59,529 nucleotides of DNA from Candidatus Moraniibacteriota bacterium (lineage in GTDB: Bacteria > Patescibacteriota > Minisyncoccia > Moranbacterales > GWC2-37-73). Under the pieces are notes generated by a model that was given only the letters and a program-made list of their open reading frames with translations, searched no databases and was not told where the DNA came from. The DNA lies in NCBI GenBank assembly GCA_013336225.1, contig JAAXUC010000005.1, positions 1 through 59,529 on the forward strand, written 5' to 3'. How positions within the stretch are numbered: the first letter of the stretch is position 1; every line of letters begins with the position of its first letter. Positions 1 through 59,529 of this stretch are shown here, piece after piece. A program made the translations under genes and the position numbers.

Positions 1-1194
1 TTTGAAAAGGTAAAAGCGATCATAATTTTGACGGTCTTGATTGATGTGATTGGTTTGGGAATAATCATTCCGGTGCTGCCATATTATGTGGAAAGTTTCG
101 GAGTGTCTTCCTTTGTGGTGTCATTGCTATTTGCCACGTTCGCTTTGTTTTCATTTGTCAGTGGACCTTTTTTAGGTGCACTCTCTGATCGCATTGGACG
201 CAGGCCAGTTTTGATCGCCAGTATTGTCAGCACAGCCATTGGTTGGTTTGTGTTTGCTTGGGCCAATTCGATTTGGATTTTGTTTTTGGGTCGCATCATC
301 GATGGGGCAGCGGCTGGAAATTTTCCGATCGCGCAAAGTTATTTGATCGACATCGCAAAAAACGACAAGGAGCGCACAACCAATTTGGGGATTATTGGCG
401 CAGTCTTTGGAATCGGCTTTATTATCGGCCCAGTCATTGGTGCAACACTCAGTGCAATTTCTCCATCGCTGCCATTTTTGTCAGTTGGAATCCTGGCTGC
501 AATCAATGCTATTGGTGCATATTTCTTTTTGCCGGAAACGCATAATGAGCGGGAAAAAAATCCTAAGAAAATCGCCATCAATCCGTTGCTACCAATTTTG
601 CGCGGAGCCAGCGACAAGCTGCTTCGATCGCGATATTTGGTTTGGCTGCTGTTTGGCATAGCTTTTGCTGGCATGCAATCAATTTTTGCATTATATACCA
701 AAGAAATTTTTGGTTTTTCAGCTTTGCTTACTGGCTATATCTTCACCGGTATGGGAATAGTTTTATTTTTCAATCAAACTGTTGGGCTTAATAAATTTTG
801 GCTGAAATATTTCAAAGATCGTCAATTGGAAATTTGGTTGTTTTTGATCATGGCTGCAGGCTTTGTTTTGATGGATGTACAAAAAATCTTGTTTTTCGCG
901 TTTGGTTTATTCTTCGTGACAATGGCACAATCAACATTGCGAGTGATTCTTTCTAGCACGATCGCAGGCTCAGCAGGGAACATGCGCAGAGGGGAAGTGA
1001 TGGGAATCATGTCTTCTGTGATGTCAATTTCCATGATCGTTGGACCACTTTTGGCGGGAGCATTGTTTGCGGGCAATTATAGTTGGCCGTTTCTGATGAA
1101 TGTCGCACTGCTCTTTGTGGCATTTATAATTATGAAAAATTGTGATAATTGTGGAGAAATTGTTCAGCATGAAGATGTTGAGGTGTTGGGATAA
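1..1194 (+). CDS. MFS drug-efflux-type transporter (5' end outside window)
   Basis: A major facilitator superfamily permease that would export a small molecule, possibly a drug, across the cytoplasmic membrane by proton antiport. The frame is open from base 1, so the start codon lies upstream and the TTG at 28 is not a credible start. The visible 397 codons contain about 11-12 hydrophobic helices. The loop after the second helix reads GALSDRIGRRPVL, the MFS motif A (GxLaDrxGrkxxl), and the first helix has the D-x-x-G-x-G-I-I-I-P-V-L-P pattern typical of TetA-like and multidrug 12-helix transporters. A second signature, GPVIGA, follows in the fifth helix (motif C-like). The substrate cannot be read from sequence. 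It ends 20 bases before the next gene and may be co-transcribed with it. Confidence 0.85.
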   Translation, partial: FEKVKAIIILTVLIDVIGLGIIIPVLPYYVESFGVSSFVVSLLFATFALFSFVSGPFLGALSDRIGRRPVLIASIVSTAIGWFVFAWANSIWILFLGRIIDGAAAGNFPIAQSYLIDIAKNDKERTTNLGIIGAVFGIGFIIGPVIGATLSAISPSLPFLSVGILAAINAIGAYFFLPETHNEREKNPKKIAINPLLPILRGASDKLLRSRYLVWLLFGIAFAGMQSIFALYTKEIFGFSALLTGYIFTGMGIVLFFNQTVGLNKFWLKYFKDRQLEIWLFLIMAAGFVLMDVQKILFFAFGLFFVTMAQSTLRVILSSTIAGSAGNMRRGEVMGIMSSVMSISMIVGPLLAGALFAGNYSWPFLMNVALLFVAFIIMKNCDNCGEIVQHEDVEVLG

Positions 1195-1214
1195 TTTTAA
1201 GATGAATTGAAAAA

Positions 1215-1838
1215 ATGAAAATTCTGATTGCGACACATAACCCTGCCAAATTTGATCGCTATCGAAAGTTGGTCAGTTTTTGCTCAGACAAAATCGAAAT
1301 CGTTTCCTTATTTGACTTGAGCATCACCGCGAAAGTGGAAGAGAATTTTGAAACTGCCCAGGAGAATGCAATTCACAAAGCTAGGGAATATGCCAAGCTT
1401 TCTGGCCTGCTCACGGTGGGCATTGATGAAGCAGCGCAGACAAATTTTTTGCCTGATCACGAGCAGCCAGGAGTTTATGCGCGCAGATTTTCAAAAGATA
1501 AGCAGGAACTGACTGACGAAGAATTGATGGAAACTTGGCTGAAAATTTTCAAACAATATCCAGTTGAGGATAAGATGTTTATTTGGGATTTTGCAATTGC
1601 ATATTATGATCCAAACAATGACTCATTGGAAACCTCTGGGGTTGAGCAAATTTCGCATGTGGGCGGATATATTTCCGAGAAAATGGAAAAGGGCTATCCA
1701 CTTTCCAGTATCCTGAGTCCAATTAAGGGTGGCAAGGTTTACGTTGATTTGAGCGACGAAGAAAAGTTTGAAGTCGACAAGGAATATTTTGCAAATTTCT
1801 TTGTGGATTTTCGCAGGTGGCTGGAAAAAATTTCTTAA
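1215..1838 (+). CDS. HAM1/RdgB-like non-canonical purine NTP pyrophosphatase
   Basis: Predicted to hydrolyse inosine or xanthosine triphosphate to the monophosphate plus pyrophosphate, cleaning the nucleotide pool. The 207 residues match the family length. The N-terminal nucleotide-binding motif T-x-N-x-x-K is present (T7, N9, K12), and the ENAIHKA segment at 50-56 fits the usual ENAxxKA. PGVYARRF at 85-92 matches the PGVYSARY segment. The usual ADDSGL loop is replaced by GIDEAAQ (69-75), which keeps one acidic residue and loses the DDSGL pattern, so substrate range may differ from RdgB. It sits 20 bases after the transporter and 10 bases before the CYTH gene, suggesting a three-gene operon. 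Confidence 0.75.
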   Translation: MKILIATHNPAKFDRYRKLVSFCSDKIEIVSLFDLSITAKVEENFETAQENAIHKAREYAKLSGLLTVGIDEAAQTNFLPDHEQPGVYARRFSKDKQELTDEELMETWLKIFKQYPVEDKMFIWDFAIAYYDPNNDSLETSGVEQISHVGGYISEKMEKGYPLSSILSPIKGGKVYVDLSDEEKFEVDKEYFANFFVDFRRWLEKIS

Positions 1839-1848
1839 AATTAAAACA

Positions 1849-2448
1849 ATGTTTGAAGTTGAAAAAAAATTTAAATTAAGCGCAGAGGAATCAAAAAGAT
1901 TACTGACTGATGCTGAATTTGTCAGTGAAAAAACTTTCACTGATGTCTATTATGATACCGCGGATTATGCACTGACCAGAAATGACATTTGGCTGCGCAA
2001 AAGAGGGGAGCAGTTTGAACTGAAATTGCTCATGCATGATCCTGTCGGCGACAAACCAACTCAACAATATCAAGAAATTGAAGGTGAAGAAAAAATCCGC
2101 GAAATTTTCTCATTGCCACCGATGAAGGATTTCCTTTCTGATATCACTGACTTTGGCTATGCGGCTTTTTGTGAATGTCAGACGACCAGAAAAAAATATA
2201 CCAAAGAAGGATTCATTTTGGATATCGACAAGGTTGATTGTGGTGACTTTTTATATGAAGTGGCAGAAATTGAATTGTTGGTTGAGAAAAAAGAGCAAAT
2301 GAATGAGGCGGCGGAAAAAATTGAAAAGTTTGCCACCAAAAATGGTCTTGAAAAAAAATATATCCACGGAAAGGTTATTGAATATCTTTTTCAAAAAAAA
2401 CCAGCACATTTTCAAGCGCTGGTGGATGCTGGGATTATTAGGGAATAG
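1849..2448 (+). CDS. CYTH-domain phosphatase, thiamine-triphosphatase-like
   Basis: A cytoplasmic 199-residue member of the CYTH superfamily, whose enzymes hydrolyse triphosphates such as thiamine triphosphate or tripolyphosphate inside a beta tunnel using a divalent metal. The defining ExExK signature is at the extreme N-terminus (E3, E5, K7). Tunnel basic residues follow as WLRKRG (R50, R52) and ELKLL (K59), and acidic metal ligands appear near the C-terminus in EVAEIELLVE. I chose the ATG at 1849 because ExExK normally lies within the first ten residues; an upstream in-frame start would add 27 residues overlapping the previous gene. The overall pattern is closest to the mammalian-type ThTPase branch, but the substrate is not certain. 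Confidence 0.8.
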   Translation: MFEVEKKFKLSAEESKRLLTDAEFVSEKTFTDVYYDTADYALTRNDIWLRKRGEQFELKLLMHDPVGDKPTQQYQEIEGEEKIREIFSLPPMKDFLSDITDFGYAAFCECQTTRKKYTKEGFILDIDKVDCGDFLYEVAEIELLVEKKEQMNEAAEKIEKFATKNGLEKKYIHGKVIEYLFQKKPAHFQALVDAGIIRE

Positions 2449-2516
2449 GTTGTTATATGCAAGAGCATGATTTTTCTGTCAGGGCTTTTGCCTTGCTCAT
2501 TTCCTTTTTTGACACA

Positions 2517-2543
2517 TTTTTGACCGAAAATCATGGTCAAAAA
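2517..2543 (+). other. Hairpin overlapping the start of a short basic ORF
   Basis: A perfect 9-bp inverted repeat (TTTTTGACC and GGTCAAAAA) encloses a 9-base loop. The ATG of the short ORF at 2533 lies at the loop/right-arm junction. It may be a weak control hairpin or coincidence. Confidence 0.35.
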
Positions 2544-2628
2544 ACTTACTCGCTTTCGCTGCGTAGGGTCCAAAAAGAAAATAAGTAAGGCAAAAAGATT
2601 TATATTGCGCCTGGCCAGAAAGAAATAA
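2533..2628 (+). CDS. Possible 31-residue highly basic small protein
   Basis: A short open frame in the spacer after the CYTH gene. The product begins MVKKLTRFRC and ends LRLARKK, with about half of its 31 residues Lys or Arg, a composition like that of very small ribosomal or nucleic-acid-binding proteins. There is one cysteine and no membrane segment. No convincing Shine-Dalgarno precedes it, though a TTGACA lies at 2509-2514. It reads in the same direction as the CYTH gene. I do not recognise the family, and chance is possible for an ORF this short. Confidence 0.3.
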   Translation: MVKKLTRFRCVGSKKKISKAKRFILRLARKK

Positions 2629-2634
2629 AAAAGG

Positions 2635-2667
2635 AAAAAGGACTCTCGAATTTTCGAAAGTCCTTTG
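2635..2667 (-). terminator. Terminator of the 83-residue minus-strand gene
   Basis: The inverted repeat AAAGGACT-c-TCGA / TCGA-a-AGTCCTTT (2637-2666) forms a 12-bp stem with one mismatch and a 4-base loop. On the minus strand it is followed by a run rich in T (complement of the A-rich 2622-2636), so it best fits as the intrinsic terminator of the gene ending at 2694. It could also block read-through from the plus-strand genes. Confidence 0.7.
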
Positions 2668-2693
2668 TTGTTGCGCGTTGGCAACTTTTCTTG

Positions 2694-2945
2694 CTACACA
2701 ATTAGCTGCGGATGGCGACCAATCAACATGGAGCCCAGGGAATAAATAATCATTCCGCGTTCCTGTTTGATTTTTTTCCCCAGGTGCTCATGGCTTGCGA
2801 TTTCTGAAGCTATGGCCGCATTGGCAGCTTCATAGAAACCATGTTTTTTTGCCCTCAATGCCCTGAGTGTCTTTTTGTATAAACTGCGGGCTATTTTTGG
2901 CACTGGTACTGTTTCATTCACTGTTTGAATATCATTTGTCTGCAT
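2694..2945 (-). CDS. Small basic protein of unknown function
   Basis: An 83-residue protein I do not recognise. The start at 2945 is chosen because the minus strand has a clear Shine-Dalgarno (TGGAGG) six to seven bases upstream; the longer frame would add 21 unlikely hydrophobic residues. The middle is basic and helical (RSLYKKTLRALRAKKHGFYE), followed by an Ala/Glu helix, with no signal peptide or membrane segment. A near-consensus promoter precedes it and a hairpin terminator follows, so it appears to be a monocistronic, well-expressed unit. Strong ribosome binding sites are rare in this window, which suggests high expression. The function could be nucleic-acid or ribosome related, but that is only inference from charge. 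Confidence 0.6.
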   Translation of the reverse strand: MQTNDIQTVNETVPVPKIARSLYKKTLRALRAKKHGFYEAANAAIASEIASHEHLGKKIKQERGMIIYSLGSMLIGRHPQLIV

Positions 2946-2991
2946 GCTACCTCCAGGTATTTTAATATGGGCCAAGGCCCTAAAGAACAAG

Positions 2992-3024
2992 ATTATATGA
3001 TAACACAATTGAAAACTTTGTCAA
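2992..3024 (-). promoter_or_regulatory. Promoter of the 83-residue minus-strand gene
   Basis: On the minus strand a perfect TTGACA (3024-3019) is followed after 16 bases by TATCAT, with a perfect TATAAT overlapping a few bases further (2997-2992). The roughly 40-base leader holds a short GGGCC-tt-GGCCC hairpin and then the Shine-Dalgarno. Confidence 0.65.
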
Positions 3025-3113
3025 GAGTTTGGAGAATGTGTTAATTGAGCTTTTTAAATGAACCAATGTCGATGTTTGTGAATGATTATACGCATTATTT
3101 GTGGATTTTTTTC

Positions 3114-3148
3114 ACAATAAAAGCTCTCGGACGGAGAGCTTTTATTGT
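3114..3148 (-). terminator. Terminator of the 179-residue minus-strand gene
   Basis: A perfect 15-bp stem (left arm 3114-3128, right arm 3134-3148) with a 5-base loop GGACG. The arms carry A-rich and T-rich outer halves, so it can act in both directions. It lies 12 bases beyond the stop codon of the minus-strand gene. Confidence 0.8.
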
Positions 3149-3160
3149 TCGGTGTGGATA

Positions 3161-3700
3161 TTAGCGAAGCGTTCTTTTTTGAATGTTATTGGTGTGTTCA
3201 TCTTCTAATTTTTTTCTGTAAGCTTCTTTTGAAATGCAGCTTATGTTTACTCGGCCCTCTATCATGGGTGCTAGTCTTGCATTTTCTTTGTCGTCGATTG
3301 TTTTAGGTGCAGTTTTAATTTCAGGTAAAACAATTTTGATTTCTTCAATTGGCTCATCTTCATCTCGATCATGTGGATTTAGTCCATTCGCGATCGATTT
3401 TTTTTCTGTGTCTAAATCCGTATGGAATTTGTTATCATTTGATGTTTCTTTCAGATATTCATTTTTTTCAATTGCTCGATATTGTTTCATTATGGCAATT
3501 CTCCATTCGATTGGATTTTCAAAAAGCTCCCTTCTGTGATTTCGCATTTCATTGTAGGCAATTTCCTCAATTCTGGATGGAGAATATTTTTGATTGGATT
3601 CTAATTTTTCAAGCACTCTCAATCTTTGCGAAAATTCTTTAGTATAAATCATGACAGCGCTGATGTTTGGGATGAATTTTTTGATCATATTTTTTTTCAT
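3161..3700 (-). CDS. Hypothetical hydrophilic protein
   Basis: A 179-residue protein without recognisable family. The N-terminus is mildly hydrophobic (IKKFIPNISAVMIYTKEF) but too charged for a clear membrane segment. The centre has a tryptophan-containing helix (NPIEWRIAIMKQYRAIEK), then an acidic stretch with DRDEDEPIEE, and the C-terminus is strongly charged and probably disordered. On the minus strand an extended -10 (TGATAAAAT) ends about 18 bases before the ATG, so the 5' leader would be only about ten bases. A strong hairpin terminator lies 12 bases after the stop. It appears to be a self-contained transcription unit downstream of the comF-like gene. Confidence 0.6.
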   Translation of the reverse strand: MKKNMIKKFIPNISAVMIYTKEFSQRLRVLEKLESNQKYSPSRIEEIAYNEMRNHRRELFENPIEWRIAIMKQYRAIEKNEYLKETSNDNKFHTDLDTEKKSIANGLNPHDRDEDEPIEEIKIVLPEIKTAPKTIDDKENARLAPMIEGRVNISCISKEAYRKKLEDEHTNNIQKRTLR

Positions 3701-3717
3701 TATTAAGTCTTAATGGC

Positions 3718-3726
3718 ATTTTATCA
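3718..3726 (-). promoter_or_regulatory. Extended -10 promoter element
   Basis: The minus strand reads TGATAAAAT, an extended -10 hexamer, placing transcription start about ten bases before the ATG at 3700. No good -35 is visible. Confidence 0.45.
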
Positions 3727-3791
3727 AAGTATTGAGTAAATAACAAAGAAATGTCCTTGTGGCGTTTGAATTTAATGCTTTGTTCTTCATC

Positions 3792-4541
3792 TTACGCCCC
3801 CGTTTCTTGCCGCGCCACCACGATGGCAAAGACTTCTTTGGCGCCGGCGGCTTTGAGAACTTTGGCACATTCAAAAATGGTGGAGCCGGTGGTGGCAATG
3901 TCATCGACCAACAGAATCGTTTTATTTTTAATATCGGAATTTGGCAAGATAGAAAAGGCGTCAGCAATGTTGAGTTTGCGAAATTTGTAATCTGAGATTC
4001 GCATCTGTGGCGAGGTGTGACGATTGCGAATGAGAAGATCTTCATCAAAAGGGATGATGTTGTGCGTCAAGAGATTCATTGCCAGATGTTTTGCTAGCAG
4101 GGAAGCTTGATTGAATCCGCGCCAACGCAATCTTCGGTGGTGAAGTGGCACGGATACAATGATGTCAGGCAGTGGAATTTCAGTTTTTTGCAAAACCCTC
4201 ACCAACAAATTTCCCAGAGGAATGTGCAAATCGCGAATGAAACGATATTTGAAAAGATGCACGGCGCTGGCGATGGGAAATTGTAAATAGGAAGACGCGA
4301 CAATAAATCCATCTATTGCACCGCCTTGCGATTTTTTATTGGCAATTTTTTTGCAAGCAAGACAGGTGCGCCCGTCAGGAGTGATCACACGCTCACAAAT
4401 ACCGCAAACATGTTCATCTCTGATTTTGATGCGAGCTTGGCAAGATTCGCAAAGCCATTCGTTTTCTTTTCCACAAGAAATGCATTTGATGGGGAAAAGA
4501 ATATCAAGAATAAATTTATTAATCTTTGTGATAATGAGCAT
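3792..4541 (-). CDS. comF: ComF-family phosphoribosyltransferase
   Basis: A 249-residue cytoplasmic protein of the ComF/GntX family, linked to DNA uptake and competence in several bacteria. Two four-cysteine zinc knuckles open the protein (C20, C23, C31, C34 and C46, C49, C60, C63). The C-terminal half is a type I phosphoribosyltransferase fold, with the PRPP loop LVDDIATTGST at 211-221 and the family motif RGFNQA at 141-146. The length is typical. It is transcribed away from the type IV pilus locus that starts 129 bases away on the other strand. Because pili and ComF act together in natural transformation, the adjacency is suggestive. The exact biochemical role of ComF proteins is unsettled. 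Confidence 0.88.
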   Translation of the reverse strand: MLIITKINKFILDILFPIKCISCGKENEWLCESCQARIKIRDEHVCGICERVITPDGRTCLACKKIANKKSQGGAIDGFIVASSYLQFPIASAVHLFKYRFIRDLHIPLGNLLVRVLQKTEIPLPDIIVSVPLHHRRLRWRGFNQASLLAKHLAMNLLTHNIIPFDEDLLIRNRHTSPQMRISDYKFRKLNIADAFSILPNSDIKNKTILLVDDIATTGSTIFECAKVLKAAGAKEVFAIVVARQETGA

Positions 4542-4599
4542 AAATCTTTAAGCTAAGTGACAAATCAACTCAATATGGTTGAGAATGACTGAAGCTGAA

Positions 4600-4628
4600 T
4601 TGTTTGCTTTTTGAAAATGTGTTATTAT
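4600..4628 (+). promoter_or_regulatory. Putative promoter of the pil locus
   Basis: TTGTTT (4600-4605) and TATTAT (4623-4628) are separated by 17 bases, upstream of pilM. The leader to the ATG at 4671 would be about 35 bases. Both hexamers are imperfect, so this is a moderate call. Confidence 0.35.
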
Positions 4629-4670
4629 ATTTATAAATGTGATCAACCTAAGTTTAATACAAATACAAAA

Positions 4671-5774
4671 ATGTTGGAATTTTTTAAAGGAAAGAGGAAT
4701 CATTTCGTGGGCATTGATTTTGGAACATCATCAATCAAGGTGGTGGAACTTTCATATGAAAATCAAAAAGCCAAATTGGAAAATTATGGAATCGTTGATT
4801 TGGACTTGACCAGTCAATTCGAGAAGGGCAATGATAATAGCGTTACTTCCTATGAGCAGCGACTTAATGCTGCACTCAAGGGCTTGATTGGGAGAATGAA
4901 ATTGCCTAATGGTTTGCAATCGTATGTTTCCATTCCTGGTTTCAGTGGCCTGATAACCATCATTGAATTGCCGGAAATGCAATCAGATGAACTGGCTAAG
5001 GCCATTCAATTTGAAGCGCACAAATATATTCCAAGCTCTTTGGATGAAGTTGCCATGAGCTGGGAAATCATTGAACACATTGATGCCAACAAGCAACTGG
5101 GGCAAAATCTGGGAAAAGCTGGCGGTAAAAGAATCAAAGTTTTGTTGGTGGCTGCACCCAAGAAAGATATTGAGCACTATGACCGACTGGTGTCGGGCGT
5201 TGATTTGGAGGTCAGTGCGATTGAGCTGGAAACTTTTTCAATTGCACGTTCTTTGGTTGGCGATGATGCTGGCAACTTTTTCATCATTGATATTGGTTCT
5301 CGGGCAACGAACATGATTCTGCTGGAGAAAGGTGTGGTGATGGTCAATCGCAATGTTGATGCTGGTGGAAGCGAAATCACCACAACCATTGCTGACATGA
5401 TGGGCATTTCTAAGCAGCGCTCTGAAGCTTTCAAGACTGGTGACAAGGATTTGATAAATTCAACTGAATCAGCACTCATCATTCCGGTGCTGGAATTGAT
5501 TGCCAGTGAATCCAAGCGTATTTTGAATAGTTATAAGGAAAAGAATCCTAATTTGCGCATTGACGGCATTTTTCTTTCCGGGGGATCTTCAAAAATGAAA
5601 GGGTTGGAGCAATATTTCACCAAATCACTTGGCATGCCTGTGATGATTGGAAACCCTTGGAAGAAAATTTTATATGATGAAAAGGCTAAACCATTGATTG
5701 ACGTGCTGGGTGCTTCTTTTGCTGTCGCCATCGGACTTGCACTGCGAGGCTTGGAAGAATATAAACGCAAATAA
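4671..5774 (+). CDS. pilM: Type IV pilus inner-membrane-complex ATPase-fold protein PilM
   Basis: Cytoplasmic actin-like component of the type IV pilus alignment complex; it binds the N-terminal tail of PilN and links it to the assembly motors. The 367 residues match PilM. The N-terminal nucleotide-binding motif is GIDFGTSSIKVVEL (14-27). A second phosphate-binding segment, FIIDIGSRATNM, lies near the middle, and the adenosine-binding FLSGGSSKMKG segment follows towards the C-terminus. I use the ATG at 4671 rather than the in-frame one at 4611, because PilM proteins begin a few residues before the phosphate loop and the extra residues resemble no family member. It is the first gene of the pilus cluster, 81 bases before pilN. 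Confidence 0.9.
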   Translation: MLEFFKGKRNHFVGIDFGTSSIKVVELSYENQKAKLENYGIVDLDLTSQFEKGNDNSVTSYEQRLNAALKGLIGRMKLPNGLQSYVSIPGFSGLITIIELPEMQSDELAKAIQFEAHKYIPSSLDEVAMSWEIIEHIDANKQLGQNLGKAGGKRIKVLLVAAPKKDIEHYDRLVSGVDLEVSAIELETFSIARSLVGDDAGNFFIIDIGSRATNMILLEKGVVMVNRNVDAGGSEITTTIADMMGISKQRSEAFKTGDKDLINSTESALIIPVLELIASESKRILNSYKEKNPNLRIDGIFLSGGSSKMKGLEQYFTKSLGMPVMIGNPWKKILYDEKAKPLIDVLGASFAVAIGLALRGLEEYKRK

Positions 5775-5855
5775 ATAGGAAGAAAAATAATTTAAATAAA
5801 AATAAAAACCTCAAATAAATGGTCGCCAGTGGCGAATTTGATGAGGAAAGAAAAA

Positions 5856-6401
5856 ATGACTACCATCAATTTGCATCAAAATCAACAGGAACCCAAAACT
5901 CCATTTTTGGCAAAAAGTGGAAATGGCGGATTTATTTTTTCAATATTAATTTTGGTTGCAACTCTGGCAGCTCTTGTTGGCATCAGGTGGTATGTGCCTT
6001 CGGAGGAAAAAAAGAATGAAGTTTTAGCAGCCACCATTGTGAAGGAGGATGCTAAGATTGTTGAACTGAAAAGTCTCGAGCAAATAATTGATATGCAAAA
6101 ACGGTTGAGTGAAATAAAAAGTAATCTGCAGTTGAGCGAAGATGGAACGGTCAATAAGTTGGAGATAACCAATGTTTTAAATGCTCTTGGCAGTGATTTG
6201 AGCACGGGTGTTGTCGTGGCTGACTTCAAATATAGTCCTGATAAAATAAATGTTTCTTTTAATGCTGGAAATTTTAGTGATGCCGCCAAACAAATTCTCA
6301 ATTTTAAAAAATCAACTTTTTTTACTAATGTGGAACTAGTGACTATTATCAGAAAAGAAAATGTGGTGATTTGTGATGTTGCAATGAAGGTTAAGCAATA
6401 G
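5856..6401 (+). CDS. pilN: Type IV pilus assembly protein PilN
   Basis: Bitopic membrane protein of the pilus alignment complex. The short cytoplasmic N-terminus starts MTTINLHQNQ; the INL(L/H)P-like sequence is the segment of PilN that docks into PilM. A single membrane helix spans about residues 25-43, followed by a coiled-coil and an extracytoplasmic alpha/beta domain, 181 residues in total. The ATG at 5856 is preceded by GAGGAAAG, an acceptable ribosome binding site; the GTG at 5829 would add nine residues ahead of the docking motif. Sequence conservation of PilN is low, so the call rests on topology, docking motif and position between pilM and pilO. Confidence 0.8.
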   Translation: MTTINLHQNQQEPKTPFLAKSGNGGFIFSILILVATLAALVGIRWYVPSEEKKNEVLAATIVKEDAKIVELKSLEQIIDMQKRLSEIKSNLQLSEDGTVNKLEITNVLNALGSDLSTGVVVADFKYSPDKINVSFNAGNFSDAAKQILNFKKSTFFTNVELVTIIRKENVVICDVAMKVKQ

Positions 6402-6488
6402 GCTTGTTTTATTTTAAAATAAAAAATAATTTTCTTAATGTTATATCAAGATATTTGTCTTTAAAAGCAAAGTCTTGAACAAAAAAAT

Positions 6489-7247
6489 ATGCGATTAAAA
6501 TTCCTTTTTTTTCCAATTGTGTTGGTGATTGCATTGGCAATCTTTTTTGGTTTTATCTGGCCGGAATTTGGTAACCTTGCAGAAATAAGAACAATCAAAG
6601 CTGCAAAAATGGCAGAGCTAAAGGCCATTAATGACAAGCAGGCGGCAATTGCAATGATTGGCAAAAAAATCTCGGACAATATGGCTGGCGAAGCGATCGT
6701 GAATGAGTATTTGCCAAAAGTTAAGGTGGAAGAGAAAATTATCAATGGAATCAACTATTTGGCAACTGATGCAAATATCTCACTGGTAAATATGACTGTG
6801 GGCGGAGCTGCTAAGGATGTTAATGCTGTTGCCAATCAAATTGTCGCAGCTGTCGATCCAGCAACTGGACTTCCAGTTATCGATAAGGCGGAAAAAATCA
6901 AATACACCACAGTTAGCATATCGCTGGTCGGGGAATATGATAAAATAAGATTATTTCTTGATAATTTGCAAAAAATGCCGATGCTAAACACTATTCAAAA
7001 TTTGAACATACATAAGCAAGAAAACAAGCCTACTGAAGATGCTCAACCAAGCTCATTGTTGGCAATGACTGCTAATGTCGACTTTGGTTATCTGGGCGTT
7101 TCAAAAATAGATAATCAGTTGGGAAAAAAATTCGAAGACAAATTGGATGATCAGACCATTGAATCATTGGCTTCATATATCTCGCAAAAATCCCAACTCA
7201 TTGAAGGCGGCAGCAAGGGCAAGGCCAATCCTTTTCTTGCCAATTAA
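6489..7247 (+). CDS. pilO: Type IV pilus assembly protein PilO
   Basis: Membrane-anchored partner of PilN in the pilus alignment complex. One membrane helix (about 3-24, FLFFPIVLVIALAIFFGFIW) is followed by a coiled-coil rich in Ala, Lys and Glu, then a ferredoxin-like domain containing the PilO-type stretch VSISLVGEYDKIRLFLDNLQ. The length of 252 residues is somewhat above the usual 200-215, with extra C-terminal residues. It follows pilN by 87 bases and precedes pilB by 12. The alignment complex here seems to consist of M, N and O only: no PilP lipoprotein or PilQ secretin is seen anywhere in the window. Confidence 0.8.
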   Translation: MRLKFLFFPIVLVIALAIFFGFIWPEFGNLAEIRTIKAAKMAELKAINDKQAAIAMIGKKISDNMAGEAIVNEYLPKVKVEEKIINGINYLATDANISLVNMTVGGAAKDVNAVANQIVAAVDPATGLPVIDKAEKIKYTTVSISLVGEYDKIRLFLDNLQKMPMLNTIQNLNIHKQENKPTEDAQPSSLLAMTANVDFGYLGVSKIDNQLGKKFEDKLDDQTIESLASYISQKSQLIEGGSKGKANPFLAN

Positions 7248-7259
7248 TTTATACTATTA

Positions 7260-8963
7260 ATGTCAAAAGAAATACTTAAAAAGAAAAAAACTGCAAAAGT
7301 GGCGATCACAAATGATGTCTCAGCTGATTTGATATCTCTGGCTGAAAAAGCCAGAGAATTGAATATTTCTTTTTTGCAAGAGGCTCCAATTGTGGTTCCT
7401 GACACGTTGAACATAATCCCTGAGGATATTTCGCGGCAAAATAAGATTGTTGCTTTTGAGCGTATTGAAAAAACGGTCAAGATTGGAATCATGGATCCTC
7501 AGAATATCAATGCTTTGAATATCTTACGTTTCATTTCAGAAAAAAAAGAGTTTAATTTTGAATTGTATTTGATTTCTGAAGAAATATTTCAAAAAATTGT
7601 GCAACAATATGAAGGTGGCGCTGAAGAGGCCATCGAAGAGGCAATGGGTTCATTGCAAATTGATACTGGGGAAGGTCAATTGAAGGATGATGAAGATGAT
7701 ATTGGCGAAGCAGGTGCCATGCAGTCAGCACCAGTCACCAAATTGCTCAGCGTGGTGATCAGGCATGCAATTGATGGAAATGCCAGTGATATTCATATTG
7801 AACCATATGGCGCCAAAGAATATCGCGTGCGCTTTCGAGTGGATGGCGTGCTCTATGCTTCACTTTCAATTCCAAAAGAAGTTGGCCGTGCGGTTGTTTC
7901 CAGGATCAAGATTCTTTCCAATCTGAAAATAGATGAAAAAAGGAAGCCTCAAGATGGGAGGTTTAAGATCAAAGAAGATAAACACACGGTGGATTTTCGC
8001 GTTTCTACTTTGCCGGTGATTGACGGAGAAAAAGTGGTGCTGCGTCTTTTGGACACCGGGCATAGTGTTATTGATCTGGATAGCATGGGTCTGATGGGCA
8101 AAGGAAAAGAAATTCTTTTGCGAAATATCAAGGAGCCATTTGGAGTGATTCTGATGACTGGTCCAACTGGATCAGGAAAATCAACGACACTATATGCCTG
8201 TTTGGATATTTTAAATAAAGAGGAGCGAAACATTATTACCCTGGAAGACCCGGTGGAATATTCCATTTCTGGCATCAATCAAAGTCAGATAAATCCTGAA
8301 ATCGGCTATACTTTTGCCAGCGGACTGCGCAGCATTTTGCGTCAAGATCCCAATGTGATCATGGTGGGAGAAATTCGCGACAGTGAAACAGCTGAGCTCA
8401 CCATTCATGCTGCGCTCACGGGACATTTGGTGCTTTCAACTTTGCATACCAACAGTTCTATTGGAGCAATTCCACGACTTATTGATATGGGTATCGAAGC
8501 TTTTTTACTGGCATCTTCACTGCGAGTGGTTGGGGCGCAACGGCTTGTGCGCAGAATATGCCATGAATGCAAGCAGGAGGTGGAAATGTCAACAACCATC
8601 ATGGAATATATTCGTGGTTTGGTGGAAACTTTGCCAAAGGAAGAAGTTGCGAAATATGGTTTGAATCTTACTGATGGACTACATGTATATAAGGGTGGTG
8701 GCTGCGAAGAGTGTGGCAACACTGGATATAAAGGACGAATTGCAATTTTTGAGGCCCTAGAAATTGACGGTGACATGAAAGAAATAATCTCTCAACATAA
8801 TGGTTCAGAATCAGAAGTTCAAAATCATGCTGAAAAAAATGGAATGATATCAATCAAGCAAGATGGACTGCTCAAGGTTTTACTCGGCTTGACGACGTTG
8901 GAAGAAGTTGAAAGAGTGACAGAGGGAAGCAAGAGTATTGGAGGAGAAGTTGAGGATGATTAA
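7260..8963 (+). CDS. pilB: Type IV pilus extension ATPase PilB (GspE family)
   Basis: Hexameric cytoplasmic motor that hydrolyses ATP to polymerise pilins. The 567 residues contain an N-terminal MshEN/GspE-N-like domain and the linker KLLSVVIRHAIDGNASDIHIEP, followed by the RecA-like core. Walker A is GPTGSGKSTT (about residue 300), the Asp box contains EDPVEY, Walker B is VIMVGEIRD (about 365) and the His box contains TGHLVLSTLHTN. The zinc-binding C-M/H-x-x-C pairs typical of PilB are present as CHEC (about 435) and CEEC (about 482), which separate it from the retraction motor PilT downstream. It starts 12 bases after pilO and is followed by a CheY-like gene. Confidence 0.93.
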   Translation: MSKEILKKKKTAKVAITNDVSADLISLAEKARELNISFLQEAPIVVPDTLNIIPEDISRQNKIVAFERIEKTVKIGIMDPQNINALNILRFISEKKEFNFELYLISEEIFQKIVQQYEGGAEEAIEEAMGSLQIDTGEGQLKDDEDDIGEAGAMQSAPVTKLLSVVIRHAIDGNASDIHIEPYGAKEYRVRFRVDGVLYASLSIPKEVGRAVVSRIKILSNLKIDEKRKPQDGRFKIKEDKHTVDFRVSTLPVIDGEKVVLRLLDTGHSVIDLDSMGLMGKGKEILLRNIKEPFGVILMTGPTGSGKSTTLYACLDILNKEERNIITLEDPVEYSISGINQSQINPEIGYTFASGLRSILRQDPNVIMVGEIRDSETAELTIHAALTGHLVLSTLHTNSSIGAIPRLIDMGIEAFLLASSLRVVGAQRLVRRICHECKQEVEMSTTIMEYIRGLVETLPKEEVAKYGLNLTDGLHVYKGGGCEECGNTGYKGRIAIFEALEIDGDMKEIISQHNGSESEVQNHAEKNGMISIKQDGLLKVLLGLTTLEEVERVTEGSKSIGGEVEDD

Positions 8964-9002
8964 TAATAGAATTAAATGTAAATAAGGAATAAAGTTAAAC
9001 CT

Positions 9003-9383
9003 ATGGAAAGTCTTAAAAGAAAGATATTAATTGTTGAAGACGACTTGTTTATTCGTGATATTTATCAAGTTAAATTTTCTCAAGAAGGTTTTGACGTGAC
9101 CATTGCTGAGGATGGAGCAAGGGCCATGAAAATTTTAGAGCAATTGATTCCTGACATCATCTTGCTTGATATTATGATGCCATATATGAACGGCATGGAA
9201 GTCTTGAGGAAAATAAAGAGTGATGAAAAATTGAAAAATATTCCAATCATCATGCTGACAAATATTTCTGAAAAAGAAAAAGTTGGTGAAACTGCTGAAT
9301 ATGGGGTGGGCGCATATTTAATTAAATCCCAGTTTACTCCGTCGGAAGTTGTGCACAAAGTCAATGCTTTGCTGAATGTTTAA
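9003..9383 (+). CDS. CheY-like single-domain response regulator
   Basis: A stand-alone receiver domain of 126 residues with no output domain. All the conserved positions are present: acidic pocket E12, D13 and D14, phospho-acceptor D56 in LLDIMMP, T86 and K108. It most likely acts by protein-protein contact when phosphorylated, like PilG, PilH or CheY, and its place between pilB and pilT suggests that it modulates pilus extension or retraction. No histidine kinase is encoded in this window, so the phosphate donor must be elsewhere. It begins 39 bases after pilB; a promoter for pilT starts inside its last codons. Confidence 0.9.
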   Translation: MESLKRKILIVEDDLFIRDIYQVKFSQEGFDVTIAEDGARAMKILEQLIPDIILLDIMMPYMNGMEVLRKIKSDEKLKNIPIIMLTNISEKEKVGETAEYGVGAYLIKSQFTPSEVVHKVNALLNV

Positions 9384-9396
9384 ATATTGGTATAAT
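9369..9396 (+). promoter_or_regulatory. Internal promoter upstream of pilT
   Basis: TTGCTG (9369-9374), 16 bases, then the extended -10 TGGTATAAT (hexamer 9391-9396). The leader to pilT would be about 120 bases and contains a small AAGCAC/GTGCTT hairpin at 9431-9445. Confidence 0.55.
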
Positions 9397-9521
9397 AGAG
9401 ATAATTGACGTTAAAAATAAAGATAAAAATAAGCACTTCGTGCTTGAAATTGCTTCGCTCGCCACAAATGAAAATATTTATTAATACTTTCTTTGCTGCC
9501 TCGCTAGCAATTATAAAAAAT

Positions 9522-10601
9522 ATGTCAGCATTACATAGTGAACAGAGAATAAAAAGTCTTTTGCGCTTGGTGGCGCAGCAGAGCGCATCTGATTTGCATT
9601 TGGTTGTTGGGCGCTATCCAACACTGCGTTTGGATGGGAAATTGTATCCCTTGACTCAGGAGTCCGTGCTTTCGGCTGACGATACAATAGCACTCAGTGA
9701 TGCACTCATGAGTGAGGATAATAAAAAGAAATTGGTTGATGAAGGTCAGATCGATTTTTCGTATAATTTTGAAGACAAGGCGCGTTTTCGAACCAATGTT
9801 TTTTATCAGCAAGGAAATGTAAGTGTGGCGATGCGCATGGTTAATGGTTCTGTACGAACTTTGGAAGAATTGAATGTGCCACCAATCTTGTATGATTTCA
9901 CGCATTCTGCTCAAGGACTACTTTTGATCACTGGTCCGGTTGGACACGGAAAATCAACCACACTCAGCGCGCTGATTGATTTCATCAATCACAATCAGGA
10001 CAAGCACATCATCACGGTGGAAGATCCGATTGAATATGTCTATGAGCAAGATCGTTGCATCATCAATCAACGAGAAATTGGCAGAGACACAAAAACATTT
10101 GCTGATGGCTTGCGCAGTGTGTTTCGTGAGGATGCAAATGTGGTGCTTATTGGTGAACTTCGAGATTTGGACACGATCAGCACGGCCATGACTGCCGCTG
10201 AAACAGGGCATTTGATTTTGGCAACTTTGCACACCAATGACACCTCGCAGACAATTGATAGAATCGTGGATGTTTTTCCTGCTCATCAACAAAATCAAGT
10301 CAGATCACAATTAGCCAGTGTGCTGCTCGGCGTGGTTTCGCAGCGTTTGATTCCAAAAGTTGGTGGCGGACGAATTCCAGCCATGGAAATCATGATGAAC
10401 AATCATGCGGTGGAGAATTTGATTCGCGAAAACAAATCATATCAAATCGATAGCGTCATCGAGACAAGCCTTCGAGAGGGCATGGTTTCTTTGGATAAGT
10501 CTTTGGCAGATTTGATTCAGCGCGGTTTAATTACGATTGATGATGCTTTGGTGTTCACAAAAAATCAGGAATATTTGCAGATGCTCATAAGTAAGAAATA
10601 A
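9522..10601 (+). CDS. pilT: Type IV pilus retraction ATPase PilT
   Basis: Cytoplasmic hexameric motor that depolymerises the pilus and powers twitching and DNA or host pulling. The 359 residues start with the PilT-type MSALHSEQRIKSLLR; the longer frame from 9405 would add 39 unrelated residues and a hydrophobic patch, so I use the ATG at 9522. The SDLHL motif, Walker A GPVGHGKSTT (about residue 137), Asp box EDPIEYV, Walker B VVLIGELRD, His box TGHLILATLHTN and the PilT-specific AIRNLIRE-like AVENLIRE are all present. The Walker A has Val and His where GPTGSGKS is usual. No zinc cysteines are present, as expected for PilT. An internal promoter may express it separately from pilB. Confidence 0.93.
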   Translation: MSALHSEQRIKSLLRLVAQQSASDLHLVVGRYPTLRLDGKLYPLTQESVLSADDTIALSDALMSEDNKKKLVDEGQIDFSYNFEDKARFRTNVFYQQGNVSVAMRMVNGSVRTLEELNVPPILYDFTHSAQGLLLITGPVGHGKSTTLSALIDFINHNQDKHIITVEDPIEYVYEQDRCIINQREIGRDTKTFADGLRSVFREDANVVLIGELRDLDTISTAMTAAETGHLILATLHTNDTSQTIDRIVDVFPAHQQNQVRSQLASVLLGVVSQRLIPKVGGGRIPAMEIMMNNHAVENLIRENKSYQIDSVIETSLREGMVSLDKSLADLIQRGLITIDDALVFTKNQEYLQMLISKK

Positions 10602-10607
10602 CCCATC

Positions 10608-10689
10608 TGTCATTCCGGACTTGATCCGGAATCCAGTTTGATGCACAAATTGAAAAAGAACCTGGATTCCCATTTCCATGGGAATGACA
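10608..10689. repeat. MITE-like inverted repeat between pilT and pilC
   Basis: Two related arms, 10608-10636 and 10662-10689, face each other. Each has the form TGTCATTCC-N10-GGAATCCAG and is itself a small palindrome (ATTCC...GGAAT). The arms flank 25 unrelated bases. This design resembles dRS3-type (ATTCCC-N8-GGGAAT) dispersed repeats known from Neisseria and others. It begins six bases after the pilT stop codon and would fold into a long hairpin in the transcript, possibly limiting read-through into pilC. Confidence 0.65.
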
Positions 10690-10726
10690 AAGAAGAGAGT
10701 TTTCTAAAAAATGTAAATGTAAAATC

Positions 10727-11938
10727 ATGAAATTCATATTTCAAGCAAAAAATTCAGACGGTAGGATTGTTGAAGGTCGCTTGGATGCCACTGACAGCGC
10801 GGCGGCAGTTGTAATGCTGCAAGAACGCGGATACGTGCCACTTAAGGTTGAAAAACCCAAAGATGTGTCCGGGGTAGTGAAAGACTTGGAGCGTTTATGG
10901 GAAGGTGTCAATTTGCGCGAGTTGTCTGTGTTCTTCAGGCAATTGGCAACACTCATTGAGGCCAAAGTTTCAATTGTGGCCTCACTTCAAGCAGTGGGTG
11001 AACAAACTGAAAATGGTTTTCTCAAGATTGTTATCAATGAATTGATTGGTGATATTGAAGACGGAGTGCCATTTTCAGAAGCAATGTCAAAGCACCCGGA
11101 TGTTTTTGAAAACTTGGCTGTCAGCATGGTCAAGGCGGGTGAGCTTTCGGGAAATTTGCAACGCTCCGTGCTGTTCTTGGCTGAAAATACTGAAAAAAAT
11201 TATGAATTGAATTCAAAAATAAAAGGCGCACTGTTTTATCCTGTCTTTGTTTTTTCCGCGGCGCTTATCATTGGCTTCATTGTTTTTACTGTGGTTTTGC
11301 CAAAACTTACAGGAATTTTCAAGGATATGAATGTTGAAATTCCTTGGTATACTTCAATTTTGATGGCTGCAGGTGACTTCATGAGTGCTTATTGGTGGAT
11401 GGTGGGATTTATTTTTATTGGGGTGATTGCTGGAATTTCATATTATGTTAAAACTGAAGATGGCAGAAAGGAATGGGACATTGTTAAAATGAAAATCCCA
11501 GTGATTGGAAAACTTTTTGAGTATGTCTACATTTCACGTTTCTCTGAAAATCTTTCAGTGCTTTTGGATGGTGGAATTCCAATTGTCAGAGCATTGGTGA
11601 TTGTGGGCGAGGTTGTGAACAGCTCAGCCTATGAAGCTGTGATTTTGCGAGCGGCAGACGAGGTGAAATCTGGCGGAACTATGAGTTCAGTCTTTGCGCG
11701 CAGTGAATTTTTCCCGCCAATTGTTTCGCAAATGATCAAGATTGGAGAAGATGCGGGAAAGGTGAGTGAGGTTTTGCGGCATATGTCAGTTTTCTACAAT
11801 CAAGAAACTGATCGCATCACCCGCAATCTCTCCACCATGCTTGAGCCGATTTTGATAACATTCTTGGGATTAGGGGTGGGAGTGTTAGTGTTTGCAATTT
11901 TGATGCCGATCTATAATATTGCAGGGTCAATGAATTAG
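10727..11938 (+). CDS. pilC: Type IV pilus platform protein PilC
   Basis: Polytopic inner-membrane platform that couples the PilB and PilT motors to pilin subunits. The 403 residues hold the two tandem T2SF domains typical of the GspF/PilC family. The first, with FFRQLATLIEAKVSIVASLQ and VPFSEAMSKHP, starts at about residue 65. The second, with RFSENLSVLLDGGIPIVRAL, starts at about 270. Three membrane regions are seen, near 170-195, 220-240 and 375-400. The N-terminal 60 residues form the small cytoplasmic domain usual in PilC. It lies between pilT and the pilin genes, and the ATG at 10727 follows an A-rich stretch without a clear Shine-Dalgarno. Confidence 0.92.
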   Translation: MKFIFQAKNSDGRIVEGRLDATDSAAAVVMLQERGYVPLKVEKPKDVSGVVKDLERLWEGVNLRELSVFFRQLATLIEAKVSIVASLQAVGEQTENGFLKIVINELIGDIEDGVPFSEAMSKHPDVFENLAVSMVKAGELSGNLQRSVLFLAENTEKNYELNSKIKGALFYPVFVFSAALIIGFIVFTVVLPKLTGIFKDMNVEIPWYTSILMAAGDFMSAYWWMVGFIFIGVIAGISYYVKTEDGRKEWDIVKMKIPVIGKLFEYVYISRFSENLSVLLDGGIPIVRALVIVGEVVNSSAYEAVILRAADEVKSGGTMSSVFARSEFFPPIVSQMIKIGEDAGKVSEVLRHMSVFYNQETDRITRNLSTMLEPILITFLGLGVGVLVFAILMPIYNIAGSMN

Positions 11939-11967
11939 GGCTGAGGTTTTATGTATTTAATAATTTG

Positions 11968-11976
11968 TGCTATAAT
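11968..11976 (+). promoter_or_regulatory. Extended -10 promoter of the first pilin gene
   Basis: TGCTATAAT is a perfect extended -10. The hexamer ends at 11976 and the ATG at 11983 lies at the expected transcription start, so the mRNA may be leaderless. Confidence 0.6.
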
Positions 11977-11982
11977 TATTTT

Positions 11983-12486
11983 ATGATAAAAATGAAAAAT
12001 AAAATTGTGACAAAAAAAGCGTTTACTTTGGTGGAGATTTTGCTTGTAGTTGCGATTATTGGGATATTATCAGGTGTTGTATTGGTTAGTACTCGAACCA
12101 GCTTGGATAAATCAAAGGCTGCAGCGGCAATAACAACTATGTCAAGTATTCTGCCAGAGCTGGTAACATGCGCTGATGACAATGGGGCGGCTATCGCCGT
12201 TGCACCAACCACAGCAGCTTATGCTTGTTGTATTTCAACTGTTGCAGCCGCAACCATTGCTGGATGCGATGGTGCTGGAGAAATGGCATCTGGACATAAC
12301 ACGAAGTGGCCTGCTATTCTTGCTAAAACTGGCTATGATTATGCGGGAGTTCCGACTGGAACATTGCTAGCGGGCACTTATGTATTTTTTGCCACTAAGT
12401 CAGGACAGAAAAAAATAATTTGTGATTATGCTGCAAATGCATGTTGTGAAGATAACGATACTGGAACTAGACTTAATTGTCAATAA
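11983..12486 (+). CDS. Type IV pilin-like protein, cysteine-rich, atypical cleavage site
   Basis: A prepilin of 167 residues, to be processed by PilD and assembled into the pilus or its tip. The class III leader is short and basic and ends TKKA, before FTLVEILLVVAIIGIL, which carries the essential E5 of mature pilin. The residue before the cleavage site is Ala, where Gly is nearly invariant. The C-terminal domain has many cysteines, including two CC pairs, suggesting disulfide stabilisation outside the cell. The ATG at 11983 is preceded by an extended -10, so a leaderless mRNA is likely; ATG 11992 is an alternative start. It differs in sequence from the two following pilins and may be the major or an accessory subunit. 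Confidence 0.82.
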   Translation: MIKMKNKIVTKKAFTLVEILLVVAIIGILSGVVLVSTRTSLDKSKAAAAITTMSSILPELVTCADDNGAAIAVAPTTAAYACCISTVAAATIAGCDGAGEMASGHNTKWPAILAKTGYDYAGVPTGTLLAGTYVFFATKSGQKKIICDYAANACCEDNDTGTRLNCQ

Positions 12487-12563
12487 AAATAATTATGCAA
12501 AAAAGGATTCATTTTAGTGCTGTACGATATCATTTGTTAGCTTGAGGGTAAGTTTAAATATAT

Positions 12564-12590
12564 GCTAAAAAGACGGGTCGAGTTTTTAGC
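12564..12590. other. Hairpin in the spacer between pilin genes
   Basis: GCTAAAAA (12564-12571) pairs with TTTTTAGC (12583-12590), with GAC/GTC pairing in the loop. It is followed by A rather than T residues, so it is not a typical plus-strand terminator. Role unknown; it may protect the 3' end of the upstream pilin mRNA. Confidence 0.4.
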
Positions 12591-12622
12591 AAAAAAAAGA
12601 TAAATTTAAAATTAAAAAAATA

Positions 12623-12661
12623 CCCCAGTTAAATATTGTGGATTACCATAATTTAACGGGG
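12623..12661 (+). promoter_or_regulatory. Inverted repeat in the leader of the second pilin gene
   Basis: CCCCAGTTAAAT (12623-12634) and ATTTAACGGGG (12651-12661) pair over 11 bp with one bulged A; the loop is 16 bases. The right arm ends nine bases before the ATG at 12671 and contains the only G-rich candidate for ribosome binding, so folding could restrict translation. A closely similar repeat precedes the membrane protein gene at 22369. Confidence 0.45.
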
Positions 12662-12670
12662 CAAGAAAAT

Positions 12671-13138
12671 ATGAAAAAAATGCAAAAAGGTTTCACATTG
12701 ATTGAGCTTTTGATTGTGATTGCAATCATTGGAATTTTGGCTGGAGTTATCTTGGTGAGCACTAGTTCAGCAAGAAATAAGGCTACCGCCTCTGTAACAA
12801 AACAAACATTGTCAAGTTTAAGGTCTGCTTTGACATCCTGTTGTGCGGATGCTTCAGCAGCTACTATGATTAATGGAACAGCTGCTGTTCCAGTTAATGG
12901 TGGAACAGAAATTTGTTCAGTTGCTCTAGGTGTTTTATATCCAACAGTGGCAGAACTTAAATTGGCTAGTACTGGTACTGTTGAATATATTGGAGCTGCA
13001 TGTAGCGCTACTGATCCAACCGTGACTGTACATATCACTGGTCATCCAGTTGCTGCTTGTAATTATGTTGCCGGTACTCCTACAACTGCCTGGACTATTG
13101 GAGTTTTTGGTGGAATGATTCCTCCAACGGGCTGTTAA
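12671..13138 (+). CDS. Type IV pilin, cysteine-rich
   Basis: A 155-residue prepilin. The leader MKKMQKG is followed by the canonical cleavage site G/FTLIE and a 20-residue hydrophobic helix with E5. After the helix comes VSTSSARNKA, a segment also present in the next gene. The extracellular part has a CC pair and four further cysteines, the last as the C-terminal residue, a spacing shared with the next pilin and suggesting three disulfides. I use the ATG at 12671; the upstream frame start is far from the leader. A hairpin-forming inverted repeat just upstream may control translation. With its downstream paralogue it probably forms the shaft of the pilus, or one is an alternative subunit. Confidence 0.88.
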   Translation: MKKMQKGFTLIELLIVIAIIGILAGVILVSTSSARNKATASVTKQTLSSLRSALTSCCADASAATMINGTAAVPVNGGTEICSVALGVLYPTVAELKLASTGTVEYIGAACSATDPTVTVHITGHPVAACNYVAGTPTTAWTIGVFGGMIPPTGC

Positions 13139-13225
13139 TATTTGCAATGAATATTTTTTATCTGTCAAATTTATTTTTGACAGATAATGGATTATTTATT
13201 CTTCAAAAAAGAATTGTTATTATTT

Positions 13226-13696
13226 ATGTATAGAAATGATATAATTATTCGTCATAAAAAAGGTTTCACCTTGATTGAACTTCTGATTGTAATTGCAATA
13301 ATCGGTATTTTAGCTGGCGTCATTTTGGTTAGTACTAGTTCAGCAAGAAACAAGGCGCAAGCTTCAGGTGTTAAAACAACCATAGCTTCATTAAAAAGTG
13401 CAGTTGCAACTTGCTGTGGAGACATGAGTAATCAACTGCAAGATGTGGCAGGTGCTGATATTTGTGATATTGGAAGTGTGGCAAATTTGCCAGACAATGT
13501 GATACTAAGTGTGACAACTGTGACTTATTCAGTTCTTAATGATTGTAATTCAGATGATCCTGCAATTGATGTTGAAATTGTTGGACATATCCAGCCAGCA
13601 TGCAATGGACACATTACGGTCTCTCAGCGTGGAATTTTTTCTGGCGGAGACGAAACTATTCCTGGAACAGTCTCTGGTTTTCCAGATGGTTGTTGA
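13226..13696 (+). CDS. Type IV pilin, cysteine-rich paralogue
   Basis: A 156-residue prepilin almost identical to the preceding gene over the leader cleavage site, the hydrophobic helix and the following SARNKA segment, then diverged in the globular part. It keeps the CC pair and the C-terminal cysteine, and has a Gly-rich end (GGDETIPGTVSGFPDGC). The leader from ATG 13226 is 15 residues and ends KKG before FTLIE. A TATAAT lies inside the leader coding region at 13240-13245 but gives no sensible start, so I regard it as chance. Identical N-termini and divergent C-termini fit tandem duplication with diversification of the exposed domain. Confidence 0.86.
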   Translation: MYRNDIIIRHKKGFTLIELLIVIAIIGILAGVILVSTSSARNKAQASGVKTTIASLKSAVATCCGDMSNQLQDVAGADICDIGSVANLPDNVILSVTTVTYSVLNDCNSDDPAIDVEIVGHIQPACNGHITVSQRGIFSGGDETIPGTVSGFPDGC

Positions 13697-13761
13697 TGAG
13701 ATAGTTTTCGATAAATTGGAAAAGACATATCTCTTAAATATTGGTATGTTTTTTGTTTTTG

Positions 13762-13770
13762 TGGTAAAAT
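13762..13770 (+). promoter_or_regulatory. Possible extended -10 promoter upstream of pilD
   Basis: TGGTAAAAT matches the extended -10 pattern seen elsewhere in the window. The leader to pilD would be about 120 bases and would contain the stem-loop repeat at 13858-13885. Confidence 0.35.
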
Positions 13771-13857
13771 TTAGGAAGTTAGAATTTTATTTTTTTTGAT
13801 TTTGTTGCATCTCATTATAACGTGAGATTCGGCATGGCCTGTTGCCTGGGCAATGTT

Positions 13858-13885
13858 CTGAATCCCCGTTTTCACGGGAATGACA
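13858..13885. repeat. Single arm of the dRS3-like dispersed repeat
   Basis: CTGAATCCCC-gttttca-CGGGAATGACA matches the right arm of the element at 10662-10689 and is a small palindrome. On the minus strand it would encode the peptide VIPVKTGIQ, the usual mistranslation of such repeats. A second small hairpin (ATCTCA/TGAGAT) lies at 13809-13828. It sits 15 bases before pilD. Confidence 0.55.
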
Positions 13886-13899
13886 ACTGGTAGAATTTT

Positions 13900-14700
13900 A
13901 TGACTATCATATTCTTGCTTTTCGGACTTATTATCGGGAGTTTTATTAATGCGGTGGTGTATCGCATCAATGCAGTGGAGTCTCTGATGGAACGAAGTCA
14001 TTGTCCACATTGCAAAAAGAAGGTGCGTTGGTTTGACAATATGCCACTGCTCAGTTTTGTGTTGCTTGGTGCAAAGTGCCGAGATTGCGGCGAAAAAATT
14101 TCCTGGCAATATCCCACAGTGGAAGCACTCACTGGAATTGTTTTTGCGCTGCTGGGAACTTATTTTTTCAATCTGTATGATTTTGCGAGCTTTCTCTTGA
14201 CTGCCTATTATCTGACTGTGTTTTCAATACTGATGATTATTTTTGTGTATGATTTCAAATACATGGAAATTCCTATGCTGATTTTATGGCTGGGTGTGGG
14301 AGTTAGTTTGGCATATTTTGTTTTTGCGGACTGGCAAAGTTTTCACCAAGCTGCTTCAGTTTTTGAGCTCAAGACAATTTCTGGAATCATTGGAGGCTTG
14401 ATTGCTGGTGGTTTCTTTTGGTCGCTGGCTGCATATTCCAAGGAAACTTGGATGGGATATGGCGATGCTTATTTGGGACTTTTGATTGGATTGATCGTGG
14501 GTTGGCCGAACATTTTTGTGGCGTTGATGCTTTCATTCACAATTGGTGCGCTTGTCAGTGTGGGGCTGATTGCTGTCAGCAGGAAAACCATGAAAAGCCA
14601 GGTGCCATTTGCTCCATTTTTGATCACTGGAACTTTCTTGACTGTGATTTTGCCGCAAATTTTCCCCTCGCTAACTTATTGGTTTTCAATAATAGGGTAG
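13900..14700 (+). CDS. pilD: Prepilin peptidase/N-methyltransferase PilD
   Basis: Polytopic aspartic protease that cuts the leader from all prepilins of the locus and methylates the new N-terminus. The 266 residues include the methyltransferase-associated cytoplasmic zinc domain with C35-x-x-C38 and C60-x-x-C63. The two catalytic aspartates are D118 in VYDFKYMEIP and D189 in GYGDAYLG; the latter is the counterpart of the usual GMGD motif. About eight membrane helices are predicted by eye. The ATG is the first in frame after a dispersed repeat. The position between pilin and minor pilin genes is typical of compact type IV pilus clusters. Confidence 0.92.
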   Translation: MTIIFLLFGLIIGSFINAVVYRINAVESLMERSHCPHCKKKVRWFDNMPLLSFVLLGAKCRDCGEKISWQYPTVEALTGIVFALLGTYFFNLYDFASFLLTAYYLTVFSILMIIFVYDFKYMEIPMLILWLGVGVSLAYFVFADWQSFHQAASVFELKTISGIIGGLIAGGFFWSLAAYSKETWMGYGDAYLGLLIGLIVGWPNIFVALMLSFTIGALVSVGLIAVSRKTMKSQVPFAPFLITGTFLTVILPQIFPSLTYWFSIIG

Positions 14701-14735
14701 GGTGACATTTGACGACCAACATTTAACAAAAAATA

Positions 14736-15245
14736 ATGAATTATAAGTTTTCAAAAATAAAAAAAGGTTTCTCGTTGGTGGAGTTATTGGTCGTGATGGC
14801 GATTACGCTTATTATGACAGGTGTTTTGCTGATAAATAATAATAGCAATAAATCAGCGGCTGCAGTGGAAAATGCAGCCAGGGTTGTGGCTGCTCAAATT
14901 CGATCTTTGCAAAATGAGGCACTCAGTGGAAAACAAATTGGAACGCAAATTGTCAAAGAATATCATTTCATTATGAGTGATGACAGCACATATGTCATTC
15001 AATACAAAGATTCAGCGCTCAATGTGATTGCTGCTGGCACGCAATCATTCGATATTGCAAAAAATAAGGTCAAATTCGTTTCTGGTGTTTTTCCTCTTGA
15101 TTTTCATTTCACTGCTCCAGGCGGAAAGGTGAGTGGCGCAAATACAATTGAGATAAGAGCTGACATTTCAGGTGTAATTGCTTGTAGGACAATAACCATT
15201 TCACTTAGTGGTAATGTTTCCGAGCAAGAGGTACCTTGTACATAA
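14736..15245 (+). CDS. Minor pilin, GspH/FimT-like
   Basis: A 169-residue prepilin-like protein with leader ending IKKG before FSLVELLVVMAITLIMTG. The globular part begins AARVVAAQIRSLQNEALSGKQ, the pattern of GspH/FimT minor pseudopilins, and ends with two widely spaced cysteines in a beta-rich domain. Minor pilins of this kind prime pilus assembly and often bind DNA in competent bacteria. Only 35 bases separate it from pilD, and it is followed by two further minor pilins, forming a tip-complex set. Confidence 0.82.
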   Translation: MNYKFSKIKKGFSLVELLVVMAITLIMTGVLLINNNSNKSAAAVENAARVVAAQIRSLQNEALSGKQIGTQIVKEYHFIMSDDSTYVIQYKDSALNVIAAGTQSFDIAKNKVKFVSGVFPLDFHFTAPGGKVSGANTIEIRADISGVIACRTITISLSGNVSEQEVPCT

Positions 15246-15337
15246 GAATAAACACAGTTGCGCTGCTTTAAAATGTGTTGCCCGCCCAAAATTAAAATAA
15301 ATCTTCATCTCATTGACTCATTAGGGGTTATAAAAAA

Positions 15338-15886
15338 ATGAATACAAAAATAAAAAATAAAAAAGGTTTTTCATTGGTGGAGGTTTTAATTTCTTTGCTG
15401 ATTCTTTCGGTGGGTGTTGCTGCTGTTTCAGTTTTGATGACTAACAACATCAAAAATTCAATCACGGCAAAAAATCAAGTTATTGCGGCTCAGTTGGCAC
15501 AGGAAGGAGTGGAATTGGTGAAGAATTTGAAAGACAATCAATTGGCGACAGTTTTCACAACCAACGCTGATATTACGGCAAATCATACTGACTATAGAAT
15601 TGATCTGAATTCTGATTTCGCCACTTTTTCAGGTTCTAGTGGTGCTACTAATAAGCAATTGTATTTAAATACTGGGATATTTTCACACACCATAAATGTG
15701 GCATCAAAACCGACAAAATTTTTCAGGCAAATTGCTGTAGTTATAACAATTGTGGATGCAAAAAGAGTTGCAACCGTGACCAGCTATGTGACTTGGAATG
15801 GAACAGGTGTTCCGCTTCCACTTAGTTCGTGTAATGTTGCAACAAAATGCGTTTCAATTGTTGCAGTGTTGCCAGACTTAGAATAG
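15338..15886 (+). CDS. Minor pilin, PilV/GspI-like
   Basis: A 182-residue prepilin-like protein. The leader NKKG precedes FSLVEVLISLLILSVGVAA, and the helix continues into NSITAKNQVIAAQLAQEGVELVKNLKDN, a pattern characteristic of PilV/GspI minor pilins (AxxLAxEGxExxRxxRD). The C-terminal domain has a cysteine pair separated by six residues. It would sit below the pilus tip, next to the PilW-like protein encoded downstream. The ATG at 15338 starts a leader of typical length; ribosome binding is not evident. Confidence 0.8.
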   Translation: MNTKIKNKKGFSLVEVLISLLILSVGVAAVSVLMTNNIKNSITAKNQVIAAQLAQEGVELVKNLKDNQLATVFTTNADITANHTDYRIDLNSDFATFSGSSGATNKQLYLNTGIFSHTINVASKPTKFFRQIAVVITIVDAKRVATVTSYVTWNGTGVPLPLSSCNVATKCVSIVAVLPDLE

Positions 15887-15961
15887 TAAATGTTTTGTTA
15901 AACGATAAAAATATAACTGAAAGCTTATTTGAGCAAAGCTCATTTTGATTTTCACTGCTGG

Positions 15962-16531
15962 ATGAAAAAAAAATCAACAATAAAAAATGTTTTATCAAGC
16001 ACCAAAAAGGGATTCTCATTGGTTGAATCCTTGTTGGCAGTTTTCATTTTTTCAATGGTGGCTGTCATGACAGCATCAACATTTTCGGGATTATTGAAAA
16101 ATTATATTGTTGCAAAAAAAATTCAAAGAAATTCAGAGAGTGCTCAATTTGTCATGAACTTGATGGCAAAAACGATTCGCAGCAGCGTGTTGCCAGCTTC
16201 TCCAGTGTCATATCTTAACGTGAATAATATTGCAATGTTTGATAATTCAAGCGCACAATGTGTCATTTATAAATTTGATGCGGGGGTGTTGAAGATGGTT
16301 TCTGCCGGGGCAGCTGATGGCGCAACTGATATTTCCAAGTGTGATGCAGTCACAACTCCGGTCTTGGCTGATTCAAATCTGGTTCCACTCACAAATGCAG
16401 GTGAAATTGATAACATTTCTTTTTCTGGCGTACCTTCATCTGGAGCCGTGGTAGGTCGAATTGTGATAATGGCAAAAGTTGGAGGTAGTGATGCTTCTGA
16501 AATTCAAACTGCTGTTTCGCTGCGAAAGTAG
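15962..16531 (+). CDS. Minor pilin, PilW/GspJ-like
   Basis: A 189-residue prepilin-like protein. The leader is longer than in its neighbours (about 21 residues) and ends TKKG before FSLVESLLAVFIFSMVAVM. The following segment SAQFVMNLMAKTIRSSVLP resembles the PilW/GspJ pattern (xLxxxLRxAl). Two cysteines in the globular domain may pair. I prefer ATG 15962 to the TTG at 15929, which would lengthen the leader to an implausible 32 residues. It is the last gene of the pilus locus and is followed by an intrinsic terminator. Confidence 0.78.
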   Translation: MKKKSTIKNVLSSTKKGFSLVESLLAVFIFSMVAVMTASTFSGLLKNYIVAKKIQRNSESAQFVMNLMAKTIRSSVLPASPVSYLNVNNIAMFDNSSAQCVIYKFDAGVLKMVSAGAADGATDISKCDAVTTPVLADSNLVPLTNAGEIDNISFSGVPSSGAVVGRIVIMAKVGGSDASEIQTAVSLRK

Positions 16532-16565
16532 CACTTAATTGAGCTTAAAATGCTATATAAGACTG

Positions 16566-16591
16566 AAAAGGTATCGCAGGATGCCTTTTTT
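16566..16591 (+). terminator. Terminator closing the pilus locus
   Basis: AAAAGGTATC (16566-16575) pairs with GATGCCTTTT (16580-16589) through one G-T pair around a GCAG loop, and the right arm runs into six T residues. It lies 34 bases after the last pilin and 16 before ligA. Confidence 0.8.
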
Positions 16592-16592
16592 G

Positions 16593-18812
<2,220 letters not shown>

Positions 18813-18815
18813 AAA

Positions 18816-18884
18816 ATTGTCTATTAACGCATTAACGTATTAACGCATTTCAATTCGTTAATTCATAATTCGTTAATTTATAAT
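18816..18884 (+). repeat. Direct repeats and possible gatC promoter
   Basis: The spacer holds imperfect tandem units of the type TTAACGCA/TTAACGTA and then TTCGTTAATTCATAA/TTCGTTAATTTATAA. The last ends in a perfect TATAAT (18879-18884), 11 bases before the gatC ATG, which could be its -10. Confidence 0.45.
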
Positions 18885-18895
18885 AAGCAATTGAG

Positions 18896-19183
18896 ATGTT
18901 AAGTAAGGAAGAAATTTTGAATGTGGCCAAACTTGCACGTATTGGTGTGAGTGAGAAAGACGTGGAAAAATATCAACATGACCTGTCTGAGATTTTGGAT
19001 TACTTCAAAAAACTTGATGAGCTTGATGTTGAGGGGGTTGAGCCGATCGGACATATCACTGGCATGCAAAATAAATTTCGCAATGATCACCAGGAAGATT
19101 TCGGAAAGATTGGCAAAGAGGCGATCATGAAAAATGCCCCAGAGGTGAAGGAGGAATATATTAAAGTCAAATCAGTTTTGTGA
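18896..19183 (+). CDS. gatC: Aspartyl/glutamyl-tRNA amidotransferase subunit C
   Basis: Small stabilising subunit of the GatCAB complex, which converts Glu-tRNA(Gln) and Asp-tRNA(Asn) to the amidated forms. The 95 residues are of normal length and match GatC across: an N-terminal EEILNVAKLARIGVSEKDVE helix, DLSEILDYFKKLDELDVEGVEP, and the C-terminal extended tail that wraps around GatA. It stands directly before gatA, separated by a 174-base AT-rich repeat spacer. No gatB is present in the window, so the operon is split. The presence of GatCA suggests that glutaminyl- or asparaginyl-tRNA is made by the indirect route. Confidence 0.93.
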   Translation: MLSKEEILNVAKLARIGVSEKDVEKYQHDLSEILDYFKKLDELDVEGVEPIGHITGMQNKFRNDHQEDFGKIGKEAIMKNAPEVKEEYIKVKSVL

Positions 19184-19357
19184 TTATTGAATGATATTGT
19201 GATAAAATAAAATTAATTGATAATTAACAGCCTTTGAATTTTTAATTTTTAATTTTTAATTTTTAATCAATTTTTAATGACTGAATTTTTAAAATTTTTT
19301 CATTTAAAATTTTGATTTGATTTCAAATTTCAAATTTCAAATTTCAAATTATTCTGA
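19184..19357. repeat. AT-rich short-period repeat spacer between gatC and gatA
   Basis: Runs of TTTTTAA units (about 19236-19280) followed by TTTCAAA units (about 19320-19349). The same TTTTTAA module with a trailing ATCAATTTTTAATGA recurs at 20851-20895 after gatA. No gene, promoter or terminator is evident. Confidence 0.6.
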
Positions 19358-20809
19358 ATGATACGAGATTTACATAATGATTTGATAAGCAAGAAAATAA
19401 CTTCAGTTGAACTGACTGAGAGATATTTTTCTGTGATTGAAAAAAAGGAGCAAGAAATTGGTGCATATTTGACCATCACCAAAGAACTTGCCATGGCGCA
19501 AGCAAAGTTGGTGGATGAAAAAATTGCTAAAGGCGAAGAGATTGATTTGATCGAGGGAATTCCCAGTGCGATCAAGGACAACATTTGTGTTGACGGTGTG
19601 AGGATGACAGCAGCGAGTAAGATTTTGGACAACTATGTTGCGCCCTATGATGCAACTGTCATCAGAAAATTGAAAGATTGTGGAGCAGTTTTCTTGGGAA
19701 AAACCAATTTGGATGAATTTGCGATGGGATCATCAACTGAAAACAGCGCTTATCAAGTGACAAAAAATCCAGTGGACACTGCGCGTGTGGCCGGTGGTTC
19801 TTCAGGTGGAAGTGTGGCGGCAGTGGCAGCCGGAGAAGCGGTGTGGTCATTGGGAACTGATACGGGTGGCTCGATTCGTCAGCCAGCATCTTTTTGTGGG
19901 GTGGTGGGACTCAAGCCAACTTATGGCCGAGTTTCTCGCTCAGGCGCAGTGGCAATGGCTTCCAGTTTGGATCAAATCGGACCAATAGCCAACAGTGTGG
20001 AAGATTGTGCCATTATTTTGTCACGCATTGCGGGAGAGGATATTCTGGATGCAACTAGTGCCAAAAGTGGCGACAAAAAATTTGAAGATTATTTAAGTGG
20101 AAATATTGCTGGAAAAACAATTGGAGTGCCAAAAGAATATGTGGAAGGTTTGGATGGAGAAATTAAAAATGTTTTTGAAAAGTCTTTAGAAAAATTCAAA
20201 TCACTTGGCGCAAAAATCGAGACGATCAGTCTGCCACATTCTGGGTATGCTTTGCCAACTTATTATATCATCATGACCAGTGAGGTGAGTTCTAATTTGG
20301 CTAAATTCGACGGCATTAAGTTCGGACTGCGCGCTGATGATGAAAATGATGCTGAAGCAAGTGGCGATGAGTTGCCGAAGAAATTACTGGAAACATATTT
20401 AGACACGCGCAAGATTGGTTTTGGCGAGGAGGTGAAAAGAAGAATCATGTTGGGAACATATGCGCTCAGCGCCGGATATTACGACGCCTATTATTTGAAA
20501 GCGCAAAAAGTTCGCGCCTTGATCCGCAAGGATTTTGAAGACGCTTTCAAGCAAGTTGATTTCATCTATTCTCCCACTGCACCAGAGGTCGCTTTTAAAA
20601 TTGGAGAGAAATCGAAAGATCCATTGAAAATGTATTTATCTGATATTTATACGATTACCGCCAATCTAGCTGGCGTGCCGGCAATTTCTTTTCCGATTGG
20701 AACTGTTGAAATGGAAAAAAAGCAGCTGCCCATTGGCGGACAATTGATGGGCAAATGGTTTGATGAGGAAGGAATGTTGAATGCAGCACATACGTATGAG
20801 ATAAATTAG
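19358..20809 (+). CDS. gatA: Aspartyl/glutamyl-tRNA amidotransferase subunit A
   Basis: Amidase subunit of GatCAB; it releases ammonia from glutamine for transfer to mischarged tRNA. The 483 residues match the amidase signature family. The Ser-cisSer-Lys triad is present: K73 in AIKDNI, cis-S148 in GGSSGG and nucleophile S172 in TGGSIRQP, with the same spacings as in characterised GatA proteins. The C-terminal region contains the substrate-binding segments YDAYYLKAQKVRALI and PAISFPIG. The ATG at 19358 gives a normal N-terminus (MIRDLHNDLISKKITSVEL) but has no Shine-Dalgarno. Confidence 0.96.
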   Translation: MIRDLHNDLISKKITSVELTERYFSVIEKKEQEIGAYLTITKELAMAQAKLVDEKIAKGEEIDLIEGIPSAIKDNICVDGVRMTAASKILDNYVAPYDATVIRKLKDCGAVFLGKTNLDEFAMGSSTENSAYQVTKNPVDTARVAGGSSGGSVAAVAAGEAVWSLGTDTGGSIRQPASFCGVVGLKPTYGRVSRSGAVAMASSLDQIGPIANSVEDCAIILSRIAGEDILDATSAKSGDKKFEDYLSGNIAGKTIGVPKEYVEGLDGEIKNVFEKSLEKFKSLGAKIETISLPHSGYALPTYYIIMTSEVSSNLAKFDGIKFGLRADDENDAEASGDELPKKLLETYLDTRKIGFGEEVKRRIMLGTYALSAGYYDAYYLKAQKVRALIRKDFEDAFKQVDFIYSPTAPEVAFKIGEKSKDPLKMYLSDIYTITANLAGVPAISFPIGTVEMEKKQLPIGGQLMGKWFDEEGMLNAAHTYEIN

Positions 20810-20819
20810 GTTAACTGGA

Positions 20820-20970
20820 GAATGTCGCTTGATGATTTTTATTGAGTTAATTAATTTTTAATTTTTAATTTTTAATTTTGAATCAATTTTTAATGAATTA
20901 ATTTTTAAACATTAAAGCATTGGAAATTCGAATTTTATTCGAAATTCAGAATTCTAAATTCAAAATTTTT
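20820..20970. repeat. AT-rich repeat spacer after gatA
   Basis: Holds TTTTTAA units, then AAATTCGAATTTTATTCGAAATTC-type inverted units (about 20925-20950). The module resembles the gatC-gatA spacer and the spacer before gyrB (22772-22890). No gene is visible. Confidence 0.55.
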
Positions 20971-20977
20971 TAAAACT

Positions 20978-21511
20978 GTGGAATACGACATCACAAATTT
21001 TATCACCGTCTTGCTTGAGTCACTGGCGAATTTTTATCATTCACCATTTGTTTTGGTGCTTAAGATTTTGATTGGCATTTATGTGGCAGTGCTTTTTATT
21101 GATATTGTGCTGATGCTTATTTTGCGCGATGTGGGTTGGCATTTGCGAGTGGGTTTGAAAGGTGCTGATCTGCCCTTGGTTTCAAAAAGTAAAATGCAAA
21201 AGCGGTGGGACAAAGTTAAAAGTCGCTTGGAAAGTGAAAGTCCTTCGCAATACAAAGTTGCAATTATTGAGGCTGACGCCATTGCAGAGGAGATCTTGGA
21301 TGGAATTGGATATAAAGGTGCCAACATGAGTGAAAAGCTGGAACAAGTTGATGTTAACCATCTTGATGATCATTTGGAATCCTTGAAAGGTGCTCATAAA
21401 ATCAGAAATCAAATCGTGCATGAAATTGACTTTGCAATCGATCAGCGCATGGCTTTGGCCGTGATCGGTGTCTATGAAAACTTCTTGAAATATTTGGAAT
21501 TTTTGGACTGA
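20978..21511 (+). CDS. Membrane-anchored protein with a HEPN-like RX4H motif
   Basis: A 177-residue protein I cannot assign to a named family, although this arrangement seems conserved in Parcubacteria. One or two hydrophobic helices span about 23-50 (FVLVLKILIGIYVAVLFIDIVL). A helical cytoplasmic part follows, containing AIIEADAIAEEILDGIG, an acidic helix, and near the end AHKIRNQIVHEIDF. The RNQIVH at 143-148 fits the R-x4-6-H signature of HEPN domains, many of which are metal-independent RNases or their inactive relatives. The start is a GTG preceded only by AT-rich repeats. It lies just upstream of the tRNA cluster. RNase activity is inference from one short motif. Confidence 0.6.
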   Translation: MEYDITNFITVLLESLANFYHSPFVLVLKILIGIYVAVLFIDIVLMLILRDVGWHLRVGLKGADLPLVSKSKMQKRWDKVKSRLESESPSQYKVAIIEADAIAEEILDGIGYKGANMSEKLEQVDVNHLDDHLESLKGAHKIRNQIVHEIDFAIDQRMALAVIGVYENFLKYLEFLD

Positions 21512-21523
21512 AGTGTCTTAAAA

Positions 21524-21551
21524 TTGACAAAGTTTGAAAATTCTTTATAAT
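21524..21551 (+). promoter_or_regulatory. Consensus promoter of the tRNA cluster
   Basis: Perfect TTGACA (21524-21529) and perfect TATAAT (21546-21551) with a 16-base spacer, about 25 bases upstream of the initiator tRNA. Confidence 0.85.
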
Positions 21552-21582
21552 AGGGAAGTTGTTGTTTTTTTTGTAGATATAT

Positions 21583-21656
21583 AGCGGGATGGAGCAGTCT
21601 GGCAGCTCGCGTGGCTCATAACCACGAGGTCGGTGGTTCAAATCCACCTCCCGCAA
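21583..21656 (+). tRNA. Initiator tRNA-Met (CAT)
   Basis: A 74-nt cloverleaf with anticodon CAT in the loop CTCATAA. It follows the Bacillus-type initiator tRNA along its length (GGAGCAG D-arm, GGTTCAAATCC T-arm, CGCAAC end) and lacks a Watson-Crick pair at 1-72 (A1 with A72), the hallmark of initiators. The anticodon stem is CGTGG/CCACG, so the usual three G-C pairs below the loop are T-A, G-C, G-C. The 3' CCA is not encoded. It has its own consensus promoter and a hairpin terminator 50 bases downstream. Confidence 0.93.
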
Positions 21657-21705
21657 CACGTTATCCTGAAACTCCTCACCTATAGTGCCGATCGTGACAA
21701 AACTT

Positions 21706-21728
21706 AAAACGAATTATCTTCGTTTTTT
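21706..21728 (+). terminator. Terminator after the initiator tRNA
   Basis: AAAACGAA (21706-21713) and TTCGTTTT (21719-21726) with a 5-base loop, running into six T residues. It suggests that the initiator tRNA is a separate unit from the next two tRNAs. Confidence 0.7.
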
Positions 21729-21763
21729 GCTTATAGGATTGCGTTTTAGGTTGCGAGAATTTT

Positions 21764-21837
21764 GGCAGGGTAGCTCAGCTGGTTAGAGCACAGCCTTCAT
21801 AAGGCTGGGGTCGCGGGTCCGAGTCCCGCCCCTGCTA
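21764..21837 (+). tRNA. tRNA-Met (CAT), elongator type
   Basis: A 74-nt cloverleaf with acceptor GGCAGGG/CCCTGCT (G-T at 1-72), anticodon stem CAGCC/GGCTG and loop TTCATAA, and no encoded CCA. The GGGGTC variable region and GAGCACA segment resemble elongator Met. A CAT anticodon could also belong to a lysidine-modified tRNA-Ile, which cannot be excluded by eye. Confidence 0.88.
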
Positions 21838-21865
21838 CAAGTGGAAAATTGAATAGAAATTTAAT

Positions 21866-21939
21866 GGGGTCGTAGCTCAGCTGGTTAGAGCGATTGCCTG
21901 TCACGCAATAGGTCGTGGGTTCGAGTCCCATCGGCCCCG
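21866..21939 (+). tRNA. tRNA-Asp (GTC)
   Basis: A 74-nt cloverleaf with acceptor GGGGTCG/CGGCCCC (one G-T pair), anticodon stem ATTGC/GCAAT, loop CTGTCAC giving anticodon GTC, discriminator G73, and no encoded CCA. It lies 28 bases after the Met tRNA and directly before a strong terminator. Confidence 0.95.
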
Positions 21940-21940
21940 C

Positions 21941-21989
21941 ATTAAAAGAAAACAACCTCCTTCAAAAAAGGAGGTTGTTTTCTTTTAAT
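21941..21989 (+). terminator. Strong terminator of the tRNA cluster
   Basis: A perfect 22-bp stem (21941-21962 with 21968-21989) with loop CAAAA, starting two bases after tRNA-Asp. The right arm ends in a T-rich stretch. Confidence 0.9.
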
Positions 21990-22013
21990 ATAGAGCTGAA
22001 GAGGGGACGAGAA

Positions 22014-22139
22014 GGGTATTTTAAAAATGCAAACGATTTTGCATTTTTAAAAACCCAGGCTTTGAAGGAAAAATTCCTCTGCGTACTCGCGAGGAATTTT
22101 GGGTGAGGAGGAGTCCCGCTCATTTTTTCGATGGGACTC
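22014..22139. other. Three consecutive hairpins after the tRNA genes
   Basis: Hairpin 1 pairs 22014-22033 with 22038-22056 (19 bp, one bulge). Hairpin 2 pairs AAAATTCCTC (22070-22079) with GAGGAATTTT (22091-22100). Hairpin 3 pairs GAGTCCC (22111-22117) with GGGACTC (22133-22139). No ORF or promoter explains this stretch; it could be a structured RNA or a dispersed palindromic element. Confidence 0.5.
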
Positions 22140-22160
22140 GAACCGGCAGAATTAATGTGT

Positions 22161-22189
22161 TTGACTTTTTTGCTAAAATATGATATAAT
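22161..22189 (+). promoter_or_regulatory. Strong promoter driving a short non-coding unit
   Basis: TTGACT (22161-22166), 17-base spacer, TATAAT (22184-22189) preceded by TGA (extended -10). The only thing between it and the terminator at 22228 is about 40 bases. Confidence 0.75.
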
Positions 22190-22195
22190 TAAAAA

Positions 22196-22256
22196 ACGGT
22201 GGGACAAAGATGCTTCAAAAATCCACTAAAAAGCTTCATTGAAATGGAGCTTTTTT
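22196..22256 (+). ncRNA. Candidate small RNA of about 60 nt
   Basis: Bounded by the strong promoter at 22161-22189 and a terminator hairpin, AAAAAGCTTCAT with ATGGAGCTTTTT (22228-22255, one G-T pair) followed by T residues. The start point is inferred from the -10. The only ORF is six codons (MLQKIH), so the unit is either a small RNA or a leader terminated ahead of the membrane protein gene at 22369. No known RNA family is recognised. Confidence 0.5.
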
Positions 22257-22312
22257 ACTTGCATTGTTGGCTTCATTAGGCTATAATTGATAAGAAGAAA
22301 AAAAGTAAATTC

Positions 22313-22358
22313 ACCCTGTTAAATCTGACCATGTCAGTGCGCAGCAATTTAACTGGGT
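22313..22358 (+). promoter_or_regulatory. Structured leader of the small membrane protein gene
   Basis: ACCCTGTTAAAT (22313-22324) pairs with ATTTAACTGGGT (22347-22358) except for one position. The loop contains an inner hairpin CTGAC-cat-GTCAG. A nine-codon ORF (MSVRSNLTG) runs through the right arm and ends ten bases before the ATG at 22369. The outer arms closely resemble the repeat upstream of the pilin at 12671. Confidence 0.5.
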
Positions 22359-22368
22359 AAAAATAAAC

Positions 22369-22743
22369 ATGACACTTAAATCATATCTCTGGGGAATTAG
22401 AATTTCCACGGCAATTTCTTTTGCTGCTTGTGCGCTGGTGGTCAAACAAATTGATCCGCAAAAAACAGGCATGGCGGGAAAGCTTCTTTTTTTTATCAGC
22501 GCACTGCTTTTTCTTTCTGGATTGTTCGTTCTTTTTTTTACTTGGATGCGTCGGGCAGTTGGCGGCGATGAGCAAACGGCATTGGCGAACATTGGAGTCA
22601 GCTTTAGGCAGGGAATTCTGATGGCAGTGCTGGCGTGCTTGTTGCTTTTCTTGCAGCAATATCGCATTTTGACTTGGTGGGATGGAGCATTGGCAGTGGC
22701 AGGGATATTACTTGTTGAGTTATACTTTCTGACAAAAAAATAG
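22369..22743 (+). CDS. Small membrane protein of unknown function
   Basis: A 124-residue protein with four hydrophobic helices (about 10-26, 38-59, 80-98 and 104-120) and a short basic loop TWMRRAVGG between the second and third. Conserved-looking polar positions are few. I do not recognise a named family; proteins of this size and layout are common in Parcubacteria. It is preceded by a structured leader with a tiny upstream ORF, suggesting control at the level of mRNA folding or translation. It reads towards gyrB, 185 bases further on, across an AT-rich repeat spacer. Confidence 0.65.
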   Translation: MTLKSYLWGIRISTAISFAACALVVKQIDPQKTGMAGKLLFFISALLFLSGLFVLFFTWMRRAVGGDEQTALANIGVSFRQGILMAVLACLLLFLQQYRILTWWDGALAVAGILLVELYFLTKK

Positions 22744-22888
22744 GTTAGTGAAATATATGTGGTAAATAATTTTGAATTCTGAATTTCGAATTTCGAATAA
22801 AATCTTAATGACACAAGGTTTCAAATATTAAAAATTGAATCATTGGAAATTTATTCAAAATTCAAAATTGGAAATTAAAAATTTATAA

Positions 22889-25003
<2,115 letters not shown>

Positions 25004-25060
25004 GACAAAATACAAAATACAAAATACAAAATACAAAATTCAATATACAAAATGCAAAAT
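25004..25060. repeat. ACAAAAT tandem repeat after gyrB
   Basis: Five or more 7-bp ACAAAAT units with decayed copies. The same units appear inverted at 25262-25292 and, in frame, inside ligA at 17388-17425 and 18353-18380. Confidence 0.7.
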
Positions 25061-25092
25061 ATGATGAGATGAGTGGTTGAAAATCTCATAAA

Positions 25093-25138
25093 GCATAATA
25101 AAAGTCACGCTTTTTAGCAAGCGTGACTTTTATTATGC
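25093..25138 (+). terminator. Terminator of gyrB
   Basis: A perfect 20-bp stem (25093-25112 with 25119-25138) around a 6-base loop, followed by AATTTTT. Confidence 0.88.
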
Positions 25139-25450
25139 AATTTTTATGAACATGCATTTATGAAAATTAATTTATATCGATAAATAAAAAGTGTACAAAA
25201 GTTTTCACTGTGAAATGAAAAATATTTTTATAAATTGTTATTCTTCTTTCGAGTTTTGTGTGCTGAATTTTGAATTTTGTATTTTGCATTTTGGAACTGT
25301 GGATAACTTTTTATGTTTTTTTATATTTTGCTTTATTTGCGCCAAAAAAAATGAAAAAAAGAATATCGATGATAATTGTAAAAAGTGCAAAAAAATTGTA
25401 TAATTTAGATAGAGAATTTTAATCATTTTTGCTTTGGTAAAAGGAAAAAC
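25139..25450. other. AT-rich upstream region of the first surface cassette
   Basis: No credible gene. It contains inverted ACAAAAT-type repeats (25262-25292), a perfect DnaA-box-like TGTGGATAA at 25298-25306 within the block ACTGTGGATAACTTTTT, a TATAAT at 25399-25404 likely to be the -10 of the following gene, and an AAGGA ribosome site at 25441. The same 17-base block around TGTGGATAA occurs upstream of the second cassette at 57199. Confidence 0.5.
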
Positions 25451-26263
25451 TTGGAAGAAAATAAAGATAAAAAACAGACGGAAATAGTTGAGCTTATTAA
25501 TGATTTCCCTTCCAAAGAAGAAGAGGCGCGACTTGAGCTTGAAAGAAAGCAGATTGAGGCAAATTTTCAAAGGCTGAAAATTCAAAATGAAAAGAGGATT
25601 GCACTGAAAAATAAATTGAAGAAAGTCGCCTTGATTGCTGTGGTTATCGCAGTAATTGGAGCTTTGATTTTTATATTTTTTCAAAACAGGAAAAATGCTG
25701 CCCTAGACACTGCAAAGAAAACTGCTAGTGTTGCCTTGCCTGAAAATTCTGAACATGTTTTCGTGAATGATACTCAAGGTGTTCTTGAACCCGTAGAGGT
25801 TGTGGATGAGACAAGGGGATTGATTGGCAGGAGTGAGAATTTTCAAATAAAAGATTTAGTGTTCGGCGGCGAAACAATGGTGATTGCAGGCGAGACGGAA
25901 AACTTGCCGATTGCTGTGACAGATGTGCGGAGTGAATCATTGATGTCCAAAGATGGTAAGGAAGTGAAGCTGCTTATTTCTTGGAAAACAAATAAGTTGG
26001 CTCAGTCAGCGGTGAAATATCGAAAAGACACCTTGGATTCGGAAAAGATTTTGAAGGAGGGTGGATATGGTTTTTCTCACGCACTTATTTTGGCAAAATT
26101 GGAACCAGCCACAAGATTTTTTTTCACAGTTGAGGCCAGTGATAGGCAGGGAAAAATTGGGGTTTCAGAAACATTCGCGGTGTTTACGGGATCAAAACCT
26201 ATTTCCGTGTTTGATTTGATTGCAAATGAAGTGAATAAGATGTTTGGCTGGGCCCTCAAGTGA
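25451..26263 (+). CDS. Membrane-anchored protein with fibronectin-like domain (cassette copy 1)
   Basis: A 270-residue protein I cannot name. The first 55 residues are charged and probably coiled (EEEARLELERKQIEANFQRL), followed by one membrane helix (about 58-76) and an extracellular part. The outer domain, about 155-250, has the look of a fibronectin type III or purple-acid-phosphatase-like N-terminal domain (VKLLISWKTNKLAQSAVKY, then LILAKLEPATRFFFTVEASD). The last residues, SVFDLIANEVNKMFGWALK, form an amphipathic tail that recurs in the paralogue at 57388. The start is a TTG with AAGGA seven bases upstream. It precedes the giant fibre gene by 24 bases, so the two are surely co-expressed. 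A role in anchoring or exporting the fibre is inference. Confidence 0.65.
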   Translation: MEENKDKKQTEIVELINDFPSKEEEARLELERKQIEANFQRLKIQNEKRIALKNKLKKVALIAVVIAVIGALIFIFFQNRKNAALDTAKKTASVALPENSEHVFVNDTQGVLEPVEVVDETRGLIGRSENFQIKDLVFGGETMVIAGETENLPIAVTDVRSESLMSKDGKEVKLLISWKTNKLAQSAVKYRKDTLDSEKILKEGGYGFSHALILAKLEPATRFFFTVEASDRQGKIGVSETFAVFTGSKPISVFDLIANEVNKMFGWALK

Positions 26264-26287
26264 CGATAAAAAACGATAGCTCAAAAA

Positions 26288-29200
26288 ATGAAAAAAAATA
26301 ATAAAAATATTATAGTATCATTTCTAATTGCTATTTTGGCTGTGGCTGGATTTGGTTTTAACATGTCTTTAGCTGCGGTTGCTCCACAGATCAACATCTC
26401 AGCGTATGTTGTCAGCAGTAAAAATGAAGCCTTGACCAATAAGGAATATGACATTCGTTTTGCCATTTATAGGACTGACAGGCAAGCTGCTGACGCATAT
26501 CCTTCTGACAGTGATGCTGGGCAACGTGTTTGGGAGGAAACGCAAAAAGTTTTCATTCGTGACGGAGTGCTTAGCGCCTATCTTGGATCAGTGGTGCCAT
26601 TTCCGGCTGGTTTGAATTTCAATGACAATGAATATTATCTTGGAATACGCATTAACACTGATGGTGAAATTGTGCCACGAAAAAAAATTGGCAGCGTGCC
26701 ACTTGCCATGGACTCTGCTGCAGTTGGTGGTGCAACACTTGGAACAAAGGAAGGCAACATTGCTCAACTTGGAAAGGGCGGAAAATTTAATATTGGAATG
26801 TTTCCGACTGGAACTGGAAAAAATCAGTTGGTGTTGGGGAACGACTCTCGTTTTGCTGACATGAGTAATATTCATTTGCAAAATTCTGACACTGGTTCGA
26901 GCGAGTTGGTTTTCAATGTTGGTGACGGCAGTTCTCTGGCGGGAAATAATTTTGATCTTGCGGTTGGAAATAGTGGTAATAAGCCGGCGCTGCGATTTGA
27001 TGGCGGGGTTGGTAAATGGCAATATTCCAATGATGGAATAAATTTTATTGCGCTTGGGCAAGGAAACGTGGATGCTTCAGAGATTGTGACTGGAGTTTTG
27101 GGCGCACAATTTGGCGGAACTGGTCTGACAGGTTTTTCGGTAGGTGACATGTTGTTTGCAAATTCCACCACCTCTCTTGGGAAATTGGCAATTGGAAATG
27201 ATGGACAAGTGCTTTCTGTTGTGGGTGGAATTCCAACTTGGGCTGATGTCAGTGGCGCTTCACCGATAAAGCTTTTGTCAGCTCAGCATTTGGACACGAC
27301 TGCTGCAGATGTTCAGCGCGGCGCCATTATTGCTGGACAAGGTGCATCGCCAACTTGGTCATTGCTGGGACCTGGCACGTCAGGACAAATTCTTCGTTCA
27401 AATGGAGTCGGGGCAGATTTGGGCTGGGTGACTCTCTCAAAAAATGATGTTGGATTGGGCAACGTGGAAAATACCGCGCTCTCAACTTGGGTTGGATCGA
27501 CAAATATTTCAACTCTGGGAACAATTACAAATGGAACCTGGAGTGGAACCATGATCAGTGCCGCACGGGGTGGAACTGGAAATGGGACTTATGTGGTGGG
27601 AGATATTTTATATGCAACAAATTCAAACACTCTTTCTCGCTTGGGTGTTGGTATAGTTGGACAAGCCTTAATAGTTTCAGCAGGTGGAACTCCAGTATGG
27701 AGTTCGAGTGTGCCAACTTATCCGCATGATCTTTTGAATTCAACTGAGCATCCAGACACTACAACCGGAGCTGCCACGCGCGGAGATTTGATCGTAGGAA
27801 ACTCTTCGAATCTTTGGGCGAGATTGGGCAAGGGCGCAAGTGGAAACATTCTCACAATGAATGTTAATGACGTTGCTTGGAATTCAGCAGCGGGGCTTGG
27901 ACTGGCAACCTTGGCTGGGTCAGAAAGTTTGACGAACAAAACCATGGGGTCTGGTTCTAATTGGCAGGGAAATGCTGTCATGACAACATATGGCGGAACT
28001 GGAATAGGTGGTGGTTATGTTGCTGGAGATATATTATATTATTCAGCTGGCTCTGCGCTTTCTAGATTAGCTAGAGGTGCCAATGGCACAATTCTTTCGC
28101 TTTCGGGTGGTTTTCCGTCTTGGATTGCGACCACGGGAATCACCACCCTGGGAACAATCACGACTGGAACTTGGAATGGAACCGTGATTGATTTGGCGCA
28201 TGGTGGAACTGGAGCAATTGATGCTGCTGGTGCTCGCATAAATTTGGAACTTGGCGCACTTTCAACACAAAGCATGATTGATAATGGAGACTGGTCTGGC
28301 ACACAATTGGCAGTGGGTAATGGTGGAACAGGTACCACGAATGGTTCAATCACTGGCACGGGGGCACTTTCTTTTGCGGCTGGCGGCGCTAGTAATAATA
28401 TAAATTTGAATCCTACTGGAACCGGCATGGTGGCAGTAAACGCTGCGCTTGGAATTAAAGCTGGAGCGTATAGATCAATTTTTCAAGGCGCTGGAGCGCA
28501 AGGAGCTGACATTACGTACACTTTGCCAGCAGGTGCACCTGGAGATGATCAATTCTTGGGAGTCAATTCAAGCGGAATTTTGCAATGGCAATCGGTAAGT
28601 GGAGTTTCTGGGGTTGGATCAGTGACAAGTGTTGGCAGTGGCAATGGCCTTGCGGGTGGACCGATTACAGGAGCTGGAACACTTTCAATTAATTTGCTTT
28701 CAGCTAATGATGGAACTGCAACAACATCCTCCTTTTCTGGTTTGCAATTTTCTGGAGCTGCTGACAATCAGTTGGCACTTTTGCAAGGTTGCGCAACCAA
28801 TGATGTGCTTGCATGGAATGATATAGCAGGCGAATGGATGTGCGCTTCTGTTTCCGGGGTGGGCGGGCTGACTGGGCTTGGTGTGGCTGGGCAAGTTACA
28901 GTTTGGAGTGATACGGATGTGTTGACGACGCAAGCTCAACTTAATGTTAATCAAGGTGGAACTGGCGCAACCACTGCTGCAAATGCAAGAACAAATTTAG
29001 GTTTATCAATAGGAACTGATGTTCAAGCTCAAAATGCGAATTTGGCAGCAATTGCAGCTGGAACTTGGACTGGCGCAAATTCTTTGACAACTTTGGGCAC
29101 AATTACGACTGGAGCTTGGCATGGAGGAGTGGTTGCGCCATTGTATGGAGGAACCGGCATGAGTAGTTATGCTAATGGTGATTTGTTATATGCCAATGGA

Positions 29201-32200
29201 CCAAATTCTTTGACGACACTTGCTGCAGGCGCTGGAAATATTGGAAATGTTTTGATCGTCAATGGCAGCGGTTTGCCAATCTGGGGTTCCAGTGCGCCAA
29301 CTGCTGCACATACACTTTTAAATGCCTTGGAACATTCTGACACCACTGCTGGCAATCCTTTGCGCGGCGATCTTATTTTTGGAAACAGCAGTGATTTGTG
29401 GTCACGTTTGGCACATGGCGCAACGGGGGACTTGCTAACCTATAATGGAGCTGATGTGGTTTGGAATTCAACCACAAATTTGAATTTGGTGACTTCTGAT
29501 GCAGTACAAACTTTGACCAACAAGACCATGGGAGATGATTCTGATTGGCAAGGAGATGCAATCACAACAACTTATGGAGGCACGGGGTTGATAAGTTTTA
29601 CGGCTGGAGATATGCTGTATTACAATGCTGGCGTCACTTTGAGCAGACTCTTGAAGGGCACCGATGGTCAAGTGTTGGTGATGGCCTCTGGCATTCCAAC
29701 TTGGTCAAGTTCAGCTCCGGGAGCAGCGCACAATTTTCTTTCCAGCTCGCACGCTGACACAACTGCCACTGCGGTCACGCGTGGTGCCATCATTGCTGGA
29801 CAAGGTGCAGCTCCAACTTGGTCACTGCTGGGACCTGGCACAACTGGACAAATGCTTAAATCAAATGGCAATGCCGCGGATCTTTCCTGGGTAACACTTT
29901 CTAAAACAGATATTGGTTTGGGCAATGTGGAAAACACGGCGCTTTCATCTTGGGCTGGCTCATCAAACATTTCAACGCTTGGCACGATAACCAGTGGAAC
30001 CTGGAATGGAACTGCAATGGATATTTCGAGTAACACCAATCTTTCAACAGGTGGAACTTTGGCACAACTTGCTGGAGATGTGATTTCAATCAAAGAAGGA
30101 ACATTGAACACTGGAAAACTGTGCACCTTTATCACTGGCACTGGGTTGGTTTGTGACACTGATTCTGCTTCAGTTGGACATGCTTCACTCACATTTGCTG
30201 GAGCTTATGATTATTTGAGCTTGTCAGGACAACAAATTACTTTAAATCAAATCGATTTGACAACTGACGTTGCTGGATTGTTGCCAACGACGCGTGGTGG
30301 CACTGGTCTTAACACTTCCGCTGCAACAGGAGTTGCAATAGTGGATAGTGGCACATGGTCAATTGCTTCTTCGCTTGGAATCAGTAAAGGTGGCACAAAT
30401 GCAACCGCCATTGGAACTGCAGGCACAGTGGCATATTCATCAGGATCTGCCTATGCATTTTCAGCTTTGGGAACAGCTGGTCAAGCGATGATTTCCGGGG
30501 GAACTGGAGCGCCAACCTGGTTTGCACCCACAGCCGGTTCAATGATTTTTGCAGGAACGAATGGAATTTTGGAGCAAGATAATGCAAATTTATTCTGGAA
30601 TAATACAAATAAATATCTGCGCTTGGGAGCTTCGCCATATTCAATGGGCGTGGACACGACTGATGGTAACAAATTTAAAATTGCAACTGGGGATGGAATT
30701 GCAGGAAGCAGTCAATTCACGATGGACACCAATGGCGTTACTAGTATTGCCAATTTGCAACTTGGCGCGCAATCTTTTGCACAAGATTCTGGCGTGATTG
30801 CTTGGACTGACATGCCAGTGACAAGTGCGGCAACCATTGGAACCAAAGAAAGCTATATTGCCATGCTCGATGGAAATCCGATGCTGACAATCTATGGCGA
30901 ATCTGACGGAGCAGGCGGAATTCAAAATTCAAGAGTGGGAATTGGCACAGCTTCGCCAACCTCACTTTTATCGGTAGGTGCAACATCGCAGTTTCAGGTT
31001 AACAATGCAGGACAAATTTCTACCAGTGGTGGAATAAATTTAACTACCGTTAGCGGCATCGATATTAATTTTTCTGGAGCAGCTGTGGCAGAAATTGGAA
31101 CATCTGGTGCTCAAGACTTTTTTATTAACACTAATAACACTCAAAGAATTGGTATTTTGGCAAATGGCAATGTTGGCATCGGGACGACGGGACCATTATC
31201 AAAATTGAGCATTGGAGATGTCGGAGTCGCCGGTGCTGGCATCTTTAGTATCGGAAACACTTACGGTGTATATGGCCAGAGCCTTGGCGCGGGAAGTTAT
31301 GGTGTCTATGGCTTCAATAATGGTAATGGTATTGGAGGCTACTTTACTTCAGCTCTTGGTTATGCACTCGTTACTGGTATTGGCAACGTCGGAATTGGCG
31401 ATGCAACGCCAGCTTCGCTTTTCACTGTTGGTGCTTCGGATGCTTTTCAAATTAATAATGCTGGGCAAGTCGTGGCTGGAGCATGGAATGGAGCTGTAAT
31501 CGGAAGCCAATATGGCGGCACTGGACTCAACACCTCCGCTGCAACTGGAGTGGCCACAGTTAATTCTGGGACCTGGTCGATTGCTCCATCACTTGGAATT
31601 AGTAAGGGTGGCACAGCTACAAATGTGATTGGAGCACCTGGTTCGATTGCATATTCAACAGGTGATATATATGCTTTTTCATTGTCAGGAACTGCAGGAC
31701 GAGCACTGGTTTCTGGTGGAACTTTTGCGCCGACTTGGTTTGCGCCCACGGCTGGTTCAATGATTTTTGCAGGAACAAATGGAATTTTGGCTCAAGATAA
31801 TGCAAATTTATTTTGGAATAATACAAATAAATATTTGAGACTGGGTGCTTCTCCATATTCAATGGGGGTGGACACGACTGATGGAAATAAATTTAAAATA
31901 TTTCCTGGCGACGGCGTGGCTGGCACAGGCGTGTTTTCAATTGGAACTGATGGTGTGACAAGTATTGCCAGTCTTTCGATGGGAACTCAGGAGTTCCAGC
32001 AAAATTCTGGCATAATAAGCTGGATTGATATGCCAGTGACGAGCGCATCTGCAATAAACACCGTGCATAGTTACACTGCAGGACTCGATGGAAATCCAAT
32101 GTTGACAATGTATGGAAAATCCGATGGCGGCGGCGGAGTGACGAATTTGGGAGTTGGCATTGGCACAACCAGTCCACTTTCTAAATTTGATGTCAATGGC

Positions 32201-33418
32201 AGCGTGGCAATTGGAGCTTATGCGGGAATCGATGCTGCTCCAGTCAATGGTTTGATTGTTTCTGGCAATGTTGGCATCGGAATTACTGCTCCAACATATA
32301 AATTTATGGTGGATTGGAATGGTGACGGAACAAATGCTGCCTATGTCAACAATTCAAATGCTTGGACCAATGGAAGCGCTGATTATGCTGAATATTTCTA
32401 TACCAAAAGTATCGATCTGCAAAGTGGCGACGTGGTTTGTGTGGACACGCAAAATGCAAATGGAGTGAAGCGCTGTGAAAATTCCGGGGATAATAATGTG
32501 ATGGGAATTGTTTCAACTAGTCCATCGGTATTGGGAAATGCACCTGAGGGAAGAGAGAATGATAAGAATTACATAATCACAGCTATGCTTGGTCAGGTTC
32601 CCGGAAAAGTTTCCAGTGAAAATGGAGCAATTCAAATCGGAGATAATTTGACTTCAGCCAGTGCTGGAGGATATATGCGCAAGGCTAATGCGGGAGAAGC
32701 CACGGTGGGAATTGCAATGCAGAATTTTGCTGATGGAAAAGGCATAATCCAGGTTCTCATTTCACGCAGAAATCAAAGTTTGACAGTTGAAAAGGTTGAA
32801 CAGGCGGTGACTGAAAACATTGCCAGCATGAACATTCAAGATCAAGTGACAAACATTGTGAGCGACGCCAAAATTCAATTGGATGCTCAACTCGCAACTC
32901 AAATTTCAGTGTTAGACGCTCTCAAGCAGCAAGTTGCGGACGCAACCACGGTGGCTGGAAAACTTCAAGCCCAAATGGACTTGCTCAAAGAAGAAAATCA
33001 AGCTTTGGTGGATTTCACATTGGCACTTAATTTGAAATCTCTCATATATAAAGATGTTGCTGGCAATCTTGATTTGCTGGATGGAAAATTGACAGCGCAA
33101 GTTGTGGAGTCAGGCAAGCTGGTGATTTCCGTTTTGGATCAAAACGCTCGCACAATTGGTGTTGATTCCATCACTTCAATTAAAAAAGATGACAACGCCG
33201 ATGGCAAAGATGACGACACGACAAGTGATGGCAAAACTTTTTTCGTGAAAACCACCGCAACAAACTCTGCTTCCAAGGTCTTCATCACCCCAAAAGTTGC
33301 ACTTGAGCAGGGGTTGGCGGTGACTGAAATGAGAACCGGCGAAGGATTTGTTGTGACTGTGAAAAATGCGGTCACTGAAGACGTGGCTTTTGACTGGGTG
33401 ATTATGGAAGAGAAATAA
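26288..33418 (+). CDS. Giant secreted fibre-like protein, 2376 residues (cassette copy 1)
   Basis: A signal peptide (about 1-30) precedes a globular head (about 35-155) with WEETQKVFIRDGVLSAYLG and YYLGIRINTDGEIVPRKK, a pattern shared by tail-fibre-like proteins. A very long beta-rich stalk follows, built from GTWNGT...GGTG units and longer repeats (SLLGPGTSGQ..., VTLSKNDVGLGNVENTALS). Two copies of a segment with NANLFWNNTNKYLRLGASPY lie at about 1410-1640 and 1800-2000. Near 2030-2190, SADYAEYF, SGDVVCVDT and VPGKVSSENGAIQIGDNLTS resemble the Peptidase_G2-like autoprocessing or chaperone domain of phage appendages. A coiled coil and a beta domain ending FDWVIMEEK close the protein. It is probably a trimeric surface adhesin; trimerisation and cleavage are inferred. 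Confidence 0.75.
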   Translation: MKKNNKNIIVSFLIAILAVAGFGFNMSLAAVAPQINISAYVVSSKNEALTNKEYDIRFAIYRTDRQAADAYPSDSDAGQRVWEETQKVFIRDGVLSAYLGSVVPFPAGLNFNDNEYYLGIRINTDGEIVPRKKIGSVPLAMDSAAVGGATLGTKEGNIAQLGKGGKFNIGMFPTGTGKNQLVLGNDSRFADMSNIHLQNSDTGSSELVFNVGDGSSLAGNNFDLAVGNSGNKPALRFDGGVGKWQYSNDGINFIALGQGNVDASEIVTGVLGAQFGGTGLTGFSVGDMLFANSTTSLGKLAIGNDGQVLSVVGGIPTWADVSGASPIKLLSAQHLDTTAADVQRGAIIAGQGASPTWSLLGPGTSGQILRSNGVGADLGWVTLSKNDVGLGNVENTALSTWVGSTNISTLGTITNGTWSGTMISAARGGTGNGTYVVGDILYATNSNTLSRLGVGIVGQALIVSAGGTPVWSSSVPTYPHDLLNSTEHPDTTTGAATRGDLIVGNSSNLWARLGKGASGNILTMNVNDVAWNSAAGLGLATLAGSESLTNKTMGSGSNWQGNAVMTTYGGTGIGGGYVAGDILYYSAGSALSRLARGANGTILSLSGGFPSWIATTGITTLGTITTGTWNGTVIDLAHGGTGAIDAAGARINLELGALSTQSMIDNGDWSGTQLAVGNGGTGTTNGSITGTGALSFAAGGASNNINLNPTGTGMVAVNAALGIKAGAYRSIFQGAGAQGADITYTLPAGAPGDDQFLGVNSSGILQWQSVSGVSGVGSVTSVGSGNGLAGGPITGAGTLSINLLSANDGTATTSSFSGLQFSGAADNQLALLQGCATNDVLAWNDIAGEWMCASVSGVGGLTGLGVAGQVTVWSDTDVLTTQAQLNVNQGGTGATTAANARTNLGLSIGTDVQAQNANLAAIAAGTWTGANSLTTLGTITTGAWHGGVVAPLYGGTGMSSYANGDLLYANGPNSLTTLAAGAGNIGNVLIVNGSGLPIWGSSAPTAAHTLLNALEHSDTTAGNPLRGDLIFGNSSDLWSRLAHGATGDLLTYNGADVVWNSTTNLNLVTSDAVQTLTNKTMGDDSDWQGDAITTTYGGTGLISFTAGDMLYYNAGVTLSRLLKGTDGQVLVMASGIPTWSSSAPGAAHNFLSSSHADTTATAVTRGAIIAGQGAAPTWSLLGPGTTGQMLKSNGNAADLSWVTLSKTDIGLGNVENTALSSWAGSSNISTLGTITSGTWNGTAMDISSNTNLSTGGTLAQLAGDVISIKEGTLNTGKLCTFITGTGLVCDTDSASVGHASLTFAGAYDYLSLSGQQITLNQIDLTTDVAGLLPTTRGGTGLNTSAATGVAIVDSGTWSIASSLGISKGGTNATAIGTAGTVAYSSGSAYAFSALGTAGQAMISGGTGAPTWFAPTAGSMIFAGTNGILEQDNANLFWNNTNKYLRLGASPYSMGVDTTDGNKFKIATGDGIAGSSQFTMDTNGVTSIANLQLGAQSFAQDSGVIAWTDMPVTSAATIGTKESYIAMLDGNPMLTIYGESDGAGGIQNSRVGIGTASPTSLLSVGATSQFQVNNAGQISTSGGINLTTVSGIDINFSGAAVAEIGTSGAQDFFINTNNTQRIGILANGNVGIGTTGPLSKLSIGDVGVAGAGIFSIGNTYGVYGQSLGAGSYGVYGFNNGNGIGGYFTSALGYALVTGIGNVGIGDATPASLFTVGASDAFQINNAGQVVAGAWNGAVIGSQYGGTGLNTSAATGVATVNSGTWSIAPSLGISKGGTATNVIGAPGSIAYSTGDIYAFSLSGTAGRALVSGGTFAPTWFAPTAGSMIFAGTNGILAQDNANLFWNNTNKYLRLGASPYSMGVDTTDGNKFKIFPGDGVAGTGVFSIGTDGVTSIASLSMGTQEFQQNSGIISWIDMPVTSASAINTVHSYTAGLDGNPMLTMYGKSDGGGGVTNLGVGIGTTSPLSKFDVNGSVAIGAYAGIDAAPVNGLIVSGNVGIGITAPTYKFMVDWNGDGTNAAYVNNSNAWTNGSADYAEYFYTKSIDLQSGDVVCVDTQNANGVKRCENSGDNNVMGIVSTSPSVLGNAPEGRENDKNYIITAMLGQVPGKVSSENGAIQIGDNLTSASAGGYMRKANAGEATVGIAMQNFADGKGIIQVLISRRNQSLTVEKVEQAVTENIASMNIQDQVTNIVSDAKIQLDAQLATQISVLDALKQQVADATTVAGKLQAQMDLLKEENQALVDFTLALNLKSLIYKDVAGNLDLLDGKLTAQVVESGKLVISVLDQNARTIGVDSITSIKKDDNADGKDDDTTSDGKTFFVKTTATNSASKVFITPKVALEQGLAVTEMRTGEGFVVTVKNAVTEDVAFDWVIMEEK

Positions 33419-33491
33419 AAAAAGTTTATCAATTTCATAGGGTAAATAAAGTTTTTAAAGAAATATTAAAAATTAGAATTTTTATAAAGTT

Positions 33492-34013
33492 ATGTATAAG
33501 ATTGAAAATAAAAAAGTGTTTGCGTCATTTGTTGTGGTGATGATTGCCATTACGGGTGGTTTGATTTTTGGGGTTTATAATCTTGTGAAAAAATACAATC
33601 AAGTTCCGACCATCGAAAGAATGACAATTAAAGAAGCAGCAAAAGAAGGAGAGAAAAAAACAGTGCAGCTTTTGATTCAAATTGCTGACATTAAAAATGT
33701 TGAGGGTGTGCTTGAGCGCGGAGATGTGCTTTTGACGGCGGATGAAAACAAAGAATTTTCTGTGGCTGAGCAAGAAGGTTTTTTAATCATCAAGATGAGG
33801 CTCACGCAATCGCAGCAAGAGTTACTAGAACTTTCCTTAAAGGAGCAACAAGGAATCTTTGCTAAGCAAGACGACAGGCAACAACCAAAAGAAATTAAAC
33901 GCAGGAAATTTGCAGTCGACCTTGCAAAAATTGGAATTGGACCAGAGCAAAAAATGGGCAAAGTGATTACAGACAAAGTTTTTGAAGATGATGCATTGAT
34001 TGAAAAGAAATGA
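33492..34013 (+). CDS. Small membrane-anchored protein, coupled to the next gene
   Basis: A 173-residue protein of unknown family. An N-terminal membrane helix (about 9-30, VFASFVVVMIAITGGLIFGVYNL) is followed by a predicted extracellular alpha/beta region rich in Glu, Lys and Gln (IERMTIKEAAKEGEKKTVQL, LTQSQQELLELSLKEQQG). Its stop codon overlaps the ATG of the 1262-residue beta-helix protein (ATGA at 34010-34013), so the two are translationally coupled and probably work together. By analogy with the 25451/26288 pair, it may be a small membrane partner for a large secreted protein. I see no catalytic motif. Confidence 0.6.
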   Translation: MYKIENKKVFASFVVVMIAITGGLIFGVYNLVKKYNQVPTIERMTIKEAAKEGEKKTVQLLIQIADIKNVEGVLERGDVLLTADENKEFSVAEQEGFLIIKMRLTQSQQELLELSLKEQQGIFAKQDDRQQPKEIKRRKFAVDLAKIGIGPEQKMGKVITDKVFEDDALIEKK

Positions 34014-37000
34014 AATTTTTGAAATTTACAACCTATTTCTTTCTGGCTATGCTTTGCATGGTTGTTTTCAGTGCGCAAGCGCAAGCTGCTACTGCAATAT
34101 ATTACAGCGTCGGACAAAATACAACTTCACATGAAACTGACTTAGGCACTGTCACGGTTGATGCCACTGCTAGGACCGCAACTTTCACAGTCCCGCAAAT
34201 TGCAACCAATATGGGAGTGGGAGATTTGGTTACATATGCTGGCGGGAGCTGTTACATTTTTTCAAAAACTTCAACCTCAGTTTGGGGTTGCCAAAATGCA
34301 ACTGGTGGAGCTCCAATTGCTGTTACTGATGCGGAGGTCACTTCAATTGCACATGCATTTGCATCTCTGAACGCTGCAGAAATTGGCGCGCCAGCTTTGC
34401 TGGGAACTGCTGATTTGGTGGTTGGAAATTATCAACTCAATTTTCCTTGCTATTTTGATACTGGAGCTGATACAACTGGTGTTACTATTAGTGCTTATAC
34501 AACATCTGCAAGTAATCATGTCAGGATTTATACTCCAAATAACACTTCAACTGAAGTGAATCTTTCACAAAGGCATGTCGGTGCTTGGGACGAAACAAAA
34601 TATAGCTTGCAAACAACTGGTCGATCCATTGATGCTCTAAATGGGTATGTCAAAGTGGATGGCTTGCAAATGAGGAGAATTGCCAATGATACTTCCTGGG
34701 AAGCTGTCATGTGGATGCGTGGAACTGAGCAACAAGTTTCAAATTCAATTATTACAGCCAGCTTTACTGGTACATCTAGTAATGATTATGGAGTGCTTAA
34801 TAGTGCAGCTAATTTGTTATTTTTTAATAATATTATTTACGGAATTTCCAACGGATTAAATTTACTGACAGCTCTGAATGAGAATAGTGCAGGCAGTATA
34901 TATGTTTACAATAATACTATTACAAATTCATATCGTGGCATCGACGGAAATTCTAATACGATTGCAAAAAATAATATCGTTCAAAATTGCGGCGACGGAT
35001 TCACAGATTCTTTTGATGCCGCATCAAATTATAATATTTCCGATCTGGCAGCTGATGCGCCGGGAATTAATTCAAAAAATTCAACAACTGTTGCTTTTGC
35101 CGACGTTGCCAATAAGAATTTCCATCTTGCACCATTCGACATTGCTGCCAAAAATGCTGGCGCTGATCTTTCGGCTGATGCAAACTTTGCATTTAGCACT
35201 GACATTGATGGTCAAACTCGTCTCGCTGGAATTCCGCCAGCTGGCGGATGGGATATTGGCGCTGACGAAGCTGCTACCCAAGTTTTCTATTCTGTCGGAC
35301 AATCTGCCAGCGACCTTAAAACAGGCACAAATCCGACCATCAACATCATTTCCGGCGCTGCAGTCTTCTCAGAGGCTCAAACAGGTAACATCGGTGTGGG
35401 AGACCGGGTCACATATAACACCAACCAAATCGCATATATCAGCACTAAGACAAGCGCTGACAGGATGCACTGGAGCCTCGTTACCGCCACTGGAGCCCCT
35501 GCAGGCGACATTACAAATTCAGTGGTTGTTTCAATCAAGCATGAGTACACCTCACTTTCAGCTGCTGTGACTGGAGCGATGGATACAGATCATTTGAACA
35601 CTTCGGATTTGGCGATTGGAAATTATCAGCTTAATTTCCCTTGTTATTATGATTCTGGCGCAGACACAGCTACGGTGACAGTTTCTGGTTATGCAACTTC
35701 CGTAGGTAATTATATTAAAATTTATACACCATTCAATACTGCAACTGAAGCCAATAATTCTCAGCGACATCAGGGAAAATGGGATGAGGAGAGATATCGA
35801 CTTGAAGTAACGAATTCAAGAGCCATCACCGGAGTGGCTAATTTTTTCAGATTGGATGGCTTGCAAATCAAAGCTGCTTCGGACAGTTTGACTGCTGGTG
35901 CTACATCGCTCAATGGCGTCCAGCAGACTGATTTCACAGATATTCAAGCTTCAAATAATCTGGTTAATGTTGTGCGAAGTGCTGGGGCGGCTTATACTTA
36001 TGGCATTTCGGCTGGTAGAGCTGCAGGTGTAAGTGCCAATACGATTAAAGTTTGGAACAATATAGTTTTTGGTTCCAGTGGAAGCGCTGGCATTCATTTT
36101 GGTGGCCCAATCGCTTATGTTTATAACAATACAGTGAGTGGCGTGATTGATGGATATTATGCTGACAATGGGAGTCTGATGTATGTTAAAAATAGCATTG
36201 CACAAAATTGTAATCGTGGTTTTTATGGTGCCCATGCTTCATCAAATTATAATATTTCAGATCTTGTCGCTGATGCTCCTGGTGTAAATTCTAAAAATTC
36301 CACCACTGTGACTTTTCTCGATGCTGCCAATAAGGATTTTCATCTTTCTTTTCTTGATACATCAGCAAAAAATGCAGGATTAAATTTGCAAGCTGATCCA
36401 TTCTTGCATTTCTCTCAAGATATTGATGGGCAGGAGCGATCTGGAATTTGGGACATTGGTGCAGATGAAAACATAGAAATGGTGCAGCAAAAACAACTTT
36501 CAACTCCAGGCTTGGATACAGGACTGGTGGGACATTGGACTTTTGATGGCAGTGATGTGAATGGCAATGTCGCTAAAGACATTTCTGGCAACAAAAATGA
36601 CGGCACAATTGCTGGCGCCACAGTGACGCCTGGAAAATTGGGACAAGGGCTGAACTATGTCAGCTTGGGAAGTGTGGTGTCAGTTCCGGATAATGATTCC
36701 CTGGAAGGCATGACTCAATTAACCTTGAGCGCCTGGATTAATCCAAGAACCTCTGGAAATTTTGGACGCATCATTGAAAAAGGCAATGGCACGCCATATA
36801 ATTTTTATTTCATTGGAAGTAATTTGCAGTGCGATCTCGATTCCACTTCGGTGATAACGGCAAGTAATCCTTTTTCAGGTAAATATAACAGTTGGCATTT
36901 GGCGACTTGCGTCTATGATGGAGTAACTGTTGCAATTTATCTTGACGGAGCTTTAATTGCCTCTGCAGCCAGGACTGGATCAGTTGCAACTGGCGCAACC

Positions 37001-37798
37001 GCAGTAACTATTGGCAATAATGACAGCGGAGCTCGCACTTTTGATGGTGTAATTGATGATGCCCGCATCTATAACCGCGCGCTTTCAGGCAGTGAGATTT
37101 CGCAGTTGTATAATCTCGGGCAAACAACTTTTAACACCGCGCAGATAGACAAAAGCACCAACGGACTGATTGGCATGTGGTCATTTGATGGTGCTGATGT
37201 TTCTGGTAATACTGCCTTTGACCGAAGTGGTAATGGCAATAATGGCACAATTGCTGCTGGGCAAACCCCAACAGTCGGAAAAAATGGACAAGCAATAGAT
37301 TTTAATGGCGCAGGCAATGTTGCACTCCCTGCCAGTGCCATCTTGAGACCAACAAACGCTCTCTCGGTGGCTGGATGGATCAAGGCGGATAGCTTGACGC
37401 AATGGGATGCTCTCATTGGAAACACTGACACAGTGTGGCAGAGCGGCATGGGCGTGTTTTATGATGTCAGCAATGGTGGCGAGTTGCAATTTTTTGTTAA
37501 CAGTTATGATAATAATGTTGCTAAAATAAGTTTCAATGATACTCAGAATTGGCATTATTTAGTCGGAACTTGGGATGGAAGTGTGGTGGACATTTATGTA
37601 GATGGTGTAAAAGGAGTTTCAGATACCTATGCTGGAAGTATTGCGTATAATGACGATTTATATATTGGAGCTATTGATTCTCCAAATTCATATTCTTGGG
37701 ATGGAAAATTGGATGAGTTTCGCATGTATAATCGTGGACTCAGTGCTAAAGAAGTTTCTGATTTGTATAATGCAGGCAAGGTTGAAACGAGAAAATAG
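34010..37798 (+). CDS. Secreted beta-helix/LamG protein, 1262 residues
   Basis: A signal peptide of about 27 residues ends AQAQAA. Two modules of about 395 residues follow (28-422 and 423-815). Each opens with YYSVGQ or FYSVGQ and a small beta domain containing GVGDxVTY. It continues with GNYQLNFPCY, IKIYTP and QRHxGxWDE, then a right-handed beta-helix with NNTI/KNNIVQN rungs. It closes with FHL...AKNAGxxL...DIDGQ...WDIGADE, the ending of choice-of-anchor-Q proteins. Two LamG/ConA-like lectin domains complete it (about 838-1040 and 1051-1255), each starting GL(V/I)G and a WxFDG motif and ending in RxYNRxLS. Both domain types commonly bind or cut polysaccharide, but no catalytic residues are recognised. 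It is coupled by ATGA overlap to the membrane protein upstream. Confidence 0.78.
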   Translation: MKFLKFTTYFFLAMLCMVVFSAQAQAATAIYYSVGQNTTSHETDLGTVTVDATARTATFTVPQIATNMGVGDLVTYAGGSCYIFSKTSTSVWGCQNATGGAPIAVTDAEVTSIAHAFASLNAAEIGAPALLGTADLVVGNYQLNFPCYFDTGADTTGVTISAYTTSASNHVRIYTPNNTSTEVNLSQRHVGAWDETKYSLQTTGRSIDALNGYVKVDGLQMRRIANDTSWEAVMWMRGTEQQVSNSIITASFTGTSSNDYGVLNSAANLLFFNNIIYGISNGLNLLTALNENSAGSIYVYNNTITNSYRGIDGNSNTIAKNNIVQNCGDGFTDSFDAASNYNISDLAADAPGINSKNSTTVAFADVANKNFHLAPFDIAAKNAGADLSADANFAFSTDIDGQTRLAGIPPAGGWDIGADEAATQVFYSVGQSASDLKTGTNPTINIISGAAVFSEAQTGNIGVGDRVTYNTNQIAYISTKTSADRMHWSLVTATGAPAGDITNSVVVSIKHEYTSLSAAVTGAMDTDHLNTSDLAIGNYQLNFPCYYDSGADTATVTVSGYATSVGNYIKIYTPFNTATEANNSQRHQGKWDEERYRLEVTNSRAITGVANFFRLDGLQIKAASDSLTAGATSLNGVQQTDFTDIQASNNLVNVVRSAGAAYTYGISAGRAAGVSANTIKVWNNIVFGSSGSAGIHFGGPIAYVYNNTVSGVIDGYYADNGSLMYVKNSIAQNCNRGFYGAHASSNYNISDLVADAPGVNSKNSTTVTFLDAANKDFHLSFLDTSAKNAGLNLQADPFLHFSQDIDGQERSGIWDIGADENIEMVQQKQLSTPGLDTGLVGHWTFDGSDVNGNVAKDISGNKNDGTIAGATVTPGKLGQGLNYVSLGSVVSVPDNDSLEGMTQLTLSAWINPRTSGNFGRIIEKGNGTPYNFYFIGSNLQCDLDSTSVITASNPFSGKYNSWHLATCVYDGVTVAIYLDGALIASAARTGSVATGATAVTIGNNDSGARTFDGVIDDARIYNRALSGSEISQLYNLGQTTFNTAQIDKSTNGLIGMWSFDGADVSGNTAFDRSGNGNNGTIAAGQTPTVGKNGQAIDFNGAGNVALPASAILRPTNALSVAGWIKADSLTQWDALIGNTDTVWQSGMGVFYDVSNGGELQFFVNSYDNNVAKISFNDTQNWHYLVGTWDGSVVDIYVDGVKGVSDTYAGSIAYNDDLYIGAIDSPNSYSWDGKLDEFRMYNRGLSAKEVSDLYNAGKVETRK

Positions 37799-37834
37799 TT
37801 GAGTGTTAAATTGTTTGCTTATTGAGATTTGAGA

Positions 37835-39052
37835 ATGACAAAAACTATGAGAAAAATCACATTAGAAATATTTTTTATTGCCATGATATTTTTTATGCTA
37901 CCTGCTTTTGCAAAGGCTGCGGTTATTTTTGAAGACAATTTCAACTCTCATTCTGATTGGCAGCCCAGACCGCTTGAAAATGATGTGGCACCTGGAGGTG
38001 GTGTCGTTGCTTGCGATTTTGATGAAACGTGCACAGGAGTAAAATCAGTTCCAACTGATTGGACTAATTTCAGAACGACTGGTTGGTGGTGGGGTCCGAA
38101 TTATGAAGACACCATTAGAATAACCAATCAAGCTGATCACAATAACAATGGAAAATCCTTCATTGTATACAATGAAGCAAATAGTGGTGCTTCTGGCGAT
38201 GGCTGGGGAGCTGATGGACTACTGACCAAGTTGTTTGATCAGGATTATCCGGAAATATATGCGCGCGTTTGGCTCAAAACTGATCCCAATTGGAAGTGGG
38301 CGACAAACAATGACATGATGATCAAAATGTTTCGTGTCAAACATTTTGACAGAGTTGGCAGCATTTATACGGGTTTTCCCGCAGGAACATTGGCGCCAAT
38401 TCTTCTTTGGGACATCAAGCATTCCAATTCATGGGGAACCAGGTGGGCAAATGCTTCGCGTTGTGATCCTCAGGAAACTGATTATTATTGCACCACCAGT
38501 GTTCCTGGTGACAATCTTTTTGTTGCGGGAAACATGACCATTGAACCGAATGAGCCAGGCATGCCAGCTGATGGAGAGTGGCATCAATTAGATTTTCACT
38601 TAAAGATGAATACCTACAATTCGGAAACATCTTCTTGGAGTTCTGATGGAATATATCAATTTAGCTATGATGGTGTCAACAGGGAAAATCATAGCAATGT
38701 TTTGTGGAAAAGAACTGGATCAAATGAATCAATCGGTTGGAATGCCTTTGATCTTGGTGGCAATGCTTTCAATTCTTATAATGACAATTGGTCAAATACT
38801 ATTGATTATGCCATTGATGATGTTGTTGTGCGCAGCTCTTACAGGTGGCGCGCAATTCAGCCTGGCATCAATAATCCTCCTTATTCAGCCACAACTTATT
38901 GGGAAAATATCGGACTGGTGGCTGGGCAAATAGAGCAGTGGTATGCCATGGATGATGTGATTGTTTCCACCACTGAAATTCCTGAAAATTATGTGATTGG
39001 TGGAATTGATCTTATTGCTCCAGCTGCACCAACAAACCTCAATGTGACATGA
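37835..39052 (+). CDS. Secreted jelly-roll-like protein, C-terminus apparently cut
   Basis: A 405-residue exported protein. The signal peptide (about 1-26) ends AFAKAA. The mature part starts VIFEDNFNSHSDWQP, the typical opening of ConA-like jelly-roll domains related to polysaccharide lyases and LamG proteins, and is rich in Trp, Asn and Gly, with IYARVWLKTDPNWKW and DGEWHQLDFHLKMN. It ends PAAPTNLNVT and then a stop. That sequence normally forms the first strand of a fibronectin type III domain, so the downstream domains seem to be missing. The ATG at 37835 is chosen over the TTG six bases upstream. It lies 36 bases after the beta-helix/LamG gene, probably in the same operon. Confidence 0.65.
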   Translation: MTKTMRKITLEIFFIAMIFFMLPAFAKAAVIFEDNFNSHSDWQPRPLENDVAPGGGVVACDFDETCTGVKSVPTDWTNFRTTGWWWGPNYEDTIRITNQADHNNNGKSFIVYNEANSGASGDGWGADGLLTKLFDQDYPEIYARVWLKTDPNWKWATNNDMMIKMFRVKHFDRVGSIYTGFPAGTLAPILLWDIKHSNSWGTRWANASRCDPQETDYYCTTSVPGDNLFVAGNMTIEPNEPGMPADGEWHQLDFHLKMNTYNSETSSWSSDGIYQFSYDGVNRENHSNVLWKRTGSNESIGWNAFDLGGNAFNSYNDNWSNTIDYAIDDVVVRSSYRWRAIQPGINNPPYSATTYWENIGLVAGQIEQWYAMDDVIVSTTEIPENYVIGGIDLIAPAAPTNLNVT

Positions 39053-39094
39053 TATATTTGGCAAAGCCAAGCTATGTTTTTTTGTTCAAAAAAA

Positions 39095-39103
39095 TGGTAA
39101 AAT
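39095..39103 (+). promoter_or_regulatory. Extended -10 promoter of the 2947-residue gene
   Basis: TGGTAAAAT ends six bases before the ATG at 39110, again implying a leaderless mRNA. Confidence 0.5.
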
Positions 39104-39109
39104 AAGTGC

Positions 39110-42100
39110 ATGGGATTGAATAAATTTCGTAGGTATAAAAAAATACAAATTTGCCTTGTAGCAGCTTTTTTTGCGGTGGGATTTTTTGCATTTTCGAATC
39201 AGGCTCAAGCTGCCACTCCAATTTTCTATTCCGTTGGACAAAACACAACCTCACATGAAACTGGAGCGGGCACAGTCACGGTTGATGCGATTGCCAGAAC
39301 TGCAACTTTTTCAGTGGTGCAAACTGCAGTCAACATGGGAGTGGGCGACCTTGTGACATATACTGGCGGAAGTTGCTATATTTCTGTAAAAAATTCAACC
39401 TCAGTTTGGGGTTGCCAAAGTGCAACTGGCGGAGCTCCAACTGCTGTTACTGATGCGGAGGTCACTTCAATCGCGCATGCATTTGCATCACTTTCTGCAG
39501 CAGTGACTGGCGCCAGTGGTCTTTTAGGCACTTCAGACTTGGTGGCTGGAGATTATCAATTGAATTTTCCTTGTTATTACGACACTGGGGCTGACACAAA
39601 CGCAACTGTTTCAGGATACACAACTGGAGCTTCAAATTATATCAAAATTTATACTCCAAACAACATTTTGACAGAAGTGAACAGCTCACAACGTCATTCT
39701 GGAAAATGGAATGATGGAAAATACAAGATTACAGTTGGGGATAATAATAATTTTGGCATCCAATTGGTGGTCAATTTCGTGCGTCTTGAGGGGATTCAGA
39801 TTTCCAAAACAAATTCTTCATTTAGTGGTGGAGGTGGGGTGTTGTTTGATGTTTTTGGCGACATCAGAATCAGTGACAATATCTTGAAAGGCATCTCTAC
39901 TGGAGTGTATTCTTCAACTGCCATAAGAACATCGCCAGCTGGAGCTCAAAATGTTGGCGCCATTTCAATCTGGAACAATTTGTTGCAGGATTTTAAACCC
40001 AACAGTGGCGTAGGCGGGAACACGACAGTTGTGTTTGGTTTTTTGAGTGGCAGCACAGGACGAGTCAATCTCTATAACAACACGATTGCAAACTGCAAAT
40101 TAGGTTTTGATATTACAGTTGGATTGGCTGTGGCGAAAAACAACTTGTTCAGTGGTTGCACTAATGATTTCTATACCAATCAGATTTATGCTGCAGGTAG
40201 TGATTATAATGTGACCACGAATGCCACCCTGGGATATGCGGTGACTGGCGCAGGAAACACCCATGACAAACTTTCTCAAAGTCCTGTTTTTGTGGATGCT
40301 GCCAATAAAGATTTCCATCTTTCCACTTTGGATATGGCAGCTAGAAATTCAGGAATCGATCTTTCAGCTGACGCCAGTTTGGCTTTCAACGAGGATGTTG
40401 ATTTTCAAAGTCGGCATAGCGTGTGGGATGTGGGGGCTGATGAAACAGTCACCCCAGTGTATTATTCAGTCGGACAATCCGCGGCTGACCTTAAAACAGG
40501 CTCTCCAAACATCACAACCCTTACTGCAGGTGCTGCAATTCTCTCAGAGGCTCAAACAGGTAACATCGGTGTGGGAGACCGGGTCACATATAATGGAGGC
40601 CAAATCGCATATATCAGCGCCAAGACGAATGCTGACGGCATGCACTGGAGCCTCGTGACGGCCACAGGAGACGTTCCAACTGATGTTTCTGGAGCGACGG
40701 TGGATTCAATCAAGCATGAATATACCTCACTTTCAGCTGCTGTGACGGGAGCAATGGATGTGAATCATCTGAAAACTGCCGACTTGATCGCTGGAAATTA
40801 TCAGCTCAATTTGCCTTGCTATTATGACATTGGCGCAGACCCAGATGCGGTGACAGTTTCTGGTTATACAACCAGTGCGAACAGCTATATTAAAATTTAT
40901 ACGCCTAATAATATTTCGACTGAAGCTAATAATTCTCAGCGGCATCAAGGGAAATGGGATAGTGGAAAATATCAATTGATTGTTAATAATAATCATGGCA
41001 TAAGTGAGCAGTTGGGAAATGTGTGGATTGATGGTTTGCAAATTCAACTCACCAACGTGACATCTAATCTTATGGGCATTTATGTCACAGGATCACTGGG
41101 CGCCAATGCCAATGTGAAAATTTCAGATAATATTTTGAAAGGTGCTGTTTCCACGGCTGACTGGCATATGGGAATAGATATTTGGAATTCTTCCGGATCG
41201 GGGGTGATAAAAATCTGGAACAATGTCATCTATGATTTCAAAAGAACATCAGGCAATAATGCTGTCGGCATAGGAATTGAAGATTCCTACACCTACTATA
41301 TATATAACAACACTGTTTATAATTGCGGAGTGGGTATAAATAAATGGGGCGGTACTGCAATTTTGAAAAACAATTTAGTGCAGAACACTGGCGGAAATAA
41401 TTATGGTGGAACTTTTGATGCCACTTCAAGCAATAATGTTTCTCAAGATGCAACTGCGCCTGGAACAAATTCAAAAATAAGCACTGCTGTTTCTTTTGCT
41501 GATGTGCTGAATAAAGATTTTCATCTAAATCCTTTTGACATTGCTGCCAAAAATGCTGGTGTTGATCTTTCGGTTGATGTTGGGCTTGCTTTTAATTCTG
41601 ACGTCGAGGGACAAGTGCGGCCTTCAAGTTCAAATGCAACTTGGGATATTGGCGCGGACGAAGCTGCCACGGCAATTTTCTATTCCGTCGGGCAAAACAC
41701 CACTGATCACAAAATTTGCACAAACGGTGATTGCATCACTAATCCTTTGACAGTGAGTATTGTCGGTACCACTGGCGTTGCAACTTTTTCCGTGGCGCAA
41801 ACTGCCAACAATTTGGGAGTAGGAGATAAGGTGACATATAACACAACTGAGGTTGCATATATTTCCGAAAAAATTTCAACCTCACAGTGGAAATTGATCA
41901 CAGCCTCTGGCGCAATTCCTGCTGATGTCACTGCGCAAACCGTCAACTCAATTGCGCATGCATTTGCATCCTTGAGTGCTGCCGAAGCTGGTGCGCCAGC
42001 CTTGTTGGGAACTGCTGATTTGGTGACTGGAAATTTTCAACTGAATTTCCCTTGCTATTATGACTCTGGCGCCGACACAACTGCTGTGACTGTGGATGGT

Positions 42101-45100
42101 TATGTTACAGGCGTTTCAAATTATATTAAAATTTATACGCCTAACAATGTTGGCACAGAAGTTAATCTCACCCAAAGACATTCTGGCAGATGGGATGAGG
42201 TGAGATATAATCTCATGATAAATGCGGTTGGAGATTATACTAATGCTCTTTATTTGCGTAGTGATTACACGAAAATTGATGGTTTGCAAATAAAGGTTAG
42301 CAATAATGATTTTGATGGCATAAGAGGAGTCTTGGTTGGATGGAATGATTTGGGGCGTGGATCAACTGTCCATGTTTCAAATAATATTATCACCGAAAAT
42401 CACACAACAACTAATAATGATGGGTTTGAAGCATTAAGCATTCGCAGCACAACAACCACTGGATATATTTGGAATAACTTGATTTATGATGCGAATATAG
42501 GAGGGAATACGGGATCTTCAGCCATGATGCTCTATTATAATCATCATTATGTTTATAATAACGTGGTGTATAATTATACTTCTGGCTATGGTATTCGTTC
42601 CAATGCTGGCAGTGTGCTGGCCAAAAATAACATTGTGCAGCAAGCGAGTTTTAATGGAGCTTTTGATGCTGCTTCAAGCAATAACATTTCTCAAGATGCA
42701 ACTTCGCCAAATGTGGCTTTGCAGAACAAGACAGTGTCTTTTCTTGATGCTGCCAATAAAGATTTTCATCTTGCACCCTCTGACACTACTGCTAAAAATG
42801 CTGGCGCCGATCTTTCTGCTGATCCAAGCTTTGCATTCAGCGCTGACATTGATGGACAGATTCGCTCAGCATCGCCGGGTTGGGACATTGGAGCTGACGA
42901 AGCTGCTACCGCAATTTTCTATTCCGTTGGACAAAACACGAATGATCATTCAAGTGGTGGAAATGTTTCCATTGCATCAGGAATTGCAACTTTCACCGTG
43001 GCTCAAACCGCCACCAATCTTGGAGTTGGAGATAAATTGATTGCAGGTAGCAATACATATTTTTTGGCTTCAAAAATAGACACCACTCACTGGAAGGTGG
43101 TGAATAATCTTGGGGCAGTTCCTGCTGATTCATCTTCGACGGCAGTCACTTCAATTGCACATGTGTTTTCCTCATTGAACTCAGCAGCCACCACTGCCAA
43201 TGGAGCCAGCTATCTCAACACCAGCAATTTGTATACCGGAAATTATCAATTGAATTTGCCTTGCTATTATGATTCTGGAGCAGACACGACGCAAGTGTCC
43301 TTGAATGCATGGCAAACTGCTCAAGGCAATATGATCAAGATTTATACACCCACCAACACTGCAACGGAGGTGAATGTGAGTCAGAGACACTCTGGCAAAT
43401 GGGATGATGGAAAATATAGATTGATCGTGTCAGCAACTGCTGATTATTCAAGAGCTATTCTTTTTGATAGGGGCTATGTCTGGATTGATGGTTTGCAAAT
43501 AAAATCCAGTAATAATGATTATGGATATTCTGCTGGCATCTTGGTGAATTATGCGAGTGCAAATCTTGGTCAAAAAGTGTATATCTCAAACAATATTATT
43601 ACCGAAAATCATGTAACTACTAACAATGACGGATTTGACGCAATTAATCTGTATTATGCAACTGGCTATGTTTGGAATAATTTGATCTATGATACAAATA
43701 TTGGAGGCGGCACTAACAACTCAGCGATCATGGGTTATTATAATCATCACTATGTTTATAATAATGTGATATATAATCGTGTTGGTTATGGTATTCGTTC
43801 TAATGATGGCAGCGTGCTGGCCAAAAATAACATTGTTCAACAAGCAAACTTTGATGGAACTTTTAACGCTGCTTCTAGTAATAATATTTCTCAAAATACA
43901 AGTTCACCCAATGTAGCTTTACGAAACAAAACCGTTACTTTTGCTGATGCTGCGAACAAGGATTTCCATCTTGCATCATCAGACATTGTTGCCAAAAATG
44001 CTGGCGCAGATCTTTCGGCTGATGCCAACTTTGCATTTGCAACTGACATCGACGGTCAAGCTCGTCTCGCTGGAACTCCGCCAGCTGGCGGATGGGATAT
44101 TGGTGCTGACGAAGCAGCTACGGCAGTATATTATTCAGTCGGACAATCTGTGGCAAATTTGATGTCTGGAACACCTCGAATATCAATTGCTGGTGGTGCT
44201 GCAGTTATTTCAGTAGCTCAAACAGGCAACATTGGTGTAGGAGACCGGGTCACATATAACACCAACCAAATCGCATATATCAGTGCCAAGACGAATGCTG
44301 ATGGCATGCACTGGAGCCTCGTGACGGCTACTGGAGATTTTCCAGATGATGTCAGTATGGCATTGGTGGATTCAATCAAACATGAATTTACCAATCTTTC
44401 AACTGCTGTGACTGGAGCGATGAATCCAAGTCACTTGAACACAAATGATTTGATGGCTGGAAATTTCCAACTCAATTTGCCTTGCTACTATGACTCTGGC
44501 GCTGACACTGCTGCCGTGTCAGTTTCAGGCTACAATACTGCTGTTGCAAATTACATTAAAATTTACACGCCAAATAATATTTTGACTGAAGCAAACAATT
44601 CTCAGAGGCATCAGGGGAAATGGGATGATGGGAAATATCAAATTCAAATTACAAATGGTGCTCCGCTGACTGTTGCTGAAAATTATTCAAAAATAGAAGG
44701 GCTGCAAATCAAGCACGTTCTAGCTGGTACCTCTGGTTGGGGATATGTTATGTATTTGGATACGGTCGCTGGTAAATTGTCCATCAGCAATAATATTATC
44801 ACTGCTGATATAGCAGGGGTTCCGACTGCCAACTCGCTTAATGTCGCGGGTATTCGTGGCTGCAAAGGTGATGATTCCAGTATGCCAAATTATATTTATA
44901 ATAATATCATTTATGGCGTGAAGGGGATGAGTACAGCTGCTGGAATTGAGCTTAGTTGTGGTGGAAATGGCAATTCATCATATGTGTATAACAACACATT
45001 GCATGACAATAAAGTTGGAATATTGCTGAGTTACGGCGAACATTTTTTGAAAAACAATTTAATGAATGGAAATGGGACTGACTTCATTGAAATGAATAGT

Positions 45101-47953
45101 GGCTTAGGCGCTGGACCTTTGGGTAACATTTCAGCTGATGGCACTTCACCAAATGTGGCATTACGCAACAAAACAGTTGCTTTTGCTGACGCTGCCAATA
45201 AGGATTTTCATCTATCGCCTTTTGACACCTCCGCCAAAAATGCTGGCGCTGATCTTTCAGCTGATTCAAATTTTGCATTCAATTCTGATGTTGACAGTCA
45301 AGCTCGCTCGGCAACTCCAGGTTGGGATATTGGTGCTGACGAAGCAGCCACGGCAATTTTTTATTCTGTCGGACAAAATACTAATGATCATAAAACAGGC
45401 ACCCCAACCGTGACAATTTCAAGTGGCATCGCAACTTTTTCCATGGCGCAAACTGCAACGAATATGGGAGTGGGTGACAAGGTGACATATAACACATCAT
45501 CAGTTGCATATATTGCTGAAAAAATTTCCACGACGCAGTGGAAATTGATCACCAATCTCGGTGCAGTTCCAGCTGATGTGCTTTCTGCGCAGACTGTCAA
45601 TTCAATTGCGCATGAATTCACTTCTTTGACGCAAGCCATTGGCAATGGTTCAAATTATGTTGCTAACATTTCTCATTTAAACACTGCTGATTTTGTCGTT
45701 GGTAATTATCAACTGAATTTGCCTTGCTATTATGATACTGGTGCTAACACGAGTGGACTGACGATGTCCACCAATTTGCAGACTTCGCCCAGCAACTATA
45801 TTAAAATATATACTCCAGCAAGCACTGCAACAGAAGTTAATTTGAGTCAAAGACATTCAGGTAAATGGGATGATACTAAATTCAGGATCGATGTAAATGG
45901 TTCTTTTCAACTCAATATAGGCTATACAGTTGCGGATGGCTTGCAATATGATCTTGGTTTTGAAGGCGTCTATGTTCAAACTTATCCTGATGAGGTTAAA
46001 ATTTCAAATTCCATAATCAAGTCTTCTTATGGTGCAATTTATGGCGTCAGAATTGATGGCGCAAGTTCAAAACCTAGAAAAGCTTTTGTTTTTAACAATA
46101 TCATCTATGGCATGGAAACTTGCATTGCCAGGTATTACGATGGAGCGGGAAAGACTCTTTATGCATATAATAATACGGTTTATGACTGTAACACGGCAGG
46201 CATCAATGATATGGCGGGTTCCAGTGTTATAGCCAAGAATAACATTGTGCAAGCCTCAACCAATGGCTATGATGGAACTTTTTTGGCTGGCAGTGATTAT
46301 AATGTTTCCGATTTGGCTGCTGATGCGCCTGGCGCCAATTCCAAAAACTTAACCACTGTTTCTTTTCTTGACGCTGTTAATAAAGACTTTCATCTTTTTG
46401 CAACTGATACGTCAGCACATGACGCCGGCACTGATTTGAGTAAGGATGCAAATTTTGCCTTTGACGTTGATATTGATGGTCAAGGAAGAATTAATGCGTG
46501 GGACATTGGCGCTGATGAATTTGCTGAAACACAAACTGAAAAATCTGCGCCCGCTGCATCAAGCACTGAAAGTGGACTTGTGGGACATTGGACTTTTGAC
46601 GGGAATGATGTGAATGGAGATGTTGCCAATGATGTTTCTGGAAACAATAATAATGGCACAATTATTGGCTCCTCGCCCGCACTTGGGAAGCTTGGACAGG
46701 CGATGAGTTTCAATGGAACAGGTGATGGAATCACAACTGTTGACCAGGATTATTTTAGCCCAATTGTGAATGACATATCCATGTCTTTTTGGGCTAAAGT
46801 TCCGAGCTCAACCGCACCAAGTGGTGATGGTGGTTGTGGAGGTGTTGGCAGATATTTCATGGCAAAAGATGATTCTGGAATTAGTCCTGATTGGGGTTTT
46901 GAAAATGATGGTAATAATAAGATTTGTTTCGTTGCTTGGCAGGGCAGTGCATCAAATTATGGTGAAATTTCTGTTGGCAAAACAGTTAATGATGATCAGT
47001 GGCATCACTATATTGGCACTATGAGTTATGGAAATAAGATGGAATTGTTTATTGATGGAATTTCGGTCGGGCAAACGACAGCTTTCACTGGGTCAATGAT
47101 AAACAGCACGAAGGAAGTGCAATTTGGGCGAAGAGGTGATGGCAATTTTATGGCAGGCTTGCTTGATGACGTTCGCATTTACAGCCGTGCGCTTTCCACT
47201 CAGGAAATTGGCAGGCTGTATAATCAGGGTCAAATTAAAGTTCAGGCTCCGCAAAAAGCTCCAAATGCAAATGGCCTGATTGGCAGTTGGTCATTTGATG
47301 GAAATGATGTCAACGCAACAACTGTTTTTGATCGCTCTGGCAATGGAAACAATGGAACAATTTTCGGTGCCACGCCAACTCTTGGAAAAATTGGACAAGC
47401 CATGAGTTTCAATGGCACAAGCGATTACGTGAGTATGGGAGATATGAATCAAGCTGATGGGTTAGCTGCCATAACAACTTCGGTTTGGATGAAATTCAAA
47501 GTGGCTGGTGGTGGCTTGGCAGAGACACATATCTTGGACAAATCACGTTGTGATGGAACCGCAAATGGTGGAACTTTCGAATTGGGCGTAAGTCTGTTTG
47601 GGGCCAGAAAAGCTGAATTTGCGGTTCTTCCAAGTAATGGTGTTCCTGCTAATTTTGTTGTCTCAGGAGCTGGGACAACGAGCGTGGACGATGCAAATTG
47701 GCATCATCTCGTTGGAAGGTATGATGGTCAAAATGTTTCAATATGGGTGGATGGTGTTCAGGAAAACATTGCCAATGTTGGAGCTTTTAATCTTAGCTCG
47801 AATAATAGAAGCGTGGAGCTTGGCGGAAATTGTAATGGATATCCATTTCGATTTAATGGTGATCTTGATGATGTTCAAATTTATAATCGCGCACTTTCAG
47901 CACAGGAAATTGGACAATTATATAAAGCTGGACAAGTTGGAATCAGGAAATAA
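39110..47953 (+). CDS. Giant secreted protein: six beta-helix modules and two LamG domains
   Basis: A 2947-residue paralogue of the protein encoded at 34010. The signal peptide is about 1-36 (ending NQAQAA). Six modules of roughly 400 residues start near 37, 449, 856, 1269, 1673 and 2083, each with the YSVGQ opening, the small GVGD domain, a right-handed beta-helix and the DIGADE ending of choice-of-anchor-Q proteins. The modules vary most in the beta-helix rungs, which would form the exposed binding face. Two LamG/ConA-like domains follow (about 2487-2700 and 2721-2940). No sortase motif, membrane anchor or catalytic centre is visible. DNA identity between some modules is very high in short blocks, suggesting recent duplication or gene conversion. 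It is likely a long surface adhesin or glycan binder. Confidence 0.8.
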   Translation: MGLNKFRRYKKIQICLVAAFFAVGFFAFSNQAQAATPIFYSVGQNTTSHETGAGTVTVDAIARTATFSVVQTAVNMGVGDLVTYTGGSCYISVKNSTSVWGCQSATGGAPTAVTDAEVTSIAHAFASLSAAVTGASGLLGTSDLVAGDYQLNFPCYYDTGADTNATVSGYTTGASNYIKIYTPNNILTEVNSSQRHSGKWNDGKYKITVGDNNNFGIQLVVNFVRLEGIQISKTNSSFSGGGGVLFDVFGDIRISDNILKGISTGVYSSTAIRTSPAGAQNVGAISIWNNLLQDFKPNSGVGGNTTVVFGFLSGSTGRVNLYNNTIANCKLGFDITVGLAVAKNNLFSGCTNDFYTNQIYAAGSDYNVTTNATLGYAVTGAGNTHDKLSQSPVFVDAANKDFHLSTLDMAARNSGIDLSADASLAFNEDVDFQSRHSVWDVGADETVTPVYYSVGQSAADLKTGSPNITTLTAGAAILSEAQTGNIGVGDRVTYNGGQIAYISAKTNADGMHWSLVTATGDVPTDVSGATVDSIKHEYTSLSAAVTGAMDVNHLKTADLIAGNYQLNLPCYYDIGADPDAVTVSGYTTSANSYIKIYTPNNISTEANNSQRHQGKWDSGKYQLIVNNNHGISEQLGNVWIDGLQIQLTNVTSNLMGIYVTGSLGANANVKISDNILKGAVSTADWHMGIDIWNSSGSGVIKIWNNVIYDFKRTSGNNAVGIGIEDSYTYYIYNNTVYNCGVGINKWGGTAILKNNLVQNTGGNNYGGTFDATSSNNVSQDATAPGTNSKISTAVSFADVLNKDFHLNPFDIAAKNAGVDLSVDVGLAFNSDVEGQVRPSSSNATWDIGADEAATAIFYSVGQNTTDHKICTNGDCITNPLTVSIVGTTGVATFSVAQTANNLGVGDKVTYNTTEVAYISEKISTSQWKLITASGAIPADVTAQTVNSIAHAFASLSAAEAGAPALLGTADLVTGNFQLNFPCYYDSGADTTAVTVDGYVTGVSNYIKIYTPNNVGTEVNLTQRHSGRWDEVRYNLMINAVGDYTNALYLRSDYTKIDGLQIKVSNNDFDGIRGVLVGWNDLGRGSTVHVSNNIITENHTTTNNDGFEALSIRSTTTTGYIWNNLIYDANIGGNTGSSAMMLYYNHHYVYNNVVYNYTSGYGIRSNAGSVLAKNNIVQQASFNGAFDAASSNNISQDATSPNVALQNKTVSFLDAANKDFHLAPSDTTAKNAGADLSADPSFAFSADIDGQIRSASPGWDIGADEAATAIFYSVGQNTNDHSSGGNVSIASGIATFTVAQTATNLGVGDKLIAGSNTYFLASKIDTTHWKVVNNLGAVPADSSSTAVTSIAHVFSSLNSAATTANGASYLNTSNLYTGNYQLNLPCYYDSGADTTQVSLNAWQTAQGNMIKIYTPTNTATEVNVSQRHSGKWDDGKYRLIVSATADYSRAILFDRGYVWIDGLQIKSSNNDYGYSAGILVNYASANLGQKVYISNNIITENHVTTNNDGFDAINLYYATGYVWNNLIYDTNIGGGTNNSAIMGYYNHHYVYNNVIYNRVGYGIRSNDGSVLAKNNIVQQANFDGTFNAASSNNISQNTSSPNVALRNKTVTFADAANKDFHLASSDIVAKNAGADLSADANFAFATDIDGQARLAGTPPAGGWDIGADEAATAVYYSVGQSVANLMSGTPRISIAGGAAVISVAQTGNIGVGDRVTYNTNQIAYISAKTNADGMHWSLVTATGDFPDDVSMALVDSIKHEFTNLSTAVTGAMNPSHLNTNDLMAGNFQLNLPCYYDSGADTAAVSVSGYNTAVANYIKIYTPNNILTEANNSQRHQGKWDDGKYQIQITNGAPLTVAENYSKIEGLQIKHVLAGTSGWGYVMYLDTVAGKLSISNNIITADIAGVPTANSLNVAGIRGCKGDDSSMPNYIYNNIIYGVKGMSTAAGIELSCGGNGNSSYVYNNTLHDNKVGILLSYGEHFLKNNLMNGNGTDFIEMNSGLGAGPLGNISADGTSPNVALRNKTVAFADAANKDFHLSPFDTSAKNAGADLSADSNFAFNSDVDSQARSATPGWDIGADEAATAIFYSVGQNTNDHKTGTPTVTISSGIATFSMAQTATNMGVGDKVTYNTSSVAYIAEKISTTQWKLITNLGAVPADVLSAQTVNSIAHEFTSLTQAIGNGSNYVANISHLNTADFVVGNYQLNLPCYYDTGANTSGLTMSTNLQTSPSNYIKIYTPASTATEVNLSQRHSGKWDDTKFRIDVNGSFQLNIGYTVADGLQYDLGFEGVYVQTYPDEVKISNSIIKSSYGAIYGVRIDGASSKPRKAFVFNNIIYGMETCIARYYDGAGKTLYAYNNTVYDCNTAGINDMAGSSVIAKNNIVQASTNGYDGTFLAGSDYNVSDLAADAPGANSKNLTTVSFLDAVNKDFHLFATDTSAHDAGTDLSKDANFAFDVDIDGQGRINAWDIGADEFAETQTEKSAPAASSTESGLVGHWTFDGNDVNGDVANDVSGNNNNGTIIGSSPALGKLGQAMSFNGTGDGITTVDQDYFSPIVNDISMSFWAKVPSSTAPSGDGGCGGVGRYFMAKDDSGISPDWGFENDGNNKICFVAWQGSASNYGEISVGKTVNDDQWHHYIGTMSYGNKMELFIDGISVGQTTAFTGSMINSTKEVQFGRRGDGNFMAGLLDDVRIYSRALSTQEIGRLYNQGQIKVQAPQKAPNANGLIGSWSFDGNDVNATTVFDRSGNGNNGTIFGATPTLGKIGQAMSFNGTSDYVSMGDMNQADGLAAITTSVWMKFKVAGGGLAETHILDKSRCDGTANGGTFELGVSLFGARKAEFAVLPSNGVPANFVVSGAGTTSVDDANWHHLVGRYDGQNVSIWVDGVQENIANVGAFNLSSNNRSVELGGNCNGYPFRFNGDLDDVQIYNRALSAQEIGQLYKAGQVGIRK

Positions 47954-47979
47954 TGTACGTCGATATGTACGTACATTAT
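47950..47979. terminator. Hairpin at the stop codon of the giant gene
   Basis: ATAATGTACG (47950-47959) pairs perfectly with CGTACATTAT (47970-47979) around a 10-base loop and includes the TAA stop. A T run is lacking, so it is at best a weak terminator or an mRNA 3'-end stabiliser. Confidence 0.4.
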
Positions 47980-48019
47980 TTGAAAAATGGAGAAGCGATT
48001 GGCGAAAATTGCTGGTGCG

Positions 48020-48048
48020 TTGTCTTTTTGCTGGAAAAAAGGTAAAAT
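48020..48048 (+). promoter_or_regulatory. Promoter of the ligase-like membrane protein gene
   Basis: TTGTCT (48020-48025), 17-base spacer, TAAAAT (48043-48048). The leader to the ATG at 48088 is about 33 bases. Confidence 0.5.
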
Positions 48049-48087
48049 TGACATAAGTTAAATTTCAAAAATTAAACACTAAAAGAT

Positions 48088-50688
48088 ATGGATCTTCAAA
48101 GTCAAACAAGTCAAAATGCTGAAAATGGCGGACAAGTGAGTGTTGCTGTTGGCAATGCAGCTGGCAGTCGAGAATTTCAAAAAGAATCAGCAGTGTTGCT
48201 TTCAAGGGGAACTCACTTCGAAAATGTTTTTTCTCGCGAAAAGCCCCGAGTTGAAGAGGAAAAAAAAACAACAAAAAGAATCTCAATTTTTGATGGGGTC
48301 ATCACTGCGTGCTTGATTGCACTTTTTGCTGGACTTCCACTTTTTTTCACAGGGCTGACTTTGCAAGGTCTTTCTTTTGAGAAACAAATTTATTTTTATT
48401 TTTGGATTTTGCTGGCTGCTGTTGTTTGGGTTTCCAAAGGCGTGGTTACGGGTGAGATGAAAATCAGAAAAACTCCGCTAGACATTCCAATCGCACTTTT
48501 TTGGTTGGCTGCTGGGGCATCGCTGATTTTTTCAGTCGACAAATGGCACAGTTTCTGGGGATATTTTGGTGATCCTTCGCGCGGCTTCATGAGCATTACA
48601 GCTTTGGTGATTGCATATTATTTAGTGGTCAGTAATTTCAATCAAAAAAGACTCGGAGCAATTTTGGGATTTTTGATTGTCGCAGATTTTGTTTTGGCAC
48701 TTTGGACAGCTCTTGGCATGATGGGCGCAATGACTATATCTGCAAAATTGGCGCAATTTGTGCCGCTTAGTCCAATCGGATCGCTTACAGGAATGGGAAT
48801 CTTTCTGGGAGCCATGCTGCCAATTGTCATTGTTTTTATTTTCAATTTGTTTTCAGAAAAATGTGCGTATGCCAAGAAAATAAAAATAACTATTGCAACT
48901 TTTTTGTTTACCGTGCTCGTGCTTAACCTTTTTGTTTTGCTGGCACTCTATTCGTTTGTGTCTTGGGCGGGAGTCTTGATTGGTGTTAGTTTTTTTCTGA
49001 TTTATATTTTGGCTCAAATTGTGCGTCCGGCAGAAAGGTGGTCTTGGGTGCCGATGGCAGTTTTTGTGAGTGTTTTGGCATTTCTAATCATCGGTAGCAA
49101 TTCAATCGCCAGAGTGCAACTTCCTGTTGAAGTCAGTCCCTCGATCCAGCTCTCTTTTGATATCGCTAAAAACTCCTTGAAAGATAATCTTTTGATTGGC
49201 AGCGGTCTGGCAACCTATGGCTATGATTTCTCGCTATATAAACCGCAATATTTCAATTTAAATCCCTATTACAATTTGAGATTTTTTCAGGCAACGGGAA
49301 TTTTCTTTGAAGCACTTTCCACAGCGGGAATTGTGGGCACGATAGCTTTGATTTTGTTGGTGCTGACATTTGTGAGTATCGGGGTGTATCTCTTGAGTGT
49401 GGGGAAACAAAAGAATAAAATTTATTCCTTGGGATTGTTTTCTGCTTCGCTGATTGTGATCGTCAATGCCTTTATTGGTAAAATGGAGGGCTCATTGATT
49501 GTTTTGGGAATTTTGTTTGCTTCTTTGACAGTGGCGACACTTCTGTTTGAAAGTGAAGCTCAGGATGACTATATTGCCTTGTCGCTGAAAGCTTCGCCAA
49601 AATTTGCTTTGGCACTGGCTTTTGTTTTCATGGTAGTGAGTGCTAGTGTGGTTTTCCTGTTCATTTTTGTGGGCAAGATTTATTTGGCTGACATGCGAGC
49701 AGGCTTGGCTATGAGGCAAGAAAAAATCACGGCTGACGGATCTGTGGCGAAGTTGGCAGGGGCAATTTCCTGGAACAACAAGGAAAGTCGCTATTATACT
49801 TTATTGGGTCAGGAATTGATGTCGCTGGCTAATGAGGAGGCGCTGAAAAGCGAACAGGCGAGAAATATTGGACTTATTCAAGATTATCTCAACAATTCAA
49901 TTGCTTCTGTGGGGCAAGCGCGCGACCTTGCGCCCAAGGATGTGGCTTCACTGGAAGCCTTGGCTCAAATTTATGAAAATTCAGGATTGTATGTTTCTGA
50001 TTCTCTGGCTTTGGCTAAGGAAAGTTATGAAAAGGCGCTTGCGCTTGAGCCCCACAATCCAGCCTACTTCGTGAAAATAGGACAAATTGAAATGGCGCAG
50101 GCTTCAACCAAAAAAACTCCCGAAGAAGCCAAGGCGTTGGTTGGGCAAGCGAAGGATTCATTTCAAAAAGCTATTGATAAGAAAAAAGATTTGGCTGTGG
50201 CGCATTATCAACTGGCACTTACGCAAGAAGCTTTAGGGGATTTGGATGGCGCGGTGAAATCCACTGAGCAAGCTGCAATTCTTGAGCGCAATAATTTGAA
50301 TTATGTTTACAACACAGCGCGAGTTCATCAAGCTCGCGGGAATGATGAGGACAACAAAATTGCAGAAGTAATTTATAAGAATATTTTAGGCAGAAATGAT
50401 AAAGAGGTTAACACGCTTTTCTCATTAGGACTTTTGTATGAAAAAACTAAGCGTAGCTCCGAAGCAGCTGTGCAATACAGAAAAGTTTTGGAAATTTTAC
50501 CACAAGACAATAAAGATGTTCGCACCAAAATTGAAAAAATGATCAGTAATATTGGGGCTGGTATTGAAAACAAGCCTGAAAATCTTGGTGCTGATGTTGC
50601 ACCTATCGCGCCGCCCGAAGCGGTGCAAGTTCCTGCTGACCAGTCAATTGATGGCGTGACTGCTCCAATTGCTCCAGTGCTCCCATAG
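48088..50688 (+). CDS. O-antigen-ligase-like membrane protein with TPR repeats
   Basis: An 866-residue protein. A cytoplasmic N-terminus of about 65 residues is followed by ten or more membrane helices (about 68-490), arranged as in the O-antigen ligase/polymerase (WaaL/Wzy, PglL-like) family. The large outer loop contains GSGLATYGYDFSLYKPQYFN, which resembles the family loop with a G(x)G...Y pattern. After another membrane helix near 510-535 come tetratricopeptide repeats (about 600-830; YEKALALEPHNPAYFVKIGQ, then VAHYQLALTQEALGDLDGAV) and a Pro/Ala-rich tail. The usual activity is transfer of polymerised glycan to lipid A or to protein. In a cell without lipid A, glycosylation of surface proteins or pilins, or assembly of a capsule-like polymer, is more likely. 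No glycosyltransferases lie nearby. Confidence 0.75.
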   Translation: MDLQSQTSQNAENGGQVSVAVGNAAGSREFQKESAVLLSRGTHFENVFSREKPRVEEEKKTTKRISIFDGVITACLIALFAGLPLFFTGLTLQGLSFEKQIYFYFWILLAAVVWVSKGVVTGEMKIRKTPLDIPIALFWLAAGASLIFSVDKWHSFWGYFGDPSRGFMSITALVIAYYLVVSNFNQKRLGAILGFLIVADFVLALWTALGMMGAMTISAKLAQFVPLSPIGSLTGMGIFLGAMLPIVIVFIFNLFSEKCAYAKKIKITIATFLFTVLVLNLFVLLALYSFVSWAGVLIGVSFFLIYILAQIVRPAERWSWVPMAVFVSVLAFLIIGSNSIARVQLPVEVSPSIQLSFDIAKNSLKDNLLIGSGLATYGYDFSLYKPQYFNLNPYYNLRFFQATGIFFEALSTAGIVGTIALILLVLTFVSIGVYLLSVGKQKNKIYSLGLFSASLIVIVNAFIGKMEGSLIVLGILFASLTVATLLFESEAQDDYIALSLKASPKFALALAFVFMVVSASVVFLFIFVGKIYLADMRAGLAMRQEKITADGSVAKLAGAISWNNKESRYYTLLGQELMSLANEEALKSEQARNIGLIQDYLNNSIASVGQARDLAPKDVASLEALAQIYENSGLYVSDSLALAKESYEKALALEPHNPAYFVKIGQIEMAQASTKKTPEEAKALVGQAKDSFQKAIDKKKDLAVAHYQLALTQEALGDLDGAVKSTEQAAILERNNLNYVYNTARVHQARGNDEDNKIAEVIYKNILGRNDKEVNTLFSLGLLYEKTKRSSEAAVQYRKVLEILPQDNKDVRTKIEKMISNIGAGIENKPENLGADVAPIAPPEAVQVPADQSIDGVTAPIAPVLP

Positions 50689-50723
50689 AGCCAAAATATT
50701 TGCAAAATCATAGTAAGAAAACG

Positions 50724-50756
50724 AAACTCATTTTTAAGAGAAATGGGTTTTGTTTT
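50724..50756 (+). terminator. Terminator after the ligase-like gene
   Basis: AAACTCATTT (50724-50733) pairs with AAATGGGTTT (50741-50750) with a G-T pair, followed by TGTTTT. Confidence 0.65.
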
Positions 50757-50768
50757 ATGGGGGTAAAA

Positions 50769-50777
50769 TGATATAAT
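50769..50777 (+). promoter_or_regulatory. Extended -10 promoter
   Basis: TGATATAAT, 40 bases before the ATG at 50817. No clear -35. Confidence 0.45.
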
Positions 50778-50816
50778 GGATTCAGGATGGTTTAGTTGTA
50801 AAATATTTTTTCACTT

Positions 50817-51398
50817 ATGGATAACTCATTTGAACAAATCGAAAAATTGCACTTCGAACACGAAGTTGAGGCGCAGCGGGAGTTGGAAAAAATTGACATT
50901 GCGGCTGCCAAGATGGCCGAAAAATATGGGGAATATGAATCACTCAAAGATTTTGTGATCTATTTGGCTTCAATGGAAAAAGTTTTTGCTCGCTCGCGCA
51001 TCTATGATTCAAGCCCCACCACCACCAAGGATGAAATCATCAAGGCAGAAATATATCTTTTCAGTCGCGATGCTGCGCTGGATGAAGAAATGCTGAAAAG
51101 CATTCGGGATGATTTCGGTTTGGTATATCTGACCATTTCGCAAGTCTATGAAATTGCGGAAAAGTTACTTAAAAAATTTGTTGATAAAGCTGGCTGTGAT
51201 GATTTCATTGCTTCCTTGCGAGACATTTCAATTGCGTTTATTGAAGCACATGAAAAGCATTTCTCCATTGGTGAAATTCAAGATCGCATCTATCGTTCGC
51301 GCATGAAAATTCTGTCAGCTGATGGTGATCCAGATATTGTGCTGTTGGAACAAGTTTACGCCGAATTTAAAGCTGAACTTGGAACTGTGAGCGTCTGA
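50817..51398 (+). CDS. Hypothetical helical cytoplasmic protein
   Basis: A 193-residue, strongly charged and probably all-helical protein without signal peptide or membrane segment. It starts MDNSFEQIEKLHFEHEVEAQ and has heptad-like regions at about 5-45 and 100-125 and a single cysteine. I do not recognise the family. It has its own extended -10 promoter and lies between two terminated units, so it is probably transcribed alone. There is no evidence linking it to the surrounding surface-protein genes apart from position. Confidence 0.55.
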   Translation: MDNSFEQIEKLHFEHEVEAQRELEKIDIAAAKMAEKYGEYESLKDFVIYLASMEKVFARSRIYDSSPTTTKDEIIKAEIYLFSRDAALDEEMLKSIRDDFGLVYLTISQVYEIAEKLLKKFVDKAGCDDFIASLRDISIAFIEAHEKHFSIGEIQDRIYRSRMKILSADGDPDIVLLEQVYAEFKAELGTVSV

Positions 51399-51424
51399 CT
51401 TATTATTTTAGATACGTATTAGAA

Positions 51425-51453
51425 TCTGGATTTCAATACTTGCAAGAATGACG
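51425..51453. repeat. Degenerate dRS3-like repeat arm
   Basis: CTGGATTTC-aatactt-GCAAGAATGAC is a decayed copy of the arm seen at 10662-10689 and 13858-13885. It lies between the 193-residue gene and the propeller/FISUMP gene. Confidence 0.35.
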
Positions 51454-51497
51454 AGGTGTAATTAAAATATTTGTTGGTATATATTTGAAGGGGTGAT

Positions 51498-54400
51498 ATG
51501 AAAATCAAAGTAAAAATGAAAGCATTTTTGAGTGTTGCAACATTTGCTGTGGTATTTTTGGTGGCGCAGCAAGCACGCGCGGCAACTTCCAGTACATACA
51601 CTTCAACTCCTGCGCTGATGCCAGAATACGGCTTGGGTTTTGGAACTGTTTCCTATACTCCTGTTTTAAATGGCGGAACGATTGTGATGAAAGTTCGTTC
51701 GTGCTTGACCAGCAGTTCTGCCGCTTGCGACACTGAGCGAAGCGGCGCGCATGCTTGGACAGTTTGCAGTGCACTGGCTGACAATACTGATACTAATGCT
51801 GGTGGATGTATGACAGCTGGCGATCCTTATGTGCAATATCAAGTTACTTTGTCCACCAGCGATCTTAATGTGCCAAGTTTTGGACCAGTACAGATTAATA
51901 ATAAAACTGGTTATTCAACTGCTTGGCAAAATTTGATTTCTTCACCTTTTGATAGTGGCGACAGTTATACTTCCATCAGTAATTTGACTTGGACGGGTGG
52001 CACTGGCACAACTTCGCCAGTCAAATTTCAAATGCGCACCGCACCTGACAATGGCAGTGGCGCCCCTGATTGGGCGAATGGCAGCGGTTGGTGCGGGGCG
52101 GGAGATGCAATCAATTGCTCGCAGACAATGGCCAACGGCAAAGGCGGGGTAAAAACGCAAGCTACTGCTGGAAATACGCCCTATGATATTGCAGTAGATA
52201 GTGATCATGGTTATGTTTGGGTGGCAAATGCTTCTTCAGCTAATATTAGTCAGATATCCATGGCTACAGGTTTAAAAATACGTGATATTGCTACTGGATC
52301 CTGGCCATACTCAATTGCGTTGGATAGTATTCATAATTATGTTTGGGTGGCCAATAAGGATTCTGATACGGTTAGTCAAATATCAATAACTTCAGGCACT
52401 AAAATACGTGATATTGCCGTTGGAAGTAAGCCAGTGAGTATTGCTGTGGATAGTGCTGGCGGCTACGTATGGGTGGCTAATTCGATGTCTAACAGTATTA
52501 GTCGAATTTCAATTTCCACGGGTGTGAGGGTGCCGCTGAATATTTCAGTTGGCGATGGTCCGAAATCAGTTGCTATTGATCGTACCAATGGTTATGCTTG
52601 GGTGACAAATGTTAATTCTAATACTGTTAGTCAGATATCTATAGCTACAGGCTTAAAAATAAAAGATATCCCTACTGACAGTATGCCTATTGGCGTCGCT
52701 GTAGATAGTGATCATGGTTATGTATGGGTCTCTAATTTCGGTACAGACAATGTTAGTCAAATATCGATAGCTACAGGCACTAAAATACGTGATATTGCTG
52801 TGGGAAATCTTCCATATGCAATTGTGGTTGATAGCGTTAATGGCTATGTTTGGGTGGCAAATACTTCTGGGACGCCAAGAACAATTAGTCAAATATCGAT
52901 AGCTACGGGCTTAAAAATACGTGATATTGCTGTTGGCAGTATGCCGCAGATCGCAAATGTTATTTCTGTAGATAGCATTAATGGTCATGTTTGGGTGGCG
53001 AATTCAGATGGTGCTAGTCAGATAGATATAGCTACAGGTATTAAGATGCGTGACATTTCAATAGGTGGTACGGGTTATGCAATTTCTGTTGATAATATTG
53101 GTGGTAATGTGTGGGTTGGGGCTGGTATTGGTAACACAATTAACAGGATACCAATATTTGATTATTACGCTATCGGCACAGGCAACACGATAAATTCCTC
53201 ACAGGCTAACACGGCACACACGACCAATAAGAGTCGCTGGGTGCAATATGCAACTTTTGTGCAATCGACGGATGGGATTTCTGCGCCCACTCCCGTGACA
53301 AATGTCACCACTTCATTTTCTTTTAATTCACCGCCAGCCATCACTGGCGCAAATTTTGCTCAAATGCAATCTGGAGCTGATGCCAGCAAAGTGAAGGCAA
53401 TATATTCCATTGCAGATGCAGATGTTGGCTCCGTGCCTGCCGATCCTGTGATAAATAATCAAGCCTATCAAGCATTTTTTTATCGACCAAATGGCATTGC
53501 TTTATCTGATCCAATAGATGCTGTCAACACAACAACCATAAAATTGGCCAATTTTGCTAGTCAGTCAATGCCAACTAGTGGATTTCTCTTGTTGGACAAT
53601 GAACTTATAAAATATACTGGCTATTCGGGTACAACAACCTTAACACTGACTGGCGTGACTCGAGGTGCTGCTTTTGATAATCCTTCATCAGCTTATCCCA
53701 CAGTGGCGGTTGCACATACAAACGCTTTGGCATACTTCAAAGCTAATAGTGTGGTTTATGATACAGGTAATCCTATTATCACCACTGCTACAACTCCAAC
53801 TGCACATTCAATCACTTGGGATGCAAAAAATGAACCTAATATGAGTGCAAGTTTAAACAATTCTGTCTGGCAGACTTGGACCTTTAAAGTTGTGGCTAAT
53901 GACAAGGGTTACGGATCAAATATGGGTTCGACGGCAGCTTTATCCTTGAACACCGTCACTGCCACCAGTCCAAGCTATTTAGATTTGAAAGCTCCAGTCA
54001 TCACTAACATCTTGCCTGCCAATAATGCCTATGTGAATGCGGCAGGGCTCAAGGTAGGATTCACCAATGATGAAAATTTGTTCACAGATAGTGCAAAATT
54101 TGTTTTCACTCGCACGGCTGGATCGGCAGATGCCAATGTTCACACTTGCACGCTCAAGCCTGCTGCATTGCTTTTGAGTGGTACGCATAATAATATAACG
54201 CTAGACACCACTAATTGTAACGAGACAACCAATCTTGCTAATCTTGTGGATGGGGCGACATACAACATGGTCTTTAGTGGTAGTGATATGTATGGAAATC
54301 TTTTGACTGCGCCAGCGCAAGTGGTGACCTATGACACCACGCCACCAATTATTGTTAGTGTGGGTGCAGTAACTCCCAACACGTCGTATGATATTGGACC

Positions 54401-55547
54401 AGTGCAGCTCAAGTTTAATATGTCAGAATCAATTTCGGTTGTCAGTGGAGCACCTGTCATCACCTTGAAGGCAGGGGTTAACACGCGAACCTGCACACTT
54501 GGTTTGGTTTCCGTTGGCAGTGAAACTCAATATCCAACTTGCACCTACAGTGTCTTGGCTGGCGACGACACGTTGCAACTTTATGTAAGTGCAATTTCGA
54601 ATCAGACCTTCCTGAAAGATCGAGCAGGTAATGGACTTGTCACCACATTAACCTTAACAGACGCCAATAATCTCAAGCAAGACAATGTGGTGATTGACAC
54701 CATCAGTCAAAAAAAAATCCGCGGCGACGTTAAATTTCGCGGCGACGTTACAATTAATGATTTCTGGCTGCCTCTAGGAGCAACTTGCGACCCTGCCAAT
54801 GATCATTGCCGTGGAGTGCAATGTTCAATCAATGACCAAAGCGCATATGTTTGCGGTGCATCCATTTGTGGGGGCATGACTTCAATTTCGCGCACAGATA
54901 ATGGCATTACGAAAACTTATGGCACAATTGCTGCAGCTGATGGCAAATGTTGGCTGGACCGCAATCTGGGAGCAACGTCATATCCCACCGCTATTTCAAA
55001 TGATAGTAATTTTTATGGCTGGCTGTTTCAGTGGGGCAGAAGACCAGATGGACATCAATTTACGGTCTATTCAAACGGAAGTTACAGCACTTCCGTATCT
55101 GCCACAGCCTCACTTAGTGATGCTGATATAGTTGCTCCACCTTATGATGTAAACTTCATCAAGGGAACATTTATGCCTAATGACTGGCGCAATCCTCAAA
55201 GTCCCAATGCAGCCAATCTTTGGGGTGGTGCCAGGGATAATAACCCATGTCCAACAGGCTTTCATGTGCCAACCATAGCAGAGTGGGGTGCTTTGGTTAG
55301 TGCAAGCGGTATAAAGGATGCGGCGACTGCCTACGCTAGTCAGCTAAAGCTTATTCCTGCCGGAATTCGCGAATATTATCAAGACACGAGTCCCATGGGC
55401 GGTACTTTGGGATATTATTGGAGTAGCGATATTAGTACTGATCCATCCCTATCTAAATATTTTTATTTCAACAATAGCGGCCAAATTAAATTGGATCAAA
55501 ATTATTTTAGAGCTGCTGGATTATCTGTGCGTTGCATCAAAGATTGA
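51498..55547 (+). CDS. Secreted beta-propeller/FISUMP protein, 1349 residues
   Basis: A clear Shine-Dalgarno (AAGGGGTG) precedes the ATG. The signal peptide is about 1-28 (ending ARA). Residues about 221-550 hold eight repeats of roughly 43 residues of the YVTN/YncE type, with consensus IAVDSxxGYVWVAN...QISIATGxKIRDIAVG, forming a seven- or eight-bladed beta-propeller. Later come an Ig-like region (about 948-1068, TPPIIVSVGAVTPNTSYDIG) and, from about 1120, a FISUMP domain (Fibrobacter succinogenes major paralogous type): SISRTDNGITKTYGTI, DGKCWLDRNLGA, LFQWGRRPDGHQ, NPCPTGFHVPTIAEW and the terminal SVRCIKD. FISUMP domains are found in surface lipoproteins of fibre-degrading and host-associated bacteria. 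The function is unproven; binding to the cell surface or substrate is likely. Confidence 0.8.
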   Translation: MKIKVKMKAFLSVATFAVVFLVAQQARAATSSTYTSTPALMPEYGLGFGTVSYTPVLNGGTIVMKVRSCLTSSSAACDTERSGAHAWTVCSALADNTDTNAGGCMTAGDPYVQYQVTLSTSDLNVPSFGPVQINNKTGYSTAWQNLISSPFDSGDSYTSISNLTWTGGTGTTSPVKFQMRTAPDNGSGAPDWANGSGWCGAGDAINCSQTMANGKGGVKTQATAGNTPYDIAVDSDHGYVWVANASSANISQISMATGLKIRDIATGSWPYSIALDSIHNYVWVANKDSDTVSQISITSGTKIRDIAVGSKPVSIAVDSAGGYVWVANSMSNSISRISISTGVRVPLNISVGDGPKSVAIDRTNGYAWVTNVNSNTVSQISIATGLKIKDIPTDSMPIGVAVDSDHGYVWVSNFGTDNVSQISIATGTKIRDIAVGNLPYAIVVDSVNGYVWVANTSGTPRTISQISIATGLKIRDIAVGSMPQIANVISVDSINGHVWVANSDGASQIDIATGIKMRDISIGGTGYAISVDNIGGNVWVGAGIGNTINRIPIFDYYAIGTGNTINSSQANTAHTTNKSRWVQYATFVQSTDGISAPTPVTNVTTSFSFNSPPAITGANFAQMQSGADASKVKAIYSIADADVGSVPADPVINNQAYQAFFYRPNGIALSDPIDAVNTTTIKLANFASQSMPTSGFLLLDNELIKYTGYSGTTTLTLTGVTRGAAFDNPSSAYPTVAVAHTNALAYFKANSVVYDTGNPIITTATTPTAHSITWDAKNEPNMSASLNNSVWQTWTFKVVANDKGYGSNMGSTAALSLNTVTATSPSYLDLKAPVITNILPANNAYVNAAGLKVGFTNDENLFTDSAKFVFTRTAGSADANVHTCTLKPAALLLSGTHNNITLDTTNCNETTNLANLVDGATYNMVFSGSDMYGNLLTAPAQVVTYDTTPPIIVSVGAVTPNTSYDIGPVQLKFNMSESISVVSGAPVITLKAGVNTRTCTLGLVSVGSETQYPTCTYSVLAGDDTLQLYVSAISNQTFLKDRAGNGLVTTLTLTDANNLKQDNVVIDTISQKKIRGDVKFRGDVTINDFWLPLGATCDPANDHCRGVQCSINDQSAYVCGASICGGMTSISRTDNGITKTYGTIAAADGKCWLDRNLGATSYPTAISNDSNFYGWLFQWGRRPDGHQFTVYSNGSYSTSVSATASLSDADIVAPPYDVNFIKGTFMPNDWRNPQSPNAANLWGGARDNNPCPTGFHVPTIAEWGALVSASGIKDAATAYASQLKLIPAGIREYYQDTSPMGGTLGYYWSSDISTDPSLSKYFYFNNSGQIKLDQNYFRAAGLSVRCIKD

Positions 55548-55573
55548 GGCTATTTATGTATATTAATTTAATT

Positions 55574-55582
55574 TGATATAAT
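55574..55582 (+). promoter_or_regulatory. Extended -10 promoter of the second FISUMP gene
   Basis: TGATATAAT, 21 bases before the ATG at 55604, followed by the Shine-Dalgarno AAGGA (55597-55601). Confidence 0.55.
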
Positions 55583-55603
55583 TTGTTTATATTGATAAGG
55601 AAT

Positions 55604-57031
55604 ATGAAAAAGATGATATTGAAAAGTTGGCGTAAATTTCTGATGGTATCAAGAAGAATGTTGGTTTTTTTGCTGCGCGTGATTTTTGATTTACCGCACA
55701 CTCTTTTAAAAATTGGCAGGAAATTGCTGGTTGTTTTGAAAAATCCGAAGATTTTTTTTCTTTCTGTCGTGCATTTGTTGAAAAAAACAAAACTTTTTTG
55801 CAGACGTCTTCCAAGGCTTACGCGAGAATATTTTTTTTGGATGGTCATGTCGGCGGAAAACAATGTGGAGCGATTGAAACGAAAAAATGTCAGTGACATT
55901 CCAAGTTTTGGTGAAATTAAAATTTTTCAAAAAAAGCTGCGCCGAAAAACTTTCAATTTTGTTTCGCTTGGAATGCTGACTGTGATGTTGGTGATTTTGC
56001 TGTCAGGAGTTTTTCAAAAATATTCCGCTCAGTCTAAAGGATATCAATGGATTCAAACTGATTGGTCACTTGGCATCAGCGCACTGACAACCAATGCGCT
56101 CACTGGTTGGAAATATTATTCTGCCAAAAATCCTGTCCCAACCGCCATTGATGCGGGCGTCGGCAGTGTGACATTGCACAATTTCACAGCTGCTAATGTG
56201 ACCGAAACTACTGGAACATATTCCGGCTTAGCAGGTGCTACTGGCAGTAAGATGTATGCATTGGGAAACACACTTAAATTGAAAAAACCATTTGGCGCAG
56301 CTTGCGGATCAGCGGGTGATTCAATTGGTGATGCTGAATGTGCAGGAGGAGCTTGCGATACAACAAACACTTGTTGCATTGATCCATGTTGTAGTATAAC
56401 TTCTGTTTCAAGAACTGATAATGGATCCACTTTGACATATAATACGGTTATTGGTGCCGATAATAAGTGTTGGCTGGATCGGAATCTTGGATCAACGAAA
56501 GTTGCAGCTTCATATAGTGATGTCGCTGCGCGGGGCTGGCTTTTTCAATGGGGGAGACGTCCAGATGGCCATCAAATAATTGGTAGTACGCAGGTTGTTG
56601 CTACCTCATCCTTAAGTAATTCCGATATCGTGGCGTCGCCAAATGATGTGAAATTCATAACTTCGGATATTATAAATCTGGATTGGCGCAATCCGCAAAG
56701 TCCGAACGCAGCCAATCTTTGGGGAGGCACAAGAAATAATAATCCTTGTCCAGATGGCTTTCGTGTGCCAACACAACCAGAATGGGTAAGCATCATTTCA
56801 GCTGCTGGCATCAGCAATAAGGATACTGCATTTGGTAATTCACTAAGGTTGGTGGCGGATGGTTTTAGAAGCAATAATGGTCAGTGGATGTATGCAGGAG
56901 CCACTGGTATGTATTGGACTTCTTCGAATTTAGCTATTCAGTCCTATGCTGTGACCTTCACTACAGGAGTTTATCCTGCAAATAATCAGGATAGATCTAT
57001 GGGGGGCAGTGTGCGTTGCATTAAGAATTGA
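55604..57031 (+). CDS. Membrane-anchored FISUMP-domain protein
   Basis: A 475-residue protein. The first 115 residues are very basic and rich in Phe and Leu (amphipathic helices such as MLVFLLRVIFDLPHTLLKIG). They are followed by a membrane helix at about 118-136 and a Gly/Thr-rich outer segment. A small cysteine-rich patch (CCIDPCCS) comes next, and then a FISUMP domain from about 262 to the end (SVSRTDNGSTLTYNTVI, DNKCWLDRNLGS, LFQWGRRPDGHQ, NPCPDGFRVPTQPEW, SVRCIKN). The FISUMP part is clearly paralogous to that of the preceding gene. ATG 55604 follows AAGGA. The long basic N-terminus is unusual for a surface protein and may bind cytoplasmic partners or membrane lipids. Confidence 0.72.
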   Translation: MKKMILKSWRKFLMVSRRMLVFLLRVIFDLPHTLLKIGRKLLVVLKNPKIFFLSVVHLLKKTKLFCRRLPRLTREYFFWMVMSAENNVERLKRKNVSDIPSFGEIKIFQKKLRRKTFNFVSLGMLTVMLVILLSGVFQKYSAQSKGYQWIQTDWSLGISALTTNALTGWKYYSAKNPVPTAIDAGVGSVTLHNFTAANVTETTGTYSGLAGATGSKMYALGNTLKLKKPFGAACGSAGDSIGDAECAGGACDTTNTCCIDPCCSITSVSRTDNGSTLTYNTVIGADNKCWLDRNLGSTKVAASYSDVAARGWLFQWGRRPDGHQIIGSTQVVATSSLSNSDIVASPNDVKFITSDIINLDWRNPQSPNAANLWGGTRNNNPCPDGFRVPTQPEWVSIISAAGISNKDTAFGNSLRLVADGFRSNNGQWMYAGATGMYWTSSNLAIQSYAVTFTTGVYPANNQDRSMGGSVRCIKN

Positions 57032-57087
57032 ATTCCTTGAAAATAGGAAAAACCTGGATATTATCCTGGAATTGATTTAAAAATTCA

Positions 57088-57121
57088 CCGATTTTCCTGT
57101 TGGGAAAGGCGGATTTTTTTT
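57088..57121 (+). terminator. Terminator after the second FISUMP gene
   Basis: CCG-at-TTTCC (57088-57097) pairs with GGAAA-gg-CGG (57103-57112) across a TGTTG-type loop with one internal mismatch pair, followed by eight T residues. Confidence 0.7.
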
Positions 57122-57198
57122 CTTGAAAAATTGCATGAAAAATGGGTGATTTTCAAAAAGGATAAAGTTTCGGTTTTTGCTTTAGAAAAAAGAAAAAA

Positions 57199-57252
57199 AC
57201 TGTGGATAACTTTTTTTAAGAGCTATTCAGAAGCATTAAAAAAAGGTATAAT
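57199..57252 (+). promoter_or_regulatory. DnaA-box-like block and -10 upstream of cassette copy 2
   Basis: TGTGGATAA (57201-57209) within ACTGTGGATAACTTTTT, identical to the block at 25296-25312, followed by TATAAT at 57247-57252. It may be the promoter region for the genes from 57289 onwards. Confidence 0.4.
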
Positions 57253-57288
57253 TATGCTATTAAGTACTAATTGTTTTTCACGCTTGTA

Positions 57289-57348
57289 ATGTCATTGGAA
57301 AAACAAGAAAAAGCACAGCAAAATAGGGATTTTCCTGAGGTTCAATAG
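57289..57348 (+). CDS. 19-residue upstream ORF in frame with the next gene
   Basis: ATG at 57289 encodes MSLEKQEKAQQNRDFPEVQ and ends at an amber TAG (57346-57348). The same frame continues without another stop into the gene called at 57388. The charged sequence recalls the cytoplasmic N-terminus of the paralogue at 25451. It is either a leader peptide or the separated N-terminus of a broken gene. Confidence 0.35.
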   Translation: MSLEKQEKAQQNRDFPEVQ

Positions 57349-57387
57349 GCGTTGTTGAATTGGTTTTTTGTTGGCAAAAAAAGACAT

Positions 57388-58032
57388 ATGAAAAAAAATA
57401 TCATCATTTTGATTTCGGGAATCTTTTTTGCTGCAGTGGCGGCGACTGGTTTTGGATTTTTTGTCAGCAATGCGGTCAAAAATGCTTCAGCCAGAACAAC
57501 CATGCAGTCGCAAGCGTTGACTGATGTGAGTGAATCAAAATTCGTTGATATGTCTGATCCAAAAGTGCTGGGAGTGGAAACGACAAAAACTGATGCGCTG
57601 CTGGCAAGTGAACATTACAAAGTCAAACAAATCAGTTTCGGTGGAGATGTGGCAGTGGCAATCGGAAACAACAAAAATAATTTGGAAATTTCAGATGTGC
57701 GCAGCGAGCTGCTGATGACCAAGGATCAAAAAGAATTTCGTTTCTTGATTTCCTGGAAAACTAATAAGTTGGCAACTTCCGAAATTGAATATACTAAAGC
57801 TGGCTCGCAGGCAAGAACATTGAAAGAAAAAGGTTTTGGCTTGTCTCACAGTGTGGTGCTTTCGCAATTGGAGATGTCCTCAGCCTACACCTATACGATT
57901 AAAACCACCGATCAATGGGGGAATTCAATCACTTCTGATCGCTATGCGATGTATACCAGTTCCCGCGCGCTTTCGGTTTTCGACCTTATCGCCAAAGAGT
58001 TTTCAGGAATGTTTGCCTGGGCAAGTAAATAG
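57388..58032 (+). CDS. Membrane-anchored protein with fibronectin-like domain (cassette copy 2)
   Basis: A 214-residue paralogue of the protein at 25451. It starts with MKKNIIILISGIFFAAVAAT, a membrane anchor or signal helix, then a spacer and the outer domain: EISDVRSELLMTKDQKEFR, FLISWKTNKLATSEIEY, GFGLSHSVVLSQLEMSSAYT. It ends in the conserved tail SVFDLIAKEFSGMFAWASK. It lacks the long cytoplasmic coiled region of copy 1; an in-frame upstream segment ended by TAG at 57346 could be its remnant. TTG 57352 is a possible longer start. It is followed after 68 bases by a second fibre-like gene, so the order of copy 1 is repeated. Confidence 0.68.
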   Translation: MKKNIIILISGIFFAAVAATGFGFFVSNAVKNASARTTMQSQALTDVSESKFVDMSDPKVLGVETTKTDALLASEHYKVKQISFGGDVAVAIGNNKNNLEISDVRSELLMTKDQKEFRFLISWKTNKLATSEIEYTKAGSQARTLKEKGFGLSHSVVLSQLEMSSAYTYTIKTTDQWGNSITSDRYAMYTSSRALSVFDLIAKEFSGMFAWASK

Positions 58033-58100
58033 GATTGAGACAATTAATGAAGGATGTGAGGCGTGATGCGTGGTGTGAAAAAAATAAAAAATAAATCTTT

Positions 58101-59529
58101 GTGACGCTAAGTAAAAATACAATCAAAAACATTTTCTTGCCAATGACTATGGTTAGTTTGTTGATGCTTGGCGCACTAGTGGCTGACGCTCAAGTGGTAA
58201 TTGCGCCGCAGCAGCAAGCGCCCCTGGTGGATGTTTCGGCGTATGTGGTCGACAATAACAATCAGGAACTTAAAAATGGACAATATGATGTGTCATTTTC
58301 ATTTTATGATGGCGCAGCCGATGGAACTTCGATTTGGAATGAAACTCAAAAAATCCAAATTGAGAATGGAATTATTAATGCATATCTGGGAGATGTGAAT
58401 CCTTTTCCGGCCGGCCTGACTTTTGGAAATCGCGATTATTACTTGGGAATCAAAATTGGAACCGATAGTGAGATGACACCGCGCAAAAAAGTGGGAGCAG
58501 TTCCAACTGCAGTCAACACGATGTATTTGCAAGGAAAAACCGTGGGAAATAATCAAGGTGACATCTTACAGCTTGGCGTTGGTGGAAAAATTGATGCAAG
58601 TTTTTTGCCAGTGGGAACTGCCAGTGGAGACCTGGTGCAGCTTAATGCGGATAAAAAGATTGACATTGCATTTTTGCCAACTGGAACAGGCTCCAATCAA
58701 TTGATGCTGGCCAATGATTCAAGACTTAAGAATATTAAGGATTTGCATGCTCAAAACTCTGATACTGGCACAAGTTCTTTGATTTTCAATTTAGGAAATA
58801 AAGCTGGAGTTGGCTCAAATAATTTTGGATTGACAGTTGGCAATGGCGGCTCAAAACCAACTTTGCGATATAATGGCTCGCTTGGTCAGTGGCAATATTC
58901 CAATGACGGAGCAACTTTCACTGGCTTTGGTGCTGGCGCTCCTAATTTTCTCGATGCAGCTGATGGACTTTCTGGCACAGTTTCTTCTTTTTCTGGTTTG
59001 GAATTGCGAGGAAATGATGATGACAAATTGACCTTGTTGCAAGGCTGTTTTGATAATCAGGTTTTGGCTTGGAATTCATTTGAAAAAAAGTGGAAATGTA
59101 CCACTGTTTCTGGGGTGGCTGGTATGAGTGGAACTGGAAATGAATCAGAGCTTGCAATTTGGGGCGCTGGAAATACGATGCGAGGACAAGCCATTTCAAA
59201 TGATGTCAATAATATTTTGATTGCCAGTGATTACACTGCAATCAAAACTTTATTAGGACTGGGAGCATTAGCTGTTTCTGGAACGGTTGACAACACGAGT
59301 TGGGCTGGAAATGCCTTGGCTATTGCAAATGGAGGAACTGGAGCAAACACAGTGGCTGCAGCCAGAACAAATTTGGGCATTGGTTCAGTCGGCCTTTTAA
59401 ACTCAATCACACTTTCAACTAACACCACTGGAAATTATCTAGACTTCATCACTGGTGGCTCAGGTATGACAGTGACAGGTTCAGCAGGACATGGAGCAAC
59501 TCCAACTCTTTCTGTAAACTTACTTGCTA
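58101..59529 (+). CDS. Second giant fibre-like protein (3' end outside window)
   Basis: An open frame from a GTG at 58101 runs past the window end with no stop (476 complete codons). The signal peptide (MTLSKNTIKN..., hydrophobic core PMTMVSLLMLGALVADA) is followed by the same head domain as in the 26288 protein: VDVSAYVVDNNNQELKNGQY, IWNETQKIQIENGIINAYLG, YYLGIKIGTDSEMTPRKK. Then come the shared LPTGTGSNQLMLANDSRLKN, HAQNSDTGTSSLIFNLG and QWQYSNDGATF blocks, and the beginning of the stalk (AIANGGTGANTVAAARTNLG). The order and spacing of blocks match copy 1 closely. The head domain also occurs in bacterial tail-fibre-like proteins. The full length cannot be known here, but a stalk of similar size is likely. 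Confidence 0.75.
   Translation, partial: MTLSKNTIKNIFLPMTMVSLLMLGALVADAQVVIAPQQQAPLVDVSAYVVDNNNQELKNGQYDVSFSFYDGAADGTSIWNETQKIQIENGIINAYLGDVNPFPAGLTFGNRDYYLGIKIGTDSEMTPRKKVGAVPTAVNTMYLQGKTVGNNQGDILQLGVGGKIDASFLPVGTASGDLVQLNADKKIDIAFLPTGTGSNQLMLANDSRLKNIKDLHAQNSDTGTSSLIFNLGNKAGVGSNNFGLTVGNGGSKPTLRYNGSLGQWQYSNDGATFTGFGAGAPNFLDAADGLSGTVSSFSGLELRGNDDDKLTLLQGCFDNQVLAWNSFEKKWKCTTVSGVAGMSGTGNESELAIWGAGNTMRGQAISNDVNNILIASDYTAIKTLLGLGALAVSGTVDNTSWAGNALAIANGGTGANTVAAARTNLGIGSVGLLNSITLSTNTTGNYLDFITGGSGMTVTGSAGHGATPTLSVNLLA

Follow-up and report, generated by a model that had tools for sequence, protein, structure and literature searches.

A small membrane protein and a giant fibre form a conserved gene pair in an order of Patescibacteria, with a putative membrane-tethered regulator of the fibre operon in relatives

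Transmembrane transcription regulators are widespread according to a survey (PMC10269533), the main text of which makes no mention of FN3 as an outer domain, of HTH_17 or of Patescibacteria. ToxR/CadC-like regulators combine an N-terminal cytoplasmic DNA-binding-like domain, one transmembrane (TM) helix and an extracytoplasmic domain, and have an operator-like site at the gene that encodes them. Both features recur around the small membrane protein described here, although only in those of its relatives that carry a winged helix-turn-helix (wHTH); the system differs in that the outer part, an FN3 domain plus an amphipathic helix, is paired with a giant fibre, that in some cases the fibre itself carries the wHTH, and that the HTH belongs to a diverged HTH_17/MerR-like type. 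Two-gene co-component systems also exist, such as ToxR/ToxS and VtrA/VtrC (PMC9214523), in which adjacent genes encode one protein with a membrane-tethered DNA-binding domain and another that acts outside the membrane. The likeness to our system is one of arrangement; the second protein of those systems is a small lipocalin-like sensor whereas ours is a giant secreted fibre. Tail fibres with an S74 intramolecular chaperone (PF13884) resemble one of our two fibres in its tail-fibre-like repeats and in having S74 near the C-terminus; the present fibres, however, are cellular, with a Sec-type signal peptide and a head domain of their own. RsgI-type anti-sigma sensors with an outer domain, one of which (PDB 7cg5) was among the matches in a fold search with the FN3 region, likewise link the extracellular sensor domain of a membrane protein to gene control, but through an anti-sigma mechanism rather than a direct wHTH, and with no sequence homology. 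A search of the open-access literature, with most subscription papers outside its reach, returned no description of the cassette or of a wHTH paired with or fused to a fibre.

The DNA analysed (the window) starts at base 1 of a 96.6-kb contig and is 59,529 bases long; the contig is part of a Candidatus Moraniibacteriota genome of 1.11 Mb, estimated to be 100% complete. It holds two cassettes, with all of their features on the plus strand. In cassette 1 the open reading frame for a small membrane protein of 270 residues, with a TTG start (25451..26263), is followed after 24 bases by that for a giant secreted fibre of 2376 residues (26288..33418); in cassette 2 a small protein of 214 residues (57388..58032) is followed after 68 bases by a second giant fibre, the N-terminal part of which (58101..59529) runs past the window end. 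The two small proteins are 40% identical over 210 residues (E 4e-45) and the fibres align in their head regions (E 3e-73), the heads alone being 53% identical. A preliminary description of this DNA had reported two homologous pairs in equal order, with gaps of these lengths between the genes of each pair, and the coordinates and alignments agree with it. A DnaA-box-like element, CTGTGGATAACTT, also lies upstream of each cassette (25297..25309 and 57200..57212, both plus strand); with six copies in the 1.11-Mb genome, of which these are two, and 13 copies in genome G042, it was ruled out as a cassette-specific element.

Both small proteins are predicted to consist of an N-terminus, one TM helix, an FN3 domain and an amphipathic tail of 19-20 residues. 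In small protein 1 the charged, presumably cytoplasmic N-terminus precedes a predicted TM segment (25607..25681, hydrophobic stretch KKVALIAVVIAVIGALIFIFF), which is followed by an extracellular FN3-like domain (25898..26200) and the C-terminal helix. Pfam gave weak matches of the FN3 region to Pur_ac_phosph_N and fn3, the latter below cut-off, and NCBIfam gave no match for either the small protein or the fibre. An AlphaFold model of the homologue at locus L107, calculated from an alignment of 24 family members, has a wHTH at residues 17-85 and an FN3 domain at residues 235-324 (pLDDT about 95 for each), with a TM helix at residues 125-158 and a C-terminal helix at residues 332-349 (pLDDT about 79). 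The FN3 region of this model is a beta-sandwich that matches solved FN3 domains in the PDB (Foldseek E about 1e-4), so that the outer domain had been correctly called FN3-like.

The tail, ISVFDLIANEVNKMFGWALK in small protein 1 (26201..26260) and SVFDLIAKEFSGMFAWASK in small protein 2 (57973..58029), has in both copies the pattern SVFDLIA.E....MF.WA.K that was recognised at the outset. Tail hydrophobic moments are 0.41-0.47 against a shuffle mean near 0.2, and the value of 0.47 for small protein 1 is reached by 0.5% of shuffles. The tail is thus amphipathic, and few parts of the small protein are as well conserved, an F and a W being invariant, as would suit a signal by which the fibre is specifically docked or secreted. 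The preliminary description had tentatively proposed a contact of this kind, but the distribution of the tail makes it improbable. In the window's own genome FN3 plus tail also ends a 362-residue protein on contig 7 and two giants on contig 21 (open frames of 3,310 and 2,593 residues), and in the family many FN3 proteins of 1,400-4,100 residues end in the same way. Such giants are found too in G008, G011, G012 and G015, which are genomes without a head-fibre, and a tail of similar kind is present on a giant from Berkelbacteria. The tail as a fibre-specific motif is ruled out by these proteins, and a specific fibre contact through it is not borne out; because FN3 plus tail occurs without the fibre, a more general role, for example in surface or membrane contact, is suggested.

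Fibre 1 comprises a signal peptide, the conserved head (26387..27064), GGTG and GNVGIGT repeats, a coiled coil and a C-terminal domain ending AFDWVIMEEK. It has no Pfam match at E 0.1, hence no Peptidase_S74, and matches phrog_30390 among the PHROG families (E 2.6e-22). Fibre 2, with its head at 58224..58937, crosses a short N gap just past the window and continues to about position 64158 of its contig (C23). Its C-terminal part carries an S74 chaperone domain (PF13884, E 1.5e-14, 54.5 bits against a cut-off of 22), which it, unlike fibre 1, shares with the S74 tail fibres; in a departure from those fibres, a long coiled coil comes after S74, and after it a further domain, ending VDWWIVQEN, that is like the C-terminal domain of fibre 1. 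Structure prediction gives the head a beta-rich core with pLDDT 80-95. A fold search with the head against the PDB yielded no match at E <= 0.001, the best being a phage tail tip (9d93, E 0.015), and its sequence has no relative among PDB sequences. The S74 domain and the PHROG tail-fibre matches raise the possibility that a prophage left the fibre behind and that it is a phage tail fibre by origin. We give this almost no credence, as the fibre has a signal peptide, its neighbours are housekeeping genes (gyrB, ligA and type IV pilus genes), the window ORFs that were read include no phage structural genes, and the distribution is lineage-wide, with phage structural genes absent at every locus read.

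To follow the pair beyond the window we used 113 genomes of the order, which yielded 59 stand-alone small proteins, spread over 57 of the genomes. A fibre head lies within 3 kb downstream on the same strand for 44 of the 59, and within 224 bp for 33. Both genes are present in 54 genomes and neither in 52; four have a strong head only, and three (G009, G046 and G073) have the small protein but no strong head. A family-stratified CMH test on these 113 genomes, with counts taken by hand, gave a common odds ratio near 280 with p 3e-12, a value to be read as indicative because relatedness within families is not fully removed. In at least eight genomes both genes have been kept though unlinked (the unlinked-pair genomes are G055, G086, G021, G072, G045, G079, G088, G100, G004, G002 and G038). 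A scan of GTDB contigs, which overlaps in part with the 113-genome set, gave 23 loci, 22 of which have a stand-alone small protein. A head-fibre follows in 18 of these 22, in L114 with a small gene between; L098 and L111 reach a short contig end before any head-fibre, and the small proteins of L101 and L109 are not followed by one. All of this rests on draft assemblies, in which many of the loci are close to the end of a contig.

In the window's family a frequent order is gyrB, in some cases an MscS-like gene, the small protein and the fibre. The small protein could be merely another FN3 surface protein, its adjacency to the fibre a functionless synteny inherited at the gyrB locus, as the position of the pair behind gyrB in several genomes of family f1 might suggest. 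However, the pair recurs in other settings, such as parAB-like and ABC-permease loci, genomes in which the two genes are unlinked still keep them, and related genomes that lack one lack the other too, so that we regard simple synteny as distinctly unlikely. Adjacency and co-retention, both strong across families of the order, instead support, at the level of sequence, the view that the small protein and the fibre are a conserved functional pair. The pairing in the preliminary description is upheld by this survey, while two of its expectations stand in part. The small protein does come first in every linked case, but the link to a fibre is itself limited to 44 of the 59 small proteins; and the proposed co-occurrence of tail motif and head-fibre is seen for those 44, but the tail also occurs where there is no fibre.

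The homologues also revealed a domain that the window proteins lack. At six loci of the GTDB scan (L105-L108, L110 and L115) and in seven genomes of families f7 and f8, a wHTH is fused to the N-terminus of the small protein; at the six loci the extra N-terminal part contains a stretch of the type IPLSEAAKLSGYTPEYLNxLxRQGKLKAKKIGRNWHTT. These relatives thus have a predicted cytoplasmic wHTH fold before the TM helix, as in a one-component regulator, although Pfam matches of the wHTH to HTH_17 are weak (best E 0.0046) and an HTH profile found no meaningful match, and no relative, among PDB sequences. The module is not restricted to the small protein. In family f11 the wHTH is at the N-terminus of the fibre itself, followed by a TM helix and then the head, and separate wHTH-TM genes of 120-180 residues lie directly ahead of other head-bearing fibres, from which their ends are 1-160 bp away (L137-L144 and L158). 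Outside the order but within the same class, giants of 2,500-6,500 residues have an N-terminal wHTH and one early TM helix (L153-L157); those at L153, L154, L156 and L157 carry GNVGIGT-type repeats, and L155 has the same layout without these repeats. On very large surface proteins the wHTH is sometimes present in two copies. Judged from these sequences, the wHTH is a module that moves between small protein and fibre, and the f11 fusion of wHTH, TM helix and head provides Rosetta-stone evidence that a tethered wHTH and the fibre head act together. The two small proteins of the window (P0001 and P0002) are without the wHTH, and a wHTH profile gave no match in the window's genome (G000), so that neither has the cytoplasmic DNA-binding domain of a transmembrane one-component regulator. 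The window's family may have lost the wHTH, or other lineages may have gained it; a tree of FN3 domains does not separate the two.

A palindrome, ATTTGATATCAAA, accompanies the wHTH-bearing small proteins. Seven genomes with the wHTH-FN3 form contain 16 distinct sites, of which 13 are at the wHTH-FN3 locus, within about 600 bp upstream of the gene and usually two per locus; three of the seven genomes have one further site each. A reversed control pattern had no sites in the same seven genomes, a single site was counted across four genomes that lack the wHTH-FN3 form, and the palindrome was not found in the window's own genome. In the GTDB scan TTTGATATCAAA is positioned near the gene start in six of six wHTH-FN3 genes, counting L110 as a variant (TTTGATCAAA at the gene start, with a full site at -105), and a second copy lies 250-440 bp further up in most of them; the six loci and the seven genomes share species and are not independent samples. 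Since the palindrome is almost confined to the front of the wHTH-FN3 gene, it has the pattern of a putative autoregulatory operator, and the palindrome DNA (ATTTGATATCAAAT, ATATTTGATATCAAATAT) is a candidate target that the wHTH is predicted to bind. A GATAT core before all wHTH genes was enriched over shuffles (p 0.003 against wHTH-less small genes). This enrichment is modest and there is no clear palindrome upstream of the f11 and class-wide giant genes, and we do not claim a general GATAT core.

The fusion of wHTHs, at times in duplicate, to very large surface proteins, together with their weak sequence similarity to known DNA-binding families, could also indicate that the wHTH is not a regulator but a tether between the fibre base and either the nucleoid or some other cytoplasmic protein. 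Against this stands the palindrome, found almost only, and usually twice, before the wHTH-FN3 gene and at a single site in all in the four wHTH-less genomes, in the pattern of an autoregulatory operator, and we consider this explanation unlikely.

Our preferred reading, to which we assign a probability of about 0.62, is that the fibre has its membrane partner in the small protein, which in wHTH-bearing relatives is a putative membrane-tethered regulator of its own operon. The protein would be bitopic, crossing the membrane by a single TM helix, with the N-terminus in the cytoplasm and the FN3 domain and amphipathic helix outside, and would serve as a dedicated membrane partner, either anchor or sensor, in contact with the base of a phage-tail-fibre-like giant. 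Direct fusions of wHTH and TM helix to the fibre head, seen elsewhere, suggest that the partner, where it is unfused, acts at the base of the fibre. In the wHTH-bearing relatives the tethered wHTH would lie on the cytoplasmic side of the small-protein/fibre unit, where it most likely binds the palindrome at its own promoter. Binding of this kind, whatever the sign of the regulation, would make expression of the fibre operon depend on the state of the fibre at the surface, in the manner of a ToxR/CadC-like one-component regulator. The window copies and their genus are without the wHTH, and therefore an anchoring or adaptor role is likelier there; the small protein of this genus most likely has an outside role only, as anchor or adaptor for the fibre head. 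Taken together, and with the relatives in view, membrane partner and fibre look like a surface fibre connected to the regulation of the gene that encodes it. Counting against this reading are the window proteins without a wHTH, the window's genome without the palindrome, the weak HTH_17 membership, the PDB search that gave the wHTH no sequence relative, the occurrence of FN3 plus tail without a fibre, and the three genomes (G009, G046 and G073) without a strong head. As a whole, the preliminary description was right about a conserved pair, is not borne out on the tail as a fibre dock, and missed the wHTH and palindrome of the relatives, which suggest regulation in addition to anchoring.

A broader and more tentative reading, which we place somewhat short of even odds, is that a large class of Patescibacteria wires giant fibres to the chromosome through a wHTH-TM-fibre arrangement, in which contact or assembly on the outside would be read at the fibre operator. 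The wHTH would join the fibre either covalently or by way of the small partner protein, and the window cassette would represent a wHTH-less form.

Most Patescibacteria have not been cultured, and they are presumed to live on other cells. To our knowledge, little has been learned about the ways in which they detect contact or regulate the large proteins of their surface. If our preferred reading is true, the conserved pair, the mobile DNA-binding domain and the dedicated palindrome would allow the hypothesis of contact sensing to be tested directly.

Both cassettes are preceded by the 13-nt DnaA-box-like element CTGTGGATAACTT, which includes a perfect DnaA box; it sits at window 25297-25309 in front of cassette 1 and at 57200-57212 in front of cassette 2. 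There are six copies in this genome. The element lies upstream of many relatives too, and a TATAAT box often follows it.

At L009 9944-19632 (contig C23:66943-76631) there is a tandem array of six genes for secreted IPT/lectin-like proteins. Nearly all of these proteins terminate in PSAPSGLSVL or a close variant, at the point where an FN3 domain would start. Because the final codons and stop read TTAAGCGTGCTATAAT, the end of one gene may, judged from the sequence, also supply the following gene's -10 box. A similar protein ending, APAAPTNLNVT and stop, is found at window 37829-39052.

Several surface proteins with differing outer parts (L012 772-1860; L013 from 2252; window 55583-57031) share the N-terminal cytoplasmic motif F.SY..LK..QKK.RR directly before the transmembrane segment. 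Near FN3 giants there is also a conserved cluster that includes genes for putative surface proteins, of WxL/DUF916 type by resemblance, with the endings QKAGTYTGTVLYTATTN (L079 3163-10402; L080 158-10957; L093 8461-15132).

Upstream of the cassettes the window carries a type IV pilus gene cluster (4611-16531) encoding PilM/N/O-, PilB-, PilT- and PilC-like proteins, a prepilin peptidase and several prepilins. Two giants, at 34010-37798 (the one covered by the Pfam search) and 39110-47953, have repeated parallel-beta-helix-like units followed by tandem LamG domains at the end.

Outside the order, loci across the class (L153-L157 and L161-L163) encode giant proteins of about 1,250 to 6,456 residues, some clipped by the end of the stretch, in which one or two N-terminal wHTH modules precede a single transmembrane segment; several contain GNVGIGT-type repeats. 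This N-terminal arrangement on giant proteins is possibly a general architecture of Patescibacteria. A wHTH of the same type is located at the C-terminus of a Fic-like protein (L147 3-824).

Several genomes encode, next to the small protein or the fibre, a polytopic membrane protein that ends in TPRs at its C-terminus and looks like an O-antigen ligase (window 48088-50688; L009 7236-9809; further loci L131, L128, L100/L078 and L108); it may be a glycosylation partner.

What the first reader, a model, noticed from the sequence alone, without database searches (positions are those of the whole stretch)
39110..47953. 2947-residue protein with six tandem beta-helix modules, and a two-module paralogue next door
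The module (YSVGQ opening, GVGD small domain, beta-helix, DIGADE ending) occurs twice at 34010 and six times here, always followed by two LamG domains. The framework is conserved and the rungs vary, as expected of a receptor-binding array that changes module number. The scale is notable for an organism expected to have a small genome.
Basis: partly seen in the sequence, partly recalled or inferred. Interest (0 to 1): 0.58.

Follow-up and report, generated by a model that had tools for sequence, protein, structure and literature searches.

The report
Surface protein with swappable beta-helix cores
A very small bacterium carries two neighbouring genes for huge secreted proteins built from repeated modules whose ends stay the same while the middle is different in nearly every copy, and phages use the same kind of module, which suggests a kit of exchangeable recognition surfaces.

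Summary
Protein A (34010-37798) has two and protein B (39110-47953) six copies of a ~400-residue module, each protein ending in two LamG domains. AlphaFold models a module as a right-handed beta-helix (pLDDT 91.7). The genome is a 1.11 Mb Patescibacterium of the Moranbacteria. Module number varies within the genus (none to about nine per genome), without a fixed order.

The stronger result is inside the module: conserved N- and C-caps enclose a ~150-180-residue beta-helix core that is nearly independent of them. Among genus modules core identity stays at 30-33% whether caps are under 50% or over 80% alike; caps and cores give conflicting trees. Three Desulfarculales genes, the control, keep caps and cores in step. 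In IMG/VR phages the same module lies in virion gene clusters. There, contigs 89% identical over 5 kb differ in one block of about 0.4 kb: the core.

Best reading: secreted, probably surface-acting recognition proteins whose cores are exchanged between constant caps by recombination. Mosaicism is shown; binding, surface location and targets are inferred. The kind is known (phage tail fibres, Bdellovibrio MAT fibres); this format looks like a new variant.

The parts
34010..37798 (+). Protein A, 1262 aa: N-terminal hydrophobic segment, modules A1 and A2, two LamG domains
34094..35269 (+). Module A1 (variable core 34607-35077)
35279..36469 (+). Module A2 (variable core 35801-36295)
36671..37102 (+). 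LamG domain 1 of A
   Evidence: PF13385
37304..37759 (+). LamG domain 2 of A
   Evidence: PF13385
39110..47953 (+). Protein B, 2947 aa: N-terminal hydrophobic segment, modules B1-B6, two LamG domains
39218..40444 (+). Module B1 (variable core 39728-40270)
40454..41662 (+). Module B2 (variable core 40976-41476)
41672..42901 (+). Module B3 (variable core 42212-42724); core sister to B4, N-cap not
42911..44113 (+). Module B4 (variable core 43421-43924); structure modelled
44123..45343 (+). Module B5 (variable core 44642-45166)
45353..46519 (+). Module B6 (variable core 45887-46345); core sister to the last module of L009 (73% identity)
46712..47209 (+). LamG domain 1 of B
   Evidence: PF13385
47411..47911 (+). 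LamG domain 2 of B
   Evidence: PF13385
33492..34013 (+). 173-aa protein with one N-terminal hydrophobic segment, overlapping the start of A by 4 nt; relatives near the module genes in L006, L008, L009 and L064
26288..33418 (+). 2376-aa protein with N-terminal hydrophobic segment and GGTG repeats (tail-fibre-like by recall); relatives near modules in L063, L064 and L017
48088..50688 (+). 866-aa protein, about 14 hydrophobic segments plus TPR; relatives downstream of module genes in L006, L007, L009 and L068

Best explanation
A and B are secreted recognition proteins. Each module is a right-handed beta-helix held between a conserved N-cap (small beta-domain plus first coil) and a conserved C-cap (NKDFHL...DIGADE). 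The caps build a standard joint; the helix core between them carries the variable surface. Recombination between cap sequences (exact DNA matches of up to 52 nt between window modules) swaps cores and adds or removes modules, so one gene presents several unrelated surfaces in a row, followed by LamG domains on a flexible linker. The most likely job is binding glycans or other envelope structures of a host or neighbour cell. SHOWN: the repeat, the modelled fold, the cap/core mosaic, variable module number, and the same module in phage virion gene clusters. INFERRED: export (from N-terminal hydrophobic segments), surface location, binding, targets, and cap recombination as the motor.
For: Fold: pLDDT 91.7; Z up to 18.7; the list holds pectate, alginate and rhamnogalacturonan lyases and phage tailspikes. 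Edges: over 26 genus pairs with like N-caps amino-acid identity falls from 0.67 to 0.12 at residue 171 and returns to 0.68 at 341; 10 Desulfarculales pairs stay at 0.41-0.91 throughout; modelled core strands begin at 170-175. Decoupling: core identity medians 30-33% in all cap-identity bins, 496 pairs of 32 genus modules; Mantel cap-core r=-0.07, p=0.72, n=25, against r=0.38, p=0.002, n=16 in Desulfarculales. Conflict: B3+B4 core clade 100/99.9 but N-cap data reject it (AU p 0.002); L006_11231+L009_10001 core clade 100/100, rejected by N-caps (p 0.0003); A1+B4 C-cap clade 89/89, rejected by N-cap (p 8e-5) and core (p 4e-4). No D, E, K, R, H or C position is conserved at 80% in the core over 60 modules, against 20 outside it, which fits binding better than one shared active site. 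Phage: L080 and L086 are 88.7% and 89.3% identical on either side of a ~396-nt block, whose only blastn match is 35 nt; 20 of 22 phage pairs with N-caps at least 78% alike at DNA level have cores at most 55% alike. Cap matches up to 52 nt.
Against: No binding, localisation or expression data. Among genus pairs the silent-site test does not separate core from C-cap: identical codon at identical residue is 0.590 in the N-cap, 0.521 in the core, 0.495 in the C-cap (random 0.422). The clades tested by AU were chosen after seeing the identities, and several AU tests were not significant (see full report). In the 14 phages cap and core are still correlated (r=0.44; 0.30 without L119). No close strains of the window genome were available, so exchange is shown between paralogues and species, not within a population. 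No anchoring motif was noticed by eye at the C-termini printed, so surface retention is unexplained. Long-range packing of module and LamG is modelled poorly (pLDDT 72.5, pTM 0.48).
Confidence: 0.55

Rival explanations
1. The cores are not exchanged. Caps are held by purifying selection and cores merely evolve very fast, by diversifying or relaxed selection, in old paralogues.
For: Caps are under strong purifying selection (N-cap pN 0.07-0.18 at pS 0.42-0.63 in the 28 closest genus pairs listed); the pooled codon test in the genus is not decisive; the best N-cap or C-cap neighbour lies in the same genome for 12 of 25 modules each, against 4.9 expected.
Against: Like cores on unlike caps exist (B3/B4: core 63%, N-cap 51%), which fast cores cannot give; trees conflict. 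Within one protein, L008_6404/L008_10001 have pS 0.46 and 0.39 in the caps and 0.73 in the core, codon identity 141/209 against 18/44, Fisher p 0.0017, pair picked after the fact. Phage pairs pooled: 0.692 and 0.605 in caps, 0.495 in the core (pairs not independent). At the same cap divergence Desulfarculales cores stay alike.
Confidence: 0.2
2. The modules are a battery of polysaccharide-degrading enzymes; different cores fit different polysaccharides.
For: The nearest solved folds are mostly polysaccharide lyases and related enzymes; LamG domains often bind carbohydrate (recall).
Against: No conserved charged, His or Cys position in the core, where the active sites of such lyases lie (recall); no enzyme family in Pfam or NCBIfam above threshold for the modules.
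Confidence: 0.2
3. The genes are captured phage tail or head genes, or a prophage remnant, without a role of their own.
For: The module is common in phage virion gene clusters; caps of phage L074 fall among Patescibacteria caps (support 87, quick tree).
Against: N-terminal hydrophobic segments and LamG domains are present here, while most phage copies printed begin directly with the module; gyrB lies upstream; neighbours are related surface-type genes conserved in the genus; open frames of 1262 and 2947 aa are kept.
Confidence: 0.08
4. The arrays are spacers or S-layer-like material in which core sequence does not matter.
For: Core positions that are conserved are mostly Asn, Gly and hydrophobic ladder residues.
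Against: Neutral drift does not explain whole-core mosaicism, nor the same pattern in single-module phage proteins.
Confidence: 0.12

Closest known systems
Bdellovibrio bacteriovorus MAT fibre proteins (PMC10769870, passages read)
   Same: A secreted family in a cell-attacking bacterium, related to phage fibres, with beta-helix parts, constant regions and diversified parts (Bd1334 and Bd2133 share 75% in the fibre and then diverge).
   Different: MAT proteins are trimeric fibres with diversified tips; here intact ~400-aa modules are repeated in one chain and the variable part is in the middle of each module. Trimerisation was not tested here.
Phage tailspikes and other phage beta-helix proteins (e.g. 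7eea, 6w4q)
   Same: Right-handed beta-helix; relatives of the module itself occur in phage virion gene clusters.
   Different: Both caps are constant here and only the core varies. The phage genes often sit near the major head gene, so head decoration is as possible as a tail role.
Pectate, alginate and rhamnogalacturonan lyase beta-helices (1ru4, 7dmk, 5olr)
   Same: Fold, Z 17.6-18.4.
   Different: No conserved charged core residues; no sequence match in the PDB.
choice-of-anchor Q domain, NCBIfam NF041518
   Same: The DIGADE ending aligns weakly to it (13.6 bits, E 0.06, in B).
   Different: Far below the cut-off of 25 bits; here it closes every module.
Large adhesion-domain proteins of Patescibacteria (PMC13059738, passages read)
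   Same: Large exported or membrane proteins with concanavalin A-like and other adhesion domains in an episymbiont.
   Different: No beta-helix module array was described in the passages seen.

Membership tests
Right-handed parallel beta-helix proteins | Beta-helix fold | tested here: met
   Model pLDDT 91.7; Z up to 18.7 over model residues 1-400. Foldseek alone gave no PDB match at E 0.001 or better.
Polysaccharide lyases (PL6, PL9) | Conserved catalytic or metal-binding residues on the coils (recalled) | tested here: not met
   0 D/E/K/R/H/C positions conserved at 80% in the core of 60 modules. Single modules were not tested.
Polysaccharide lyases (PL6, PL9) | Enzyme activity | not testable with these tools
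   needs assay
LamG (Laminin_G_3, PF13385) | Above curated cut-off | tested here: met
   158.1 and 141.3 bits against 27.6
choice-of-anchor Q domain (NF041518) | 25-bit cut-off | tested here: not met
   13.6 bits
Bdellovibrio-type MAT fibres | Trimeric assembly | not tested
   no oligomer was modelled
Bdellovibrio-type MAT fibres | Surface display and prey binding | not testable with these tools
   needs experiment
Diversity-generating retroelement target | Reverse transcriptase in the genome | tested here: not met
   No RVT_1 match at E 0.01 in the 1.11 Mb, 100% complete assembly; controls ring in 3 of 14
Phage virion protein family (PHROGs) | Match to a PHROG | tested here: not met
   No PHROG match at E 0.001 for three window modules or for phage module proteins L074 and L082

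The most novel reading that the evidence does not exclude
Phages and host-associated ultrasmall bacteria share one platform of exchangeable beta-helix cartridges: constant caps act as both folding joints and recombination joints, and unrelated cores are clicked in. Phages carry mostly one cartridge per gene; the Moranbacteria string up to six or more in one secreted chain, a heritable repertoire of recognition surfaces for choosing host cells. The caps would let one find such repertoires from sequence and read out what varies.
Probability: 0.35. Interest if true: 0.8.

Novelty: new variant of a known kind. Interest (0 to 1): 0.6.

Why it matters
How most Patescibacteria choose and hold their hosts is unknown. 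A family in which the variable recognition part is marked off by constant caps gives a way to list candidate host-recognition surfaces from genomes and to test them one core at a time. The same module in phages and in small, probably host-dependent bacteria would also link two recognition systems that are usually studied apart.

Tried and rejected
Diversity-generating retroelement: rejected, no reverse transcriptase in the genome, and whole cores differ rather than scattered sites. Prophage: not favoured (gyrB and conserved surface-type neighbours). Simple gene conversion of whole modules: within-genome and between-genome identity medians are nearly the same for N-cap, core and C-cap. Transfer of cores between phage and bacterium: no bacterium-virus pair reached 50% core identity (identity times coverage; best 47%). 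Phage and plasmid record collections gave no tblastn match to B4. A common partner gene: 38 of 60 phage upstream genes found form one family, but the 173-aa gene upstream of A is not in it. The upstream 129-aa genes of L074, L077 and L094, alike in length, are not alike in sequence. Gene 37829-39052 has no Pfam or NCBIfam match and no convincing PDB match.

A Planctomycetes hit (L010) holds a module identical to one of Moranbacteria L008 and was treated as a misbinned contig and dropped. Loci dropped in those calls as copies or near-copies of others: L059-L062, L066, L010, L105, L078, L088, L142, L144, L128, L112, L125, L143, L146 (some judged so only by equal module coordinates and scores). 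Searches used only full-length modules (60, of which 25 from the genus and one same-family genome), so partial modules were left out. still holds three duplicate pairs (L063/L009), all in the top cap bin. L081 was left out of the phage Mantel test because its start is incomplete. One search, with gaps scored as mismatches, listed 12 phage pairs, of which 11 show the drop and L100/L119 does not; my notebook entry gives this wrongly as 12 of 13. One search is the count used. The class survey scored at most four candidates per genome, so its module numbers per genome are lower bounds.

Literature: searches (no papers; listings) showed no paper on this module family in the held library; subscription journals are mostly missing. 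Only passages of PMC10769870 and PMC13059738 were read; other papers were seen as search listings only.

Full report
Check of the observation. Two neighbouring genes encode proteins of 1262 and 2947 residues. A holds two and B six modules of 389-410 residues, separated by three residues, each with the same landmarks. Modules share 42-62% identity. Each protein ends in two LamG domains well above the Pfam cut-off. Each begins with a hydrophobic segment, read here as an export signal. No other gene of the own genome (1,114,845 bases, 31 contigs, 100% complete) holds a full module; one weak fragment lies on contig 11.

Where it lives. Nearest named relatives are Moranbacteria and other Patescibacteria. 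Modules occur in 21 of 128 genomes of the order and in 40 of 383 genomes sampled from the class, the latter including weak core-only matches. Within the genus: the window genome has 2+6; G001 5; G003 4; G004 one full and two partial; G005 five in one gene and four more in two neighbouring frames, some with broken or missing N-caps; G002 none. So number and order are not fixed. In three Desulfarculales genes of two MAGs (L011 and L015 from one assembly, L014 from another) the 5 or 6 modules lie at almost the same positions.

Fold. Module B4, with 52 relatives as alignment, is modelled at pLDDT 91.7, pTM 0.92. Structural neighbours are right-handed beta-helix proteins, mostly polysaccharide-acting enzymes and phage tailspikes, Z up to 18.7. 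Foldseek on its own gave no PDB match at E 0.001 or better, and no PDB chain matches by sequence. A second model, module A2 plus both LamG domains, is weaker (pLDDT 72.5, pTM 0.48) and shows a low-confidence linker at residues 383-410, between module and LamG.

Mosaic structure. Window modules already show it at DNA level: A1/B1 and A2/B2/B5 are mostly 70-88% identical in the N-terminal part and about 30-55% in the core, B3/B4 the reverse for much of their length. Across 26 genus pairs with N-caps at least 74% identical in DNA, amino-acid identity drops from 0.67 to 0.12 at residue 171 and returns to 0.68 at 341; ten Desulfarculales pairs chosen the same way show no such drop. Core identity is flat at 30-33% over all cap-identity bins in the genus (496 pairs); the between-group background is 29% and shuffled sequence 22%; Desulfarculales cores rise to 60-67% in the two top bins (9 pairs). 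Mantel correlation of N-cap with core is -0.07 (p 0.72, 25 modules) in the genus and 0.38 (p 0.002, 16 modules) in Desulfarculales. Trees of N-cap, core and C-cap conflict, with AU p from 0.002 to 8e-5 for the named pairs; those pairs were chosen after seeing identities. Some AU tests were not significant: C-cap data do not reject B3+B4 (p 0.105), L006_11231+L009_10001 (p 0.17) or B6+L009_13598 (p 0.085), and core data do not reject L008_6404+L008_10001 (p 0.39). The last module is partly orthologous: B6 and the last module of L009 share 73% of the core (core clade 100/100). The pooled silent-site test in the genus does not set the core apart from the C-cap.

Phages. A scan of IMG/VR found 161 relatives, of which the best 80 were kept; 79 ORFs had a module by HMM, 61 with one and 18 with two to seven. 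Most starts printed show no signal peptide, many beginning MATEV or similar; some do show one. Virion hallmarks lie close by: L076 major head protein (E 1e-60), head-tail adaptor directly downstream and minor tail protein; L094 head protease and major head; L082 major head; L074 tail-fibre-like genes and a portal match (E 3e-29). No hallmark was found among the five L077 neighbours or the three L093 neighbours scanned; L092 gave only weak tail matches and a protease. 38 of 60 upstream genes form one family, so the pair is a regular phage unit. Contigs L080 and L086, from one metagenome, are 88.7% and 89.3% identical on either side of a block of about 396 nt that matches only over 35 nt; it falls on residues 93-224 of the L080 protein, the core. 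Among 15 chosen loci, 20 of 22 pairs with N-caps at least 78% identical in DNA have cores at most 55% identical; the exceptions are L100/L119 (97%) and L081/L092 (70%). Silent sites suggest that cores are older than caps: 0.692 and 0.605 against 0.495 (pairs not independent). Cap and core are not fully independent in phages (r 0.30-0.44).

Mechanism. The part that varies is the helix core, whose length ranges from 147 to 200 residues in bacteria and 147 to 194 in phages. Conserved core positions are ladder-type residues; no charged, His or Cys position is conserved at 80% over 60 modules. This fits a binding surface that differs from module to module better than one shared active site. Caps supply stretches of identity up to 52 nt for homologous recombination. 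The neighbourhood is conserved in part of the genus: a 173-aa protein with one hydrophobic segment, a 2376-aa repeat protein, and a TPR protein with many hydrophobic segments. G002, which lacks modules, also lacks the 173-aa gene; so does G004, which has modules. By analogy with Bdellovibrio MAT fibres (PMC10769870, passages), I infer recognition of other cells. Surface location, binding and targets are inferred.

Verdict. The new part is the constant-cap, exchangeable-core format, the independence of core from cap in Moranbacteria, and its presence in phage virion gene clusters. It is a new variant of a known kind (beta-helix recognition proteins).

Noticed in passing
window 26288-33418: 2376-aa protein with many GGTG...GDILY...LSRL repeats that look (by recall) like phage tail-fibre repeats; only a PHROG of unknown function matches.
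   Followed up: partly
window 51498-57031: Two genes with a Fib_succ_major domain, one with a Vgb-type beta-propeller; such lectin-like domains can be retroelement targets (recall), but the genome has no reverse transcriptase.
   Followed up: partly
L009 1-4677 and L063: In G005 neighbouring module genes break or restart inside the N-cap (model positions about 45-68): decay, deletion or an assembly fault.
   Followed up: partly
L009 6482-15460, residues about 755-830: The N-cap of the first module carries an insert that resembles repeats of phage tail proteins (recall).
   Followed up: no
L010: A contig labelled Planctomycetes holds a module identical to one of Moranbacteria L008, probably a binning error.
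   Followed up: partly
L076-L153: Phage module genes mostly follow a conserved small gene (38 of 60 in one family) and in some contigs lie near the major head gene, so the product may be a head decoration rather than a tail part.
   Followed up: partly
L011, L014, L015: Desulfarculales genes of 4498-4943 residues carry 5 or 6 modules.
   Followed up: partly
window 37829-39052: 407-aa protein with an N-terminal hydrophobic segment between A and B, without a recognised family.
   Followed up: partly
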